Positions 1 to 64,000 of a stretch of DNA of 64,000 nt are shown piece after piece. Each line of letters begins with the position of its first letter. Position 1 is the stretch's first letter. Below the pieces are notes generated by a model. The model searched no databases, was not told the DNA's origin, and was given only the letters and a program-made list of their open reading frames with translations. Made by a program: the position numbers and the translations under genes. This DNA is from Chrysophaeum taylorii. Lineage: Eukaryota; Sar; Pelagophyceae; Pelagomonadales; Pelagomonadaceae. The stretch spans positions 62,001 to 126,000 of the forward strand of contig JAQMWT010000344.1 in assembly GCA_029834535.1 (NCBI GenBank), given 5' to 3'.

Positions 1-1602
1 AAACAAACAATAGCAGGGGGTGGCCGCGGCAAAAAAACTAACTATGTAAGTCCTAGCGCCGAGATCGCCGTCAAAAACTAAGTCTAACTACTATAGCTAA
101 AAAGGCGCCAAGGTGCGTCGCCTCCCCCGTTGGCCGTCAAGGGCAAAACTGCCGCGCGGATCTGGACCCGAAGGTCGATATCCGGGTGGAGTATCCGCTG
201 ATGTGGGTCCAGGTTGCCGCCAGGCGTGCCTGTGTCGCGGAAATGACCGTCTCGCTCGCTACTGCGCACAGTGGCTGGGCTTGCTAGTTATTCTTTACCC
301 CGGGCTGGTCCGCTGCGCTTGCGCATGGCTCGCTGGGTGCTTCGGCTTTCGTCGGGCGCCTCCTCTTCTTTAAATCGAGCAGGCTTGCGGATTGGTCTTC
401 AGTTTCGCCCGTCTCTTCTTTGAGTATTCCCTTTGTTTCTTGGGTAGTGACTACCGTCTTCAATGCCCGGCCTTCTAACCGTGGCCGGCACGGATTGCCT
501 GTCACTCGATGGGTGGTAGCGACCGCGGTCGTGGCTGCACACTGGCTCTCTCAACCTACAGCCTCCTCCATATTTCCCCTTTTTTTCCTCGCCTGCGATG
601 CGGTTGCGTCTGAAATCCCCCGTTTCTTCAAAACAATTCCCTTTTGCCCGAAGAGAGTGATTGCGAAGAGCAAAAAAATTATGAGTCCGTACCGACGGCG
701 CGTCGGCGGTCGCAACCGGCTGTTGGCGATATATTTTGACGGCTCGAGCTCGAGTATTATTATTAAGTAGCACTGCGGCCGCCCAGCTGCGAAGTTTGCG
801 ATGACGTGCGGATGGGTGTGTTGCTCCCGGACCGGGCGGTGGCGATAGGCCTGAAATGTGTGCCAGTGTGGACGAAGACGAAGGTGGATGGAGCCTCGAC
901 TCGTACTCAACGGCGGCGGCGGCAGAAGCGCAAGTAAAAAAGAGTGTTGGAAAGAAAGAAAGAAAGAAGCGGGGGGGGTGTTTATGTTGGGGGGGGGGGT
1001 GTTTATGTTGGTGAGTGCGTCGGACGCTTTCTTGTATTCTCGGTGGTGCGACACCAGTAAATAATCTAATGGATTCGTTCGTTGGTCGCAGCGGCGTGGT
1101 GAACGAGATTTGAGCATAGCTGTTGTTGTTGTCGTTGGCTTTGAAAATTTTCAAAGTGCTGCGAGAGGCATAAATTTATGGATTGATCTTTCGTGGATTG
1201 ATCTTTTGTTTGTTTTTCTTCATTTTGCCGCTTTCATGACATTCTTTCGGCTCTTGTGTCGCGATCCGAGAAGAGAGCACAAGAGCACTTCAGTAATAAC
1301 TGTAATAGTAACGATAATAACAACTATAAAAAAAAAACCAAATATTGTTCTGGGATGCGTCGAGAAGATACATGTATGTCGTTAGAGTGGTGTTTCGGTG
1401 GGGGAGAGGATGATCGCGAAAGGCCCGCGTGTCCCAACTCGTAACGACACAGAAATTCAAACAACGGAAACGAAGCATTCTTTGTTCGAGATGTTGTCCC
1501 CGAACTGCCAGTTTACAAATTTGCAAAAGAGCAGACCAATATCAAAGTGTTCCATCAAAGTGTTCCATCATCGATAGACTCTATTCTTAGGCCGTGTAGA
1601 GC
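1..1602. other. Region without a recognisable gene
   Basis: No reading frame here resembles a known protein. The stretch around 970-1010 has two long G runs separated by a TGTTTATGTT spacer, and 1300-1340 is AT-rich. It is probably the 5' flank of the EF-hand gene plus the end of an upstream locus outside the window. Confidence 0.5.
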
Positions 1603-2799
1603 ATGGCTGAGTTGAGGAGAAAGATGTCACAGCGATGGCGGCGGCGCGGGAGGCCCGAGGGGGATCCCGCGGAGGCGGATGGCGGAGGCCCGCCGTCGGA
1701 GCGGATGGCAGCGTCTGATCAGTCGGCGAAGTTCGCCGCGCACGAGTGGGACCCCAAGGCGATTAGAAGAGACCCGAACACGGCATTCGAGCTGTTCGAC
1801 GCCAACGCCGACGGGGTGATCAGCGTGGCCGAGCTGTGCTTCGTGTCGCGGCACACGAACCCGGAGATGCGGCGGAAGGGGTCGCTGTTCGACGAGATGA
1901 AACTGTTTCACGCGCTCGACGCCGACGGGGATTCGGTCATATCCCGGAACGAGTTCTGCAAGGTGGTCTCGGACCCCAAGACTTTTAGCGACGAGGCCCT
2001 GGCCTGCATCGCCAAGTGGTGCGAGATTGTCGAGGACGCGAAGAACGAGGCCATGTTGGAGGCGGGCGATCTCGCCGCCGAAGACGATCCTCCGATAAGC
2101 GAGAGAGTGAGCCGCAAAATCGAGAAGGAAAAGCTCGAGGCCCTCACCGCGACCCTCGGGGTCGTACAGGGCGTTCAGATTTTGAAGCGAAACGTCACGC
2201 CCAAGGCCCAGGACCCCGTGCCGCCGCCCTTTCCCGAGACCCGAGGAGCCGTCGCAACCAAGAGCCGCGGCGAGTACGAACTCGTCCTAGAGCTCATCGG
2301 TCTCGGGGTCACGCTGGTCGACGGACCCTGGTACGACCTTTTGGGGGTTGCCGATCCCGTCTCGACGACCCCCTACGTCGTCGTCTACTCGGACGACGGC
2401 AGCGAGATCGCCAGGAGCGACGTCGACCGCAACGTCAAGGGCAACTCCTCCGTCTCGGCGGCGTCCTGGCCGCCCGTCTACGTCACCGCCAAAAAACTCC
2501 GCAACATGCTCACCGACCTCCCGGCCGGCCTTCGCCTCGCCATTTTTGCCAAACAACCGGACGGCGTCGACGATATTCACGTCGGCACCACTGCCCAGTT
2601 CCCCCTCGTCCGCTTCGACGACCCCGACCTCGAGGCCGGCATCGGCCCCCTTCTGGCATTTGACGAGGCCGACAACCTCGGCGCCAAGATCCTCGGCACC
2701 CAGAAATGGGTTCCCGCTGGAGTCGCCCGCCTCCGCCGTCAGAAAAGCCTCCTTGACGCCTGCTCCTGCGTCCAACTCCCCGAACGCTGCTATGGCTGA
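1603..2799 (+). CDS. EF-hand calcium-binding protein with a C2-like domain
   Basis: 398 aa, probably a cytosolic calcium sensor or effector. Two canonical EF-hand loops are visible: residues 66-77 (DANADGVISVAE) and 106-117 (DADGDSVISRNE), with acidic positions 1, 3, 5 and 12 largely kept. Residues about 224-340 look like a C2-type beta sandwich (DPVSTTPYVVVYSDDGSE, then strands ending in LRLAIFAKQ), as in copine-like or C2 membrane-binding proteins; this second call is weaker. The N-terminus is basic (RWRRRGR) with no hydrophobic signal. The first ATG is used; ATGs at 1624 and 1708 are alternatives. GC-rich, intron-free, followed by an AT-rich 3' flank. Confidence 0.85.
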   Translation: MAELRRKMSQRWRRRGRPEGDPAEADGGGPPSERMAASDQSAKFAAHEWDPKAIRRDPNTAFELFDANADGVISVAELCFVSRHTNPEMRRKGSLFDEMKLFHALDADGDSVISRNEFCKVVSDPKTFSDEALACIAKWCEIVEDAKNEAMLEAGDLAAEDDPPISERVSRKIEKEKLEALTATLGVVQGVQILKRNVTPKAQDPVPPPFPETRGAVATKSRGEYELVLELIGLGVTLVDGPWYDLLGVADPVSTTPYVVVYSDDGSEIARSDVDRNVKGNSSVSAASWPPVYVTAKKLRNMLTDLPAGLRLAIFAKQPDGVDDIHVGTTAQFPLVRFDDPDLEAGIGPLLAFDEADNLGAKILGTQKWVPAGVARLRRQKSLLDACSCVQLPERCYG

Positions 2800-3149
2800 C
2801 TCTCCTTTTTTTCTATGGTGAGAGCCGCTTCCTTTTCCCTTCTTCGACTGTATACTTCTGTCTTCTTTTTCTTCCTTTCGCGGCCCATCAGCAGCTCGCG
2901 GCGGCGGCGGCGTCGTCTCGACGCGGGACAACAACAGCTCCAACAACAACACGAGCTCATTGTGTGTCGTCTATTACCCTCTTATTAAACAAACAAGCTT
3001 TTCCAGGATGAGGATGACGATACAAGAAAGCCCCCCAGTATTTTCTTCCGCGGCGGGGCCTCTTCCCGGCGGCGCTCTTGCAGCTTGCGAGGTGGCAGTT
3101 TTATAATTCGCAAAAACCTACACCGTTTTGATGAACAACAAGGATGGGG

Positions 3150-3190
3150 TTTTAAAAGGTCGACTGACTGCTAAGAGGGGGGGAGGGGTG
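3150..3190 (-). repeat. CTAAGAGGGG motif, diverged copy
   Basis: The plus strand reads TTTTAAAAGGTCGACTGACT followed by GCTAAGAGGGG. It is a diverged member of a family with more than ten copies here, read as 3' ends of a non-LTR-like element whose sense strand ends in TCTTAGCAGTCGAC then TTTAAAGACA. This copy has a 4-bp duplication (GACTGACT) and no CAGA tail. Confidence 0.6.
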
Positions 3191-3221
3191 CGTGTGGGTG
3201 CCTGTTGTTTTTTGTAGGATG

Positions 3222-3324
3222 GTATAGGAGTAAACTCAAAGGATAGAGGGCGGAGCGTGCGCTGATCAAAGCAGCTTAGATTGGCGGGGGTGAGAGCGTC
3301 GAGCTGAAAGGAAAGTGGGGTGAG
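3222..3324 (+). repeat. GTAAACTCAAAG dispersed repeat, 5' of the bL21 gene
   Basis: About 100 bp shared with 44542-44708, 48205-48300, 56237-56330 and 57381-57475. The core reads GGAGTAAACTCAAAGG, then GATCAAAGCAGCTTAGATTGG, then a GGGGTGAGAGCG block. At 44.5 kb the same sequence is one end of a 167-bp element with terminal inverted repeats, so this is probably a truncated copy. It ends about 110 bp upstream of the bL21 start codon and could contribute to its promoter; that is inference. Confidence 0.6.
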
Positions 3325-3437
3325 TGCGGAAGCCGATTGTTTGATTGTAAAGGACGCGTCGGGATGGTTAGTAATAATTGGCGACGATGATGAGAAGGGT
3401 TTGGCTAAGGCGAGGATCCTCGCTCTACTCATAATTT

Positions 3438-4063
3438 ATGTGGCGTGCCTTCGGACTAGGACGCGTTGCGGCGCCGCTGCGGCGGGGGGTCGGCGCGCAC
3501 CTGAGTAGCTTGATCCACCAAGTCCGGCCCGGGCAGACCTTGGTCGTGCACAGCGAGCTCGCCGAAGAAAGCCGGAAACCCGGGGCGTTCGCGATCATAA
3601 AGTTCGGGGGCACGCAGCACAAGGTGACGATGGGCGACACCATCGTTGCGGAAAAGATGAACGTGGAGCTCGGCCAGGAGCTCGTGCTGGACGAGGTGCT
3701 ACTGCTCGGCACCGTGCACGAGACCGTGATCGGCCGCCCACTCGTGCGAGACGCGCGGGTCGTCGTCGCCGTCGACGAGATGACCTTGGACAAGAAGGTC
3801 ATCGTCTTCAAGAAGCGAAAACGCAAACATTCGCGCCGTCGCCGAGGCTTCAGACGACACGTGAGTGAATTGAACACGACGCCCAAACACATTTTCCGCG
3901 CGCGCAGATCACGCTCCTCCGCGTCGTCGACATCCAGTCAGACTCCCTCAAGCTCAACCACCTCCCGCCGCCAGCCGCGCCGAAGTACTACCTGCCTCAG
4001 CAGCAGCAGCAGGAGGCCGAGTCGAAAGAGAAGACTGATGAGGGCGGCGCTCCACCATTTTGA
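3438..4063 (+). CDS. MRPL21: Mitochondrial large-subunit ribosomal protein bL21m
   Basis: Two exons, 3438-3860 and 3908-4063, encode 192 aa. The 47-nt intron 3861-3907 starts GTGAGT and ends GCGCAG, and is phase 0. Splicing restores the bL21 C-terminus (RRGFRRH joined to ITLLRVVDIQ); reading through changes frame into low-complexity sequence. The bL21 fold begins near residue 50 (FAIIKFGGTQHKV) and includes the basic FKKRKRKHSRRRRGF loop that contacts 23S-type rRNA. The N-terminus (MWRAFGLGRVAAPLRRGV) is an Arg-rich, acid-free mitochondrial presequence. The tail has a Gln5 run. It ends tail to tail with the POR-like gene, 27 bp apart. Confidence 0.9.
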
Positions 4064-4090
4064 TTAAGTAAATTAGGGTGTAAGTTGGTA

Positions 4091-5251
4091 CTACGCGAGG
4101 CCTACGAGCTTGTCGGAGAGGGCCCAGAGGAGCTTTTGCTTCTCGAGGTCCCTCGCCTCGTCCGAGGGGTCGTGGCAGAGGAGCTGGTGCTTTCCCGGGG
4201 GTTCGGTGTCGTACCAGGCGCCGGAGACACCGTCGAGGGAGGCGTCGGCGGCCATGAAGGCCAAGCACGAGCCGCCAAAGGCGGGTGTCTCGGCCACGCC
4301 GACTGCCGTGGCGATCGTGCTGAAGACTCTCGCAAAAACGGGGTTTTGGTACTTGAAGAAGCCGTCCGGACTCGGGATGAGCCCGGGGCTGAAGGCGTTG
4401 GCGGTGACGCCGCTCGGCGAGAGGCGTCGCGCGGCCTCGGCGGTGAACATCATGTTGCAGAGCTTGCTGTCCTTGTATGCCTTCTCCGGATCGTAGGACC
4501 CTCCGTCGCACATGTCGAAGCCCGGACCTGCACGCAAGCCCGCGAAGTCGCCGAGCGTGGCGGGCGAGCCAACTTTGCCGCCGCCCGTCGTCGGGTCGTG
4601 CACGGGCGAGGCCGTGACGACGAGGCGGTTGGTGGGTCGCTTTTTGAGTTCCTCCTCGAGGAGCCGGTACAGCAGGAAGTGTCCGAGGTGGTTGGTTCCG
4701 ATGGTGAGCTCGAAGCCGTCTTTGGTCCGTCGCGGGACGGTATCTTTCGTATTGAGCGCGACGCCCGCGTTGAGCGCCAGCGTGTCCAAACCACGGGCGG
4801 CGTCGCTCGCCGCGAAGGCTCGAACGCTCGCGAGGTCCGCGAGGTCGCACACGGCGGGCTGCGCGGTGGGACCGCACGCCGCCGCGGCTCGTTCGGCCCG
4901 CTCGAGAGTCCGGCACGCGCACACGACCTCGTGACCGGCCGAACTCAGGAGCTTGGCGCCCGCGAGCCCAACACCCGAGTTGGCCCCCGTGATCACGACC
5001 TTCCGCGCCGGCTGCCTCGAGAACCCGAGCAGCTCGCTCTCGCTCACGACGCGCCCGTCGGCCGCCAGGGCGGAGCCGGGCACCCAGAGCCCCGCCAAAG
5101 CCGCGACCTCGGCAATGAGCTCGCGCCGGCTCGCGTCGTGCGCCTCGATGGCGGCGAGGCGTGGCGCTGCGCCGGAACCAACAACGAAGGCCCTGCTCGG
5201 GACGACTACCAGCAACAAGAAGAAGAAGAAGAAGAAGAAGATCCGCGCCAT
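4091..5251 (-). CDS. POR: Light-dependent protochlorophyllide reductase-like SDR, plastid-targeted
   Basis: 386 aa. LPOR uses NADPH and light to reduce protochlorophyllide in chlorophyll synthesis. Visible motifs: TGANSGVG (residues 88-95, dinucleotide binding), NAG (161-163), and YKDSKLCN (259-266) with the catalytic Tyr259 and Lys263 and the LPOR-type Cys265. The C-terminus (LWALSDKLVGLA) matches the typical LPOR ending. The leader is a signal peptide (MARIFFFFFFFLLLVVVPSR) followed by AF, the bipartite plastid signal of secondary red plastids. Oddly, residues 41-64 add a twin-Arg, a hydrophobic stretch and ALA, resembling a thylakoid-lumen signal, unexpected for a stromal enzyme. It could be a POR paralogue. 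Divergent from the kelch gene, 111 bp apart. Confidence 0.82.
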   Translation of the reverse strand: MARIFFFFFFFLLLVVVPSRAFVVGSGAAPRLAAIEAHDASRRELIAEVAALAGLWVPGSALAADGRVVSESELLGFSRQPARKVVITGANSGVGLAGAKLLSSAGHEVVCACRTLERAERAAAACGPTAQPAVCDLADLASVRAFAASDAARGLDTLALNAGVALNTKDTVPRRTKDGFELTIGTNHLGHFLLYRLLEEELKKRPTNRLVVTASPVHDPTTGGGKVGSPATLGDFAGLRAGPGFDMCDGGSYDPEKAYKDSKLCNMMFTAEAARRLSPSGVTANAFSPGLIPSPDGFFKYQNPVFARVFSTIATAVGVAETPAFGGSCLAFMAADASLDGVSGAWYDTEPPGKHQLLCHDPSDEARDLEKQKLLWALSDKLVGLA

Positions 5252-5362
5252 AATGTACGAGGCTTAACCCGTCCCCTCCTTGCTCTGCCCTTTGAGTTAG
5301 TTCACTCCTTAACCCTGCCCGAAATTAGGAATCTGCGAGGTGTGTGGTGTCAGGCCGCGCGA
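5252..5362. promoter_or_regulatory. Short divergent intergenic region, POR-like gene / kelch gene
   Basis: Only 111 bp separate the two start codons, so both promoters and 5' UTRs must lie here or overlap the genes. It is less GC-rich than the flanking genes. No TATA box is evident. Confidence 0.4.
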
Positions 5363-6967
5363 ATGATCGACCCCTCGCACCTCGTGATCGTGACCGAGTA
5401 CGTCGGCGACACGATCCTGAACTTTCTGTCGCTTGCGAGCTTGGGGGCCCTCGAGTCGACGCATGCCAAGGGCCGCGAATTCGTGCGTCGAAGAGGCCCC
5501 TTCGCGGCCCTCTACGCACAGCTGGGCGGCGGCGAGGAAGCGGCGGTGGTGCAGCGGCGTTCGCCCCCCGATTTTTGGCGGCGGCGACTGCGGCTGCGGG
5601 TGGTGGCGCGCGACACGACGACGGTCAAGCTCGCGGCTGCGCCCTCGAAGTTTCCGAGATCTCTGCCGCTCGGCCTGGGCGGCGCGGCCGTCGCTCGCTT
5701 CGACGACGGCGCGATCTACTGCATGGGCGGCGCGACGCGCGGCTTCGACCTCGAGTCACGCGCCTGGCTCTGGACGCGCGACGACGGCTGGCGCGAGCAG
5801 GCATCGAGGCCGTCGGCCCGCTGGCAGCACTCGCTCGTCCTCGCGTCCGGCGCGCTCTGGCTCTACGGCGGCGAGGTCGACGCCCCGCGCGCCGGCTGGG
5901 CCGTCGAGCCCAACGTCTACGCGATCCACAGGACGACCGACGGCACCACGTGCCGCGTCGTCCCGGCCCCCGACGCGCCCCCCGCATCTTCGGGTCACTC
6001 TTGCATCGTCGACGCCCGCAACGGACGCATCGTCTTTTTCGGCGGCCGCGTCGCCGAGTTCGAGTGCACTGCGGCCCTCCGCGCCTTCGATTACGTTTTG
6101 GAACGATGGATTGTCCTCGACGCCGGCGGCTCGCCCCCCTCCCCCCGCTGGTGCCACAGCGTCGTCGTCCTCGGCTGCGGCGACGGCGTCGTCTTTGGCG
6201 GATGGGACGTCTCGACGACCGAGTTCCTCAACGACGTCCACGTCCTCGAAGGGGTCGTCGAGAACCATTCCCTCCGCTGGTCAAAACTCGTCGACGCGGT
6301 TGGTCCCACCCCCCGCTGCCAGGCCCCGTGCTTCTACGTCCCCGCCGACGACGACGACCCCGGTTGGATGCTCGTCTTCGGCGGCGCCTGCTACGAGCGC
6401 AACCGCGCCGGCTACGGCCTCCGCGTCCGCGACCTCTGCGATGCATGGATCTTCGACCTCGCCACGCGCAGCTGGGACAGCCTCAAGTGCGACGACTCGC
6501 TCCTCGCCCTCCGCGGCGGCTGCAACGCCGCGCTCTGCTGCGACGACGCCCGCCTCCTCTGCGGCGGCATCCACAACAACGACCACGATACCCTCCCTTT
6601 TTTTATCGACCAGGTCGTCCAGCTCGTTGTCTGCGACCCCCGCCTTCGAGCCGTTCTCCCTGCCCTCGGTCCTGCGCCCCTCGTGTCGCCCGGCTCTTCT
6701 CGCGCCGACCCCCCGCGCCACCCTCCGACCAACAACGACCGCAACCTCGCCCCGCGCCGACGAGTCGCGTCGACCCCCGCCACTACGGCCCGTGAGGGGG
6801 GACACCTGAGAGGACGACCCGCCCCCGCCGGTGCTTCTTCCGCGCGAGGAGGAGGAGGAGGTGGAGGAGGGGGTGGGGGAGGGGGAAGGGGAACAGGAAC
6901 AGGAACAACCCCCTTTCATAGCCGTCGTATATTCGTGCCCAACGCCGCCACCGACGTCTTCCTCTGA
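5363..6967 (+). CDS. F-box-like / kelch-repeat protein
   Basis: 534 aa, likely a substrate adaptor of an SCF-type ubiquitin ligase. Residues 1-50 (VGDTILNFLSLASLGALEST) resemble an F-box. About six kelch blades follow, each with the double-Gly signature: IYCMGGATRGF, LWLYGGEVD, IVFFGGR, GVVFGGWDV, MLVFGGACY and LLCGGIHNN, with conserved aromatic residues between (WQHSLV, RWCHSVV). The C-terminus is low complexity: Pro/Arg-rich, then about 13 Gly followed by a GTGTGT run. The open frame extends upstream across the POR gene, but that part is antisense to a real gene, so the ATG at 5363 is preferred; it places the F-box at the very N-terminus. Confidence 0.8.
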   Translation: MIDPSHLVIVTEYVGDTILNFLSLASLGALESTHAKGREFVRRRGPFAALYAQLGGGEEAAVVQRRSPPDFWRRRLRLRVVARDTTTVKLAAAPSKFPRSLPLGLGGAAVARFDDGAIYCMGGATRGFDLESRAWLWTRDDGWREQASRPSARWQHSLVLASGALWLYGGEVDAPRAGWAVEPNVYAIHRTTDGTTCRVVPAPDAPPASSGHSCIVDARNGRIVFFGGRVAEFECTAALRAFDYVLERWIVLDAGGSPPSPRWCHSVVVLGCGDGVVFGGWDVSTTEFLNDVHVLEGVVENHSLRWSKLVDAVGPTPRCQAPCFYVPADDDDPGWMLVFGGACYERNRAGYGLRVRDLCDAWIFDLATRSWDSLKCDDSLLALRGGCNAALCCDDARLLCGGIHNNDHDTLPFFIDQVVQLVVCDPRLRAVLPALGPAPLVSPGSSRADPPRHPPTNNDRNLAPRRRVASTPATTAREGGHLRGRPAPAGASSARGGGGGGGGGGGGGRGTGTGTTPFHSRRIFVPNAATDVFL

Positions 6968-7262
6968 GGCAAGGCGATGATGCTCCGCACTTCGACTCTA
7001 CGCTACCGCCCTCTCGTGACCATCGTGTCTATGACGGTCTTGTTGGTTTTGTCTTGTTGGTTTCTTTCTCCATCCATTCACCTCGACTCCCTTCGCTTGT
7101 CGCCGCAACGCGACCTCGGAGCAGCCGCCCCCTTCGACAACGAAGCAGGCGCGCCCTCGGCCCACGGCCTGCCTCCCGCGGCATGCCTTGGTTTTGGCTT
7201 GTTCACATCGTGTCAACGATGCTTACATACAACGACGTGGTGTGGTGTGGTGTGGTGTGGTG
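6968..7262. other. Kelch gene 3' flank
   Basis: A short frame from 6977 encodes a hydrophobic segment (TIVSMTVLLVLSCWFL) but then runs into repeat DNA and is not called. From about 7237 there is a short GGTGT run (GTGGTGTGGTGTGG). Confidence 0.4.
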
Positions 7263-7860
7263 TTGACTGCCCGTGTGGCTGGCAATATGGTACTCTGCTT
7301 TGGGAGTGTGCGTTTTACGACGGGTTCTTGCGATTTTTTCCGACGTGATGGTGTCGCTTATGTGGTCCACATCCCGGCGCTACTTTGGCTCTTTGTCATA
7401 TCGACGACACTGTTTTACGATGTACGGCAGCGATGGTATTGCCTGTGTGGCTCATATCTCGGAGCTGCTCTGTTGGTTCCTTGTTGCGACGATGGTCTTC
7501 CCCGATACCGACTTGGTGCTGTCAAATGCGCGGCTATTACATATTCGCGCTGCGCTGGTTACTCGCTGTATCGATGATGTTTTACGATACCGACGTTAGG
7601 GTTCTGCCTGGGTCGCACAAAGCACGGCTCTGGTGCCTTTTTGGGGGCTATTTCCCGATACAATATCGCCGTGATCTCGTTGCCTGTCCAGTTCACCCCA
7701 CGCCATTGCTCGTTGGTTCTCACGGCTTGGTTCCTCCATGTTGGTTTACGATACCGGTGTGCTGGCGTTGCCTGCGTGGCTTACGTCACGGCACGGTCCT
7801 GGCTCAGCGGCCGCCGCCAGTTTCCGATCTCATTGTCGGTGGCGGCCCTGCCTTTCAGCG
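7263..7860 (+). repeat. Decayed tandem repeat, units about 78-88 bp
   Basis: At least seven diverged units begin near 7263, 7351, 7436, 7521, 7601, 7679 and 7765. Each starts with a variant of GTTGCCTGTGTGGCTCAT and most end with a variant of TTTTACGATACCGAC. Unit lengths are 88, 85, 85, 80, 78 and 86 bp. It is not conserved as coding sequence and looks like an old minisatellite. Confidence 0.65.
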
Positions 7861-8492
7861 TCTGTCTCTTCATAGTCTCCTAATGAGGAAAAGAATAACC
7901 GACTAAAAAGGTGAGAGCCAATGGTGGCTGAGTGGAATCAAAAGTCGAAGTTAGTGACATGACCTACTTTCGAGAAATCGACCAAAAATGATTTAGTTTT
8001 GTATAGATTTCTGTACATGTGACGATGCGAGCGAGAGATCAGAGAAGGGGTTGTTTGTCCGCTAAGCACCGTTCTTGCGCCAGTGGTGGAGAGATTTGAC
8101 CCTCTCCGGGTACATGGTAGAGACTGCATGCAGTCTTAGGCGTGTACAGACCATTCCGCTTGTCACATGCTACTACTACACAAGGTAGGGATTTAGGCCC
8201 TAACTCCTTAAGGACACTAAGTCCCATAGAAGCGTTCACACTGGCAATGAGGAATGAAGCCTCCATTAATTAAACAGAAAACCCCATACCTGACGGTACG
8301 CACCTGGAGGTCTACTCCTCGTTGGAAGTGAACTGCAGATCTAATTCTTCATAATCTGAAAGTCATAATGGCGGAAGGGTAAGGAAGGAAAGAGGGAAAG
8401 CCGTATTGCGGAGAGAAAACCCTCTAGTGGAGAAAGGTGTGAAAGGAGTGAGGAGTTCCAGTGTCGTACACATGATAGTGTAGCGCTCTGGA
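7861..8492 (-). repeat. Putative 3' LTR and flank of element B
   Basis: On the minus strand a polypurine tract (GTTGAGGGGG) at about 8493-8502 is followed by TCCAGAG. In element C the equivalent sequence is CGAGGGGG followed by TGCAGAG, where the LTR begins. The LTR of B should therefore start at about 8492 and run toward lower coordinates. Its far end is not defined; no convincing partner terminus or target duplication was found. The rest of this AT-rich stretch holds no gene. Confidence 0.4.
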
Positions 8493-8629
8493 CCCCCTCA
8501 ACGTGTGAAATAATGCTTTATGCATTTCAGACGTTCTTGAGTGCGGAGCTTGTGTATGATACATGAGAACAGCGAATAAATTAAACAAACAACAATAATA
8601 CAAAGGAAGAAGTAACATAACAATTAAGT

Positions 8630-10978
8630 CTAGGAGGATGAAGTTGGACGTGTTGTTACATTGCGTAGAGAAGCGGCATCCACAACGTCAGATGTGTGGT
8701 CCAACTCATCATCACTATTGTCTTCAAGTTTTTTTAATTCTGGAGAGGAAGAGTCATGATCTTCGGGTTGGTCGTTAGAAGCATTGTTTATAGTGATTGC
8801 ACCACTGAGAGCGACCAGGGGTGCCATGACAGAAGATAGATAGGACATAGCTGCGTCCGGTGTTAAAGTGTGCAAATCTGCTGCAGGAATAACATGATCC
8901 TGAGCATCAGACATAGCGGTATATAAGTTAGTAGCTGTATCGTCGATTATAGTTTGCTGTGCCTCCTCAAACTATTTGGAGGAAACTGTCCAATAGACGA
9001 GATAAGTGATTTCGAAATTATATGAGCAAAGACAGCAAGGGTAGACAACGTAGTATCCTGGTGCATTTGATAGCTTGATAGTATATTGTCTAAGAGCGAG
9101 ACATGTTTGATGTTCTCGGTTACTTGCGCGTTAAGAGTGTCGTTAGCTTTTTTTAACTGAGTTATAGTTTTCAAGGCATCAGAGAGTTGTTGATCTCGTT
9201 CTATCGATTGCTGATCACTCTTGGCGATATGCGAAGATAGAGATTGTACTTCTTCTCTTAACTGACGCAAAGATTCAATTATATTGTCATTAAGTTCGTC
9301 TGGCGTAGGTTCGACTGGTGCAGGTTTTTTATCCTCAGACAATTTAGTGTCTGAGAATGCGTCTATTATGGCAGAGGGATAACCAACCTGGATCAGTACG
9401 TTCCTGAAGGCGGTTTGATGCTCAGGTGACAGTTTAAGAAAGTAGTCCAACATTGGCGGTAACATCTCGTGAGAAGTGTCATTAAGCTGGTGAAAGACAT
9501 CGTTAACGAAACTTTCAATGAGCACAGCAAGTAGCTCATCAGGGTTGGTCACGACACAGACTTTATCTTCGACAGACTGTAGTAATGACCAAGCCGCTAC
9601 AAGAATTTCAAGGTTGACAGTCGAGATATGAGGTGGCTGTAGCAAGAGGGGTGCATGATCGTCCGGGTTCACGATGATTTTAGAAGCATTAAGGTTGTGG
9701 GTAGCCATACATTTCATGAGCGCCTCTTTAAGCAGCTTGTTAATTGTAATGGATTTACCCAAACGTATAATGATGGCTCGCATATGTGCAGCTGGATCAT
9801 TATGGCATGAAAGGTGAAACGACTGAAGACTATTCCTAGTTAATGCTGTCCCATGCTGTGACAAATTACACATGACACAGATCAAAAGGGAAAATGGACA
9901 CGGTACGTCGAAACAATGCGAAGCATGTTGTTCCGAGGCTAAGTGGCCTTCGATGATTTTAATGATTTTATCCGTTTTGATTTAGTCTTCCGTGCAAATG
10001 GCGAGTACAAGGGGCGTACCCGGCGCATCGGTTTTATTGAAGCTTTTCGTGCACATTACGTGTACCTTGAAAACGCCTTTAATGGGTGGGTATCGATGCA
10101 ATCGAATACCCTCGTTTGCCGGTATGTTAGGAGCATTACGTACACGCTGCGCCTTTAGACACAGTAGAGAACTCAGGAAGTGGAGGTTGTCAATGCAGTT
10201 GCGTTGTTGTGTCTCAGTAAGTAGCTGTTGGATGGACTGATGCGAACATTGAGGATTCTTAGGCGACGGTAGCAAGAAATTAGGTGGCTGTGTACCAAGC
10301 GAAAGAACGTTCCCAGACATCATCGCCATAACATCGAATTTACAATGCTTTAAAAGAAAGTATTCTGTGTTTGCAACATGAGATTTAGTATGATGTTGTG
10401 TTGCTTGTGACGTGGGAGTCACTGGGGAGGACTGATTTCCTTGAGCAGCAGAAAGATACGTTTGGTGTTTACGATTGGGAGAGCCAGTAGGAGCAATTCC
10501 TGGATTTAGAGCATTAAACGGAGAAGATAACGAAGATATGCCGCCACGTCCACGGTTTAATACAGAGTAACGTCGGTTCGCAGCGTCCTTTATGATCGCC
10601 GACTGCGGTTGCGATGGAGGACGGTGCCTCATGAATCCTGAGCCTTGCGAGGGCATCCGCCCTCCCGGCGTACGTTGGCACCTATTCGCCTCCCGGGCGG
10701 GCCGGTTGGCAGCCGGAACGTTCGCAGTGGGACGGGGTATGGCCGGGGGGCGAAGACGGAAGGTTATCGACGAGTTGGTTGTCAGTCACATCGCGGTCTC
10801 CTCGTCGCATGGCGACAAGCTTGATGATCACTCTCCGCTGACCGACCTTTCGGCGCTCCTCGTCTACAGGCCCGTGATTCCGGACTGGCTCCTGTCGGTC
10901 CGGCCTGGCTCCCATGCTCGGGAGAGGTCTGAAGTTAGTTAGTTAGTTAGCAGCGTCCTTGGTCTTGGCAGGATTCAT
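8630..10978 (-). pseudogene. Third ORF of element B: zinc-binding / coiled-coil protein downstream of pol
   Basis: The original start is probably the ATG at 10976-10978, 78 bp after the pol stop. Its first nine codons join in frame to sequence below 10581 once the SINE-like insert and duplicated target are ignored. The frame then runs to 8947 with one in-frame UAA (9982-9984), followed by a frameshifted tail (8914-8630). Features in order: Arg/Gly-rich start (RGRGGISS), low-complexity spacer, a CVMC...SCHNDPAAH signature (CxxC, Cys, six residues, His), then a coiled coil rich in Leu, Gln and Lys. Element C has a homologue in the same place. It may be a displaced gag-like nucleic-acid-binding protein; the function is inferred. 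Confidence 0.65.
10581..10960 (+). mobile_element. SINE-like retroposon with TTAG tail and 10-bp target duplication
   Basis: The element spans 10591-10950. CAGCGTCCTT occurs at 10581-10590 and again at 10951-10960, a perfect target-site duplication. The 3' end is GGTCTGAAGTTAGTTAGTTAG. Related copies lie at 27088-27342 (+) and 50585-50872 (-, no tail). The last 75 bp or so, including a GGACYGGCTCCTGYCGGTCC hairpin, are shared with longer LINE fragments at 42087-42359, 56421-56465 and 58936-59105, which suggests it borrows that LINE's machinery. No clear A and B boxes were recognised, so the SINE label is tentative. Confidence 0.75.
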
Positions 10979-11056
10979 TTTATAGAAGTCCTCACATTGC
11001 GTATTTCATTTCACATTTTGGCGAGCCACGATACCGTTTTTCCATGGGGGTAAGGA

Positions 11057-14000
11057 TTAAGCATCTTGCTGGGCTATGGGTTGTTGTAAACCAAGTAACG
11101 TGCGAAATCTAGTGAAAAGCAGAGCACCAAAGGGCTTGGTGAATCCATCAGCGATATTCTGAGTGCCAGAAACATGATGTAAGCGAATACGTTTTAGGTG
11201 TACGTAATCACGAATACGAAACCAGCGTGTGCTAATAGCTTTGGCTTTAGTCGCACTGTCAGGATTATTTGATAGATGGATAGCAGAAGCAGAGTCTCCA
11301 AGTATAGGACTGTTACGCATAAATGACATGTCTGATGGGAGAGGGTTGTCACGAGCATCATAATCTAATAACAAATCTTTCCCTGGAGGTTGGCGAAGAT
11401 AGTAGTGCGGATTTATAGCAAACGCCATTTCCATTAACAATTTGCGTAACCAGACCACATCATCAGCACACATATTAAGGGCGATAAGTTCACTCTCATG
11501 CGTGGAAGTAGCTGTGATAGGCTGTAGTTTGAACTTCCAGGTGATGAGGGAACCGAACAAAAAGATGGCATAACCAGTTGTAGATTCGCGGTCTTGTTCA
11601 TAAGAGGGTGCTTTATCAGCATCGACGAACGCGACTAGTGGATCAAAATTACCTGAATTCACTTGTTCTTTAGTGTAATCCAACATGGATGCCATGTCGG
11701 TACGATTGCCGATGAGATGTCTAAGATGGTCCATTAGAGCGGAAGAACCAGAGTAGTACCATAGTCGAAGATTACGATTTTCAGGCTTGCGCAAATAGCG
11801 AAGAGTTCCTGTTAATACTTGGACATGCAAATATGCTGGATTATGCATTCCTCGGGAACAACGACTAAGGCTTTGTGATAAATCAGGGCGACAGGTCAAC
11901 TGCACAAAAGGAAGCTTGGCAAGTAAGGTTGAAAAGGTGTGTTGGATGAAATTGTCCATATCAGAAGATGGCTCTCCAGTTTTATACGTGGTTGAGGGGG
12001 ACATAGGAGTGGAGGTAGGACGTAACTGCGTTAAAATGGGATACTCTTCAAACAATGCATCAATTTTAGCTTGACAGTCAAGTGAGATGGAACCATCGGT
12101 AGTGCGAGTTATGCGCATACCTAAGAGAGTATGAGCTTCTTCAAAGTTTTCGACCGAGTATTCCTTCTTCATGGCTTGCTGGAATTCACGACGTAGACTT
12201 TCCGATGTACAAGTGATAACAACATCATCCACTGATAGCGTACAAAGTAAAAACGTAGCATCAGCTTGGACTTTAGCATAGATGCATGTATCTGTTCGAA
12301 AACGTTTATAGCCTAATGCGTCAAAGAAACCATTTATGGTTTGGTTCCAAAGGGCAGGACTCTGTCGTAATCCATAAAGAGATTTAAGTAGTTTTGGGAG
12401 ACGTCGTCCTTGATATTTTACATCTTCAGGATCGAGTAGGTAAATACCTTGTGGCAGTTTAACATAGACATGAGAATCTATGGGAGCTTGAACAAAAGCA
12501 TTAGGAACGTCTATGTGGTAGACGGGAAGTCGTAGGTGGGCTGCAAGCGCCAGAACACAACGGATACCAGTGAGCTGCGCCATTGGGCTAAATGTGTTTA
12601 AAAAGTCAGTGCCCAGAGAAGCTAAGAATCCTCGTAGGACCAATCTCGCTTTATGTTTGATGTATTCACCGGCAGCATTGGTTTTTATACGTAATACCAG
12701 TCGGGTATCAATAGGCTTGGAGTTGACCATAGGCAACGAGAGTTTAAAGCAGCCAAACTTAACAATGTCAAAAATCTCCTTGGAAATAGCGGAGATATAA
12801 GCCTTACGATCAGCGTCAGAGAGACCTTTGAGGCAGGTCAACTCATATTCATCAATCTTGATATCTTTGGCTTGAATTTTATATTCGTCCGGACCAACAG
12901 TGCTGGGATCTTGAGCGTTGGTAAGATGGATGATTGTGTAAGAAGCGACCATATCGTTAGTGTGAGCGGGATCTGGATCTTCGACAAGTTGAATAACTAG
13001 TAGAGGGTCATCTCCAAGGTGTGCATCAATGTAATGAGACTGCACGGTGATGTAGTCTTCGATGGCGGAGAGGTGAGGCTCGGAGGCACCATAAGAAGCA
13101 TCATTATGATCCAAAATAGAATGGGGCGTTAGCAAAGCATAAGCATATTGAGCGGGAGGAACTCGAAAAGCTTGAGCGTGTTCGGAAATGAGATGAACGA
13201 GAGCACGAGGAAGGTGAAAGTCTGCGAGGCTGAGGTCGTCGAGGAGATGAACAGGAGTGGCATCCGTCGACGGATGGCTAAGGCTCCTATGACACATATC
13301 AGAAGAAGACTGGAATAGCGCTTGGTAAACATGATGATGAAGAGGTTGTGTAAATTCCCCCTCTGGAGGTATAGCCGTCCAGTGGATGCCATGAGCAACA
13401 TGAAGGGAGTGGAGGGTGGGGTCGCAGAAAGTTATATACTGCTTGGAGAGGTCATACTTGAAGTCAGCAAGCGTACCACCAGCTTGTTTATAAGCGGCAA
13501 CGGTTGGCGAAGCAATACGAATGAGGACAGCCTTGAGATTAGTCTTGCGACGAGGTTGAGGGTGATTAGGACCACGGGTGAGACGAAGGACATCCTGAGA
13601 ATAGAGAGACCGATAGGGTGGTAAAATGGGTAAAGTGTTGGAGGACACTTCAGATGCCGGAGGTGTGGCGACAGAAGCAGCGGGTGCAGAAGCAGCGGGA
13701 GCACATGCGGGAACGGGAATAGGAGCGTGGGCGAGAGACGAAGGAGTCCCCCTCTCGTGTTCAATGTCGGTGGACATAGCATTCCCCCTCTGCCCCGCAG
13801 CACTGGGGGTGCTGTGAACAGAAAAGTGTATGTCGGGCGAAGGTGCGGGTGGGGGATGGTGTTCGTAATCAGGAGGAAATTTAGAAATGAGATGAGGAAA
13901 GGTAAGTTTAGAAGAAACACGGACTTGGCCGTTCTCAGGATTAAGGACAACATCAGCTAAGTGGTTAACATGGGGTGTGATTAAAGGGTTTATGACATTA

Positions 14001-15337
14001 GCACCACATAAGTAGATATAGGGACGACATCGAGGTTCATAATTATGAAATTCATTAGATTCCAGATGCAAATAACAAACAGAACCAAAAGGTTTCAGGT
14101 AATCTTGTTGGGGAACATTACATTGATCCAACAAAACTTGTTGGGGGCTTAGGACTTTATTATGAATACGTTCGAGAGAAACATTAGGAAGGAGATTATA
14201 CGATTGAACAGCATGTATAACAGCCCACGGGTAGTGTGGTGCCGGATCTGTTAGGGGGTGACCTTTATAGGATACATTAAGCATATGCCGGAGTCGTGTA
14301 GACGCAGCAGTTGCTATATGACCAACAGCGGCTTCTACTTCATGATTAAACACATGTAAGTAGGGAGGGAAAGCAGACATATTAATACCATGTTCAACAC
14401 GAAAGGGAGTAGTAACGTGTTGAGATAAATAGGGTTTAAAAGAATCACAATAAATTTGTTTTAATTGTACATGAACATAGGTGGAGCAAAAGTTGCGAAC
14501 AAACTCGAGGGCATTACAAAATTCACTGGCATTGGTGGTACGACAAAAGTACACTAACAAAAATTTAGAAATGAGACATTTAAAGACTATGATGTGGCGA
14601 AAGGAACCCCATTCAGATAGGACAGATACGTAACCACCATCACATGCCCAGGCTTCACCAGGTTGAAAAACTTTTTCAAATGAAGGTTGCTTGGTAAGAT
14701 GATGTGGATGAGGAAAACGTTTTTTATGTAAGCTACAATCCACACAAAACTTACGGCAGGGCACATCTGAAGGATGATGTCCCGGACTGGCAATAACCTG
14801 AGCAGCTTTTAAAGCTTTGGGATCACTAGAATGATGAATATTGTGAAAATTGGTAGCACGTCGCTGAGCATCTCGAAAAGCGAGAGTGCCTCTGGCATGG
14901 ACTTTTCTGTCAAATGAAGCAAGTTTTTCATGTAACTGCCTTGGCGTTATGAGAGGAATATGTTTCGGTTTTGTAGGAGATGACGTATCTGCGGATGAGA
15001 TGTTAGATAAGAAGACGTGAGCCACTGAATCGAGATGAAATAATGGAAGTTCGTGGTTGGAAGAGATGTTGTCACAACATTGGAAGACTTTGTTAGAGAT
15101 GTATAACATTGTGATAGACCTCTGGTTTAATATTAAGGATGTGTCAGTGGGAAATATGTTTGTGAAAAAGGTTGACCTATAGTTTTTGGTTAGAGAAGCG
15201 TGATCAGGGCCAAAGGATGGTGATAACGTTAATTTACGCAAATCATAGACAATCTGACACAAATGTGTATAAATTACGTAATAGGTTCCAGCCGGAATAG
15301 CATTAGCAATAATGTCACAGCAAAGGTCCGGGGACAA
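11057..15337 (-). CDS. Ty1/copia pol polyprotein (integrase, reverse transcriptase, RNase H)
   Basis: 1,426 codons without a stop. Residues 1-40 are still methyltransferase: motif X is DIIANAIPAGTYYVIYTHL. The integrase has an HHCC zinc motif (His around 165-188; C194, C198, C201) and a DDE triad at Asp233 (WACDGGYVS), Asp298 (YCDSFKPY) and Glu333 (NHEVEAAVG). The reverse transcriptase has IDVPNAFVQAPID, LYGLRQSPALWNQ and the catalytic LSVDDVVI box. RNase H of copia type follows (FVDADKAP, ESTTGYAIFLFG, STHESELIAL, GDSASAIHLSNNP, IADGFTKP). Domain order integrase before RT fixes it as copia, not gypsy. No clear aspartic protease was seen; LDSVAHVFLSN (102-112) is at best a degenerate one. Confidence 0.93.
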   Translation of the reverse strand: MSPDLCCDIIANAIPAGTYYVIYTHLCQIVYDLRKLTLSPSFGPDHASLTKNYRSTFFTNIFPTDTSLILNQRSITMLYISNKVFQCCDNISSNHELPLFHLDSVAHVFLSNISSADTSSPTKPKHIPLITPRQLHEKLASFDRKVHARGTLAFRDAQRRATNFHNIHHSSDPKALKAAQVIASPGHHPSDVPCRKFCVDCSLHKKRFPHPHHLTKQPSFEKVFQPGEAWACDGGYVSVLSEWGSFRHIIVFKCLISKFLLVYFCRTTNASEFCNALEFVRNFCSTYVHVQLKQIYCDSFKPYLSQHVTTPFRVEHGINMSAFPPYLHVFNHEVEAAVGHIATAASTRLRHMLNVSYKGHPLTDPAPHYPWAVIHAVQSYNLLPNVSLERIHNKVLSPQQVLLDQCNVPQQDYLKPFGSVCYLHLESNEFHNYEPRCRPYIYLCGANVINPLITPHVNHLADVVLNPENGQVRVSSKLTFPHLISKFPPDYEHHPPPAPSPDIHFSVHSTPSAAGQRGNAMSTDIEHERGTPSSLAHAPIPVPACAPAASAPAASVATPPASEVSSNTLPILPPYRSLYSQDVLRLTRGPNHPQPRRKTNLKAVLIRIASPTVAAYKQAGGTLADFKYDLSKQYITFCDPTLHSLHVAHGIHWTAIPPEGEFTQPLHHHVYQALFQSSSDMCHRSLSHPSTDATPVHLLDDLSLADFHLPRALVHLISEHAQAFRVPPAQYAYALLTPHSILDHNDASYGASEPHLSAIEDYITVQSHYIDAHLGDDPLLVIQLVEDPDPAHTNDMVASYTIIHLTNAQDPSTVGPDEYKIQAKDIKIDEYELTCLKGLSDADRKAYISAISKEIFDIVKFGCFKLSLPMVNSKPIDTRLVLRIKTNAAGEYIKHKARLVLRGFLASLGTDFLNTFSPMAQLTGIRCVLALAAHLRLPVYHIDVPNAFVQAPIDSHVYVKLPQGIYLLDPEDVKYQGRRLPKLLKSLYGLRQSPALWNQTINGFFDALGYKRFRTDTCIYAKVQADATFLLCTLSVDDVVITCTSESLRREFQQAMKKEYSVENFEEAHTLLGMRITRTTDGSISLDCQAKIDALFEEYPILTQLRPTSTPMSPSTTYKTGEPSSDMDNFIQHTFSTLLAKLPFVQLTCRPDLSQSLSRCSRGMHNPAYLHVQVLTGTLRYLRKPENRNLRLWYYSGSSALMDHLRHLIGNRTDMASMLDYTKEQVNSGNFDPLVAFVDADKAPSYEQDRESTTGYAIFLFGSLITWKFKLQPITATSTHESELIALNMCADDVVWLRKLLMEMAFAINPHYYLRQPPGKDLLLDYDARDNPLPSDMSFMRNSPILGDSASAIHLSNNPDSATKAKAISTRWFRIRDYVHLKRIRLHHVSGTQNIADGFTKPFGALLFTRFRTLLGLQQPIAQQDA

Positions 15338-16446
15338 AGACAGAAGAAAATTAATTTGGTGCGCTGTGAAGTTATTGGCGCGTGCCAGTTCGCGAGTTGA
15401 ATAATGTCGAATGCGATTAAGCCGTGGATCTTAAAGGATCATGTTAGCAAATCCACGAATAGTGGGAGTTGGGGTGTGTATAGAATGAACTTTGGCGCCC
15501 ATCTTTCTATCACTGGATGTGATGAAGCCAAGGTACCTGCTTTGAGACAGATGCATGTCACTCAAAGCAAAAATTTTATCGATGAACTCAAGATGATTTG
15601 TCTTTGGATAAAAGATGAAAGAATCATGAAGCACAGGTGAAGTGTAGGAAACCAATGTTTGCACGAGACGACGGGTGTCTTGAGTTTCATTATGATGGTG
15701 ATAAGCTTGGCATAACCAAAGAAAACCCGTAACAGGATTGAGAGAAGTAGTCTTATCAATTCCTGTATCATGTGTTTGCAAGATGTAGGTTTCCCCAAAT
15801 GCATTTATGTGAGCCTGGTATTTAGAAGAGGAGTTAGAAACTATGATGTCTCCACCTGTGTGTCTTCCACTAGTGATGTAAATAATGGAGGAAGTAGATG
15901 ATTTATTTAAGATTAACCTGTGGGATGGTTGGTTAGATTCGATAGTTGCAATACGAAAAGACACGGGTAATGTAGTAGAATTTGGGAACAAGCGTCCCAT
16001 AATGTTATAGAGGATAACAAAAGCCATGAGCTCAATAGGAGAAGTCATACATGTGAGGGGCTTTCTTGAATTCGTTAAGAATCCTAGGCGAAAGTTAGAA
16101 ATGCCCTCCATTTCGTCTTGACTTGGATGTTCACTTGTTTTATTTGAATGCAAACGGAGAAACAGCATGGTTAATGTCTCTAGCTCAGTAACCGTTGGGC
16201 GAACGGATCCTGTGCGACTGAAGCTGCTGTTAGTTTTGGGCATGGAAGCGAATGGTATATCCGAGAAGATCTGCGTCCAGGGTTCGTCGACAATTAACTT
16301 GCGACTGATGGAGTTAACGTGATCCGCAATGTCCAGGAAGGAAGTAACTCGCTTATTAGGCCAGGAGAGCAAATTTAAAGGACCGGTATTATATTTGCGA
16401 GCAACAAGGATCCATCTTTCTCTGGCTTGATAATCTCCACACAGGT
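15338..16446 (-). pseudogene. C5-cytosine DNA methyltransferase, C-terminal half, in frame with pol
   Basis: Same frame as pol, interrupted by one UAA at 15431-15433; the matching position in element D is a sense codon. Visible parts: motif VIII (CGDYQARERWILVARKY) at the truncated 5' end, a long target-recognition-like region, and motif IX (YSTRELARANNFT) leading to motif X inside the pol ORF. Motifs I-VI, including the catalytic Pro-Cys, are missing because the LTR of element C cuts the gene at 16446/16447. The nominal frame begins inside that LTR, so no native start exists. Identification rests on motif order and on element D, where the catalytic half survives. Confidence 0.72.
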
Positions 16447-16761
16447 TGCAGAGCATTAGCAAGCAGTGGTAAGTAACCTGGGAAACCACCCCGTCTCATC
16501 ATGAACGTCTGGAAGTATTTAATTCGGGGAATGAAAAGGTATGTTCCCTATATCCTCAGAACACGACAGGCGGCATCTAGAACTACACGAGAAAGGTAAA
16601 GTGTATAGTGCTACATACCTCGGGACGCGCTAGACCATGATGATGAGCGTAAGCACAAATCAGAGGACTATTTGATTGTGTAGAAAGGAAGAAGAAGGGG
16701 TAAGGAAGAGATCACGTTCTCAACGGACGGATAAGGGTAAGAGGCAGCAGATTTCTCTGCA
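16442..16761 (-). repeat. 3' LTR of element C, abutting element B
   Basis: Minus-strand LTR of 315 bp (16761-16447). It begins TGCAGAG, right after a CTCGAGGGGG polypurine tract, and ends CTGCA, giving TGCAG/CTGCA terminal inverted repeats. The next five bases, ACCTG (16446-16442), are the candidate target duplication. It matches the plus-sense solo LTR at 26851-27409 and the LTR at 35308-35559. Confidence 0.75.
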
Positions 16762-16922
16762 CCCCCTCGAGATGTCTTAAGCGCAAGGTGCGACTGAAGA
16801 GTATCTCTTGAGAAAGATGATGATGAAAACAGGAAAAAAAAGAGAAGGAAAGGAGCATACAGTCTTGATGGTCGCAGAGGTCACATAAGAAGCATCAAGA
16901 GCATAGCAGGGTGTCTTAGGGC

Positions 16923-18900
16923 TTAGGACTTGGACTTGGTGGAGTTGAGAGTCGACTTGACGCTTTTAAACAGAGCATTACGAAACACAGGTACAACAGA
17001 CAGTGTGTTGCGGCTATCTGAGGTGGCGGGCATCGTTACTGGTTCGAGGGTATCGGTATCTTCTTCGTCAGCTTCTGCTGTCAGGTGTTGAACACCAATA
17101 GCAGAATGGTGTGGTACCATACGAAACATGAGTGCAAGTAAAGCATTCAGTAGGGATGGCACTAGTGAGTCAAGTTTTAGGGTGTCCAGTTGGTTTTCCA
17201 AGAAGTTGGACTCAGCGAACGGATCCGAGAAGATAGAAGAGTCTTCCGATTCACATGCGAAGGGAATGCTTTGAATACACGAGAGCAAATTATCACGCAG
17301 ATGATGGAGGTGATCGTCCGGGGAGGAATGGTTGGCGGCATATTGGTCATGAGCTGTAAGAGTTAAGCGAGACAGTAGCTCTGTGATCTTGAACAGTGTT
17401 ACGAGCAACACGTGTGCATTGGCTGTAGGAGGAAAGAGCCGGTTCTCCAGGGAGGTAATTGAAGCAATGGCAGCCTGCAGATCTGTGCGCAGAGATAGAT
17501 TCTCAGCGCTGAGGGTGTTGACCTTGCGAATATGTAGGCGAAGAGTTTCCTGGAGTTGCTCGACTTGTTGACGCAAGGCATCGACATCATCAGGCGAGGC
17601 AGAAGGAGCAGGGTGTGTCGATGGCGAAGACATTTCCAGAGTAGATTCTGATGTGGGGAGTGAGTAGTTTAATGACGTTTCGGTCAACACATGCTGTGCA
17701 AGTAGGGGGTATTTTGTGTTTAGAAATTGCAGAAAGTCTTGATGTTCTGCCAGAGTATAGGTGGGGCCGAACATTACATCCAAGAGTGATGGCGGCTTTG
17801 TATCATCTGAGGATGATACGTAGTCGTCAAGGTGTTGTGCCCACGATTGGACAAAAGTATTAATCACATGATGATATTTGGTGGGTTTGAACATAGCCTG
17901 AGTTTTACGAGCCTGGGTTCGCACGAGAGTTACAAGAAAGTTAAGATGCTCCAGGTGTATCTGAGTAACAAGCCGAAGATCCAGTGCGAATGGCAGTTGA
18001 GTGGTGGAGTCTGTGGCTGCATCGGTTACTGATAACTAAATGAGCAAGTGACGGGTGTTGCGTTAGACTGCTAGTCAAGAGAGTATGTAGCTCCTTTGGC
18101 AAATGATACGTGCGTATGATGGTTGCGCTTATATGACCAGCTGAGCACCCATCACAGGAGGGTTGGAAGGAAGTAGCATTACGTGCACATACGATAGGTT
18201 GTATGGGCACCTGATCGGTGTTGTGACAAGCGCAACAAATGTTTATGGTGATAGTTGAGATGGGGATGTGACCATTCTTCTTATGGTCATCTGTGTTGAG
18301 GTGACTCAGCACTTCAGTTGGGAGTTCACGAGGTGCTTGTGACTTCGAATTATATGTGGTGGAGGCATGAAATGTAGGTTGCCCCAAATCGTTGAGGCAT
18401 TGCGTACAGTAGGATGACAGAATGAAACGTTCACGTTTGGGGCCTCTGTAGCTGCCAATAGAAGCAATAGAAGGAGCAGCTTCCCAAAATGTAGTAATGG
18501 GTAGGCGCATGGATATGAACGTTGTTAGTTCCACAAACAGTGAAAAGTCAGCAGATTCATAGATCGAGTTGAGTGCCGTAGAGATTTCCGCTCGCATAAA
18601 AGAAGAAAGGGAGTAGCAGGGGTACGGAAGTTCTCAGAGTCCTCGTTCAATCAGGGCAAAATCCATGTTGAGGCCATCCTGGAGTGTTAGGGATTGTAGT
18701 AAAATATGTTCAGCTGGTGTCGGTGAGACAGTAGCTGCCTGGGAGGTAGCAGGAGTGACAGTGGCTATGGGTTGTCGCTTTTGAGACAACTTGGGAGAAG
18801 GCTCGGTCGTGGAAAGCGAGCGTGGAATTGTCCTTCGAACGACTGGAGAGATGCCACGGCCACGGCCACGGGAGTGCCAAGAAAACGACATGAGCGACAC
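16923..18900 (-). pseudogene. Third ORF of element C: zinc-binding / coiled-coil protein
   Basis: Lies between pol and the 3' LTR of element C, the same position as the third ORF of B. It starts with an Arg/Gly-rich stretch (HSRGRGRGISPVVRR), then one in-frame stop near 18634, then a region with YCTQC and a CCAC...SCDGCSAGH signature, a conserved ATIIR segment, and after a frameshift near 18040 a 333-residue coiled-coil part (LRQQVEQLQETLRLHIRKVN) ending in a Ser/Lys tail. Similarity to B is modest but collinear. No known domain recognised. Confidence 0.65.
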
Positions 18901-18997
18901 TCACACGACACGTACAAAAAAAATTGTGGCAAAAGAAGGTAGGGCCAGGGCTAGTTTGCTAGTTTAACGACGTTGCGGTCACTAGGGTTAGGCATCT

Positions 18998-20431
18998 TCA
19001 ATCCTGTAAAGGAATGTCGTCAGAGGCATGATGCGTACCGAGTAGAGAGCGAAAGGTGGAGAACTCAGCAGCAAGTGGCTTTGTAAAACCATCCGCCACG
19101 TTCAGCTTGCCGGGAACATGATGGACTCGTATTTTCTGTAGCGAGATGTACTCACGGATTTTAAACCATCTGGTCGACAGTGCCTTGGATCGAGAGGACC
19201 CATCTGGGTTATTAGAGGTGTGAACAGCGGCAGCATTGTCAGACAAGAGAGGTAGGCTTCTGATGAAGCGCATATCTTCAGCAATTGGGTTGTCATTGTC
19301 ATCGAAGTCGACAGGGTCAGCGGTGTTCTCTCCATTAGCATTGTTGACGTAGAAGGTGGGGTTGACGACAAAGGAGAGTTCCAACAGCAGCTTGCGTAGC
19401 CAAACAGCTTCATCAGCACAAATACTGAGGGCAATCAACTCAGCTTCGTGAGTTGAGCAGGAGACAATCGGTTGAAGTTTGCTTTTCCAACCAATAAGGC
19501 AGTTGAAAAGATAGAAGACAAACCCGGTGGTAGATTTCCTATCTTCCTTTGCTAAGGAAGGGGCGTTGTCAGCGTCAACCATGGCAACTAAGGGGTCAAA
19601 CTGTCCAGTTGATACATCCTGCGGTTGGTAGTCGACCACAGTGGATAGATCAATTCGATTAGCGGAGACAGTGCGAAGGTGAGCTTCAATGGCGTTACCT
19701 TTAGGATGGAACCAGAGGCGAAGTGAGCGGTTTTCCGGCTTCTTGAGGTAGCGAAGCAAATGCTCTAGCATTTGGACGTGAACATACGTGGGTGCATGCA
19801 TACCACGCGAACATCTGCCCAAGGCTTGCGAGAAGTCAGGTCTGCAGGCCACTTGCATGAACACCAGCTTGCCAAGGAGGGTGGCAAAGTGCGAGTTGAT
19901 GTACAACTCTGTTTCAGAGCTGGGAGTGCCATCTATATACTTGAAGGACGAGGACATAGGATATTTAAGCGGAGTTAATTGCTGCAAGACAGGATGATCA
20001 GCGAAGAGTTCATCAAGCTTGGCTTGCACATCCAGAGAAATGGGTCCATCAGATGTGCGACTCACACGCATGCCTGGGAGGGTATGGACAGGTTCAAACT
20101 GCTCTACAGCATACCGTTTGTGGAGGGCATCCTGTAATTCTGTACGAAGAGGGTCGTCATTGGACACAATAACAATCCGCAAGCATTCAATCTTTTCCTT
20201 CGACAACCGACATGGCGAGAGTTTGGCGGGAGTCGGGTTCTCTTCTTTAAACCGGAGCGTCACTTCAGGTGAATCAACAGGTCTCATCACATCATCGAAA
20301 GTTGCCCACGAATACGAGATTGGATGCTTCATCATCAGCTTCTCGTCATCATCTAAAGCAGGATGCTCAGTAATACCCAACTCAGTCATCACCTCTTCGA
20401 CCTGCGCGACGGTCGGAGGGATGACCTGCAT
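18998..20431 (-). pseudogene. Chimeric ORF: start of a different RT fused to a copia RT/RNase H end
   Basis: 477 codons, open throughout. From about residue 92 to the end it is copia: IVIVSNDDPLRTEL, HTLPGMRV, FVYLFN-type RNase H core (STHEAELIAL, LSDNAAAVHTSNNP, VADGFTKP). Residues 1-90 are unlike copia; NPTPAKLSPCRLSKEKIE resembles the segment just before the fingers of Ty3/gypsy reverse transcriptases. The join is near 20160, where identity to element D's copia sequence stops. It follows element E in frame, separated from its methyltransferase by one UAG (20435-20437) and one Ser codon. Best read as truncated element C joined to truncated element E. Confidence 0.7.
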
Positions 20432-20434
20432 GCT

Positions 20435-21797
20435 CTACTGATCCGCTAAATGAGGAGGCATCACCGGTAAAGGTTGACCATGTTCGTCGTGACGCGCGTC
20501 CGCCCACGGAACGTCGTACTTATTGAAATGCGCAGGTCGCTCCTTCGCGGTGCCTTCTTCTTCAGCAGTTGCGGAGGGCTGGTTGTTGGTTGGTTGCTCT
20601 GCATAGTGGCGACGGTGCCCCCTGCAAAAGATTGAGCCGTCCCAGGCGATGTAACCGAAGATGGTGGCGGGGGCAGCAGCTGATGGAGCAGGACTCGCAG
20701 GAGAGTAGAGTTCATCGGGCGAAATCCATGACACACTTCGAGTGGCAGGGTCAAGCGTTGGAATGCGCGACTCGACAGCAAAGGGTGAAAACCGTAGAAT
20801 ATGGTGATCGGGTTGGGCTATCGTAGTCGTCGCAAAATTCCGCAACTTACCCAAATTTCGAAGTAAAGGGTCGAACGAATTGTGCACTGCTAGCGCGATC
20901 CGCGTCATAGTCGCGGGTGGCACCATACTGCCAAGCACCTTCATAGCTGCTGTCTCTGAGACTTTGGCGCCCCATTGCCACGTAGCAGGAACGGTCATAA
21001 TTTCCTGGTGCATCTGCAACGTGAGTGGACGGGTATGCGAGAAGTAAGGTCCTAGGTGGAGCTTATTGCGCGTCACCGAGAAGGCAGGGCCGATAGCCGG
21101 GCGCGTAGATGAGAAACTGTTCACTATATGAGCGGGTGACCACCTGTAAATCCCAACGCTGGCCCAAAACGGACCCGTAAATTCGGTGGTACACGCGATA
21201 ATAACGGCAGTACCAAGCGAACATTGCAAGCAAGTAGGCGCGTGCGCGAGCACAGCAATTCTGGTGTAAAACTATAAAAATCGACAATGCGCGGCACATA
21301 AAATTGGTGATGCACAAAAGGGATCGCTGATGGTTCCTGCTCGAGCGTCCATCGCCCAATTACATAAGGTGCGTTGCGGAAATGACGCAGGACCCAAGAA
21401 GTAATAGTAGCGCCCTTGCGCGCGTCCCTGTAGTGCAAATTGGCAGTCGAGCCATAGATACAAGGCGGACTTGCGTGAAAATAAGAATGCTTCCAAAAGT
21501 CTGAGTGTAAATACGACAACACCAAGTCGTATGTACGACGATGAGATTTCCCCAGCTCACGCAAAATATAGGGGATCATTGGAAAATTGGCACAAAGGTG
21601 GCGCGGGCTTGTGGACAAGCATCCAAAGCCAAGACAATGCGAAATGAACTGCCATATAGTTCACTGCATCGCCGGATACCCAACGTTGATCCTCCAGCGC
21701 CAGCAAAATAGACGACGACAAAGGTGTAGGTGATGGGTATCCAAAGCAAGGAGGCGTGCTTAGATAGCAGCTCCTTAGCAGTCGCTACCATCTCCAT
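20435..21797 (-). pseudogene. C5-cytosine DNA methyltransferase of element E (two frameshifts)
   Basis: Three overlapping frames carry the motifs in the right order: motif I VVYFAGAGGSTLGI and motif II VLALDACPQAR (21797-21576), motif IV FHASPPC with the catalytic Cys, a motif VI-like WTLEQEP and motif VIII SRTRLLACN (21618-21240), then motif IX TRPLTLQMHQEIMTVP and motif X LGSMVPPATMTRIALAV (21250-20880). A C-terminal extension (FGYIAWDGSIFCRGHRRHY) leads to a UAG and then the RT-like frame. Two single-base shifts, near 21590 and 21240, suggest a dead copy. It is clearly different from the B/D enzyme. The reaction would be 5-methylcytosine formation on DNA. Confidence 0.78.
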
Positions 21798-21857
21798 TTC
21801 TGGTGTTTTTTTTTTTTACTTTTTCACCTGGAGGTGGTTCAGGAGGAGGTCTGTCAC

Positions 21858-22686
21858 TCAAGACATCCTCCTCGACTTCACTCTCGTCAACAGTATCCAG
21901 GAGAGTCGCATGACAACGTCGTCAGTGGCCCCTGGCTGCATGTCGACACATCCTTCATGCGGCATGATCTCGCCTTCCAACTTACGCTGCAACTGCGTAA
22001 ACCACGCGTTAGCCTCATCCTGGGTCTCGGTGATTTGCCCGGTGAGAGGCGAAAACGTGATACGAGTCATACAAGCAGCCCCCTTCCTGATCTGAAGTAG
22101 CTCTTCGTCGTCACGAGGATGTGCCGAACAAGGTTCAGTATGATGCTGCGGGGTAGGCTCCGGTCGACTTCGCGTTGGCTGATCGTCGCTCAGTGCCGAT
22201 ACAGCGTCATCCTCTTCGGGCGTAACACGCGTGGCATCCGGAGAGGCTGGCCGTGCCTCTCGAGCATGCGCCCGCGTGGATTCCTCCACCATTCGTCGAA
22301 GTCGATCGTTGTCGATCCGCTGCCGCTCACTTCTGAGCGTTGTTGCTGCGCGTCGCGACGGGCGCGCTCAATTTCACGCCGGACATTCTCGATCTGCGAT
22401 GGCACATCTCGAATCGTTCGATGGCCTGCAGAATCTCGGGGTCGGTATCCACTCGAAGATCTGCCGCCGCTCTCGTATTCGCGGATGGTGGCCTAGGAGG
22501 TGCACTCTCCTCTGGTCCACGCATCGCCGTAGAAAAGCCGGGGTTCGCTCGAGATGACTCCGTAGCACTCATCGCACGTTCGTAGGGTCGTGCATACGGG
22601 AACGTCGGCTCACCCGGTCTTGAAGTTGCGTCTGGCGCAACCGTAGCTCCCCCTTCGCCGGCGCGTGGATCCGGAAGGATGACCAC
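21858..22686 (-). pseudogene. Gag-like frames of element E
   Basis: Two frames, 22686-22327 and 22292-21858, look like one broken protein. The first has a helical, charged segment (TDPEILQAIERFEMCHRRS); the second has DEANAWFTQLQRKLEGEI and ends where a poly-T tract (about 21806-21816) precedes the methyltransferase start. Position before the methyltransferase and RT suggests gag, but no zinc knuckle or capsid motif is recognisable. Confidence 0.4.
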
Positions 22687-22754
22687 GCTCGGGGGGCTGT
22701 CGAGGCTATCAGACGATCTTGCCTCTCTTCCAATGCCGCTTTCCTCGGCTTCCG

Positions 22755-22845
22755 GCCGTTGAAAGGGCGTGCGCCGTTGAAAGGGCGTGCGCCGTTGAAA
22801 GGGGGTGCGCCGTTGAAAAGGGCGTGCGCCGTTGAAAGGGCGTGC
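22755..22845 (-). repeat. 18-bp tandem repeat, five units
   Basis: The plus strand repeats GCCGTTGAAAGGGCGTGC five times, one unit having an extra base. On the minus strand it would encode a six-residue repeat of the FNGARP type within element E's first frame, so it may be a coding minisatellite. Confidence 0.8.
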
Positions 22846-22860
22846 TTAACGGTGTTCTTC

Positions 22861-23557
22861 CAATAGACGCAAGTGTGGGGTCCCAGCACTGAATCGTTGC
22901 AGACGCTCCTGTGCGTCCCGAAACAACTGCGGTCGTTCTGTCATTGGGCCTTTCTGCCATGACAGCGCTTTGCCCGGATAATAGGATCAATCCGAACGCT
23001 CACAACTCGCTTGTTGTACTCCTTTTCGTCAGACGGCAATTGCCGGCAGCCGTCTGACTGCGCGCTGTCCCGGTGCGCTGGACTTACGGAAGATTTTGCC
23101 TTGCGCGTGAAGGCTATGGACGGCCTTCACGGTGCTGTCGCTCGCCGTCCGGGAGGTGGTCTGCCTCGCGCGAGCTATGTTAGGTCTTACTCTTTTTGCC
23201 TTTTGGTTAGGTCTTACGATTGCTTTGGCTGATGGAGTAGTAGTGACTCGGCTCCCCGTTCGATCCGAATCACGTAAAATGAACTCTGCAGTAGTACCCG
23301 TGATCCCCTGGATCTTCACCTACAAATGCGTCAACTTCGCACTCACTCGGCCGTTACGAACCGACTCGCCGCCGAAAAACAGGAGATCGATAGTCCGGGA
23401 GTAGGACTATAGATTCCCGTTTCTGAGACCACTGTAGTGCTTTTCTCAGGCACCCGCCCCCCTTGGCCGGTCCAGAGGCCTCAACAACCCTTTCTCCCAA
23501 CCCGAACCACGGGTGAAACCACCACACGCCCGATCTCAGCGTAACACTCACGCCATC
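22861..23557. other. Spacer between element E and the hAT transposon
   Basis: No convincing gene. Short frames are present on both strands but none resembles a known domain. It may contain the lost 5' end of element E. Confidence 0.4.
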
Positions 23558-26456
23558 ATAAAATCCAGCCTTGGGAATTCACTGGGCTCACTTCACTAGG
23601 TTCACTGAATTTGGTTCACTTCACTTCACTTCACCGAAAATTTTCGTCCGAAGTCCAATGTTCACTTCACGTTCATTCACGTTGGCTGATGGCCTGACCC
23701 TGACCCTGACCCCGTCTGATGAGCGAAGCCGAGCCGCGCTACCTGGAGGTGGAGGATAACGTTGATGATGACGAGGAATACGCGGAACAGAAGGAGGAAG
23801 TTCACAAGAACGAGCCGATTGCGACGTCGATGTTGTGACGTGGAACACACCCGGCAAAAGTGGACGATCAACCAGGTTTTTCCAAGGTGTGGGACTGCGT
23901 GCGTCGACTGAAGGAAAATCATCCTGACCGCGTTGACCAGTGGGAAGGCGACGCATGTGTGTATCCGGTGCTGGGAGCGCCTGAAGGTAACGAGAGACTT
24001 CAAGAAAGGCACGTGGCAGACGACCATGCCCTCTTGGGGCCCACTTCAAGGCTGCGCATCCGGAGGACGAGCTGGGACGTCAACAGCTCTCCAAGAAACA
24101 GAAGATAGACCAAGAAAAGGAGGGCGTTATGACGGCCGTGGGCGTTGTGGCAGCCTCGAAGGGTAAATCGGATACTACGAGATACTTCATGGCCATGCCC
24201 AGCCAGGCAAAGCACTCTTCCCTGGTGGCGTTCTCGGCTCGGCACTTCGTGTACACGTCGCAGCGGATTTCCAAGCGCACCTTTGACGACGAAGATCATC
24301 GCAACCTAATTGAGGCGTATTACCGCGGCGGTGGCGGGAAAGGCAAGTGCCCGTTCATGACTCGAAAGGCGCAGTTTGAATGGGTGGACGCTGAATATCG
24401 TTGCTTTGTTCGAATCTTGAAGCACGTCGTTACGGAGTGTTATGAAGCGGCTTTCGGCAATCCATTCGCCCAGGTGCTGCATGACGGCGGGACACTCAAG
24501 GATAAGTTCAAGCGACGGGACATTGGCCTATCCTTCATCTGGCCCGATTGGAGTGGCGTTGAGACGGTGTACGTGGGCCTCGTTCCAGCTGACGACGGAA
24601 CAGATTCCGGCACGGGTGCTCTGCTCCGTTCTGTGGTCGCGGAGCGTGCGGGAATCGACATCGATTTGGCGGCCGCAACCATTGTTCAAGACCGGGCTGC
24701 AATTGGCGTCGCCGAAGAATTTTTTGTTGAGGTCGAAGCGTGTGACATGCATGATATCTCAAAAATCTCGGCAGCGGCATGTGGCGACTTGGCACGATCC
24801 AGAGGCAAGCAGGTGATCAATCCATTCCCAGCTGGCCAGGAGCTGCTGAACAGTGCCCACGATGGAGCCAAGTACTTTTCTTACGGCACACGTTTGAAGG
24901 ATCTGCATGCGCTTTTGCCATTACAGCCGGGGAAATCGCCGAAGCTCAAGCTCGACCTCAATAAGACGAGGCTCCGGGCGCGATACCAACTTATTCGTTC
25001 CTTGCTGCGTATGCACCACGTTCTCAAACTGTACACGGCTACCAACATTGGACTCCCCTGTACAATCAGGGATGAGCAATGGGTGGCGTTGCCTGAATCC
25101 GAGGCGATTTTTGCTATAACGGATGAAGCCGTTGTTTTCGTGCAACATGAACACTTATACCTGGGCGTGCGCTGCATTGATCAAGCACAACATGATCGAG
25201 TCTCTGCGAGCTGGGACGCTAGAAGTCATTAATCTCCCGAGCATAACTGCGAAATCCATGCCACGTAAGACTGTCGATATTTACGACCTCAGCGAGACCG
25301 GCAAAATCAGTCTTGAGCGGGCTATACTCGAATGTGAGCGTCGGTTTTGCGGGAATAATGAAAACTACGTGCGTCGCTTCGACTACGAATTCAACGATCG
25401 CGAGCTGATTGCCTTCCTTCTTGACTTTCGGCCTATAAACTTCCGGCACCTGTCGTTCAATCAGAGAGCTTGGGCCAGGAAGTTGCTCAAGAAAGAATAT
25501 GTGATTTACGCACGGACTGCATTCCACCACGAAAAACAAAGACTTCCTCCGAGCCTGCGCTGCCCTCCGAGCCTGCGCCTGCCCGCAATCTCTTGGCGGC
25601 ACTCGACGCACCCGATGCTTTGGACGACATTAGTGGCGATGAGCCTTTTGCTATGCCTGAGAACCAGATGCCCGATTTCAATGTGGAGTTTGAACAGGTC
25701 TTCACTCAATGGATCAGGCTCTCGAGATCGCTCAACTGGAAAGAGCATTATCCTGAGCTTGAGAGGAAGGATGAAGTCGGCTTCACAGATTCGTCTGTGC
25801 TCGACGTTGGAAAGCTGCATCGACCCTTCACCAAGGAGCAGTATGGGTTCCTTCCGGACATGGCGAGAGCCTCTAAGGGTTCAATTGGTACACATGGCGC
25901 GCAGAGCTACTGTGAGCGCTACCTGAGCATTGGAAATCTTGTCCTGACCGAGGGAAATACGTTGCTCGGCGCGGACGAGACGGACAAAGTTGCCCTACTG
26001 CGCATGAACAAGAATTTCATTGCGGCGTCCCGGATTAAGTACAGGGACCTCGCCGAGACCGAGTTCAAAAACGCCGAGAGCACCATCCCCGAAGACTCTT
26101 TGGAGATGGAGGTTGATGAGGGTAAACAAGACGAAGATACCGAGGTCGTTCACATCGCCTAAAGTAAGAAACACTGAACCCCATCCACGGTAACTCCTCC
26201 TTCGCCCCAAAACGCGAAGGAATCTAAGAGCACCAGACCTAGGCAATAGCGCGCGGGGGGCACGGAACTGAGGGGGCGCGGCAGGGACCGGCCCTGGCGT
26301 TAAAAAAAAAAAAAAAAAGGTGGAGTTCACTTCACAAAGGTTCACGATGGCCACGTAGGGCGACGTTTTCATTTCAAATCACTTCATCAGTATTGCGTGG
26401 CTCGTGAAGTGGTTCGCGTTCATCTGCTGAAGTGAATTCTCAACGCTGATAAAATC
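23558..26456 (+). mobile_element. hAT-family DNA transposon with 8-bp target duplication
   Basis: The element proper is 23566-26448 (2,883 bp). ATAAAATC flanks it at 23558-23565 and 26449-26456, the 8-bp duplication expected of hAT. Terminal inverted repeats are imperfect: left CAGCCTTGGGAATTCACT, right (reversed) CAGCGTTGAGAATTCACT. Subterminal regions are packed with TTCACTTCAC-type short repeats, which usually bind hAT transposase. It encodes a transposase with at least three frameshifts. A deletion derivative lies at 40273-41026. Confidence 0.92.
23930..26162 (+). pseudogene. hAT transposase (BED finger, RNase H-like core, dimerisation domain)
   Basis: Order: a BED-type zinc finger split by a frameshift near 24040 (CIRCWERL, then HFKAAH); a main frame about 24042-25232 with the start of the catalytic core (HDGGTLKDKFKRRDIGLSFI, Asp as in hAT DGW motifs); a second frame about 25150-25520; a third about 25540-26162 with the C-terminal hAT dimerisation motif (CERYLSIGNLVLTEGNTLL...LRMNKNF). 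Frame changes near 24040, 25150 and 25540 lack splice-like junctions, so they look like lesions rather than introns. The product is probably non-functional. Confidence 0.8.
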
Positions 26457-26497
26457 GGACAATCAAATGAGGGTAATAGCAAGAAGACAGCAAGAAA

Positions 26498-26536
26498 ACA
26501 CACCCCCCTCTTAGCAGTCGACATTTTAAAGACAGC
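26498..26536 (+). repeat. CTAAGAGGGG motif in plus-sense orientation
   Basis: Reads CACACCCCCCTCTTAGCAGT then CGACATTTTAAAGACAGC, a 3' end of the non-LTR-like family with a short AGACAGCAAG tail. It lies between the hAT element and the surviving end of element D's pol. Confidence 0.7.
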
Positions 26537-26845
26537 AAGAAAACAATACAAATGCCTGGTACATTGGGTTCAGTGGAAGCGCAGGTGAGGGTGTCAAGGT
26601 GACACCCCCCCCATAATGGCAAGGTCAGTGCCAGGTGGCAGGCAGGCAAGTGGGGGGATGGGCGTTACTGCCACAAGCGAACGAAACGTAGCAAACTCGT
26701 CTGCAAGCGGCTTGTTAAAGCCATCCGCCACCTTTAATTTGCCAGGGGCATGATGGACTCAAATTTCCTGTGGTGCCACATACTCGCGAATTTTAAACCA
26801 ACGCGTAGAGAGAGCTTTGCTACGAGAAGAACCGTGGGGGTTGTT

Positions 26846-27414
26846 GGGAGTGCAGAGAATTCTACCCTATTCCGTCCGTCGAGAACGCGATCTCTCCCTT
26901 ACCCTTCTTCTTCCCTTTCACACAAACAGATAGTCCTCCGATTTGTGCTCACGCTCTTCATCATGGATTAACGCGTCCCATAGGTACGTAGGATTACATG
27001 TTAAACTAGGTGTAGTCCTACGTGTCTGTCGTGTGCTGAGGCTAGGGAACTAACCTGTTCCCTGAACTTAACCTGTGCCAGACTCACACGCGGGCCGGTT
27101 GGCAGCCGCAACGTTCGCAGTGGGACGGGGTATGGCCGGGGGGCGAAGACGGAAGGTTATCGACGAGTTGGTTGTCAGTCACATCGCGGTCTCCTCGTCG
27201 CATGGCGACAAGCTTGATGGTCACTCTCCGCCGACCGACCTTTCGGCGCTCCTCGTCTACAGGCCCGTGATTCCGGACTGGCTCCTGTCGGTCCGGCCTG
27301 GCTCTCATGCTCTGGAGAGGTCTGAAGTTAGTTAGTTAGTTGGACTCACTCGGTGAGACGGGATGGTTCTTCTGTGACTTTATACCACTGCCTCGCGGAA
27401 TACACTGCAGGAAG
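26846..27414 (+). mobile_element. Solo LTR inserted in the RNase H region of element D
   Basis: The LTR runs 26851-27409 on the plus strand, opposite to D, starting TGCAGAG and ending CACTGCA. Flanks are GGGAG (26846-26850) and GGAAG (27410-27414), a 5-bp duplication with one mismatch. Internal sequence matches the LTR of element C (ATTCCGTCCG, GAGAACG, GATTTGTGCT, TTCATCATGG). About 255 bp of it is a nested SINE-like insert (27088-27342). Removing it joins D's RNase H coding sequence. Confidence 0.82.
27081..27349 (+). mobile_element. SINE-like retroposon, 5'-truncated, nested in the solo LTR
   Basis: Copy of the 10591-10950 element lacking roughly its first 105 bp. It ends in TTAGTTAGTTAGTTG-type tail sequence and is flanked by GACTCAC at 27081-27087 and 27343-27349, a 7-bp target duplication. 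It is very similar to the 10.6 kb copy, which suggests recent activity. Confidence 0.8.
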
Positions 27415-30400
27415 TGTGCAGAGCTGCGGCATTGTCAGAAAGGACTGGCATGCTTCGGGTGAAGCGCATATCCTCTGCAATAGGATTGTTATTATTATCG
27501 AAATCAGCTGGGGGATCCTCATCGGCATGAGTATTAATAAAGAACGTGGGGTTAATCACGAATGAGAGCTCGAGCAGGAGCTTACGGAGCCAAGCTTCCT
27601 CATCAGCACAGATGCTCAATGCTATGAGCTCCGCTTCATCCGCTGAGCATGAAACGATCGGCTGCAGTTAATTCTTCCAAGAGATGAGGCAATTGAGGAG
27701 ATAGAAGACAAACCCTGTTGTGGATTCCTATCCTCCTGAGCCAGGGACGGCGCGTTATCTGCGTCGACCATAGCGACCAAGGAGTCATATTTGCCGGATG
27801 CTATTTCCTTTTCCTGATAGTCAACCATGGTAGACAGATCGACTCGATTGGCGGAAATGATGCGTATGTGATTCTCAATCGCATTCTCTTTGGGGTGGAA
27901 CCAAAGGCGAAGTGCTCTGCTCTCGGGCTTGACAAGATAGCGCAGTAGGTGCTGGAGCATTTTGACATGCACGTAAGTTGGTGAATGCACTCCACTAGAA
28001 CAGCGTCCCAAAGCCTGCGAAATATCCGGGCGGCAAGCGGTTTGCATAAATACAAGCTGGCCAAGTAGGGTGGGAAAGTGGCCAGAATATAAACTTCGAC
28101 GTCAGTGGTAGGGGAGCCATCTTTGTAGGCAAACGCTGAGGACATCGGGTATTTTAGTGGCTTCAGCGTCTTCAGGATAGGATGATCCTCGAAGAGCGAA
28201 TCGAGTTTTGCGTGGACATCTAGAGATAAGGAACCATCACAAGTACGGCAGACACGCATGCCCAGGAGAGTGTGAGCTGGGTCAAATTGCTCTACAGAGA
28301 AACGGCCATGGTGGGCTTTTTGAAGTTCCATACGTAGTTCATCATCATTGGCGACAATAATAATATCGTCCACAGACAGACTGCAAATAAGGAAGCGAGC
28401 TAAAGCAGTAACGCGCACATACAGACAAGAATCTGCCTGGAGTCGCTTGTAGCCTAGGCCTTGGAAGAACCTATCGATCTCCTTGTTCCATAGCGAAGGC
28501 GATTGCCTAAGGCCATAGAGGGACTTTATCAACTTGGGTAAGCGGCGGCCGCGATATTTATCGTCTTGCGGATCAAGCAACTTGATGCCATCGGGTAGGT
28601 GAACGTCGACGTGCGCGTCGATGTCGGACTGGACGAAGGCGTTCGGCACGTCGGCGAGGTAGACGGGGAGGATCTTGTAAGCAGCTATGGCTAGGATGAC
28701 GCGTATAGCTGTCATCGTCGCCAGTGGACTCCAGGTGGGGAAAAAATCCACACCAAACGACGCCACGCAGCACAATGCGCACTTTGTGCTTGACGTATTC
28801 GCCGGCAGAGTTCGTGTTGATCTTGAGTACCAACCTACTATCGATTGGATGAGTGGAGCTATCAGGTAAGGACAGCTTGAAACATCCAAAACGAACTATG
28901 ACGTGAAGCTCTTTCGCAATCGCCTTGACGTAGGCTTATCGGTCTTCAGATGCGAGTCCTTGCAGACACTTGAGTTTGTACTCATCGAAGTGGATGTCAG
29001 ACTCTTGGACCTTGTATTCATCAGGGCCTATGGTTGAGAGACACCCATAGTTTAACGAATTTTCGGTCGAGGCAGTGTACAACACTTCAGGATAAGCGTG
29101 TGCAGAATAAGCGGCGAGAATAGATGAGTCAGTTTCCAGATGTACCAAGAGGAGACGCACCTCGTGGAGAACCTGAGTAATGTACTCAGTGGAAAAGAGA
29201 AGGTACTCCTCAAGGTCAGTCAAAGAGGAAGATTTAGAACCATATTCAGGTGATGACCATGAGGTGTTGGAGTTGTGGTCGATAAAGCTAGACGGTCTCA
29301 GGTAAGCATATGCGTACTGTAACGGAGAGACACCAAAGGCAGCAGCATGTTCAGCGAACATGGCAGTAAGTGACGATGGAAGTGGACGAAAGAGAGTTCC
29401 ATCCGCAGTAAGGTGAGTAGACACTGGAACGCTGGCAGCACATTGGTTTGCGAGAACACACCATCAAGCAGAGGGTCGCGAGACAGAAGGTCGGTGCGTA
29501 ATGGGAGAAGGTGTTGAACAAGCAAAGCCTGTTCCCCCTCTGGGCTGAAAGTTGCCCAGTGAATACCACCGGAGGTGTTGAGGGTGGAGAGGGTCGGGGA
29601 TTTAAAATCGAGAAAGCGATGCTGAAGATCCCATCGAAAGTCAGCGAGTTTGCCACCCGCGGATTTATACGCACCAACGTTAGGAGCTTGAAGCTGAGCT
29701 GTAGTGGAAGCCATGGACGTGACTTTGCGCTGGTTGGGGCGGCGAGAACCTGGGACGAGTTCAAGGTTATCTTGAGCAAACAGATCCTCGTAAGAAGGTA
29801 GCAGTGGTGGTGGTGAGAGAGTATCATCATCGACGGGTGGAGAAGTGGTAGTTGGAGTATCAGGAGGTGACTGAGACGAGGACGGAGCGGCTGCGGATTG
29901 AGAAGGAGATGAAGGAGCAGGCGTAGGAGGTTGCCCCCTCTGAGTATGATTCCCCCTCTGCAACGCATTATCGGGGTTATCATCTCGATCGGGTGTGACA
30001 GCGAAAGGAACGGGTTGAGCATCAGGTGGAGGAGCATGTTCAGGATCGAGCGTGGAGCGTTTGAGCATGTACATGAAGATAAGCTTAGACGAGACACGGA
30101 TCTGACCATTTTCTGGGTTGAGGACGATGTCAGCACGAAGATCAACATTTGGTGACACAGGAGGGTTCTGTGCATTTGCACAGCAGAGGTATAGATACCT
30201 TCGGCGTGAAGGTTCATACTTGTGATGTTCATGGGGTTCCAGTAAGAGGAAGCATTCACTGCCGAAGATCTTGAGGAGATCATGCTGAGGGGTAGTCAGC
30301 TGATTGTAGAGGAACTGTTGAGGACTAACGATTGCATGGTGAATGCGCTCGAGAGAGTTACATTCGGTAAGATGTTGCATGACTGGACAGTGTGGATCAC

Positions 30401-31219
30401 CGCCTACGGAAAATGAACGGCAGGCTCCACAATTTTGGCACCGCGGTAGTGCACGTTGAGGAGGTTACGAAGGCGGGTAGATGAGGCCGATGCGATAAAA
30501 CCTATAGGCTGCTCCACCTCGTGATTAAACGAGTGAAGGTAAGGTGGAAAGGCGATGAGGTTAATACCTTTGTCAACACGGTACGATGTGGTGACATGCT
30601 GACTAAAATACGGCCTCAAGGCGTCTGAGTAGACTGTGCGCAAATGTACGTTCAGCTCTCAAGAGCTTGCGTGAATTCGGTTGCGTTGGTAGTACGCGTG
30701 AAGAACGTGATGAGGTACTTTGACAGTAATTCTTAAAAAAAAATAATGTGGGTAAAGCCGCCCCATTCAGAAGGAATGGATACGTACCCGCTATCGCAAG
30801 CCCAAACTTCACCAGGCTGATGGGTTTGTTCAAAGTTTGGCTTGGTGGGGTTAAAGTGATCGTGTCGGTGCTTCTTGTTCTGGAGCATACAGGCGGTACA
30901 CTCGTCGCGATATTGAATGTCAGATGCAGAAAAGCCAGGACGAGCAAGTACGTCAGGGGCTTTGACTGCAACATTGTCCGGACAGTGATGCGTACGATGG
31001 AAACGGTTAGCACGTTCTTTGGCATTCTGGTGCTGAACGGTGCCTTGCGAGGAATCGCTTTGACGGAAACATGCTTTAACCTGCGCGCGCAGAATTTTAG
31101 TTCAGTGCGAGGATCCTAAGAAGGAACGTTGTCAGCATCTTCGGAGGCGTCGTCAGCATCAGCATGTGAGGTCGCAGAGGTACGTGTTTCTTCGGGTGCA
31201 TTTTCCGTAGAACAGTAGT

Positions 31220-33744
31220 TTAACGACATTCGGCCCAGCTTCTGCAGGCAATGCGACTCATAAATGAGTGCGCTTGAGTGATAATGTCACTGCTGTCATT
31301 GAGTTGAGAAAACTCACGGGTGATAAAGGTAAATTCATAAGTCTGGTGGCGCATAGCAGCATCATGCTGAAAATTAGGGGACTGCATAAGCGATTTCATG
31401 TCGAAGACTATGCGGCACAGGTGTGTATACCGTAGATGGTACGTGCCAGCCGGTAAAACATTAATGAGCATATCATAGCAAAGGTCACTCTTCAAGGAAA
31501 GCAAGAAGGACGCCTGAGCACGTGTGTGATTATTAACTCGAATGAGCTCAGGGCGCGTAGAGTATCGGAGTTTGCCATTGCGAGGGTCGAGTAGAATGAT
31601 GTTTGCGTATCCACGTATAGAAGGCAAGGGACCAAGCATGGAGTGGATCTAGGAACCTAGCTTGCGATTGCTGTTTCGCAAGTAACCAAGGTAGCGACTG
31701 TGTGATAAGTGGTAGTCTTCTCACGCGAAATGCTTCTCTTTAAAGCATAAGCTGTCGGTCGCAGGATCATATGTCAGACAGTGCGGGAGAACTAGATTGC
31801 AGTTGGCAAGAAGATGCTTAAGGGCAAGATGGTTGCCTTGAGCAGCATCGACCTTTGGGTAGGCCTGTACAAGCCAAAGATGGCCTTGGAAAGGCGCCAG
31901 GTACATGGACTTGTCGTCATATGGTTATCGCACGACATCAGAGTGTATGTCGACCCAAAAGGATCAATCGACGCTTTATACTTGTTGGATCTATTTTCGA
32001 CAAGAAGATTACCGTGTGAATGTTTACCTCCGGTGAGGAGGTAGATGTGTGAGGAGGTACATGTTGTGTTTTGTTGAGGAATTTGTGAGAAATAACCTGT
32101 GTGCAGGTTGGTTAGTTTCGAAAATATCGTAACATAATAGGACACAGGAGCTGGAGAGTTAGGCAGAAGCCTAGCGAACACATTATAAAGGATAGTGAAG
32201 GCCTTAAGTCGAACAGGATTGAAGAAACTGGGCATTGGCTTGTTAGAGTTACGCATGAAACCTAAATGATGATAGGTGCAATCAGGATGCGAGTTATGCG
32301 TGAGTTATTCCAATGCTTGTTGTGAGTGGAGCCTGAGAAACAAGAGATTTAGAGTTTCAAGCTCAGTCATACTCAGCCGGACAGATCCTGTACGAGAGAA
32401 GAGTGGAAATGTCTTAGGAGAAGACACAGTTGGAGGATCTGGGTAAACTCGTACCCAATCCTTGGCAAGATCTTTTGATAGCCAAAGAGATTTCGGGCAG
32501 AAAGGTCATCTGCAATATCCAGAAAGTTCTTAGCGTGTTGGTTGGGCCAAGATAAGATGTTTATGTTGCCCGTGTTATACCTGCGGGCAATGCATATCCA
32601 CCGTTCTCGGGATTGGTAGTCGCCACAGAGATAGGTGGGAAATCGATCGACAACATCGACAGAATAGTCAAGAGTGGCAAGTATCAAGTTAGCAACGGAG
32701 ATATGATCACGATGTACCTGCTTGTTCGGTGGCGTCATTTCAGCCAGTAGCACAAGGGGCTTGTGCAGCTGTATAACAGTCAGCATACTGTCGAACAGGG
32801 CGTCATCAAAAAGTCTGGGCAAGTCAGACGTTTTTGTGTGCTTCAAGAGTTTACGGTTGGTACATGGAGGTGTGATCTCCGTTATGTCACAGTAAAAAGA
32901 ACGCCTCAACTCCTCCGTGATGGAGTGAATATGGTTAATGAAGGACGGCAGGGATTGGAAAATCAACACATGCGGAAACGGTCGACGCAACATTCTCACA
33001 AGAGTATCATCAGACTCGACAACAAGATTCACATTGATGTTCAAGTTTAAGTCATTATTGATTTGTGAGAGAAACGCAGGGGCTGATGGGCCGGAACACA
33101 ATAATATGACAGAGGGGTTTACGGGATTGACCATTTTCAACGGAGAGGAACACTGGTCGAGAATGTGGTTGTGCTGGCGGAGTTGTGTCCTTACGCACAA
33201 GCTCGTGGTTTTGCCGTATGTTGAACAACAGAGGGCGGAGCCACGGTCGCGACGGCAGTTTACGCATTAGGTATGCGTAATATTGCAATATGTCGCGATT
33301 CTCGTTATAGCGTTTGAGCGGGAAAGCCAAGGAATGTAGCTCCATATTCCTATCACGAGCAAGAGTGTAAGGTAAGCAAGGTAACGCGGGCAAGTCGTGG
33401 TCAACTAAGTGTATTGGGGCCTTGACGTCCTTATCAATGGCACTTGTGACGTAGGAGGTATTTGGGCTCTCACTACTATTGAGCGTGATGGTCAAATGCG
33501 CCTTCTTCCACTCTGGGGCAGAGAGCATGAACGAATGGCGACCTTTCACAGGTTTTAAGAAGAGTGCGTAGTCGATCTTGACATAACCTATTTCAGGGTG
33601 AGATGGTAGTGGTGAGACAATCATCATAGTTGACATAATATGCGAAACCTGCTGATGACCTGTGGCGGTTTGAACAACGGGAGCGATTTTCGGGTCGACA
33701 GGGACAATGTGAGTAGGCATCGCGAAGTCAAAAGTTGTCATCAA
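31220..33744 (-). pseudogene. C5-cytosine DNA methyltransferase of element D
   Basis: The fullest copy of the B/D enzyme. An N-terminal domain of unknown fold (33744-33055) precedes a frame at 33200-32373 with a motif I-like VILLCSGPSAPAF, motif IV EITPPC (Cys codon about 32864-32862, the expected nucleophile), a motif VI-like VLLAEMTPP and motif VIII CGDYQSRERWICIARRY. Frames 32256-31792 and 31639-31220 give the recognition region and motifs IX-X (YSTRPELIRVNN, LINVLPAGTYHLRYTHL). Frameshifts near 33100, 32300 and 31750 inactivate it. Motif order and the PPC and QxRxR signatures support the call; motif I is weak. Confidence 0.72.
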
Positions 33745-33757
33745 CGATATATAACTA

Positions 33758-35279
33758 TCAACTATCCAGGTATATCAATTGAAAGCGCGGAGGAAGTTTA
33801 TGGTCCCGCATATATTTTGAAAGAAACGCATTTTTACTGTTGACACTGGTTGAAAATATGCTAGCTGCGAACAAGCTGGGCTGTTCCAATAGCTTAGGAG
33901 CAACAATGACTCTAGTAAACTTTGTAGGAGCCACGGGAGCAGTGGGTTCACCATTGTCAACACCGAGACCATTCTGAATATCGAAAGGCGAGAGTCCAGC
34001 ATTCGTAGGTTGCGTCTCAGACATGTTAGGCTGGGCCGTGTGTGGTGATGGACTGTGGGCGCGGCACATGGCAGCTGTGACACGATTAGAGGATATTTGA
34101 AGTTGTTCGGACGGCAGCTGCGCAATAGACTCTTCAGTGAAGTGTACGGGCACGGCAGAAGTAGAAGCGGCGGTAGAGTTTCCATCGGAACCAGTAGCGT
34201 TAAGAGTCGAGTTTGGAACAGAAAGAGTAGATTGCGCTGTCCCATAGTTTAATGGCGTTTCGATTGAAAGCAGATGTGCGAATACGTCATGGACGATGTC
34301 CTCTGCGTAATCTTGTTGCTCGTTAAGCCGGAGTACTTCGGTATTATCGTCAGAAGCACGTGTAGTGATGATGTCCGCAGATTGCAACAATGTAAAGTTT
34401 ATCAATGTTGTCCTGCAGTTCCGTGGTGGTTGCGTTATGAGGAGCATGGTGCGAGAGCTCTTTGTAATGCCCTTTAAACGCATTGCCTATATGTTTAGTG
34501 CGGTCAAGCAACTTCATAGCTGATCGAGCTGGGCGATCGAAGGCGCGTACACCGGCTTGTCATTAGATTGTCCAGGACCATGAAGGGGCTTGGTAACGTA
34601 AGAGTTACCAGGGCGAAAATAAGTTATAGATCACTGCGAGCAAAACGTCGGCTCGAGTCTTAGGGATTTCGCAGGCGTCTTGGATTGAACTGTTGTCTAG
34701 ATGTTCCAGTGACCGCAGATGTGAGAGAAGTAGTCACATTGGCAGTATGGTCCAGTTCAGTATCCGTGTCATCGAGCAGTTAAGAGAGAAGCACTTTTGG
34801 CTTCTCGTGGGTCGACAGACCTTCCACATAGGGAATCGAGGAGACTGGAGGTTCCAAGCGCCTTTTATCTTCGGTGTTGTTGGAAACAAGAGTTGTAAAG
34901 GTCCTTGGCGAATTCCAAAATGTAACGCGAGTCAGACGGGTGACACAGCGTCTCAGAGTCAGGTTGTGCTCGAGGGGATGACCGAGTCTCATATAAGATG
35001 CACCGTTCAGTCCAACCTCGATCATAGCGGTTGTACTTGGGCTGTTCGAGAAGTGCTTAAAAACTTCTTCATAAACCTTCCGACACAAGGTCGACTGATC
35101 GAACTGAAGATCAGTTTCTTCTGGATTAAGCTGATAAGAAAGATGCCTGAAGATTGCGCACACTCAATAAAGTCATGCACATACCAGTTAGGATTGTATA
35201 CAACAGCATTAGATTGCTGTTTCAAGTACGCGACATCAGCACTGCTAACAGTTTCAAAATAGTTATATGCTATTAACAT
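33758..35279 (-). pseudogene. Gag-like region of element D
   Basis: Frames 35279-35022, 35163-34780 and 34483-33758 lie between the 5' LTR and the methyltransferase. The last has a Ser/Thr-rich linker and ends a few codons before the methyltransferase domain begins. No capsid or zinc-knuckle motif is recognisable; the gag label rests on position. Confidence 0.45.
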
Positions 35280-35307
35280 AATAGCGCGCGTTTTGTTAGG
35301 GAGGTAG

Positions 35308-35559
35308 TGCTAATTATACACATTAGCTCTGGCTGGCCAGGGCGCAAGAGCTGGTTCGTTAACCGACTCGCGTTTAAACAACGTAAACACAAACGTAGAG
35401 TACGTATTCTGATATGTATGCCAGTCGGCACGGACGCGCTAGACCATGATGATGAGCGTGAGCACAAATCAGAGAACGATTTGATTTGGTGGAAAGATAA
35501 GGAAGAGATCGCGTTCTCAACGGACGGAATAAGAGCCGGAGTCTGCAGATTTCTCTGCA
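35308..35559 (-). repeat. 5' LTR of element D
   Basis: Minus strand begins TGCAGAGAAATCTGC (35559 downward) and shares blocks with element C's LTR: ATTCCGTCCGTTGAGAACG, TGATTTGTGCTCACGCTC and ATCATCATGGTCTAGCGCG. The inner end is set at TTAGCA (35308) by position and is less certain. Confidence 0.6.
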
Positions 35560-36069
35560 ACAACTTTCATTCATTGCCGCACGTTGCCGCGCGGAAGAAA
35601 CTATATGGTAAATTTCACATTTATTTTTATTGTGAGACTGTGTTCTCGCGTCATTTGGCCACGTTGGCGGCCTGTCTGGGATACATAGCATCGTGCTGGG
35701 ACCGTAGCCTAGAGTCGTCTTCTCGCGTCTTTCTTACGAGCATCGTCCTCCGCGGTCTTCCTATGCTCTTTTCTTCGTGGGCTTTCATCTCACCTGTTCC
35801 TTCGTCCTTCTGCTCCTTTGCTGAGTTGTGTTCTCTCCATGAGTCGCTTCTTCTGCTTGTACTTGTTTCCTTTCGCCCTTCTTCTCCTGCCTCTCCATGT
35901 TGCTCTGTTTTTCTTTTCATTTGCTCTTTTGCTGCTTCGTTGTTTGCTGCTCTCTCCTTTCCCTGCCATGGCTCCCTCCTTCTGCCGCCCCCTTTGCGCT
36001 CCCGCGCTTCTTCTTCGCCGTCTTCTGTAGCCTTTTTCTCTTTCTTCCTCTTCCCCTGCGCTCACCAAT
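35560..36069. other. Pyrimidine-rich intergenic DNA
   Basis: Plus strand is strongly C/T-rich from about 35690 to 36065. Open frames on either strand are compositional. No gene seen. Confidence 0.5.
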
Positions 36070-36475
36070 TCTGGCTTTTTGAGCCTGGGAGTTGCTAAAC
36101 ATAATGATAAGAATTAGCCAGCTATATATATATCTGCGATCCTCCGTCCGGGCTCTTTGAGCCGGGGAGTTTTTTTCACGAAACAAAAAAGATAATAAGC
36201 TTCATGATCCGGGTGAATGTGTTATTTCTTCCTTGATCATCCGTTTGTGCCTGGCACATTTCTTCCTTTTCTTCCTCTGCGATCATCCACTTTTGCTCTT
36301 TGAGCTTGGGCGTTGCTAACCTTCATAATAATAATTCTGGCTCTCTTTGAGCCTGGGAGTTGCTTACCATAATGTATATCTTTGAGACTGGGAGTTGCAA
36401 ACTATAATGACAAAATAAATTTAATCTCTAACAAGGCCCTCTGAGCCTGGGAGTTGCACACCGTAATAATAATAA
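36070..36475 (+). repeat. Interspersed repeat, CTTTGAGCCTGGGAGTTGC units
   Basis: Six diverged copies near 36076, 36150, 36297, 36344, 36380 and 36437 share CTTTGAGCCTGGGAGTTGC followed by an AACCATAATGATAA-like AT-rich part. Spacing varies from about 36 to 147 bp. A reversed core (GCAACTCCCATGAT) occurs near 37377. Confidence 0.65.
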
Positions 36476-38268
36476 GTAGCATACTAGCGAATGTCTTGGC
36501 ATTCGCCTTTGAGGCATGGACTTTTACCGCAGGCGGTTGGACTGACACGGCACATCGTTTCCCCTCCTCTTCTCTTCGAGATCACCCTTTGGCGTTGATG
36601 AGCGGGCTGGCTCCCAGAACATTCGAGATCTCCCGCACGTCACCCTCTACTTGCCCTGTGACGCTGGACCTGTCTCGCATCGGCGGCGAGTGAAGCCTAC
36701 GCTTCTTGTTTGGGGTTCAGCAGAGAATATAGTGAGCTAATTAGGTAGATGTGATCCACCACGCGGATGCACGTTGTGAGAAAGGGAGGGGGAGATAGCT
36801 AGTTTTTCTTGTCCATGAGCTGCCAATCATTTGTCTTTAAAGGTCGACTGCTAAGAGGGGGGGGGGTGTTTGGTGCATATGAAGGTTGTTTGTGGTTTTG
36901 TGGGGCATTTGTCACTATCATTATTGTGGTTAGCAACAGTGTGTGATGCAAACATAAAAACCGGGGGCGAAACGCGAGTGGCGGCACCTAAATCGGGGTG
37001 GCGATGCGAGTGGCGACCCCTAAATCGGAGTGGCGACGATTAGTATTAATAGGTTCGAGCGAAAGCTTCGCGGCTTCGTCCATCGCCCATCGCCCATCGC
37101 TCCCCGGCCGTTCCATCATTCCCGGGGGTTCGTTGCTCGTCGCGAGGCTTGAGCTTTGGGAAACACTACCGTGGTCTGAGCCCTGAGATCCCCCGGTGAT
37201 CCCGGTCGTCTCTAGTATCAAGTACTTCACGTGCCACGCGGAGTGGCGATTTCGCCCCTTAGTCGCTAAGTCGGGGTGGCTATCGGGGAGTAGCGACCGA
37301 TCCTCGAAGTACTTTTCACTGTCACCGAAGTGGCGATTTCGCCCCCCCACCCCCCCTGCCTTTAGCACACTGGTTAGCAACTCCCATGATCAGAGTGCAA
37401 GAATGGATGATCGCTCAGAGGAACAGAAAGACAAAAGCAGAGATTACCAAAGACTACCGCAGAGGAAGCGATGGAGAAAGCAAAACAAAAATGCAAAGCA
37501 GACGGGAGAAGGCCAGAAGAGGCGGCAGCGCAGTGAGAAGCACGGTGAGAGCAACAAATTGTGTGCATGGTAGGATGAGGCGCAAGAGAGGTGTATAACG
37601 GAGGGGACAGCAAAAGGAGCGCAAGGTGGAGGAGGTGCGAGGGACGCGCAGAACGTGAAGCAAGGGGGGTGAGGACTTGGTGGTCGAGGAGAGGGAGGTA
37701 TGCGGTTTGGTTCTAAAGCAGGGCCGCACAACGGCCGTTGTTGGTGCTACCGCCCGGTAATATTATTATTATTATTATTAGCGACTCATAGGCTCATAGA
37801 GACAGATAGGATATTCGCTTAAAGGAAGAGAAAGAAAGAAGAAAAGACCACGGAGGACCGCAGAGAACGGCGAAGGAGAAAGCAAGAAAGCCAAAAAAGA
37901 CGGGAGAAGGCATGGAGAGACAGCTATATAGTTTTCGTTTGATTGACCTCGATAGACTTAGACCAGCCGTGACACCATGAATTGCGGCTGGCGAGGTGGG
38001 GTTATCAGTATGGGCCAAGGGATCGGTCACGCACGGGTCCGCCCCGTCTGTCCTCTGCAATTGCAGCTTTTCCGAACGTCAGAAAACCCTGGGGCGGAAG
38101 TATTCCACCGGATGACAATGGGATGTCGCGGAACCTGCGTCGGAACACCTTCCTTCCCCATTCCCGGGTGCAAGTATGGCTTCAATTATAGGGTGTAAAG
38201 TTCAACTTATTGTAAAGAGATCCGAGTTCTGAAGACAGTTCCAGCGTGTTTCAAATTGTTCGCATTCG
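36476..38268. other. Intergenic stretch upstream of the glycosyltransferase gene
   Basis: Holds one CTAAGAGGGG motif (36835-36875), repeated GGGGTGGCGA / GAGTGGCGA segments at 36970-37040 and 37225-37340, and an ATT microsatellite at about 37760-37780. Open frames on both strands at 37390-37730 are Arg/Gln- or Ser/Pro-rich shadows of biased composition. No recognisable gene. Confidence 0.45.
36835..36875 (-). repeat. CTAAGAGGGG motif
   Basis: Plus strand reads TTTGTCTTTAAAGGTCGACT then GCTAAGAGGGGGGGGGGTG. Same 3'-end family as the 44.8-54.5 kb copies. Confidence 0.7.
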
Positions 38269-39148
38269 ATGATTGCGGCTCTGTTAATGGGTGTGCTGGG
38301 CCTGACCGGCGTAAATGGCGTGCGCCATCTTCGTGGCTCTCCGCCAGCGCGTCCCTCGTCCCCTCAGGAGTATGGACTCGTCGTATACACGGTGAGTGTC
38401 ATTCATTGATCCATTGATCTTTCCGGTGAAAGATACCACCGGTATACAGGCTGCGATAGGCCACGCGTACGAAGGGCTTGCGGCGGACTGGTGCTCCGCC
38501 GTCTCGCGCTACTTGACACGGCCGCTTCCCTTTGACTCTTTGGCCCTTGTGCTTACCAAAAACGCCGACGCAAGAATGAAGGGCTGCGACACTCATGTCG
38601 TCGATCTCGACCTCAACGTGGAGCCCACTGAGCGAGCACTGCGCATAAAGACCCTCAAAATGATGCGGCTACCCTACGCCGCGCGAGTCTTTATGTGGCT
38701 CGACGTCGACATCCGGCCGGTCGCCGAGCACGCACGTTGGCTGCAAGATTTGTTGAACAAAATCATCTCGTCACAATCCAGCGAAAAACCAGTCCTCACC
38801 GAGCGGAGCATTGCCCTCACTAGGACCAGGCGAGACACCAAGTACAACGGCGGTCTCTTTCTTTATTCCGACCGCACCTGCATCAACATGTGGGAGGAAG
38901 AAATCCACAATGGCCTGAACACAACCGGCCGCGACCAGCCTGCATTGTTCAAGGTTACGACCCGCGACGATCTCCCGTGCACAGTCATCGACCTTCCCGA
39001 GCGGACGCAGGGCTTTTTTACCACCATGCACGCCATCAACGCCCTCATCGGCCGCAGAAAGCACGCCTTCGACCACGCCCTAATGCACTTCACCGGCAAC
39101 TCACACGAACACAACGGCTTTTGGGTCAAATATTTACAACGGCCATGA
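38269..39148 (+). CDS. Secretory-pathway glycosyltransferase with DxD motif
   Basis: Two exons, 38269-38391 and 38450-39148, give 273 aa. The 58-nt intron 38392-38449 starts GTGAGT and ends ATACAG, phase 0. Exon 1 supplies a signal peptide or anchor (MIAALLMGVLGLTGVNG) and the first strand of the catalytic fold (YGLVVYT, joined to AAIGHAYEGLA). Exon 2 holds RVFMWLDVDIRPV with the DxD metal and nucleotide-sugar site, YNGGLFLYSD, and a C-terminal ALMHFTG. The pattern fits the GT-A nucleotide-diphospho-sugar transferase superfamily (GT8-like). Substrate unknown. Without the intron the N-terminal strand and leader would be lost, which supports the model. Confidence 0.75.
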
Positions 39149-39512
39149 CCTGCCCGACTCCCCCATCCTCTTCACATACTCCTCTCTCCTCTTCACATAC
39201 CCCCCTTCTTTTCTGAACGCATAACTCGCTCGCTTTCGAAGCTTCTTGCACCATGCCGTCGAATCCGCCAGATTCCCGCCCCATGCGGCTGCTCGGGTGG
39301 GTTGGTGACGTTATCTGAGCGTTGTAGGTGTCGGTAAGCTGGAAACAGATCACAACAAGTCATGACTATGGATCGGAAATGGCCCCAAAGCTCTTTTAGC
39401 AGCTACGAATCGAATCGTAAAAAATTGAATGCTCATGTTTGACCAAGGGTTGAAGCTTCAAATGTTTCAATGAAGGTTCACATCCTTCAACGGTTCGAAA
39501 ATCCAATAACCG
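39149..39512. other. Intergenic
   Basis: Contains a tandem pair of TCCTCTTCACATAC units near 39167-39200, just after the glycosyltransferase stop. No gene seen. Confidence 0.45.
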
Positions 39513-40272
39513 ATGGAAAGCCCCGAAGAAACGATGGCGACGCCTCAGGAACTCGCGGACCAGGGACGGCGTGCTTCTCAGCAGAAGCACCGCGACCTCG
39601 AAGCGGACCAAAAACGCCAGCGTCGTCTTGCCGCGCTGCCGCAAGACAAGGAAAAGGAACGCGACCGCGCGCGAAAGGCGTCGTGCTACCGCGCTGCTGC
39701 GAGACAAGGAAAAGGAGCGCGACCGCGCGCGACAGTGTCGTGCTACCGCGCTGCCGCAACACAAGGAAAAGGAGCGCGACAAAGCGCGACAGCGTCGCGC
39801 GCTGCCGCAACACAAGGAAAAGGAGCGCGACAAAGCGCGACATCGTCGCGCGCTGCCGCAACACAAGGAAAAGGAACGCGAGCGGGCGCGACGGTGTCAC
39901 GCTACCGTGCAGCCGCAAGACAGGGAAATGGAGCTCGAGCGGGCGCAAGACCGGCCGCAAAACCGTCGCGAGGCGCAAAGGGCGGAGCGACACGAAGAGC
40001 TTCGAGATGACCCCGCGGGCCTCGAGCACCTTTACGACTGCGATGCGAGTGCAGCTCTTCGAGAAGTCGTGCGACTCCCGTACCTCGAGGCCGAGCTCGA
40101 TAAGGCCAACGACCTCAAAGCCACGCGCATAATGCGCTCGCGAAACCGTCGTCGCGAGCTTAGTTTTTTGGTATGCTCGACACTGGATAGCCCACCCCAG
40201 GCATTAGCCCTTCTTGATGAATGGAGTCGGTCGAGTGCGGTGGTGCTGCGTGAAACCAGCAAGGGTAAGATT
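39513..40272 (+). pseudogene. Charged-repeat protein, frameshifted and cut by a hAT derivative
   Basis: Starts MESPEETMATPQELADQG and runs into tandem repeats of about 17 residues rich in Lys, Glu and Arg (LPQHKEKERDKAR type), then a non-repeat part (GLEHLYDCDASAALREVVRL, ELDKANDLKA). The first frame shifts near 39685, where one base is extra relative to the repeat consensus; the second frame is then open into the hAT derivative at 40273, which supplies a foreign end. Probably helical or coiled-coil. No family recognised. Several other frames through the repeat are also open and should not be taken as genes. Confidence 0.5.
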
Positions 40273-41026
40273 CAGCGTTGTGAATTCACTGGGCTCCCTT
40301 CACTAGGTTCATTGAACTTTGGTTCACGTCACGTCACGTCACGTCACGTCACTTCACTTCACCGAAGTCCAATGTTCACTTCATATTCATTCACTTTGGG
40401 TGACGGCCTCCGTAGCCGCACTGCCTGGAGGTGGAGGAATATGTTGATGACGAGGAGGAAAATGCGGAACAGAATGAGGAGCACAAGAAAAAGCCGATGT
40501 CGAGGCTGACGTCGAACACGCCCGGCAACACTGGATGATAAACCAGGGAAACGTCTTGCTCGGCGCGGACGAGACGGACAAAGTTGCCCTACTGCGCATG
40601 AAGACGAATTTCATCGCGGCGGCCCGGATCAAGAATAACGACCTCGCCGAGACCGAGTTCAAAAACGCCGGGAGCACCATCCCCGAAGACTCTTTGGAGA
40701 TGGAGGTTGATGAGGAAGAAACAGGCGAAGAATCCGAGGTCGTTCACATCGCCCAAAGTAAGAAACACTGAACACCATCCACGGTGACTCCTCCTTCGCC
40801 CCGAATCGCGAATGAATCAAAGAGCACCAGACCTAGGCAATAGCGTGCGGGGTCACGGGGCGCTTAAGGTACCGGCGCTGGCGTTAAAGAAAAAAAAGTG
40901 GCGTTTACTTCACCAAGGTTCACGATAGCCACGTAGGGCGACGTGTTCACTTCAAATCACTTCACCAAAATTACATAATTGGTGAAGTGGTTCACGTTCA
41001 CTTGCTGAGTGAATTACCAACTTTTG
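40273..41026 (+). mobile_element. Non-autonomous deletion derivative of the hAT transposon
   Basis: Left end CAGCGTTGTGAATTCACT and right end AGTGAATTACCAACTTTTG match the 23.6-26.4 kb element, as do the subterminal TTCACTTCAC clusters and the final transposase part (LLGADETDKVALLR, about 40550-40770). The middle of the transposase is deleted at about 40535. Four to five tandem GTCAC units (40327-40350) are specific to this copy. No exact 8-bp duplication was found (GTAAGATT against GTTTAGGA), so the right end is probably mutated. Confidence 0.85.
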
Positions 41027-41549
41027 GTTTAGGATACTCCTTTCGAGACTGTGGGCGGTGAGATGGGCGGAGTTAGCTGGCGGGACAGGGCAGGCTCACG
41101 GCAGCTGGAGATCCACTCGACGACGATACAAGGGACCCCACAATAGATGAGAGTAGCGGCGTGTGCCCAATCAGCCACGTGCCGCGGCACTCAAGCTGCC
41201 GATGACGACTAGCGCTCTCAGGTATCTGCTGTCCGTTTCGTGCTAACTCTATCCCATCGCCTCCGACATCATACTCGTGTCGCGGGGGCGGCAGAAATTC
41301 ATAAATGTTGACGTTTCGCGATCATGGTGGCCCAAATTGGCGAGCTCTACAGGGACCATGTCTTTGGTTACAGCCTCGTTGCCCACTTTAGAGTCGTAGT
41401 CGACTGCGTGAGGGCAGATATGGCCAACGTCACGCGCGTGTTCATTCGTGCCAGGCTCAGACTCCAGGACGTGCGTGCTGCGGCGGTGCATGCGGATACC
41501 TTTCGTGTCGCACTGGCTGATTCTGCTTCGTCTCTTCCTTGTTCGGTTG

Positions 41550-41830
41550 CTGCTGCGAAAACCACTCCTCCGAAACCCACCACCCCAGAAGCCACGCCTC
41601 GGGTGACCACGCCTCCGAACGCCACTTGCCTTCGAGAGCGATCGCACCGAAAGCGGCTCCTCATAAAGCGGTCGCTCCGAAGCCCCCGATTTCGGGAACA
41701 CCCTGGCTGCAAACCGCACCTCCGAAGGCCGCGCCGCCGAAATCCACCCCTCCAATGCCACACTTCCAGACAGAAACAACCCCACTGGAAACCTCACCCA
41801 TCAAAGTCACCCCTTTGAAAGCCACACCTA
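41550..41830 (+). repeat. Degenerate 15-bp repeat encoding PPKAT-like pentamers
   Basis: Plus strand has repeated CCTCCGAAAGCCACG-like units. Frames change within it, so it is not a clean coding repeat. The surrounding 41030-42070 shows no recognisable domain. Confidence 0.45.
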
Positions 41831-42073
41831 TGGGAGCTGCCTCGCGGTCGGGGAGGTCGGAGCGGAGCGAGGAACCAACATCATGATGGCAAATCCGCTC
41901 GTAAGCATGGATGTAACATATCTCCAATAGGGCGCTCAGCACGGCCCTACAGCTAGCGGGGCTCGGCTTCCTCTCGACAGCTTCATACTCCTGTCCAGGC
42001 CATTGTCGAAGGGCCCATCTCATCTCGCTCTCTATACTACTAAAGAAAGGCTCCTGGGCATTGCGGGATCACT

Positions 42074-42372
42074 ATCAGCATAATAGCAACTAACTAACTT
42101 CAGACCTCTCCCGAGCATGGGAGCCAGGCCGGACCGGCAGGAGCCGGTACGAAATCACAGAGAAAATTCGCGCAGTTGGGGCAGAGGCGAGGGACGAGGC
42201 AGACTTGTTGATGGTGGACCGCCACTGAGCGCTGTCTTGTGCGAGGTCGTGCAAAAGCGTCGCAGGTCGCGGACGTGTTGGTCCACGAACAATCGACCTG
42301 TCCGTCGCGTTCTGCCCAACCGAGCGAACCCCATCCCAGCGCGGACTTTCTGGGTGCTAATCAGCATAATAG
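42074..42372 (-). mobile_element. 5'-truncated LINE fragment with 13-bp target duplication
   Basis: The insert is 42087-42359, sense on the minus strand. ATCAGCATAATAG flanks it at 42074-42086 and 42360-42372. It ends in GAAGTTAGTTAGTT. Upstream, the sense strand encodes HDLAQDSAQWRSTI, the Leu-Ala-x-Asp-Arg...Trp-Arg segment typical of the end of non-LTR retrotransposon ORF2 proteins. The 3' terminal 75 bp, with a GGCTCCTGCC hairpin, are shared with the SINE-like elements. Confidence 0.8.
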
Positions 42373-42572
42373 TCAAATATAAAAGGCCGGGAGGGAGCTT
42401 ACTCGCAAAGGGGCGAGAAGGACGAAGCGCGCGAAGAACCGCCGACATTGCGGGACCTTGGTCAGCGACCGGCGGGCGAGAATCAGCGGGAGGGGCCACA
42501 AAACGCCACAGCGTCTAGGAGTCCATGAAACGCCACGGCATCTTGAGCCCTCTCGTCGTCGATAGAACGTTA

Positions 42573-43520
42573 TTATTGGCCGATCTGCAAGGCGTAGCCA
42601 AACTTGTATGAATCGCGGGGCTTGCCGGGTTCGTCGCCGCCACCCACGCCGAGGTGCATCTCGGCGGAGAAGGTGAGCTTGGCAGCCGGGCTGAGGGTGG
42701 TTTCAACGATGGACTGCATCTTGCCGGTGCCGTCGACGGAGAGGTTGATTCGACTTTGCTTGAGGGAAAACTCGGCGCCGGCGGCCATCTGGGCCTCGCC
42801 AGTGGCTGGTTGGAGGGCGAGCTCCGAGCCGAGCTGGACGCGTCCCGGCGACACGGTTCGGTGGTACTGGATCGCGAGTTGCTCGTTGGGCCCGGCGCGC
42901 GTGTACGTCACGACGCTCGAGAACTTTGATGCGGCATACTTGCCAGCAGCCACCAAGGTGGCCGACGGTGCCCCCAACGAGCAGTGCCCCTCGCCGCCCA
43001 GCGACAACCGCGGCGTTATGGCCTGCACGTAGCTTACGCCCAGGTGCGTGCCCGGCTGGCCGTGAATATTCTGTGCTAATTTGAGCTGCGCCGAACTTGT
43101 TCGACCGCTGAAGTCGGCGTCGCACACCGCCACGAAACCCTTGGGGTCGTGCGGGAGGTTGAATATCAACTTGCCCTGAAGAAAGGGCAAAATGTTGCCA
43201 AAGCACTGGCCTTCGACCGTCCCGTGCTGGTCGATGGACGATATCACGACCCGGTCGTTGTCGCCCACGTTCGCCCCGAGCTTGTAGTGGCTATTCGCGC
43301 TCGGGTACGGCGACGCCCCGAGCATGAAGGTGTGCGTGAGCGCAAACATAGGCGTGAGTGGCTTGGACACCTCGAACCGCGCCCCCTCGAACGTGTTGAT
43401 GTTCGTCAGGCGTTTCGTGTCCTCGTGCAAGCGCTCGAACTGGCCGGGCGACTTCGGTAGCTCGGGCGCCCCGCCGATCGGCGGCAACGCGGCATCGCAT
43501 CGACTCGCACCCTGGCCCAT
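42573..43520 (-). CDS. TOM40: TOM40, channel of the mitochondrial outer-membrane translocase
   Basis: 315 aa, usual size for the family. It forms the beta-barrel pore that imports preproteins into mitochondria. The conserved N-terminal segment (PGQFERLHEDTKRLTNINTF, then EGARFEVSKPL) precedes the barrel, and beta strands such as HLGVSYVQAITPRLSLGGE follow. It ends with a beta-signal-like strand (YKFGYALQIG) as needed for insertion by the SAM complex. No cleavable presequence, as expected. No intron is needed. It lies 102 bp downstream of the ankyrin gene on the same strand. Confidence 0.9.
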   Translation of the reverse strand: MGQGASRCDAALPPIGGAPELPKSPGQFERLHEDTKRLTNINTFEGARFEVSKPLTPMFALTHTFMLGASPYPSANSHYKLGANVGDNDRVVISSIDQHGTVEGQCFGNILPFLQGKLIFNLPHDPKGFVAVCDADFSGRTSSAQLKLAQNIHGQPGTHLGVSYVQAITPRLSLGGEGHCSLGAPSATLVAAGKYAASKFSSVVTYTRAGPNEQLAIQYHRTVSPGRVQLGSELALQPATGEAQMAAGAEFSLKQSRINLSVDGTGKMQSIVETTLSPAAKLTFSAEMHLGVGGGDEPGKPRDSYKFGYALQIGQ

Positions 43521-43622
43521 TCGCTCTCGTGATAGCGATGGCCACGGCCTGAAAAGGAAACTGCGTCCGTTGAGGCTGTGCCGGCGGGGTCATTGCCAGA
43601 AACAGTACCGCAGGATCATCAT

Positions 43623-44522
43623 TCATCTCGCCGCGCGCGGCTGGAAGTAGTCCGGACTCAGCGTGATTGCAGCGACCTTCTCCCGTAGTCGCGCAGCACG
43701 GTGGCGGAGATCGTCCAGGCTCTGCTCCGGCACGTCTCGTCGCGAGGTCGGGCGAAATGTCTTTGCGCCCTGCGCGAGGGCCGAGACCGAGGTGTCGACG
43801 AGTTCTCGAGCGGCGAGGCGCGCGCAAAGCTTGTATCCGAGGAGCCGAGTCGCCTCGATCTCAGTGCGGTCGCCGCCTGGGGCGACTGGCGGGGCCGACT
43901 CGTAGGTGTGGTCACTCTCGACCGCAACGTGCGGTCGACCAAGCAATCGTGCGTGGCGAGTGAGAGCAAAGGCCATCCGCTGGTCTTCGAGAGCGAACCA
44001 CCGGCGCAGACGGGCGTTGGGCGCGGCTTCCGTGTACGCCTCGAGCGCGTCGGCGCAGCGGTGAAAGCCGCGCAGCCGCGCGACATCGGCAACCGTAAGG
44101 CCGGATGCGTCGACCATCTGCAAATCGGCCATGCCGTTGCGGTGCTCAGCCAGCAGTCGCACGACCTCTTCCGCACCCTTCTCGGCGGCGCAGTGCGCCG
44201 CTGTCCAGAGTCGGCTGTTGCGCAGGTCCACCGAAGCGCGGCCGTCATCTAGAAGGAAGCGGACGGTCTCCAGGTGGGCGTTCTCCGCCGCGCAGTGCAG
44301 CGCCGCGTTTCCACTCGGCTGCGCCTGGGCGTTCGGGTCCACGGATGGTATCAGAAGAAGTTCGCGCAGCGTTGCGACGTCGCCGGCCGCCGCAGCCGAA
44401 CGCAGCTGAGGTCCCAAGTTCGTAGCTCCGTCCTGGGCTGTTAGCTCTGCGACCACCGGGAGGGCGTGGAAGCATGTCGCGTGGACATCGTCCTGCGCGA
44501 GAGTCTCCGATCGGTTGAACAT
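43623..44522 (-). CDS. Ankyrin-repeat protein
   Basis: 299 aa. Ankyrin repeats span about residues 38-165: RSAAAAGDVATLRELLL, GNAALHCAAENAHLETVRFL, TAAHCAAEKGAEEVVRLL and GLTVADVARLRGFHRCADAL. The C-terminal 130 residues are helical, with ALEDQRMAFALTRHAR and a coiled end (QSLDDLRHRAARLREKVAAI). Likely a protein-interaction adaptor; partner unknown. A decayed copy of its 5' part is at 59200-59456. A 167-bp inverted-repeat element lies 19 bp upstream of the start, so its promoter is in or beyond that element. Confidence 0.82.
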   Translation of the reverse strand: MFNRSETLAQDDVHATCFHALPVVAELTAQDGATNLGPQLRSAAAAGDVATLRELLLIPSVDPNAQAQPSGNAALHCAAENAHLETVRFLLDDGRASVDLRNSRLWTAAHCAAEKGAEEVVRLLAEHRNGMADLQMVDASGLTVADVARLRGFHRCADALEAYTEAAPNARLRRWFALEDQRMAFALTRHARLLGRPHVAVESDHTYESAPPVAPGGDRTEIEATRLLGYKLCARLAARELVDTSVSALAQGAKTFRPTSRRDVPEQSLDDLRHRAARLREKVAAITLSPDYFQPRAAR

Positions 44523-44541
44523 AGCGCCCTAAGGTCCAATT

Positions 44542-44708
44542 GGTTTAGGAGCAAACTCAAAGATTAGAGGGCGGAGTGTGAGCTGATCAAAGCACCTTAG
44601 ATTGGCAGGGACCAAAAGGTGAGGGTAGGAATGCCGGTCCTGGTGTGTGCGAGTGCCCGGGGCTATATATACCCCTGTGGGGACAGCCTTCGAGTTTACT
44701 CCTAAACC
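44542..44708. mobile_element. 167-bp MITE-like element with 17-bp terminal inverted repeats
   Basis: Left end GGTTTAGGAGCAAACTC and right end GAGTTTACTCCTAAACC are inverted repeats with one mismatch. The left half matches the GTAAACTCAAAG dispersed repeat. A TATATATA stretch lies inside near 44665. No clear target duplication, so the transposon superfamily is unknown. It abuts the ankyrin start codon. Confidence 0.7.
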
Positions 44709-44779
44709 CTTTAATTTTCGCCCTCACCACTAAAATTTTCTCCTTCACCACCAACGGTCGTCTTCTTAACTACTAATCG

Positions 44780-45060
44780 ACAGATGTTTGTTTGTCTGTC
44801 TGTTTGTCTGTCTTTAAATGTCGACTGCTAAGAGGGGGGGGGTGTGTGTGGGGACTGTTTGTCCTAACTACTAATCGACAGATGTTTGTCTGTTTGTCTG
44901 TTTGTCTGTTTGTCTGTTTGTTTGTCTTTAAATGTCGACTGCTAAGAGGGGTGGGTGTGTGTGGGGAGCATGAAGGATGTGGGTGGGTTTGTGGGGTATA
45001 TGTGTCTGTTTGTTTGTCTTTAAATGTCGACTGCTAAGAGGGGGGTGTGTCTGTTTGTTT
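44780..45060 (-). repeat. Three clustered CTAAGAGGGG 3' ends with TTTGTCTG microsatellite
   Basis: Copies at about 44810-44850, 44928-44965 and 45018-45048, each preceded on the plus strand by TTTGTCTG repeats. Read on the minus strand, each is a heavily 5'-truncated element ending TCTTAGCAGTCGACATTTAA AGACAAACAGACAG. CTAACTACTAATCGACAGAT recurs before the first two (with one more copy near 54255). Confidence 0.75.
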
Positions 45061-45665
45061 GTCCCTCGATTTAGGGTAAGGATCATGTAGGCCCGCGAGC
45101 GACCGTTGATCCTCAAGCCGTCGACGGCGACCTCGCAGACTATTTCCACGACCCGCGGCGGCTCTTTAGCGCGCCATTCTCACGTCCCGTCGAAACGATG
45201 TTGTCGATGCTGACAACGCGCGCATGACCGCGGCCTTTTCCCGGAGACGAGGCGTCGGGTTCTTTTCGGCCGACTAGGTTGGGTCGGAAGACGACGCCTC
45301 GCTCTTAACAGTCGAGTTTTCAACTCTGACAACCAACGGCAAGCTGACTTTGATCGCGAGCTTAATGTCTTCGCAACCTCGACCCGTCGACGGCTGCAAC
45401 GGTACCAGATACATGATCGTCGTGTGGTGTCACCGAGGCTCCTCCAACCTGTATCCCTTAAGGTGCGGACGCCAAACGATCGACAAGAGCCAGGGCCAGA
45501 CGCGCAGCTCGGCGTCCTCTCGCCCAAGCCCGTCTTCTGTCACGTCCAGCTCTACGTGCCTCTCTGTCGATCGGCAACCCCAGATATGTCTTCTGAGTCG
45601 ACGTGACCACCCTACCCGTGCTGCGCAATCCCGATAAGCCCCCTCAGCAATCCCACACTATAAAA
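45061..45665 (+). pseudogene. PIF1/Helitron-type helicase C-terminus, copy 1
   Basis: Begins at the shared boundary CCTCGATTTAGGGTAAGGATC. Frames carry GDLADYFHDPRRL, then DKSQGQT (helicase motif V-VI region; Lys-Ser-Gln-Gly-Gln is the late-motif signature of PIF1 and Helitron helicases). Frameshifts are frequent. Copies at 47494, 55471 and 56611 show the same order. Confidence 0.7.
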
Positions 45666-47493
45666 TCGAACACCCATGCAGGGTCAGGTATTCCTAGACA
45701 AGGCATGGGGGCAGAGGAACACATGGTGGAGATTGGGGATTACAGATGACTCAGTGACCAGATCAACTGCAGAACCAGTGAGCTTCCCACTGGGGTTTTC
45801 AGATAAACTCAAAGATTTGGCGACGTGTGCGGATCAGCTCAGCTCCGGGTGGAGGGCAGGGTGAGCAAACAAAATAAGGGTAGAGGTGATAGGATGACAC
45901 GGCTTTGGGTTTATCGAACTTGCGAGATTGGTGATTCTAGGTGTTCTGACCTACCATCTGTCTCATATAAACTGCTTTAGAAGGTTGTGGGGAGCATGCG
46001 AAGGGTATTAGAAATGACTTAGTGTCGACATAGAGAGACAGTGTGGAAGCATGAAGAAGCAGAGAAGGTTTGTGGGAGGCCGGGTGATGCCTGACAGGCA
46101 GAATAATGCGCGGGTTCAATCAGATCATCTGCTCAAAGGCAGTATGAGGCAGAGAGACAGAGCCCCACCATGAAGTGGCACACATGCTGCCTGGTTTTGT
46201 GAGCGAAGGGTGACGTGTAGCTAAGGGATCAGGAGCGGCCTGGAGGCGGGTTCCCCGAGGCAACATGGGTGAGGCGGTGAGGAAGATGGCGTCAGGCCTG
46301 TCGCAGTGGCGTCCACAAAGGATCCGGCACGCATCTGGCGCTTGCCTGTGAAGGTTGCGTGTACACTCTTGGGTTACATCGCGCTGCTATATTTGTTTTG
46401 GTAAACGTCGCCGCCATTACTAAGGTACAAGCGAGTGGCACTGAGGCGTAACACGCTAAGCCTCATTCAGTAGTCAAGCCAGGCGGCTGTGCCATACCCG
46501 GCTGGACTAGTGGCGTGTACTGCATGGCGATGTTGAGCGGTATTTGATCGAATTTCCTGCTGCGAATGGCGGTACGTAGTAGGGTAAGGCGTAGGCGACT
46601 GAAACTAAAGCAATTTAGTATCGTCAGATCATATGAGCCGGCGCAGGTGAGATGCCTGGGACAGCGCTTCAGCGTCAGTGATTGCTGTATACGGCGTATG
46701 AGCGCGATTGAATGTGGTGTGATATACGCAATGAAAACCTCGACAGGTGGAGATGCCGAGGCCTCACTGGCATTGCGTGGCTGCAGTGATTGTGCGTGAT
46801 GTTGCAAGTGAGTCTGCACCTGTAGTTGTAAAGTTCTGGCTACGTGAGCTCTGCAGTGAGCAGTGTATCAGCCCAGTCGAGAATGTTTGAGGCCCAAACA
46901 AGCTGGAGAGGGAGCAAGCCGAAAATGCTGGGGTTGCCATCTCAGCCGCTTTCAGCGATTTAGATTTAGAAGATAGACAGGCCCGCGAGCTGATGAGCGA
47001 GGTGAAGCGATCGGGGACGCCACTTCCTCGAGGCGTAGCTTCGGTGATGGGAAGAATTAGTCGGCGCTAGATACAGTGGCCCGAGCCTGTCTCCGCCTTA
47101 AGGGAGGGTTAAAACACGCTGGGGTAAGGGTATGAAACTGCAGCGTCGAGATGGTGGGAACCGACGGGAGCCGCGTGGGGCCAATTCGTGGAGAAGGACA
47201 ATCGACAGGTCGTTGATGACCGGCGAGATCGCCGGAACCAACGCCGCTGTGGAAGCTCAACGTGTTTGAATCAGCCCGAAGTCCGTACGCAGTCTCGGTG
47301 CCGCCCACCCAGGCATGTAACCGGATGCGAGTTAGGTTGCCAACAGTTTTTAACTAAATTACCTGTGCTGAAAAGATTGGCCCCAGGGACTGAAGGCAGG
47401 CGGGGAGGTAGCCAGGACCTCAAGGCACCCGTAGGATCATGAAGATCGACAAGGTGTGTGGGGAGGTATGTCCTAAATAAGAACGTGTTTGTC
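45666..47493. other. Repeat-derived DNA without a clear gene
   Basis: 45790-45865 holds a diverged GTAAACTCAAAG repeat. 46080-46290 is a decayed copy of the end of the 54.5 kb element (GCGAAGGGTGACG, GGGTTCCCCGAGGC, CATGGGTGAGGCGGTGAGG). A minus-strand frame at 46463-46819 (118 codons) has no recognisable relatives. Nothing else supported. Confidence 0.45.
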
Positions 47494-48118
47494 TGTCCTC
47501 GATTTAGGGTAAGGATCAGGTAGGCGCGAGGTAAGGATCAGGTAGGCGCGAGAGCCAGACAGTGATCCTCCAAGCCGTCTACGGCGACCTCGCAGACTAT
47601 TTCCACGACCCGCGGCGGCTCTTTCAGCGCGCGCATTCTCACGCCCCGTCGAAACGATGTTGTCGATGCTGACAACGCGCATGACCACGCGGCCTTTTTC
47701 GGAGACGAGGCGTCGGAGTTCTTTTCGGCTGACTAGGTTGGGTCGGAAGACGACGCCTCGCTCTTTGAGTCGAGTTTTCAACTCCCTGACAACCAACGCA
47801 TGCTGACTTTGATCGCGAGCTTAAAGTCTTCGCAACCTCGACCCGCCACACCGCCACTGGGCCAGATACATGATCGATCAAGGTGCGTCACAGGCTCCTC
47901 AACCTGTATCCCTTAAGGCCCGCCGACAAACGATCACCAAGAGCCAGGGCAGACGCCCCGCGAGTCGCGTCCTCTTGGCGAAGCCCGTCTTCTGCCACGT
48001 CCAGCTCTGCGTGGCTCTCGCGTCAGAACTTAACCGGGATTATAACAACGTCGACGACTCACCCTACTCCGTGCTGCGCAATACCGATAAGCCTCCGGCG
48101 TCTACGCGCGCACTGTAG
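47494..48118 (+). pseudogene. PIF1/Helitron-type helicase C-terminus, copy 2
   Basis: Same boundary and order as copy 1, with a 25-bp duplication near its start (GTAAGGATCAGGTAGGCGCGA occurs twice). TITKSQG and AKPVFCHVQLCVAL are readable. It then passes into the GAACTTACTGG minisatellite. Frameshifted. Confidence 0.75.
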
Positions 48119-48430
48119 TGAACTTACTGGGACAAACTTACTGGGTTTGGGATTGGTAGGTGAACTGAGTGACCAGGTGAACTTACTGGACCAGGTGAAC
48201 TTAGGGTTTAAGAGTAAACTCAAAGGTTGGCGGCGCGTGTGCGGATCAAAGCAGCTTAGATTGGCGGAGCGAGGCGACAGGCGAAGGGTTGGTGTGAGCC
48301 CGAGTGGGTTTACGCCGAACTGAAGTTAGAGAAGGACTTACTAGGTGAACTTACTGACCAGGTGAACTTGCTGGGGCCAGGTGAACTTACTGGGGTTAGA
48401 GATTGGGACTAGGTGAACTTACTGGCCTGC
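48118..48430 (+). repeat. GGTGAACTTACTGG minisatellite
   Basis: Irregular repeats of GGTGAACTTACTGGGGTTAG and AGATTGGGACTA, with a GTAAACTCAAAG repeat embedded at 48205-48300. Same arrays follow helicase copies 3 and 4 (56110-56560 and 57280-57610). Confidence 0.75.
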
Positions 48431-48680
48431 ACTTGTTTGTCTTTAAATGGCGACTGCTAAGAGGGGGGGGGGGGGTGTGCGGTGCAACACTGCACTTGTT
48501 TGTCTGTAAATGTCGACTGCTAAGAGGGGGGGGTGTGTGGGGGGCATGAAGGATGTGGGTGGGTTTGTGGGGTAGGAGGGATGTGCCTGACGGGCGGAGA
48601 TAAGTACGCGGGACCTAGTCGGGGTCATCGCCGAGTCGTGGGGCAGGCGAAGAGAGGACGGGCCCCGGTCGTTTGTCTGA
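48431..48680 (-). repeat. Two CTAAGAGGGG 3' ends; the second carries a longer 3' part
   Basis: Copies at 48435-48478 and 48500-48680. The second extends through ATGAAGGATGTGGGTGGGTT, TGCCTGACGGGCGGAGATAA and GGGGCAGGCGAAGAGAGGAC, matching 54488-54620 and, inverted, 52500-52660. Confidence 0.75.
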
Positions 48681-48714
48681 GCCCAACTTCGAAATGTCGG
48701 CCCTACGCCCGTGA

Positions 48715-49992
48715 TTACGCGGCCCGTGTGCCGCGCGTGGTCGCGATACGGGTGTCGGAACTTCGCCAACGCAAATCGAAGCATGTCGGCCGGCCACCGC
48801 CGAGGCCATGGACGTTGACTCGAGCAACGCGACCGCCCTGCAAGTGCCAGTGAAGCCGTCGAAACCGAGGATTACGAAAGACGCAATTTTCGAGCCGCGT
48901 CGGTACTTCGAACGCTGTCGGAGAGGAACCCCTTGGGGTGCAGGTGTCGATGCTCCATTTCAGCAACGAGTTTTTCTTTGCGAAGCTGCAAAGCGTCCAT
49001 GGACGCAGCTCGGCGAGCTCCAACTCCTCCAGCTCTGCCGACTCCTCTTCATCTCCAACGTCCTCCGGCACGTCGCCCTCGGCGACCTCCCTCGCCGCTT
49101 CCTCGTGAGACACCATCTTCGGCGTCATCGTTGTTAATAATGAGGATCCCCGTGGGTGCGGGGCAGAGCTCCTGGGGGCAAAATCCATCTTGCGGTCTCT
49201 TAAGCCACGCCAGGGTTGCGCTTCGAAGGCCCGGGGCACTGCCGACGAGGGGGCGCGGGATGTCACCTTGGAGCTGGTTGACCAGCCTGTGGGCAGTGAC
49301 TTTGGTGCTCGACGGCACCCAGATGAACTGTTCGCCGCGAGCTCGGCGCCGAGGCATGGAGCGACCGGCATGGAAGGGGCTGGCAGCTGGAAGAGGACCT
49401 CAACGTCGGCCGTTGTCGCGTCGAGGTCGCTGCGCCGATTCAGCTAGTCAATGAGCGCGATCTTGGTGCACCACCAGGCCCGCGCTGAGACTGGGAGGCC
49501 GAGGTCGAGCTGGAGCACGTGGGGGTCGTCGCGGCGGCCACGCGTCGGGCCCTGCTCGGAGGCCGCACGGTCGTCAGCGGGAGACACGTGAGCGCGGAGT
49601 ACGGAAAGCTCTTTCGTGCGTATGAGCCACGCCACGGCGCGCGCGAAATCGACGGCCGACGTGCACTGTCGCGATTTGTCGACGAAAGCCAAGAGAGACT
49701 GCAGCTTCGGAAGCACGTCGGCGGACGCGTCGTCGTCGAAGCGTGGAGTCTGACGCATCTCGTCGGCGACGAGCATCTCGAGAACCGAGTCCCAGTTTTC
49801 AACGAGGAGCTCATCGAAGTGGTACTGGTCGCGCGGCGGGAAGCCCCAGTCTTCGTTCGGCCGCGCGACGAAGTTCATCGTCTTCTTGACGTACGTGCCC
49901 TTTGCGGGGGGTGATGCTTGAAGACAACGCTCTCGCCGCGAGAGTTCATCGCCGTTCTGATATTCTTGGCAATGCGGACACTGTACCACCAA
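48715..49992 (-). pseudogene. Unrecognised protein, probably broken (two frames)
   Basis: Frame 49992-49444 starts with a CPHCQEYQNGDE zinc-type motif and continues with NFVARPNEDWGFPPRDQYHF, a plausible folded region. A second frame, with an acidic stretch (DVGDEEESAELEELELAEL), covers 49371-48715. Whether these are one gene with an intron or frameshift, or two, cannot be decided. No family recognised. GC content resembles host genes. Confidence 0.4.
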
Positions 49993-50584
49993 TTGTGTGG
50001 GTTCGACCTGCGAGAGTCAAGTGAAAGCTCGCTCTTGCCGACACGAAGGACGAGAATCTATACAATTCCGCGTCTCACGACAATTACCGCGTCCCCGGTT
50101 GGTCCGAGCACACCAGGAGTTCGTTTATAGCTCTGGACGATCGGCGCCGCCTCGGACCAAAAAAGTATGGTACGCGGTACCCACACCGACGATTCCAAAT
50201 TTACAAAATTCAGACGCGCGCCGACATTGACATCGAACTCACCACTCCCGTGATCGCACGTCGCCAAACAAGTTGACGAGGTAGCCTTGGACATCAAAGG
50301 ACTCAACGCTCGCGTCGCCAGACCCGGACGAGCTCATGTTAATGCGTCAGCGGCCGCTCAACAGCGACAGCCATACTCCAAGAAATTAAAAATTGCGATC
50401 CGTTGGAAAAAGAATCTGTGCCACTAGGAAAAAGCACGGCGTATCCGCACGACAGCACGATGGGGCCGTACCACAGCTCAAAAAGCTTCACGGCCTGGCT
50501 TGCGAACTATAGGCCAGCCCAGTGCATGGGGCGTAGGCTAATCCCAGCGCCGTAGTGCGCAGGATCAGACTCACTGGGGAAAGA
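49993..50584. other. No clear gene
   Basis: A minus-strand frame of 82 codons (50306-50058) may be an upstream exon of the 49.9 kb frame but shows no motif. Otherwise nothing supported. Confidence 0.35.
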
Positions 50585-50872
50585 GACGAGGGGCGCTTCG
50601 TGGAGCGTCGGTGGAGATTTGACGCCTGTCGCCATGCGACGCGGAGACCGCTATTTGACGGACAACCACCTCGCCATTAACGTTTCCTTCTGCGTGACGG
50701 TGACAGACTGCGCCCCCCGGCCATAACCCGTCCCGCTGCGAACGTTCTGGCTTCCAACCGGCCCACCCGAACAGGTGCCAACCTACGCCGGGAGGACGAA
50801 TGCCCTCGCAAGACGCATGTTCAGAAGGCACCGTCCTCTAGCGCAACCGTGCGGTTAGCGATCAAGGGCATG
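50585..50872 (-). mobile_element. SINE-like retroposon, diverged copy lacking the 3' tail
   Basis: On the minus strand it shares GAGGACGGTGCC, CTTGCGAGGGCAT, CTCCCGGCGTA and GTTGGCACCT with the 10.6 kb copy, followed by TATGGCCGGGGGGCG. Similarity fades near 50590 before the hairpin and TTAG tail. Older than the other two. Confidence 0.7.
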
Positions 50873-51208
50873 GGCACGGACGTTACGCAAGAAAATCGCT
50901 AGGCCTCCAGCGTGCGCTGGCTGAAGATCTTCGAAAAAATCATCGGGAGGACCTCCAGGAAGATCTTCGTTCGCCTCCAAGGGGACCTTCGGCGTGTTCT
51001 TGAGGTGCGCTCTTGCGCAGGAGGTGCCCGTACTTTGTGCTGGCCCTTTCGATGGCACAGGCTGTTTGACCTGGCCACCAGTAGCTAAACAACGAAATAA
51101 TGATGAAAAGGTAACGAAATCGGCCTTTCGCGGACATTGATTTTCTCGCGAGGTCCACGGCCACGAGGCGCTGTTGGGGAGGGATCCATTGCATGCCGGA
51201 GCCGAAGA

Positions 51209-51988
51209 CTAGTGGATCTTGCAAGTCGAAGATGGCACCTTGGCGTTGTAGTAACGAGCGAGGACGAAGTAGATGCCCATGGAGAGAGGGATATAGGCGT
51301 CGTAGAACACGTGGCCTCCGAGCTGCTTGAAGCCGGCGTCGCACCCAAGTGCCTCGATCCAGCCGACGAAGCCAATTGGGGCCGCGACGATGGCCGCCCA
51401 AAGGTCATAAAAGATGTCCTTGGTGGGTTTCGAAAGTTCAGCGGTAGCGGCGACCCAGAGAAGGATGGTCTGCACATAGGTGAAGCCGAATCTTTCGGGA
51501 ATCGAAAAAACTTGGATCAGGGTGCTCGCCGCGGCCATCATGCCAGTCCGCGGCTTGGACAATCGAGGGTTTGTAGCTGCGAGCAAGAAGAACCAAAAGA
51601 CCATGAGCCCGAAGATCGCCTTGAGTTTGCCGTCAGACGTCGTGGGCGCTGGTTTGCCGTTTTCTCGTTTGACAAACGACAATCCCATGTGCCCCGCTCC
51701 GTGCGCAAGAATGGCCGGGATGTTCGTCCTAATCGGAAGCAACGAGTGTGTCGGAAGCGAACTCGTTGAGTAAAAAGTGAGCAACGCCGCCGCACCGGCA
51801 ACGTCCGCGTAAAAGGCCAACGCGTGCGAGGACCAGTACGGCAAGTCCGGATCCTTCACACAGAAACCTTCGTTCATAAACGAGTCCGAGATAACGTTGA
51901 TGGTCCCCGTCGCATTCAGGACGAAGGCGGCCAAGAACGCGGTGGTGTTGACGAGCACAATCCAATTGCAAACGTCGCCCAGACGCAT
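51209..51988 (-). CDS. Polytopic membrane protein of unknown function
   Basis: 259 aa with about six to seven hydrophobic segments: near residues 8-28 (WIVLVNTTAFLAAFVLNATG), 55-73 (LAFYADVAGAAALLTFYS), 122-142 (AIFGLMVFWFFLLAATN), 165-185, 195-212 (LWAAIVAAPIGFVGWI) and 228-247 (AYIPLSMGIYFVLARYY). Conserved-looking polar spots are AHGAGHMG (92-99) and GHVFYDAY. No family is recognised with confidence; His residues in the membrane could hint at a metal-dependent enzyme, but that is speculation. Intron-free and intact, so it is called as a real gene. Confidence 0.65.
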   Translation of the reverse strand: MRLGDVCNWIVLVNTTAFLAAFVLNATGTINVISDSFMNEGFCVKDPDLPYWSSHALAFYADVAGAAALLTFYSTSSLPTHSLLPIRTNIPAILAHGAGHMGLSFVKRENGKPAPTTSDGKLKAIFGLMVFWFFLLAATNPRLSKPRTGMMAAASTLIQVFSIPERFGFTYVQTILLWVAATAELSKPTKDIFYDLWAAIVAAPIGFVGWIEALGCDAGFKQLGGHVFYDAYIPLSMGIYFVLARYYNAKVPSSTCKIH

Positions 51989-52239
51989 CCCTGCTCTCTT
52001 TGTTCGATTTTAATAAAAGAGTTGGGTGGGGTGACGGCCGGATAAAAGCTCGCGTGTAGATCTCGCGCCCAGGAATGATGACGTGGTCAGAAGTTTTGAA
52101 GAAAAAGATACCAGTTATTATTATTCTCAAGACCTGAAGATTTCTGGTTTCTTTTCTTTGCGGAAATACTCTACGCTTGATTTCTGAGTCTGATTCGAAT
52201 AATATCTACACTCGTCAGGCACATCCTTCATACCCCACC

Positions 52240-52310
52240 GCGACCCGAATTAATAAGAACAGGAAGGTGGGGAATGAGGTGGGAAAAGGTGGGGAGAAGG
52301 GTGAAGAGCG
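52240..52310 (+). repeat. CGACCCGAATTAATAAGAAC repeat
   Basis: CGACCCGAATTAATAAGAAC, then AGGAAGGTGGGGAA and a GGTGGGAAAAGGTGGG tract. Near-identical to 57703-57765. Confidence 0.7.
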
Positions 52311-52360
52311 AAGAGGGGTTTCGAAGGGGTTGTGGAGAGAGGTGAGGTGACAGAGTGTGG

Positions 52361-52672
52361 TGTCGGACTCGCTGTGCCCTCGCCGCCCTCACCCATGTCG
52401 CCGCCTCGGGGAACCCCACCCAGGCCGCCCGATCCCAGCAGGACGTCACCCTTCGTCGCACATACGTCCGGCGGCAGCATGCGTACGACCTACGGGCGGG
52501 GCCCGTCCTCTCTTCGCCTGCCCCACGACTCGGCGATGACACCGACTAGGTCCCGCATTCCTATCTCCGCCCGCCAGGCACATCCCTCCTCCCCCACAAA
52601 ACCACCCACATCCTTCATGCCCCCCCCACACACACCCCTCTTAGCAGTCGACCTTTAAAGACAGAGTGTGGC
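52361..52672 (+). mobile_element. 5'-truncated non-LTR-like fragment, inverted relative to 54.5 kb
   Basis: About 300 bp nearly identical to the reverse complement of 54461-54750. It holds the last 55 or so codons of the endonuclease-like ORF (CALAALTHVAASGNPTQ), the 3' UTR, and ends CCCCTCTTAGCAGTCGACCT then TTAAAGACAGA. Confidence 0.75.
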
Positions 52673-52689
52673 GAGGGAAGTGCGACACG

Positions 52690-54127
52690 AGGCAGTAGCT
52701 ACTGTCATCGGAGGATGTGTCGCGGAAGAATCATATAAAGAGCTTGAATCTGCAGCCGTTGTCGCCGGAGGTCCAACGTGGGCAGCCATAAAACTGGCGT
52801 TGGGTGGCGTGCACAGTGTGGCCCGGGTGAGGGTGATTTCGCCACGAACCCAGTTTGAGTCGACGTCGAGGTCGGCCCAAGCGAGGAGTGGCACACGCCT
52901 GAGCACAATCCGGTCGAAATGGTAGAAGGTGGTGCCGCAGTCGGAACAAAGCGATCGGCGCGAGACAACCAGCGTGCACGAGCCGTCGCCCTCGACTAGG
53001 ATCTTGTGAGCGGGCGTGTGGAAAGACCAGTAATTGCTTTTGACCGGCGCCGTGTGCCACGCACCATTCGTGCCGAAGCACTCCAGATTTGCGCATAGGC
53101 AGCAGGCTAGGCCGAATTCCTCGCAGACCCTCTTAGGCTCGCCGTCCTCGAAGTTGACGAAGGCGACCCGACGCCCTTGAATACAGACGTCGTCTTTAGA
53201 TGGACGGCCCATTTGGTCTCGCGCTGCTTTTCCCTTGTACTCGTAGACTATCTTCGAGCGGTCCTGCTTGTACACTCGGAATAGCACCGAGATGCGGCGC
53301 CGCGCCCAAGAGGGTTCCCGTCGCGCCACCGAAGAAGACGTTTGGCACCTTGTCGCACATGGTGACATCAATATTGCGGGCCGCCGTCGGCGGCACTCAG
53401 CTCGTCCGCGGTATTGTCCATGCTCGGACTTTCCCCAAGTAGCACGACCTCCTTGTCGTCGACGGAGATGGAGTTGCTGTCGGCCTTCTCCTTCACCTCC
53501 TTGTCATCGAGACCTGGTTGGACATGGGGGCGGTCCGTGCACGCCGCACTCGAATAGTCGTCGTTGTTGTCGTGTATCACGATGACTTCGGGGGGATCAC
53601 ACGTCCGAGATGTCAGCTCCCTCGTCGCAGTCGGCGCAGTCGCAGTCACCGCCATCGAGCTAGGCGCGACAGGTGGACGTCCCCGTCGGGGGGAGGGCAG
53701 CTACCTGTCCCACATCAGCGGTAGTCACCTGCCTTTTCTTCTCCTGCCTGAGAATCTGGCGCGACCTGTCAACCACAGATCTCAAGTTCTGGCCGGACTT
53801 CTTGCGCTTGGTGCAGAACAGATAGCGCAAGCGATTCGAATTTCGACAACCGAGGCAGCCGCCCGTCGATTCTATGAAGAGGTCGTCGCCAGCCCGCGCC
53901 CGCCGCACTGCGTTTTGCAGAGGTCTCTTGAACGTGTTCGTGGCGTCCTGCGTCGCTTCCAACTCCTCGGCGAGCTGGAACAACCGCCGAAGAACGTCGT
54001 TATCGTCAGCAAGCATACCGTTCAGCCGTTTAGCACGTTTAGCGGCCGCGGCATTACGTACTCCTTGCTTGAACCTCTCGTTCACGCCCGGTTTCTCGAA
54101 GGCTTGGCCTTTACGACACTTGCTCAT
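52690..54127 (-). pseudogene. Cys-rich protein, probably broken or with introns
   Basis: Three collinear minus-strand frames. 54127-53660: basic N-terminus, helical part (RRLFQLAEELEATQDATN) and CLGCRNSNRLRYLFC. 53655-53368: acidic linker (VIVIHDNNDDYSSA). 53371-52690: FRVYKQDRSKIVYEYKGKA, then CCLCANLECFG and LCSDCGTTFYHFDR, which look like two halves of a zinc site. Junctions may be introns or lesions. No family is recognised. A transposase-like protein is possible but unsupported. Confidence 0.4.
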
Positions 54128-54178
54128 AGGCGCTCCAAACGTCTCCTGCCATCGTGTGAATGACGGGTAGAATAACCC

Positions 54179-54252
54179 TTGTTACGTCTTATTACGTCTC
54201 ATTTGTTACGTCTTATTACGTCTCATTTGTTACGTCTTATTACGTCTCATCC
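54179..54252 (+). repeat. 23-bp tandem repeat, three units
   Basis: TTGTTACGTCTTATTACGTC followed by TCA, three times, directly 3' of a CTAAGAGGGG cluster. A single TTACGTCTTATT occurs again near 57622. Confidence 0.75.
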
Positions 54253-54254
54253 TT

Positions 54255-54395
54255 ACTACTAATCGACAGATGTTTGTCTGTAAATGTCGACTGCTAAGAG
54301 GGGGGTGTGTGGGGGGAGCAGATGTTTGTCTGTCTTTAAATGTCGACTGCTAAGAGGGGGGGGGTGTGTGGGGGGAGCATGAAGGATGTGGGTGG

Positions 54396-54427
<32 letters not shown>

Positions 54428-54490
54428 TTAAATGTCGACTGTCTGTCTGTCTGTTTGTCTTTAAATGTCGACTGCTAAGAGGGGGGTGTG
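54255..54490 (-). repeat. Cluster of CTAAGAGGGG 3' ends with CTGT microsatellite
   Basis: Motifs at about 54283-54315, 54334-54375 and 54458-54490, plus a partial TTTAAATGTCGACTG at 54426. Between them are TGTC repeats (54399-54425, 54438-54460), which on the minus strand are CAGA tails. Confidence 0.75.
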
Positions 54491-55470
54491 TGTAGGGAGC
54501 ATGAAGGATGTGGGTGGGTTTGTGGGGCACGAGGGATGTGCCTGACGGGCGGAGATAAGTACGCGGGACCTAGTCGGGGTCATCGCCGAGGCGTGGGGCA
54601 GGCGAAGAGAGGACGGGCCCCGCCCGTAGGTCGTACGCATGCTGCCGCCGGACGTATGTGCGACGAAGGGTGACGTCCTGCTGGGATCGGGCGGCCTGGG
54701 TGGGGTTCCCCGAGGCGGCGACATGGGTGAAGGCGGTGAGGGCACAGCGAGTGCGGCCTAATGCGTTGGCGATCCCCCACTCGCGGTAGATGCGGCGAGT
54801 TTGGGCCGCCTTTGCCTCTGTGAAGTTGGCGCAGCCGCTTGCCACCCAGGTTCGCGCAGCGATGCGCTCTGCGCATGTTTGGGCGAGAGCGCGGCACGCC
54901 GCGCTGGCCTCACCGAAGGCACCAAAGACGAGGCCGGCGACGGTGCCGTAGCTACGTAGCCGCTGTTCGACAGGGCCCAAGAAACCAGGCGGTGGTGGTG
55001 TACCCGGCTGGGGGATGATGGCGTCGATGCCGCGGGCGTGAGCGAGGTATTCGGAGTGGACTTGCGCTGCGCGCCGATCGACAGGCGACGGGTGGGAGGG
55101 ATGGAGGGCGTGGGCGGTGTACAACGAACCCCAAGCGAGGGTTTTGATGTCGTAGAGTTGCTCCTTGTTGTCGAGCGTGGTGAGGATGTCTGGGACGACT
55201 TGGCGTCGGGCGAGATTGCCTCGGTACCGGCCGTAGAGGTGCGTGCGAATGGTAGGGGCGACGACGTCAGCAAAGATGCCGAAAACCTCGGACAGGGCTG
55301 GGATGCCGGCCTCTTTGATGGTGGAGAGGGCGCAATCGAGCAAGCTGTCGTGCCAGGTGGTCCGCGCTCCTCCGCGGTTGACACGGTTGGCCTGCGTGAG
55401 AAGCACCTTGCCGTGAGCGTCGAGAACGACGTCTGTGCCCAGAATGCGAGTGCCCACGAGTCTGTCTGTT
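54461..55470 (-). mobile_element. Non-LTR-like element, longest copy, with 3' terminus
   Basis: Sense on the minus strand: endonuclease-like ORF (55457-54570), a 3' UTR of about 80 bp, and the terminus CCCCCCTCTTAGCAGTCGAC ATTTAAAGAC followed by a CAGA-rich tail. The 5' end is truncated at about 55465, at a GACAAACAGACAGAC junction with helicase copy 3. Confidence 0.65.
54570..55457 (-). CDS. Mobile-element protein with a possible PD-(D/E)XK nuclease core
   Basis: 295 codons, open to its stop, 5'-truncated. The middle reads RRQVVPDILTTLDNK then EQLYDIKTLAWGSLY: a Pro-Asp, 13 residues, then Asp-Ile-Lys, the spacing of a PD-(D/E)XK nuclease. The end is rich in Ala and Arg (TCAERIAARTWVASGCANF, CALTAFTHVAASGNPTQAAR). 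Diverged pieces recur at 46080-46290, 52361-52560 and 59855-59945. A restriction-like endonuclease would fit a non-LTR element, but no reverse transcriptase is present, so the class is inferred. Confidence 0.5.
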   Translation of the reverse strand: MGTRILGTDVVLDAHGKVLLTQANRVNRGGARTTWHDSLLDCALSTIKEAGIPALSEVFGIFADVVAPTIRTHLYGRYRGNLARRQVVPDILTTLDNKEQLYDIKTLAWGSLYTAHALHPSHPSPVDRRAAQVHSEYLAHARGIDAIIPQPGTPPPPGFLGPVEQRLRSYGTVAGLVFGAFGEASAACRALAQTCAERIAARTWVASGCANFTEAKAAQTRRIYREWGIANALGRTRCALTAFTHVAASGNPTQAARSQQDVTLRRTYVRRQHAYDLRAGPVLSSPAPRLGDDPD

Positions 55471-56107
55471 TGTCCCTCGATTTAGCGTAAGGATCAGGTA
55501 GGCCCGCGAGCCAGGCAGGCATTGATCCTCCAAGCCGTCTACGGCGACCTCGCAGACTGTTTCCACGACCCGCGGCGGCTCTTTCAGCGCGCCATTCTCA
55601 CGCCCCGTCGAAACGATGTTGTCGATGCTGACAACGCGCGCATGACCGCGGCCTTTTTTTCCCGGAGACGAGGGGTCGGAGTTCTTTTCGCCCGACTAGG
55701 TTAGGTCGGAAGACGACGCCTCGCTCTCAAGAGTCGAGTTTTGAACTCCCTGACAACCAACGGCAAGCTGACTTTGATCGCGATCTTACAGTCTTCGCAA
55801 CCTCGACCCGTCGCACGGCCACTGCAACGGTACCAGATACATGATCGATCGTGTCGTTGTCACCGAGGCTCCTCCAACCTGTATCCCTTAAGGCCCGCCG
55901 ACGCCAAACGATCACCAAGAGCCACGGCCAGACGCCCCGCGAGGTCGGCGTCCTCTTGGCGAAGCCCGTCTTCTGCCACGTCCAGCTCTACGTGGCTCTC
56001 TGTCGATCGGCAAGCCCGAGGATATCCTCTTCTTGGTCGACGACTCCACCCTACCCCACACGTGCTGCGCAATACCGATAAGCCCCCTCCCGGCGTCTAC
56101 ACGCGCA
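55471..56107 (+). pseudogene. PIF1/Helitron-type helicase C-terminus, copy 3
   Basis: The clearest copy. Order of blocks: ILQAVYGDLADCFHDPRRLF, QRAILTPRRNDVVDADNARM, FFSAD-type end of block, VEF then NSLTTNGKLTLIA, LxNLDPSHGHCNGTRYMIDR, and TITKSHGQTPREVGVLL with VFCHVQLYVALCRS. These are the last conserved blocks of PIF1 and Helitron helicases. Frame changes lie between blocks, so it is dead. It starts at the same CCTCGATTTAG boundary as the other copies. Confidence 0.85.
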
Positions 56108-56109
56108 CT

Positions 56110-56560
56110 ATAGGTTAACTTACTGGGACCAGGTGAACTTACTGGAACCAGGTGGACTTACTGAGGTTAGAGATTGGGACTAGGTGAACTTAGTGACCAG
56201 GTAAACTTACTGAGACCAAGTGTGTACTTACTGAGGCTTTTAGGGTAAACTCAGAGTTTAGCGGCGTGTGCGGATCAAAGCGGCTTAGATTGGCGGGGGT
56301 GAGAGCGACGAGCTCGAAGGAGAGTGGAGTGAGTGGATGCGGGTTTACGCCGAACTTACTGGGGTTAGAGATTGGGTTTACGCCGAATTTTCTGGGGTTA
56401 GAGATTGGGACTAGGTGAACGGCCTGGCTCCCATGCTCGGGAGAGGTCTGAAGTTAGTTAGTTTAGTTTACTAGGTGAACTTAACGGGAACAGGTGAACT
56501 TGCTGGGGTTAGAGATTGGGACTAGGTGAACTTACTGGCGTGCACTTGTCTTAACTACTA
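56110..56560 (+). repeat. GAACTTACTGG minisatellite with embedded repeats
   Basis: As at 48118-48430. It contains a GTAAACTCAAAG repeat (56237-56330) and, at 56421-56465, the last 45 bp of the TTAG-tailed LINE/SINE 3' end (CTGGCTCCCATGCTCGGGAG to GAAGTTAGTTAG). Confidence 0.7.
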
Positions 56561-56610
56561 ATCGACAGATGTTTGTCTGTCTGTCTGTCTGTCTGTTTGT
56601 TTGTTTGTTT

Positions 56611-57265
56611 GTCCCTCGATTTAGGGTAAGGATCAGGTAGGCGCGAAAGTAAGGAACAGGTAGGTAGGCGCGAGAGCCAGACAGTGATCCTCCAAGCCGT
56701 CTACGGCGACCTCGCAGACTATTTCCACGACCCGCGGCGGCTCTTTCAGCGCGCCATTCTCACGCCCCGTCGAAACGATGCTGTCGATGCTGACAACGTG
56801 CGCATGACCTCGGCCTTTTTTTCCCGGAGACGAGGCGTCGGAGTTCTTTTCGGCTGACTATGCTGGGTCGGAAGACGACGCCTCGCTCTTTACAGTCGAG
56901 TTTTGAACTCCCTGACAACCAACGGCATGCTGACTTTGATCGCGAGCTTAAAGTCTTCGCAACCTCGACCCGTCGCACGGCCACTGCAACGGTACCAGAT
57001 ACGTGATCGATTGTGTCGTTGTCACCGAGGCTCCTCCAACCTGTATCCCGTAAGGCCCGCCGACGCCAAACGATCACCAAGAGCCAGGGCCAGACGCCCC
57101 GCGAGGTCGGCGTCCTCTTGCCCACAAGCCCGTCTTCTGTCACGTCCAGCTCTACGTGGCTCTCTGTCGATCGGCAACCCCGAGAATATGCTCTTCTGAG
57201 TCGACGACTCCACCCTACCCCACACGCGCTGCGCAATACCGATAAGCCCCCTCCCGGCGTCTACA
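56611..57265 (+). pseudogene. PIF1/Helitron-type helicase C-terminus, copy 4
   Basis: Same boundary, blocks and trailing minisatellite as copy 3. NSLTTNGMLTLIA, CNGTRYVI and TITKSQGQTPREVGVLL are readable in separate frames. Very similar to copy 3; the pair with its minisatellites looks like an 1.1-kb segmental duplication (55471 and 56611 starts). Confidence 0.8.
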
Positions 57266-57279
57266 CGCGCACTATAGGT

Positions 57280-57830
57280 TAACTTACTGGGACCAGGCGA
57301 ACTTACTGGGGTTTGAGATTGGGACTAGGTGAACTTAGTGACCAGGTGAACTTACTGGGACCAAGTGAACTTACTGGGGTTTTTAGAGTGAACGCAAAGG
57401 CTAGCGGCGTGTACGGATCAAAGCGGCTTAGATTGGCGGAGGTGAGAGCGACGAGCTCGAAGGAGAGTGGGATGAGTGTGTGTGAGCACGAGTGGGCTTA
57501 CACCGAACTTACTGGGGTTAGAGATTGGGACTAGGTGAACTTACTGGGGCCAGGTGAACTTACTGGGGTTAGAGATTGGGACCAGGTGAACTTGCTGGCG
57601 AACTTACTGGCCTGCACTTGTTACGTCTTATTCAGTCATATTCTTATTCGTCTCTTCACCGCGCGCCCGCGGCGCCCGCGCGCCCGCGGCGCCCGCGCCC
57701 GCGACCCGAATTAATAAGAACAAGGAAGGTGGGGAAGAGGTGGGAAAAGGTGGGAAGAAGCGCCCGCGGCGCCCGGCGCCGGCGCCCGCGCCCTTATTCA
57801 GTCATTCTTATTCGTCTCTTCACACACATA
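57280..57830. repeat. Minisatellite and GC-rich simple repeats
   Basis: 57280-57610 is the GAACTTACTGG array with a GTAAACTCAAAG repeat at 57381-57475. 57657-57700 and 57760-57795 are CGCGCCCGCGGCGCC repeats. Between them lies the CGACCCGAATTAATAAGAAC repeat shared with 52240-52310. TATTCAGTCATTCTTATTCGTC flanks the block on both sides (57629 and 57793), a possible duplication. Confidence 0.65.
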
Positions 57831-58461
57831 GGTAAGACCATCTTCGACCTATGCCTCGACGATCTTGGTGTCGGGACAAGTGGCTTCGTCGGTTAGACGC
57901 TCAATTATTCCGGAGATGACGTCGGGAACATGTCTGGTTCCAGGTCGACGGATGAAGCTTCAGAAAACGAACACGACCGGGTCAGAAACGTGAGCGAATC
58001 CCCTTGATGATTGGAACTGGCGTTTCGTCCCTTTTGCTCACATGGCTGGACAAGCCGGTGTCCGGATCTACACCGTTTCCTCGAAGATCATTCGAGGGTC
58101 GATGCGAGAAGTTGTCATTACCATCAAAGCCATTGACGCAAACGCCAGGACTCATCTGGCCTTCAAGTCTATTTGTCAGGGGCTTCAGCCACCGCAGCCT
58201 CGAAGGACCAGATGAATTCGCTCGGCGATCCGGTGCCGATTCACTTCCGTCCAAGTGACGACACGTCAGAATTCAAATTTAGCGCTAAGTATTGACGTGC
58301 TACAACGCAGAATCTGATAAAGGCTCATCATACAAGCGTATTCGAGGATAACCCCACGATGGCCGCCCGCAAATTGACCGCCCCCCTGCCCGCAGCCCCA
58401 CACCCAGCCTGTGAAAAGGTCGAACGAGGCGTCGATCAGCGCCCGTAGCAACCCGGGGCGA
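57831..58461. other. No clear gene
   Basis: Short frames on both strands (for example 58004-58258) show no recognisable motif. Confidence 0.4.
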
Positions 58462-58935
58462 GCGCATTTGCGATTCTAGCTGCAGTCACAATATCATGAA
58501 ATCTGGGTTCGTCAAAAAACGTCGTCATAGCTGCTGATGCTAAGGGCGCCGATGATCGGGAGCCCCGGACCGAGGGTTCATTGTGCTGAAGAGGAGAGCG
58601 CGCCAAGTGCCGTCCAATCTTCGGGGAAGCCGCCAAAGTGAAATCACATTAATCCTTTGGTTGAAAAACTAGCCCTCTCGAAGAGAAGGTGCTCCCCTTG
58701 CGCATTTGCGATTCTAGCTGCAGTCACAATATCATGAAATCTGGGTTCGTCAAAAAACGTCGTCATAGCTGCTGATGCTAAGGGCGCCGATCGGGAGCCC
58801 CGGACCGAGGGTTCATTGTGCTGAAGAGGAGAGCGCGCCAAGTGCCGTCCAATCTTCGGGGAAGCCGCCAAAGTGAAATCACATTAATCCTTTGGTTGAA
58901 AAACTAGCCCTCTCGAAGAGAAGGTGCTCCCCTTC
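58462..58935. repeat. Recent 238-bp tandem duplication
   Basis: Two head-to-tail copies, 58462-58699 and 58700-58935, starting GCGCATTTGCGATTCTAGC. They differ chiefly by a 3-bp deletion (CCGATGATCGGG against CCGATCGGG). A minus-strand frame in each (FDEPRFHDIVTAARIANA) stays open across the difference, suggesting an ancestral coding segment, but no family is recognised. Confidence 0.85.
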
Positions 58936-59105
58936 AACTCGTGGCACGACCTCGCACAAGACCGCGCGCAGTGGCGGTCCGCCATCGACGCCTTTTCATC
59001 CCTCGCATCTACCCCAACTGTGTGATTTTGCTCTGTAATCCTGGACCGGCTCCTGCCGGTCCAGCCTGGCTCCCATGCCCAGGAGAGGTCCGAAGTTAGT
59101 TAGGT
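58936..59105 (+). mobile_element. LINE 3' fragment with TTAG tail
   Basis: Encodes SWHDLAQDRAQWRSAIDAF, the characteristic end of a non-LTR ORF2 protein, then a UTR with a perfect GGACCGGC-TCCT-GCCGGTCC hairpin (about 59042-59061) and a GAAGTTAGTTAG end. Same family as 42087-42359. 5'-truncated; no target duplication found. Confidence 0.75.
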
Positions 59106-59199
59106 GTTGACCAAAGCTCTTCGGGTGATTATTGCGTGGGGGCAGACGCACATTGAACATCCGTTTCACTGAACGGCCAATAGTCGCAAGATCTCCTCC
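59106..59199. other. Junction sequence
   Basis: Short stretch between the LINE end and the ankyrin pseudogene, partly derived from the ankyrin repeat region (minus-strand ATIGRSVKRMF). Confidence 0.3.
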
Positions 59200-59456
59200 A
59201 CACTCTTCACGGCGGCGCAGTGGGCCGTCGTCTTGAAGAAAGCGGACGGTTTCCAGATGGGCGTTCGTGTCCGCGGAATACATCAGCAGTAGCCACGCTG
59301 CGTTGCGACGTCGCCGGCCGCTGCGGACTAACAGCTGAGGTCCCAAGTTCACACCTCCGTCCTAGGCTGTCAGCTCGGCGACCACCAGAAGGGCGTGGAA
59401 GCACGACGCGTGGACCTCGTCCTGCGCGAGAGTCTCCAGTCTGTTGAACATGGCAT
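59200..59456 (-). pseudogene. Partial, decayed duplicate of the ankyrin gene's 5' end
   Basis: Minus strand reads MFNRLETLAQDEVHASCFHA then LLVVAELTA and a stop, then LGPQL and AHLETVRFLQDDG, paralleling the start of the 43.6-44.5 kb ankyrin protein. It has an early stop and lost segments. Upstream sequence (GNKETLDAMFNRL) differs from the intact gene. Confidence 0.8.
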
Positions 59457-60046
59457 CCAGAGTTTCTTTATTCCCCCTCAAATTCCACATACCAACGACG
59501 ACCTCGCTCAAGACCGCGGCAGATGGCATCAGACCATCACCTCCCCCCGAATCCTCCTTACTTTCTGCACCCCTCGTCCGAACGCCCTGTGATTCTGATC
59601 CTGCGCGCCGCGGCGCTGGCGTTAGCCTGCGCCTCATGCATTGGGCTGGACAATAGCACCTAGGTTCAGTACAGTAGTACACCTGCGCCCCCCCCCTCTC
59701 TATCCCCCCCCTCGCAGGCGATGCCCCCAAAACCCACGCAGAATGGGTGCTCCTGAGCCCCCCGTGCGGCGCGCGGCCCGCGGCTGCGATTCAAGTTCGA
59801 ATGAATAAAGTGAAGGTAGGAAAATAGGGCGACTGCAAATCTCATTGGTAAACTTGGCCTGAATGAAGAAGTTGGCACGGCCAATTTCAACCCACGTCCT
59901 CGCGGCGATTCGCGCGGCGCAGGTTTTGGCGATTTCGTAGCATGCCGAAGTAGGGAGTTTAAAAGTCGACTGCTAAGAGGGGGGGCGCGAGCGTGGGTGT
60001 GAGAGTGGGTGCCGGCGTTGAGGGGCTTTGGTGGGTTTCGCGGAGA
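59457..60046. other. Repeat remnants
   Basis: 59855-59945 encodes (minus) CAARIAARTWVEIGRANF, a diverged piece of the 54.5 kb element ORF. 59957-59990 is a CTAAGAGGGG motif (TTTAAAAGTCGACTGCTAAG). No host gene seen. Confidence 0.6.
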
Positions 60047-60162
60047 CGCTAGGCGAAGTAGGCTTCTTTGCCTATTCTTCACTATGAGTTCATACAACTC
60101 CATTCGCTAGGCGAAGTAGGCTTCTTTGCCTATTCATCACTATGAGTTCATACAACTCCATT
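60047..60162 (+). repeat. 58-bp tandem duplication
   Basis: CGCTAGGCGAAGTAGGCTTC ... CAACTCCATT occurs at 60047-60104 and 60105-60162 with one base difference (CTATTCTTCAC against CTATTCATCAC). Confidence 0.85.
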
Positions 60163-60385
60163 CGCTCCATATATTCGTATTGACTCTGTACGATTCGTAG
60201 AATTACGGTACACGGGTACCCGACAAAAATTAATCGGAGGAGCACCCGGGTCACCACTACTGTGCTCTGGGATGGCAAACTCGGGACGTAAGCAGGCTTG
60301 CCTTCGCTCTCGCACTCCCGTGGCGTCGATGTTCGCTTCGGCTGAGCTGAGGCACCCACGCAGCAATTGGAGAACGCCGAGGTCT

Positions 60386-61074
60386 TCACTTCGCGAGGGC
60401 GAACGTCATTTCCTTGACCTCGACGGCAAGATTGCCGTCCACATACGCTCGGCCGCTCGCCTTGGCGATGCCGAACTTGGCCTTCCAGGTATTAATCTCA
60501 ACCTCCATCACGAGGGTGTCGCCAGGGACCACGGGTCGTTTCCACTTGACGCCGTCAACGCCAGCAAAGAAGAAGACGGCACCCGGCTCAGCGCCTGCCC
60601 ACCGGCTGCGACGAAAAGCGGGCGCGCGCTCACGCACCGTCCATCTGCAAGCAAACCACCCCAGCGAGCTGGGCGAGAGCTTCGATTTGCATGACGCCGG
60701 GCATGATTGGGCGATCGGGGAAGTGGCCGGTGAATTGTGGTTCATTGAAGGTGATGCATTTGACCTGCAAACGAACGGTGTGGTCTCTCCCAAGATAGAC
60801 GCACGCCAACTGCTCGCTTGCCGGGCTCGTATTCGACCACCTTGTCGACCAAGGCAAAAGGGTAGCGGTGAGGGAGTATCTTCTGTATCGCTTCTACGTC
60901 GAAGACCGTCGCTACGCCGCTGGTGAGCCCGGAGATCGACGCGGCGGTAACCGCCGATTCAGCGGCTTCTTCTTCGACCGTTGCGCTGGTCGCACGCGCG
61001 CTCTTCGAGGTGGGAGACACAACGAAGGCGCTCGATTGCGCGATCAAGCACAAAAGCACGAAGAAGCGAGCCAT
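60386..61074 (-). CDS. fabZ: Plastid 3-hydroxyacyl-ACP dehydratase FabZ
   Basis: Three exons (61074-60805, 60764-60638, 60594-60386) give 201 aa. Introns of 40 and 43 nt both start GTGCGT and end GCAG; each changes frame, and splicing restores the family. FabZ dehydrates 3-hydroxyacyl-ACP in plastid type II fatty-acid synthesis. Hot-dog core: [20 protein letters not shown], then [20 protein letters not shown] with catalytic His104, and IEALAQ with Glu118, the 14-residue spacing of the bacterial enzyme; [11 protein letters not shown] follows. Leader: signal peptide [15 protein letters not shown] then AF and a Ser/Thr/Arg-rich transit part, a bipartite secondary-plastid signal. Confidence 0.92.
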
Positions 61075-61173
61075 TTGTTGTGACGTGATCGCACTTCAAC
61101 TTTTAACGGGTTTTAAACGGACGGACTTCTCAAGGGCTAGCTAACGACTCAATATTATAGGGACCACTTGGAA
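61075..61173. promoter_or_regulatory. 99-bp divergent promoter region, fabZ / RCC1-repeat gene
   Basis: Start codons of fabZ (-) and the RCC1 gene (+) are 99 bp apart. A TGACGTGATC CRE/ABRE-like word lies at about 61080 and an AATATTATAG AT-rich word at about 61151. Function is inferred from position. Confidence 0.4.
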
Positions 61174-64000
61174 ATGTGCGATGAGCTCCTGCAGACACTG
61201 AGCTCGCACATTGCGGACGACGTGCTGCTCGCGCAGCAGCGCGCCGAGATCGTGCTCGCAGAAAAATTGCATCAGGAGCTCCAGGCTTCTCGGCGTCGCG
61301 CAACAGCCACCGATGCCGTCACCTTTGCGCTCTTGGCTCGAGAATGGGACGACATCACGCGACCCACCACGCAAGCATCATTATGCGATGAGGCGGCCGC
61401 CGACCTCGCGGGCGAGCCAGCGCGTTTTCCAGTTGACATTCAATTTTTGCTCAAGTCGTTCTTGCGACTTTTGCAGACGGTCCGCGCGCAACGCTGCACC
61501 GCCGGCTTGCTGCAACTCGTTCACGCTGTCCCGTCCGTAGTGGGCAACATGCCTCCCCGAGCCCTCGCTGCACCGCACGGACACGCCCATGAAGGTGTTG
61601 TAGAGGCTGTCGGAGACGCGATCGAAGCGTTGGTGCGCGATCGAGCTACCTTGTCACCTGGCGATGTCGCCGCTGTATACACGGCCGCTGTGGCGCTAGC
61701 AATAAAACGGGCGAGCCTCCCTCACCTCCTGAGCGTCGTGCACCACTTGCTCGCCATCGACGATGGCGACGGCCCTGTTTGCGAAGGCAAGGGCAATCGG
61801 GACGACGACCTGCTTCTTGGCGTCGCTCCTTTTTTGGGTGAGCTCAAAGGCTTTTCGCCCTTGCGCCGACGCGACATTGAGGCTGCGACGTATGAAAAGC
61901 ATGAAACCGGCGCTTCTGATCTGCTTGAGCAACTACGCGCCGCGGAGAAGAATAAAGGAGGAAAGCGTGACTTTGTGAGGTCGCCCAACGCTCTCGAGCC
62001 TGGGTGGCTCATGACCTTTGGTAGAGCCGACCACGGAAAATTGTGCCACGGGAACGTCGTTGATAGCCGCGCTATTCCAACCTTCGCCAAAGCCTTACAA
62101 TCCGTCGAATTGATGGATTTGGATTCGCTTTCAACGCACAGCCTCGCGATCACTAAGCGTCGCGAGCTCTTGGTGTGGGGTCGGAGCGACGCCGCTGATC
62201 AGCAGCCTGAAGACGAGGTGAACGGCCAGGTCGTGCCCGGAAACGAAGCAGCCGGTCGCAACGACGTATGGCCTCGATTCGTTGTGCCACTGGCCGGACG
62301 GTTAGCGTCTCGGGTCGCGTGTGGATTGGGACATGTGCTCGTCCAGCTGAGCGGAGGCGAGGTATATTCTTGGGGCAACGGCGGGAACGGGAGGCTTGGC
62401 CTTGGAGATGCGGCGAACCGCACGGTAGCAACCAAGGTCGCGTGCCTCGGAAGCATTGTCTACATCGCATGTGGTGCTTCTCACTCGCTGGCAATCGCGG
62501 AGACGGGCACTCCATATGCGTGGGGCAAGAACAGCGAAGGCCAATGCGGCGTCGGCACGCGAGACGACGTATTGAGCCCACTGTGCATCGCGGGCATCAA
62601 CGGCCCGACACTGATGCTTGTTGGCGGTTGGGAACACACACTTGCTCTTCGTCGCGACGGGACTGTCTTCAGCTTTGGGTCCGGTTACCATGATGCACGT
62701 CGCGGCGCCGTACCACCAGTTCTTGGCCACGGAAACACTGACCGTCAGCTCGCGCCGAAACGCGTCGAGCTCCTTGCGTCAGAGTGCGTCACGCACGTTG
62801 CCTGCGGCTGGGACCATTCGTTGGCCGTCACAAATAATGGCGTCCTCTACACCTGGGGATCAGGCACTCACGGCAAGCTCGGCCACAACGACGAGCGAAG
62901 CCGTGACGTGCCAACGAGCGTTGCCAAGCTTGCGCAACACAGAGTTGTGCTGGCCGGAGGCGGCTGCGAACATAGTGCAGCTATCACTTCGTGTGGTGAA
63001 CTCTATACTTGGGGACAAAGCGACGGTGGCCGTCTCGGATTGAGTCTTCCTGTTGGTGCTGAATCTGGCGTCGGTCCTTCTGAACTCTCTCCGAGGCGCG
63101 TCAAAACGCTTGTTTGGAAGCACCTTCGGGCCACTGGACTCTCAGTTGGCGACAAGTACACCATGATCCTCGTGCGATCCCGAGATGACAAGCCTTCTCC
63201 AGACTGGCAACAAGAAACTTTCGTTGTTCCAAACTCGACTGGGTTTCACCGAGGACATCAAGCTAAGCAGCCCGCATCGACAACGAGGTTTGACGGCACA
63301 TGGCTCCGAGCACAGCCAGCACTCCAGATTCGTGAGAACCAGTCTATTCACTCCACCCAGACGGCGCTCATAGTCCTTACCCAGCTCGAGCGTCACGCGA
63401 CTCGCTTCTTGCCTGAAGCCCCATTCTGCTACCACCCAGAAATTCTGATGAACGATCCAATTTTTCGACATCACATCGGAACGCCACCTTCCTTAAACAG
63501 CGTTCGTGCCGACGATCGTCCATCCGTGACAACGGAGCAGCAAAACGCTATAACGCCACCAAATTCGAAAAGCAATAATCTCGATGACAATGACAACGAC
63601 GAGGACCAACAGAGTTGCTTTGGTGGGGATGACGGTCGCAATGATCAAGACTCGCCGCCGCCGCCCGTTCACGAACGGAGGGAGAACCACTCATCAGCAT
63701 CCGCGACGATGTTTTCGCCGAGCACCTGGCCGTACGCAGTGGACGTATCGTTGAAAACATTCAACGCATTCGCTTCGCTCTTGGATTGCTACGTAGATCG
63801 CCTCGAAATCGAGCAGAATCCCCCGACGAAGCCCATTGTCGACATGACGCGTCTGCGGAAAGATCTCGCGCAAGCTTCGAGCCATGTATCATTGTCTACA
63901 AAGACCATAGCGTGGATTGTCTTGTGGTGTTCGCTGAGAATATTGCAAGCCAATATATTCTGGCTTTCAATGCGCGCCACTACCTTCGGTGCAGTTACGA
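61174..64000 (+). CDS. RCC1-repeat (RLD) protein, 3' end outside the window
   Basis: Open for 942 codons to the window edge. The N-terminal 275 residues are alpha-helical and unassigned (MCDELLQTLSSHIADDVLLA). RCC1 repeats begin near residue 280: WLMTFGRADHGKL, LLVWGRSD, EVYSWGNGGNGRLGLGD, PYAWGKNSEGQCGVGT, VFSFGSG, VLYTWGSGTHGKLGHND and LYTWGQSDGGRLGLS, about seven blades, a complete propeller. A disordered Asn/Asp/Ser/Pro-rich stretch follows, then a hydrophobic segment near the edge (IAWIVLWCSLRILQANIFW). Such proteins act as GEFs or, with a HECT domain, ubiquitin ligases; no HECT is visible. The ATG at 61174 is the first in frame after fabZ. Confidence 0.85.
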   Translation, partial: MCDELLQTLSSHIADDVLLAQQRAEIVLAEKLHQELQASRRRATATDAVTFALLAREWDDITRPTTQASLCDEAAADLAGEPARFPVDIQFLLKSFLRLLQTVRAQRCTAGLLQLVHAVPSVVGNMPPRALAAPHGHAHEGVVEAVGDAIEALVRDRATLSPGDVAAVYTAAVALAIKRASLPHLLSVVHHLLAIDDGDGPVCEGKGNRDDDLLLGVAPFLGELKGFSPLRRRDIEAATYEKHETGASDLLEQLRAAEKNKGGKRDFVRSPNALEPGWLMTFGRADHGKLCHGNVVDSRAIPTFAKALQSVELMDLDSLSTHSLAITKRRELLVWGRSDAADQQPEDEVNGQVVPGNEAAGRNDVWPRFVVPLAGRLASRVACGLGHVLVQLSGGEVYSWGNGGNGRLGLGDAANRTVATKVACLGSIVYIACGASHSLAIAETGTPYAWGKNSEGQCGVGTRDDVLSPLCIAGINGPTLMLVGGWEHTLALRRDGTVFSFGSGYHDARRGAVPPVLGHGNTDRQLAPKRVELLASECVTHVACGWDHSLAVTNNGVLYTWGSGTHGKLGHNDERSRDVPTSVAKLAQHRVVLAGGGCEHSAAITSCGELYTWGQSDGGRLGLSLPVGAESGVGPSELSPRRVKTLVWKHLRATGLSVGDKYTMILVRSRDDKPSPDWQQETFVVPNSTGFHRGHQAKQPASTTRFDGTWLRAQPALQIRENQSIHSTQTALIVLTQLERHATRFLPEAPFCYHPEILMNDPIFRHHIGTPPSLNSVRADDRPSVTTEQQNAITPPNSKSNNLDDNDNDEDQQSCFGGDDGRNDQDSPPPPVHERRENHSSASATMFSPSTWPYAVDVSLKTFNAFASLLDCYVDRLEIEQNPPTKPIVDMTRLRKDLAQASSHVSLSTKTIAWIVLWCSLRILQANIFWLSMRATTFGAVT

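Follow-up and report, generated by a model that had tools for sequence, protein, structure and literature searches.

Decayed Ty1/copia copies with a predicted C5-cytosine methyltransferase directly upstream of integrase in the alga Chrysophaeum taylorii

Retrotransposons carrying a DNA methyltransferase (DNMT) have been described as SymbioLINE and SymbioDIRS in dinoflagellates (Symbiodinium) and as KnitGypsy in one charophyte (PMC5890265). According to the sections of that paper used here, CG methylation was obtained in yeast with the DNMTs of DIRS elements, those of SymbioLINE and KnitGypsy were inactive in the same yeast test, a result called inconclusive by the authors, and the copia elements of Symbiodinium are stated to be without any DNMT domain (PMC5890265). 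One sentence in PMC12344493 places DNMT3 in 'LTR Copia and DIRS'; in the excerpt used it comes with no element, species or structure, and its source is PMC5890265, in which the LTR element is called a Gypsy. With this sentence as a possible exception, no copia element with a C5-methyltransferase was found described in the open-access literature without preprints (including PMC9998398, PMC3145265, PMC10449503 and PMC12477816, used in excerpt).

The elements analysed here lie in a stretch of 64,000 nucleotides (the window, C344:62001-126000 of the assembly, contig JAQMWT010000344.1), in which two copies of a Ty1/copia family, termed B and D, carry a putative C5-methyltransferase. KnitGypsy-Dnmt3 of Klebsormidium nitens (de Mendoza et al. 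2018, PMC5890265, in the sections used) resembles them in being LTR-class, in having a C5-methyltransferase inside Pol and in the purifying selection reported on that domain; it differs in its Gypsy RT family, its charophyte host and its domain, which is assigned to Dnmt3, whereas the B/D domain is given no subfamily. SymbioDIRS-Dnmt3 and SymbioLINE-Dnmt likewise represent many retrotransposon-borne DNMTs in one algal genome, and SymbioDIRS-Dnmt3 has its DNMT, active in yeast, in Pol, but these are tyrosine-recombinase or LINE elements (PMC5890265, same sections). Ty1/copia elements (Pseudoviridae) are also known from ochrophytes, for example CoDi of diatoms and Ectocarpus Copia, and the parts of their descriptions used here mention no C5-methyltransferase; the Ectocarpus DNA methyltransferase is, in the text used, carried by a Sola DNA transposon and predicted to be of the 4mC/6mA type, unlike B/D. 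As the known cases are LINE, DIRS and Gypsy elements and no copia description was found, the copia carrier appears to be a new point, as do its occurrence in a stramenopile and the placement ahead of the integrase; an earlier note on this DNA had suggested that the fusion order may be new within copia, and within the literature covered this stands.

The whole finding is on the minus strand, where the pol and methyltransferase parts of B both lie. Features of the two copies, in window positions, are as follows.

11060..15430, minus: open pol frame of B, 1457 aa without a stop, copia pol; its first ~70 aa hold predicted methyltransferase motifs IX-X
14848..14735, minus: B integrase, HHCC-like part, followed by D at 14650.., D at 14455.. 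and E at 14350..
12700..12215, minus: B RT, inside the 1457-aa pol frame
11584..11135, minus: B RNase H, inside the 1457-aa pol frame
15434..16465, minus: B motif VIII and putative target-recognition region, same frame as pol
15431..15433, minus: TAA private to B, inside the predicted methyltransferase
8950..10590, minus: second conserved ORF, downstream of pol, split in two frames here
33739..33771, minus: D, TWIVDSYISLM, resembling a copia protease at motif level, upstream of the methyltransferase
32376..33131, minus: D methyltransferase N-half, one frame, with motifs I (33110..), II (33026..), IV (TPPCTN, 32873..), VI (AEMTPP, 32750..) and VIII (CGDYQSRERW, 32627..)
31226..32481, minus: D target-recognition region and motifs IX-X, shifted frames, broken copy
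26666..31074, minus: remains of D integrase, RT and RNase H

The pol of B, which the earlier note had called intact, is an open copia frame: RVT_2 matched with E 4.5e-43 (Pfam), and integrase D, D and E in order, an RT 'SVDD' and RNase H motifs were present by motif scan; SH3_retrovirus (0.0017) and rve (0.014) also matched in Pfam, both under their curated cut-offs. RT-RNase H of B was collinear with a copia polyprotein of Taraxacum (plant), with which the B integrase gave no alignment. A frame of 354 aa (16495..15434) is directly upstream of pol and in phase with it, ending at the TAA (15433..15431). The stretches LCGDYQARERW (16412-16444, minus), RHYSTRELARANNF (15368-15409, minus) and IIANAIPAG (15287-15313, minus), which we take to be methyltransferase motifs VIII, IX and X, are in one frame upstream of and inside pol, as the earlier note had read them, with IX and X both within the pol ORF. 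The 354-aa frame gave a collinear alignment with D (E 1.2e-50), covering D 32630..31592, and pol resumes at D 31588, one codon on; 24 of 30 B-family loci (the window copy, L001, included) have a methyltransferase C-half that precedes pol and shares its strand, and in two of the other six (L005 and L030) a C-half was listed on the same contig. Because of this collinearity and recurrence, the upstream frame of B is not a product of chance.

A single UAA had been proposed to separate the two halves in B, with a sense codon in D. The TAA is there and D has CTC at that site (31591-31589), but the division into two modules did not hold. Besides the window copy, 21 of the 30 fetched loci cover the site (eight fell below the coverage filter), and all 21 have TAC, four of them with gaps elsewhere in the 300-base alignment; in the family, methyltransferase and pol are therefore read in one frame, and B has acquired the UAA by mutation. 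On the alignment it is read as cutting the predicted methyltransferase before motif IX, rather than as dividing two modules.

The methyltransferase claimed upstream of B was recovered for motifs VIII-X; motifs I-VII are missing, since matches of other copies begin at residue 10-11 or later of the 354-aa frame (~16465), beside another repeat. This repeat (16533..16761) abuts the 5' truncation of B and has further copies at 26863-27060 (inverted) and 35432-35559. B alone would be unable to make the enzyme, because motifs I-VII are missing and a nonsense codon is present. In D, a diverged copy (33.8-26.7 kb, minus), frame shifts lie between the N-half and motifs IX-X (31564..31445), and the pol match is interrupted from 27410 to 26845 by other repeats. 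As far as their reading frames indicate, neither window copy is able to make the methyltransferase. The methyltransferase is probably downstream of a protease, as judged at motif level in D; the protease-like frame had no Pfam match, no gag was found, the frames upstream of the D methyltransferase matched no Pfam family, and no LTR pair was recognised for B or D among the repeat lists of the window. The ORF that follows pol opens ~75 bases past it, has at least 474 aa with a coiled-coil-like end, and was matched in 27 of the 30 B-family loci (for example L004:2-1423, L007:5715-7136 and L012:2-1423); at 8950..10590 no Pfam family scored above cut-off, and this conserved ORF might represent a gag that has moved to the 3' side.

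Two further observations concern the flanks of the copies. A coiled-coil-like ORF upstream of B (16926-18035, minus) has 46% identity to a stretch downstream of the L023 pol; it is probably the 3' terminus of a different element, at which B breaks off. Repeats at 10697-10948, beside the 3' end of B, and 27090-27341, in the RNase H gap of D, are 98% identical and form a recently active repeat family.

The genome (70.8 Mb, 697 contigs) was searched with the parts separately, window copies included: at least 45 stretches matched B pol (32 of 3296 candidates scored), at least 150 the D N-half (150 of 951 candidates) and at least 123 the B C-half (115 of 1244 candidates scored). When the 150 N-half matches listed were paired with the best 150 of 1670 RVT_2 candidates, 41 had an RT 3.5-6.5 kb downstream (median 4237) and none upstream; among the top 40 of the 123 C-half matches, 12 had an RT 2.5-5.5 kb downstream and, again, none upstream. 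The two parts were in the same frame in 17 of the 41 N-half/RT pairs and in 7 of the 12 C-half/RT pairs. With 17 of 41 in frame and one (C42) sharing the same open-frame length, most copies are broken. Copies with long open frames nevertheless occur elsewhere in the genome, and the two parts are not always in separate frames: at C42, the N-half and RVT_2 were both listed at an open frame of 1691 aa (offset 4242 = 3 x 1414, from the match listing), L018 has most of the methyltransferase C-half, the integrase and part of the RT in one frame of 1354 aa, and in L006 and L022 the frame stays open from motif I past motif X. The truncation of B against another repeat (~16465-16533) would suit a fusion that arose by accident at one locus, through nested insertion or assembly error; this is contradicted by an order that recurs in the 24 B-family loci and in 41 N-half/RT pairs, and we give it practically no credence. 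The order methyltransferase-integrase-RT-RNase H in one copia frame, proposed in the earlier note, is instead borne out by the many genomic copies, by significant relatives and by purifying selection.

For the identity of the domain, direct matches were weak. DNA_methylase (PF00145, cut-off 22 bits) matched D with E 0.056 (13.3 bits) and L006 with E 0.074 (12.9 bits); B gave no DNA_methylase match, and L022, with a full methyltransferase, no Pfam match at E <= 1. Taken literally, the DNA_methylase hit expected in B or D was thus not obtained, and the link reaches significance only by way of relatives. The A1 profile, built from four family members of which two match DNA_methylase (best E 0.037), was searched against a database of 5.8 billion sequences; it found P0031 (E 2.9e-88) and P0032 (E 4.7e-19), both of them proteins derived from transcripts. 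P0032 matches DNA_methylase with E 1.2e-10 (41.8 bits, above the cut-off) and P0031 with E 4.4e-4 (20.2 bits, just below it). By this route, from A1 through P0032 to PF00145, the assignment of the B/D domain as a C5-methyltransferase is supported at the level of sequence relationships.

A second copia family bears on the same question. A genome search with PF00145 scored 123 of 474 candidates and gave at least 57 matches, and 28 of 30 loci fetched belong to one family (L033-L060), in which the B and D methyltransferase queries had no match by tblastn and B pol matched one member, L054. Its frame runs from a protease-like LIDGGASF (L042/L047, where Pfam gave no protease match) to a methyltransferase with PCQ and ENV and then NAVP, and DNA_methylase scored E 2e-8 to 5e-8 in the four members scanned. 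A frame of 1952 aa in L047 holds the methyltransferase and RVT_2 (E 5.9e-40, read from 901 fetched bases 4956 bases, or 3 x 1652, past the frame start, with the integrase seen in part). The N-half profile of the B/D family (9 rows) aligned with this family (28 rows) with an hhalign E of 1.2e-8, and none of 100 column shuffles scored as high; the IX-X region matched weakly (E 0.006, probability 6%), its score of 19.7 being above all 100 shuffles (best 18.5). AlphaFold models were poor (pLDDT 53 for D and 44 for P0031). The 33 best Foldseek rows of the P0031 model are C5-methyltransferases by title, from E 2.6e-7; the VIA rows for P0031 tie with other class I methyltransferases, and the D model gave no row at E <= 0.001. 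That the upstream frame is no methyltransferase, and motifs VIII-X a chance resemblance, would fit the absent matches of B and L022, the values for D, L006 and the A1 members, and the finding of no methyltransferase match worth the name among solved-structure sequences; the steps from A1 to P0032 and on to PF00145, the hhalign match to the second family and the Foldseek rows of P0031 contradict it and leave it very improbable.

Selection was estimated between copies (Nei-Gojobori): dN/dS was 0.05-0.13 in methyltransferase regions and 0.13-0.14 in integrase/RT. Unsaturated methyltransferase comparisons were L006-L011 (ratio 0.05 at dS 0.53) and B-L018 (ratio 0.13 at dS 0.38 and 0.10 at dS 0.28); dS was 1.25-2.0 in pairs with L022, and three pairs of infinite dS were set aside. 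These few copy pairs show selection preserving the methyltransferase along with the integrase and RT. A copia case in a stramenopile, with the domain just ahead of the integrase at many sites of the genome and preserved by selection, would mean that capture has recurred, and benefits the element, in another superfamily and supergroup, and this small algal genome (70.8 Mb) allows families with and without the domain to be compared for what a retrotransposon gains by methylating DNA.

C5-methyltransferases usually have PCQ in motif IV and ENV in motif VI; D, L006 and L022 instead read PCT in the former, and all five aligned rows read EMT in the latter. These departures, the region of over 300 aa between motifs VIII and IX, which is under purifying selection, and the adjoining integrase would agree with a DNA- or RNA-binding module that has lost catalysis and serves, for example, to aim the integrase or bind cDNA. 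The C-x-G-x-S of motif I, Pro-Cys of motif IV, Glu of motif VI and GDYQxR of motif VIII are, however, invariant in five of five rows; of these, the Cys, the Glu and the QxR speak against such a module, as do the PCQ and ENV kept in the second copia family; we consider a binding module unlikely.

The reading that we favour, and hold to be reasonably probable, is that B and D are decayed copies of a copia element whose pol has a C5-methyltransferase directly upstream of the integrase, with self-methylation of cDNA or target as the working model. The placement itself, a predicted methyltransferase directly upstream of the integrase in the pol polyprotein, is shown by the shared frame. On the hypothesis of a coupling between methylation and integration, which the earlier note had raised, the polyprotein would be packed in the particle, the methyltransferase would act on the double-stranded cDNA of the element itself, or on the target during insertion, and the new copy would arrive marked, either not being treated as foreign or harmful or being quickly silenced at low cost to the host. 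CpG observed/expected was 0.83-1.08 in elements versus 1.13-1.25 in host stretches. Among five loci with >=90% identity to B pol, C/T differences were found at 127 of 817 CpG sites versus 542 of 5122 others, and G/A differences at 70 of 760 CpG sites versus 135 of 2776 others. This mild CpG depletion is what some CpG methylation would leave, and it names no enzyme.

Copia elements use a tRNA primer, and this counts for a further alternative, that the enzyme would methylate RNA (the genomic RNA or the primer tRNA) and not DNA. In the sections used, RNA methylation has been suggested for SymbioLINE (PMC5890265) and DNMT2 and DNMT6 are tied to RNA (PMC12344493). We rate an RNA target as distinctly unlikely and retain DNA as the substrate in the working model.

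A third element type is represented in the window by one fragment.

20192..21660, minus: fragment C, methyltransferase motifs, then the start of an RT, then a junction to a copia RT

The RT start of this fragment is presumably Gypsy-like. Its motifs are ASPPC (21448-21474) and VLGSMVPP (20909-20938), its Pfam match (E 0.02) is under the cut-off, and a genome search with its C-half, in which 139 of 1018 candidates were scored, gave at least 147 matches. C-type methyltransferase and RVT_1 matches are in frame at C345, C225 and C311, where they are listed with equal open-frame lengths (1812, 2129 and 2115 aa). C5-methyltransferases outside the retroelement families were found at L031 and L032, whereas the other 28 PF00145 loci fetched all belong to the second copia family; L032 matched DNA_methylase with E 7.9e-18 and has a frame of 2086 aa, 844 aa of which are covered. 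It is conceivable, though doubtful, that three separate retroelement stocks with methyltransferases (B/D and L042/L047 in copia, C with RVT_1), in hundreds of copies that far outnumber the other DNMT loci seen (two of 30 fetched), are the main source of cytosine methyltransferase in this ochrophyte genome, mark their cDNA by methylation ahead of integration and may determine the methylome.

Elsewhere in the window, a VDAC gene (42576-43589) points to an ochrophyte host, probably a pelagophyte: its relatives include those of Aureococcus (45-51%) and of Pelagophyceae sp. CCMP2097 (58%), and others reach 74%. Repeats with AGGTGAACTTACTGG and CTAACTACTAATCGACAGATG units occupy 44700-57600.
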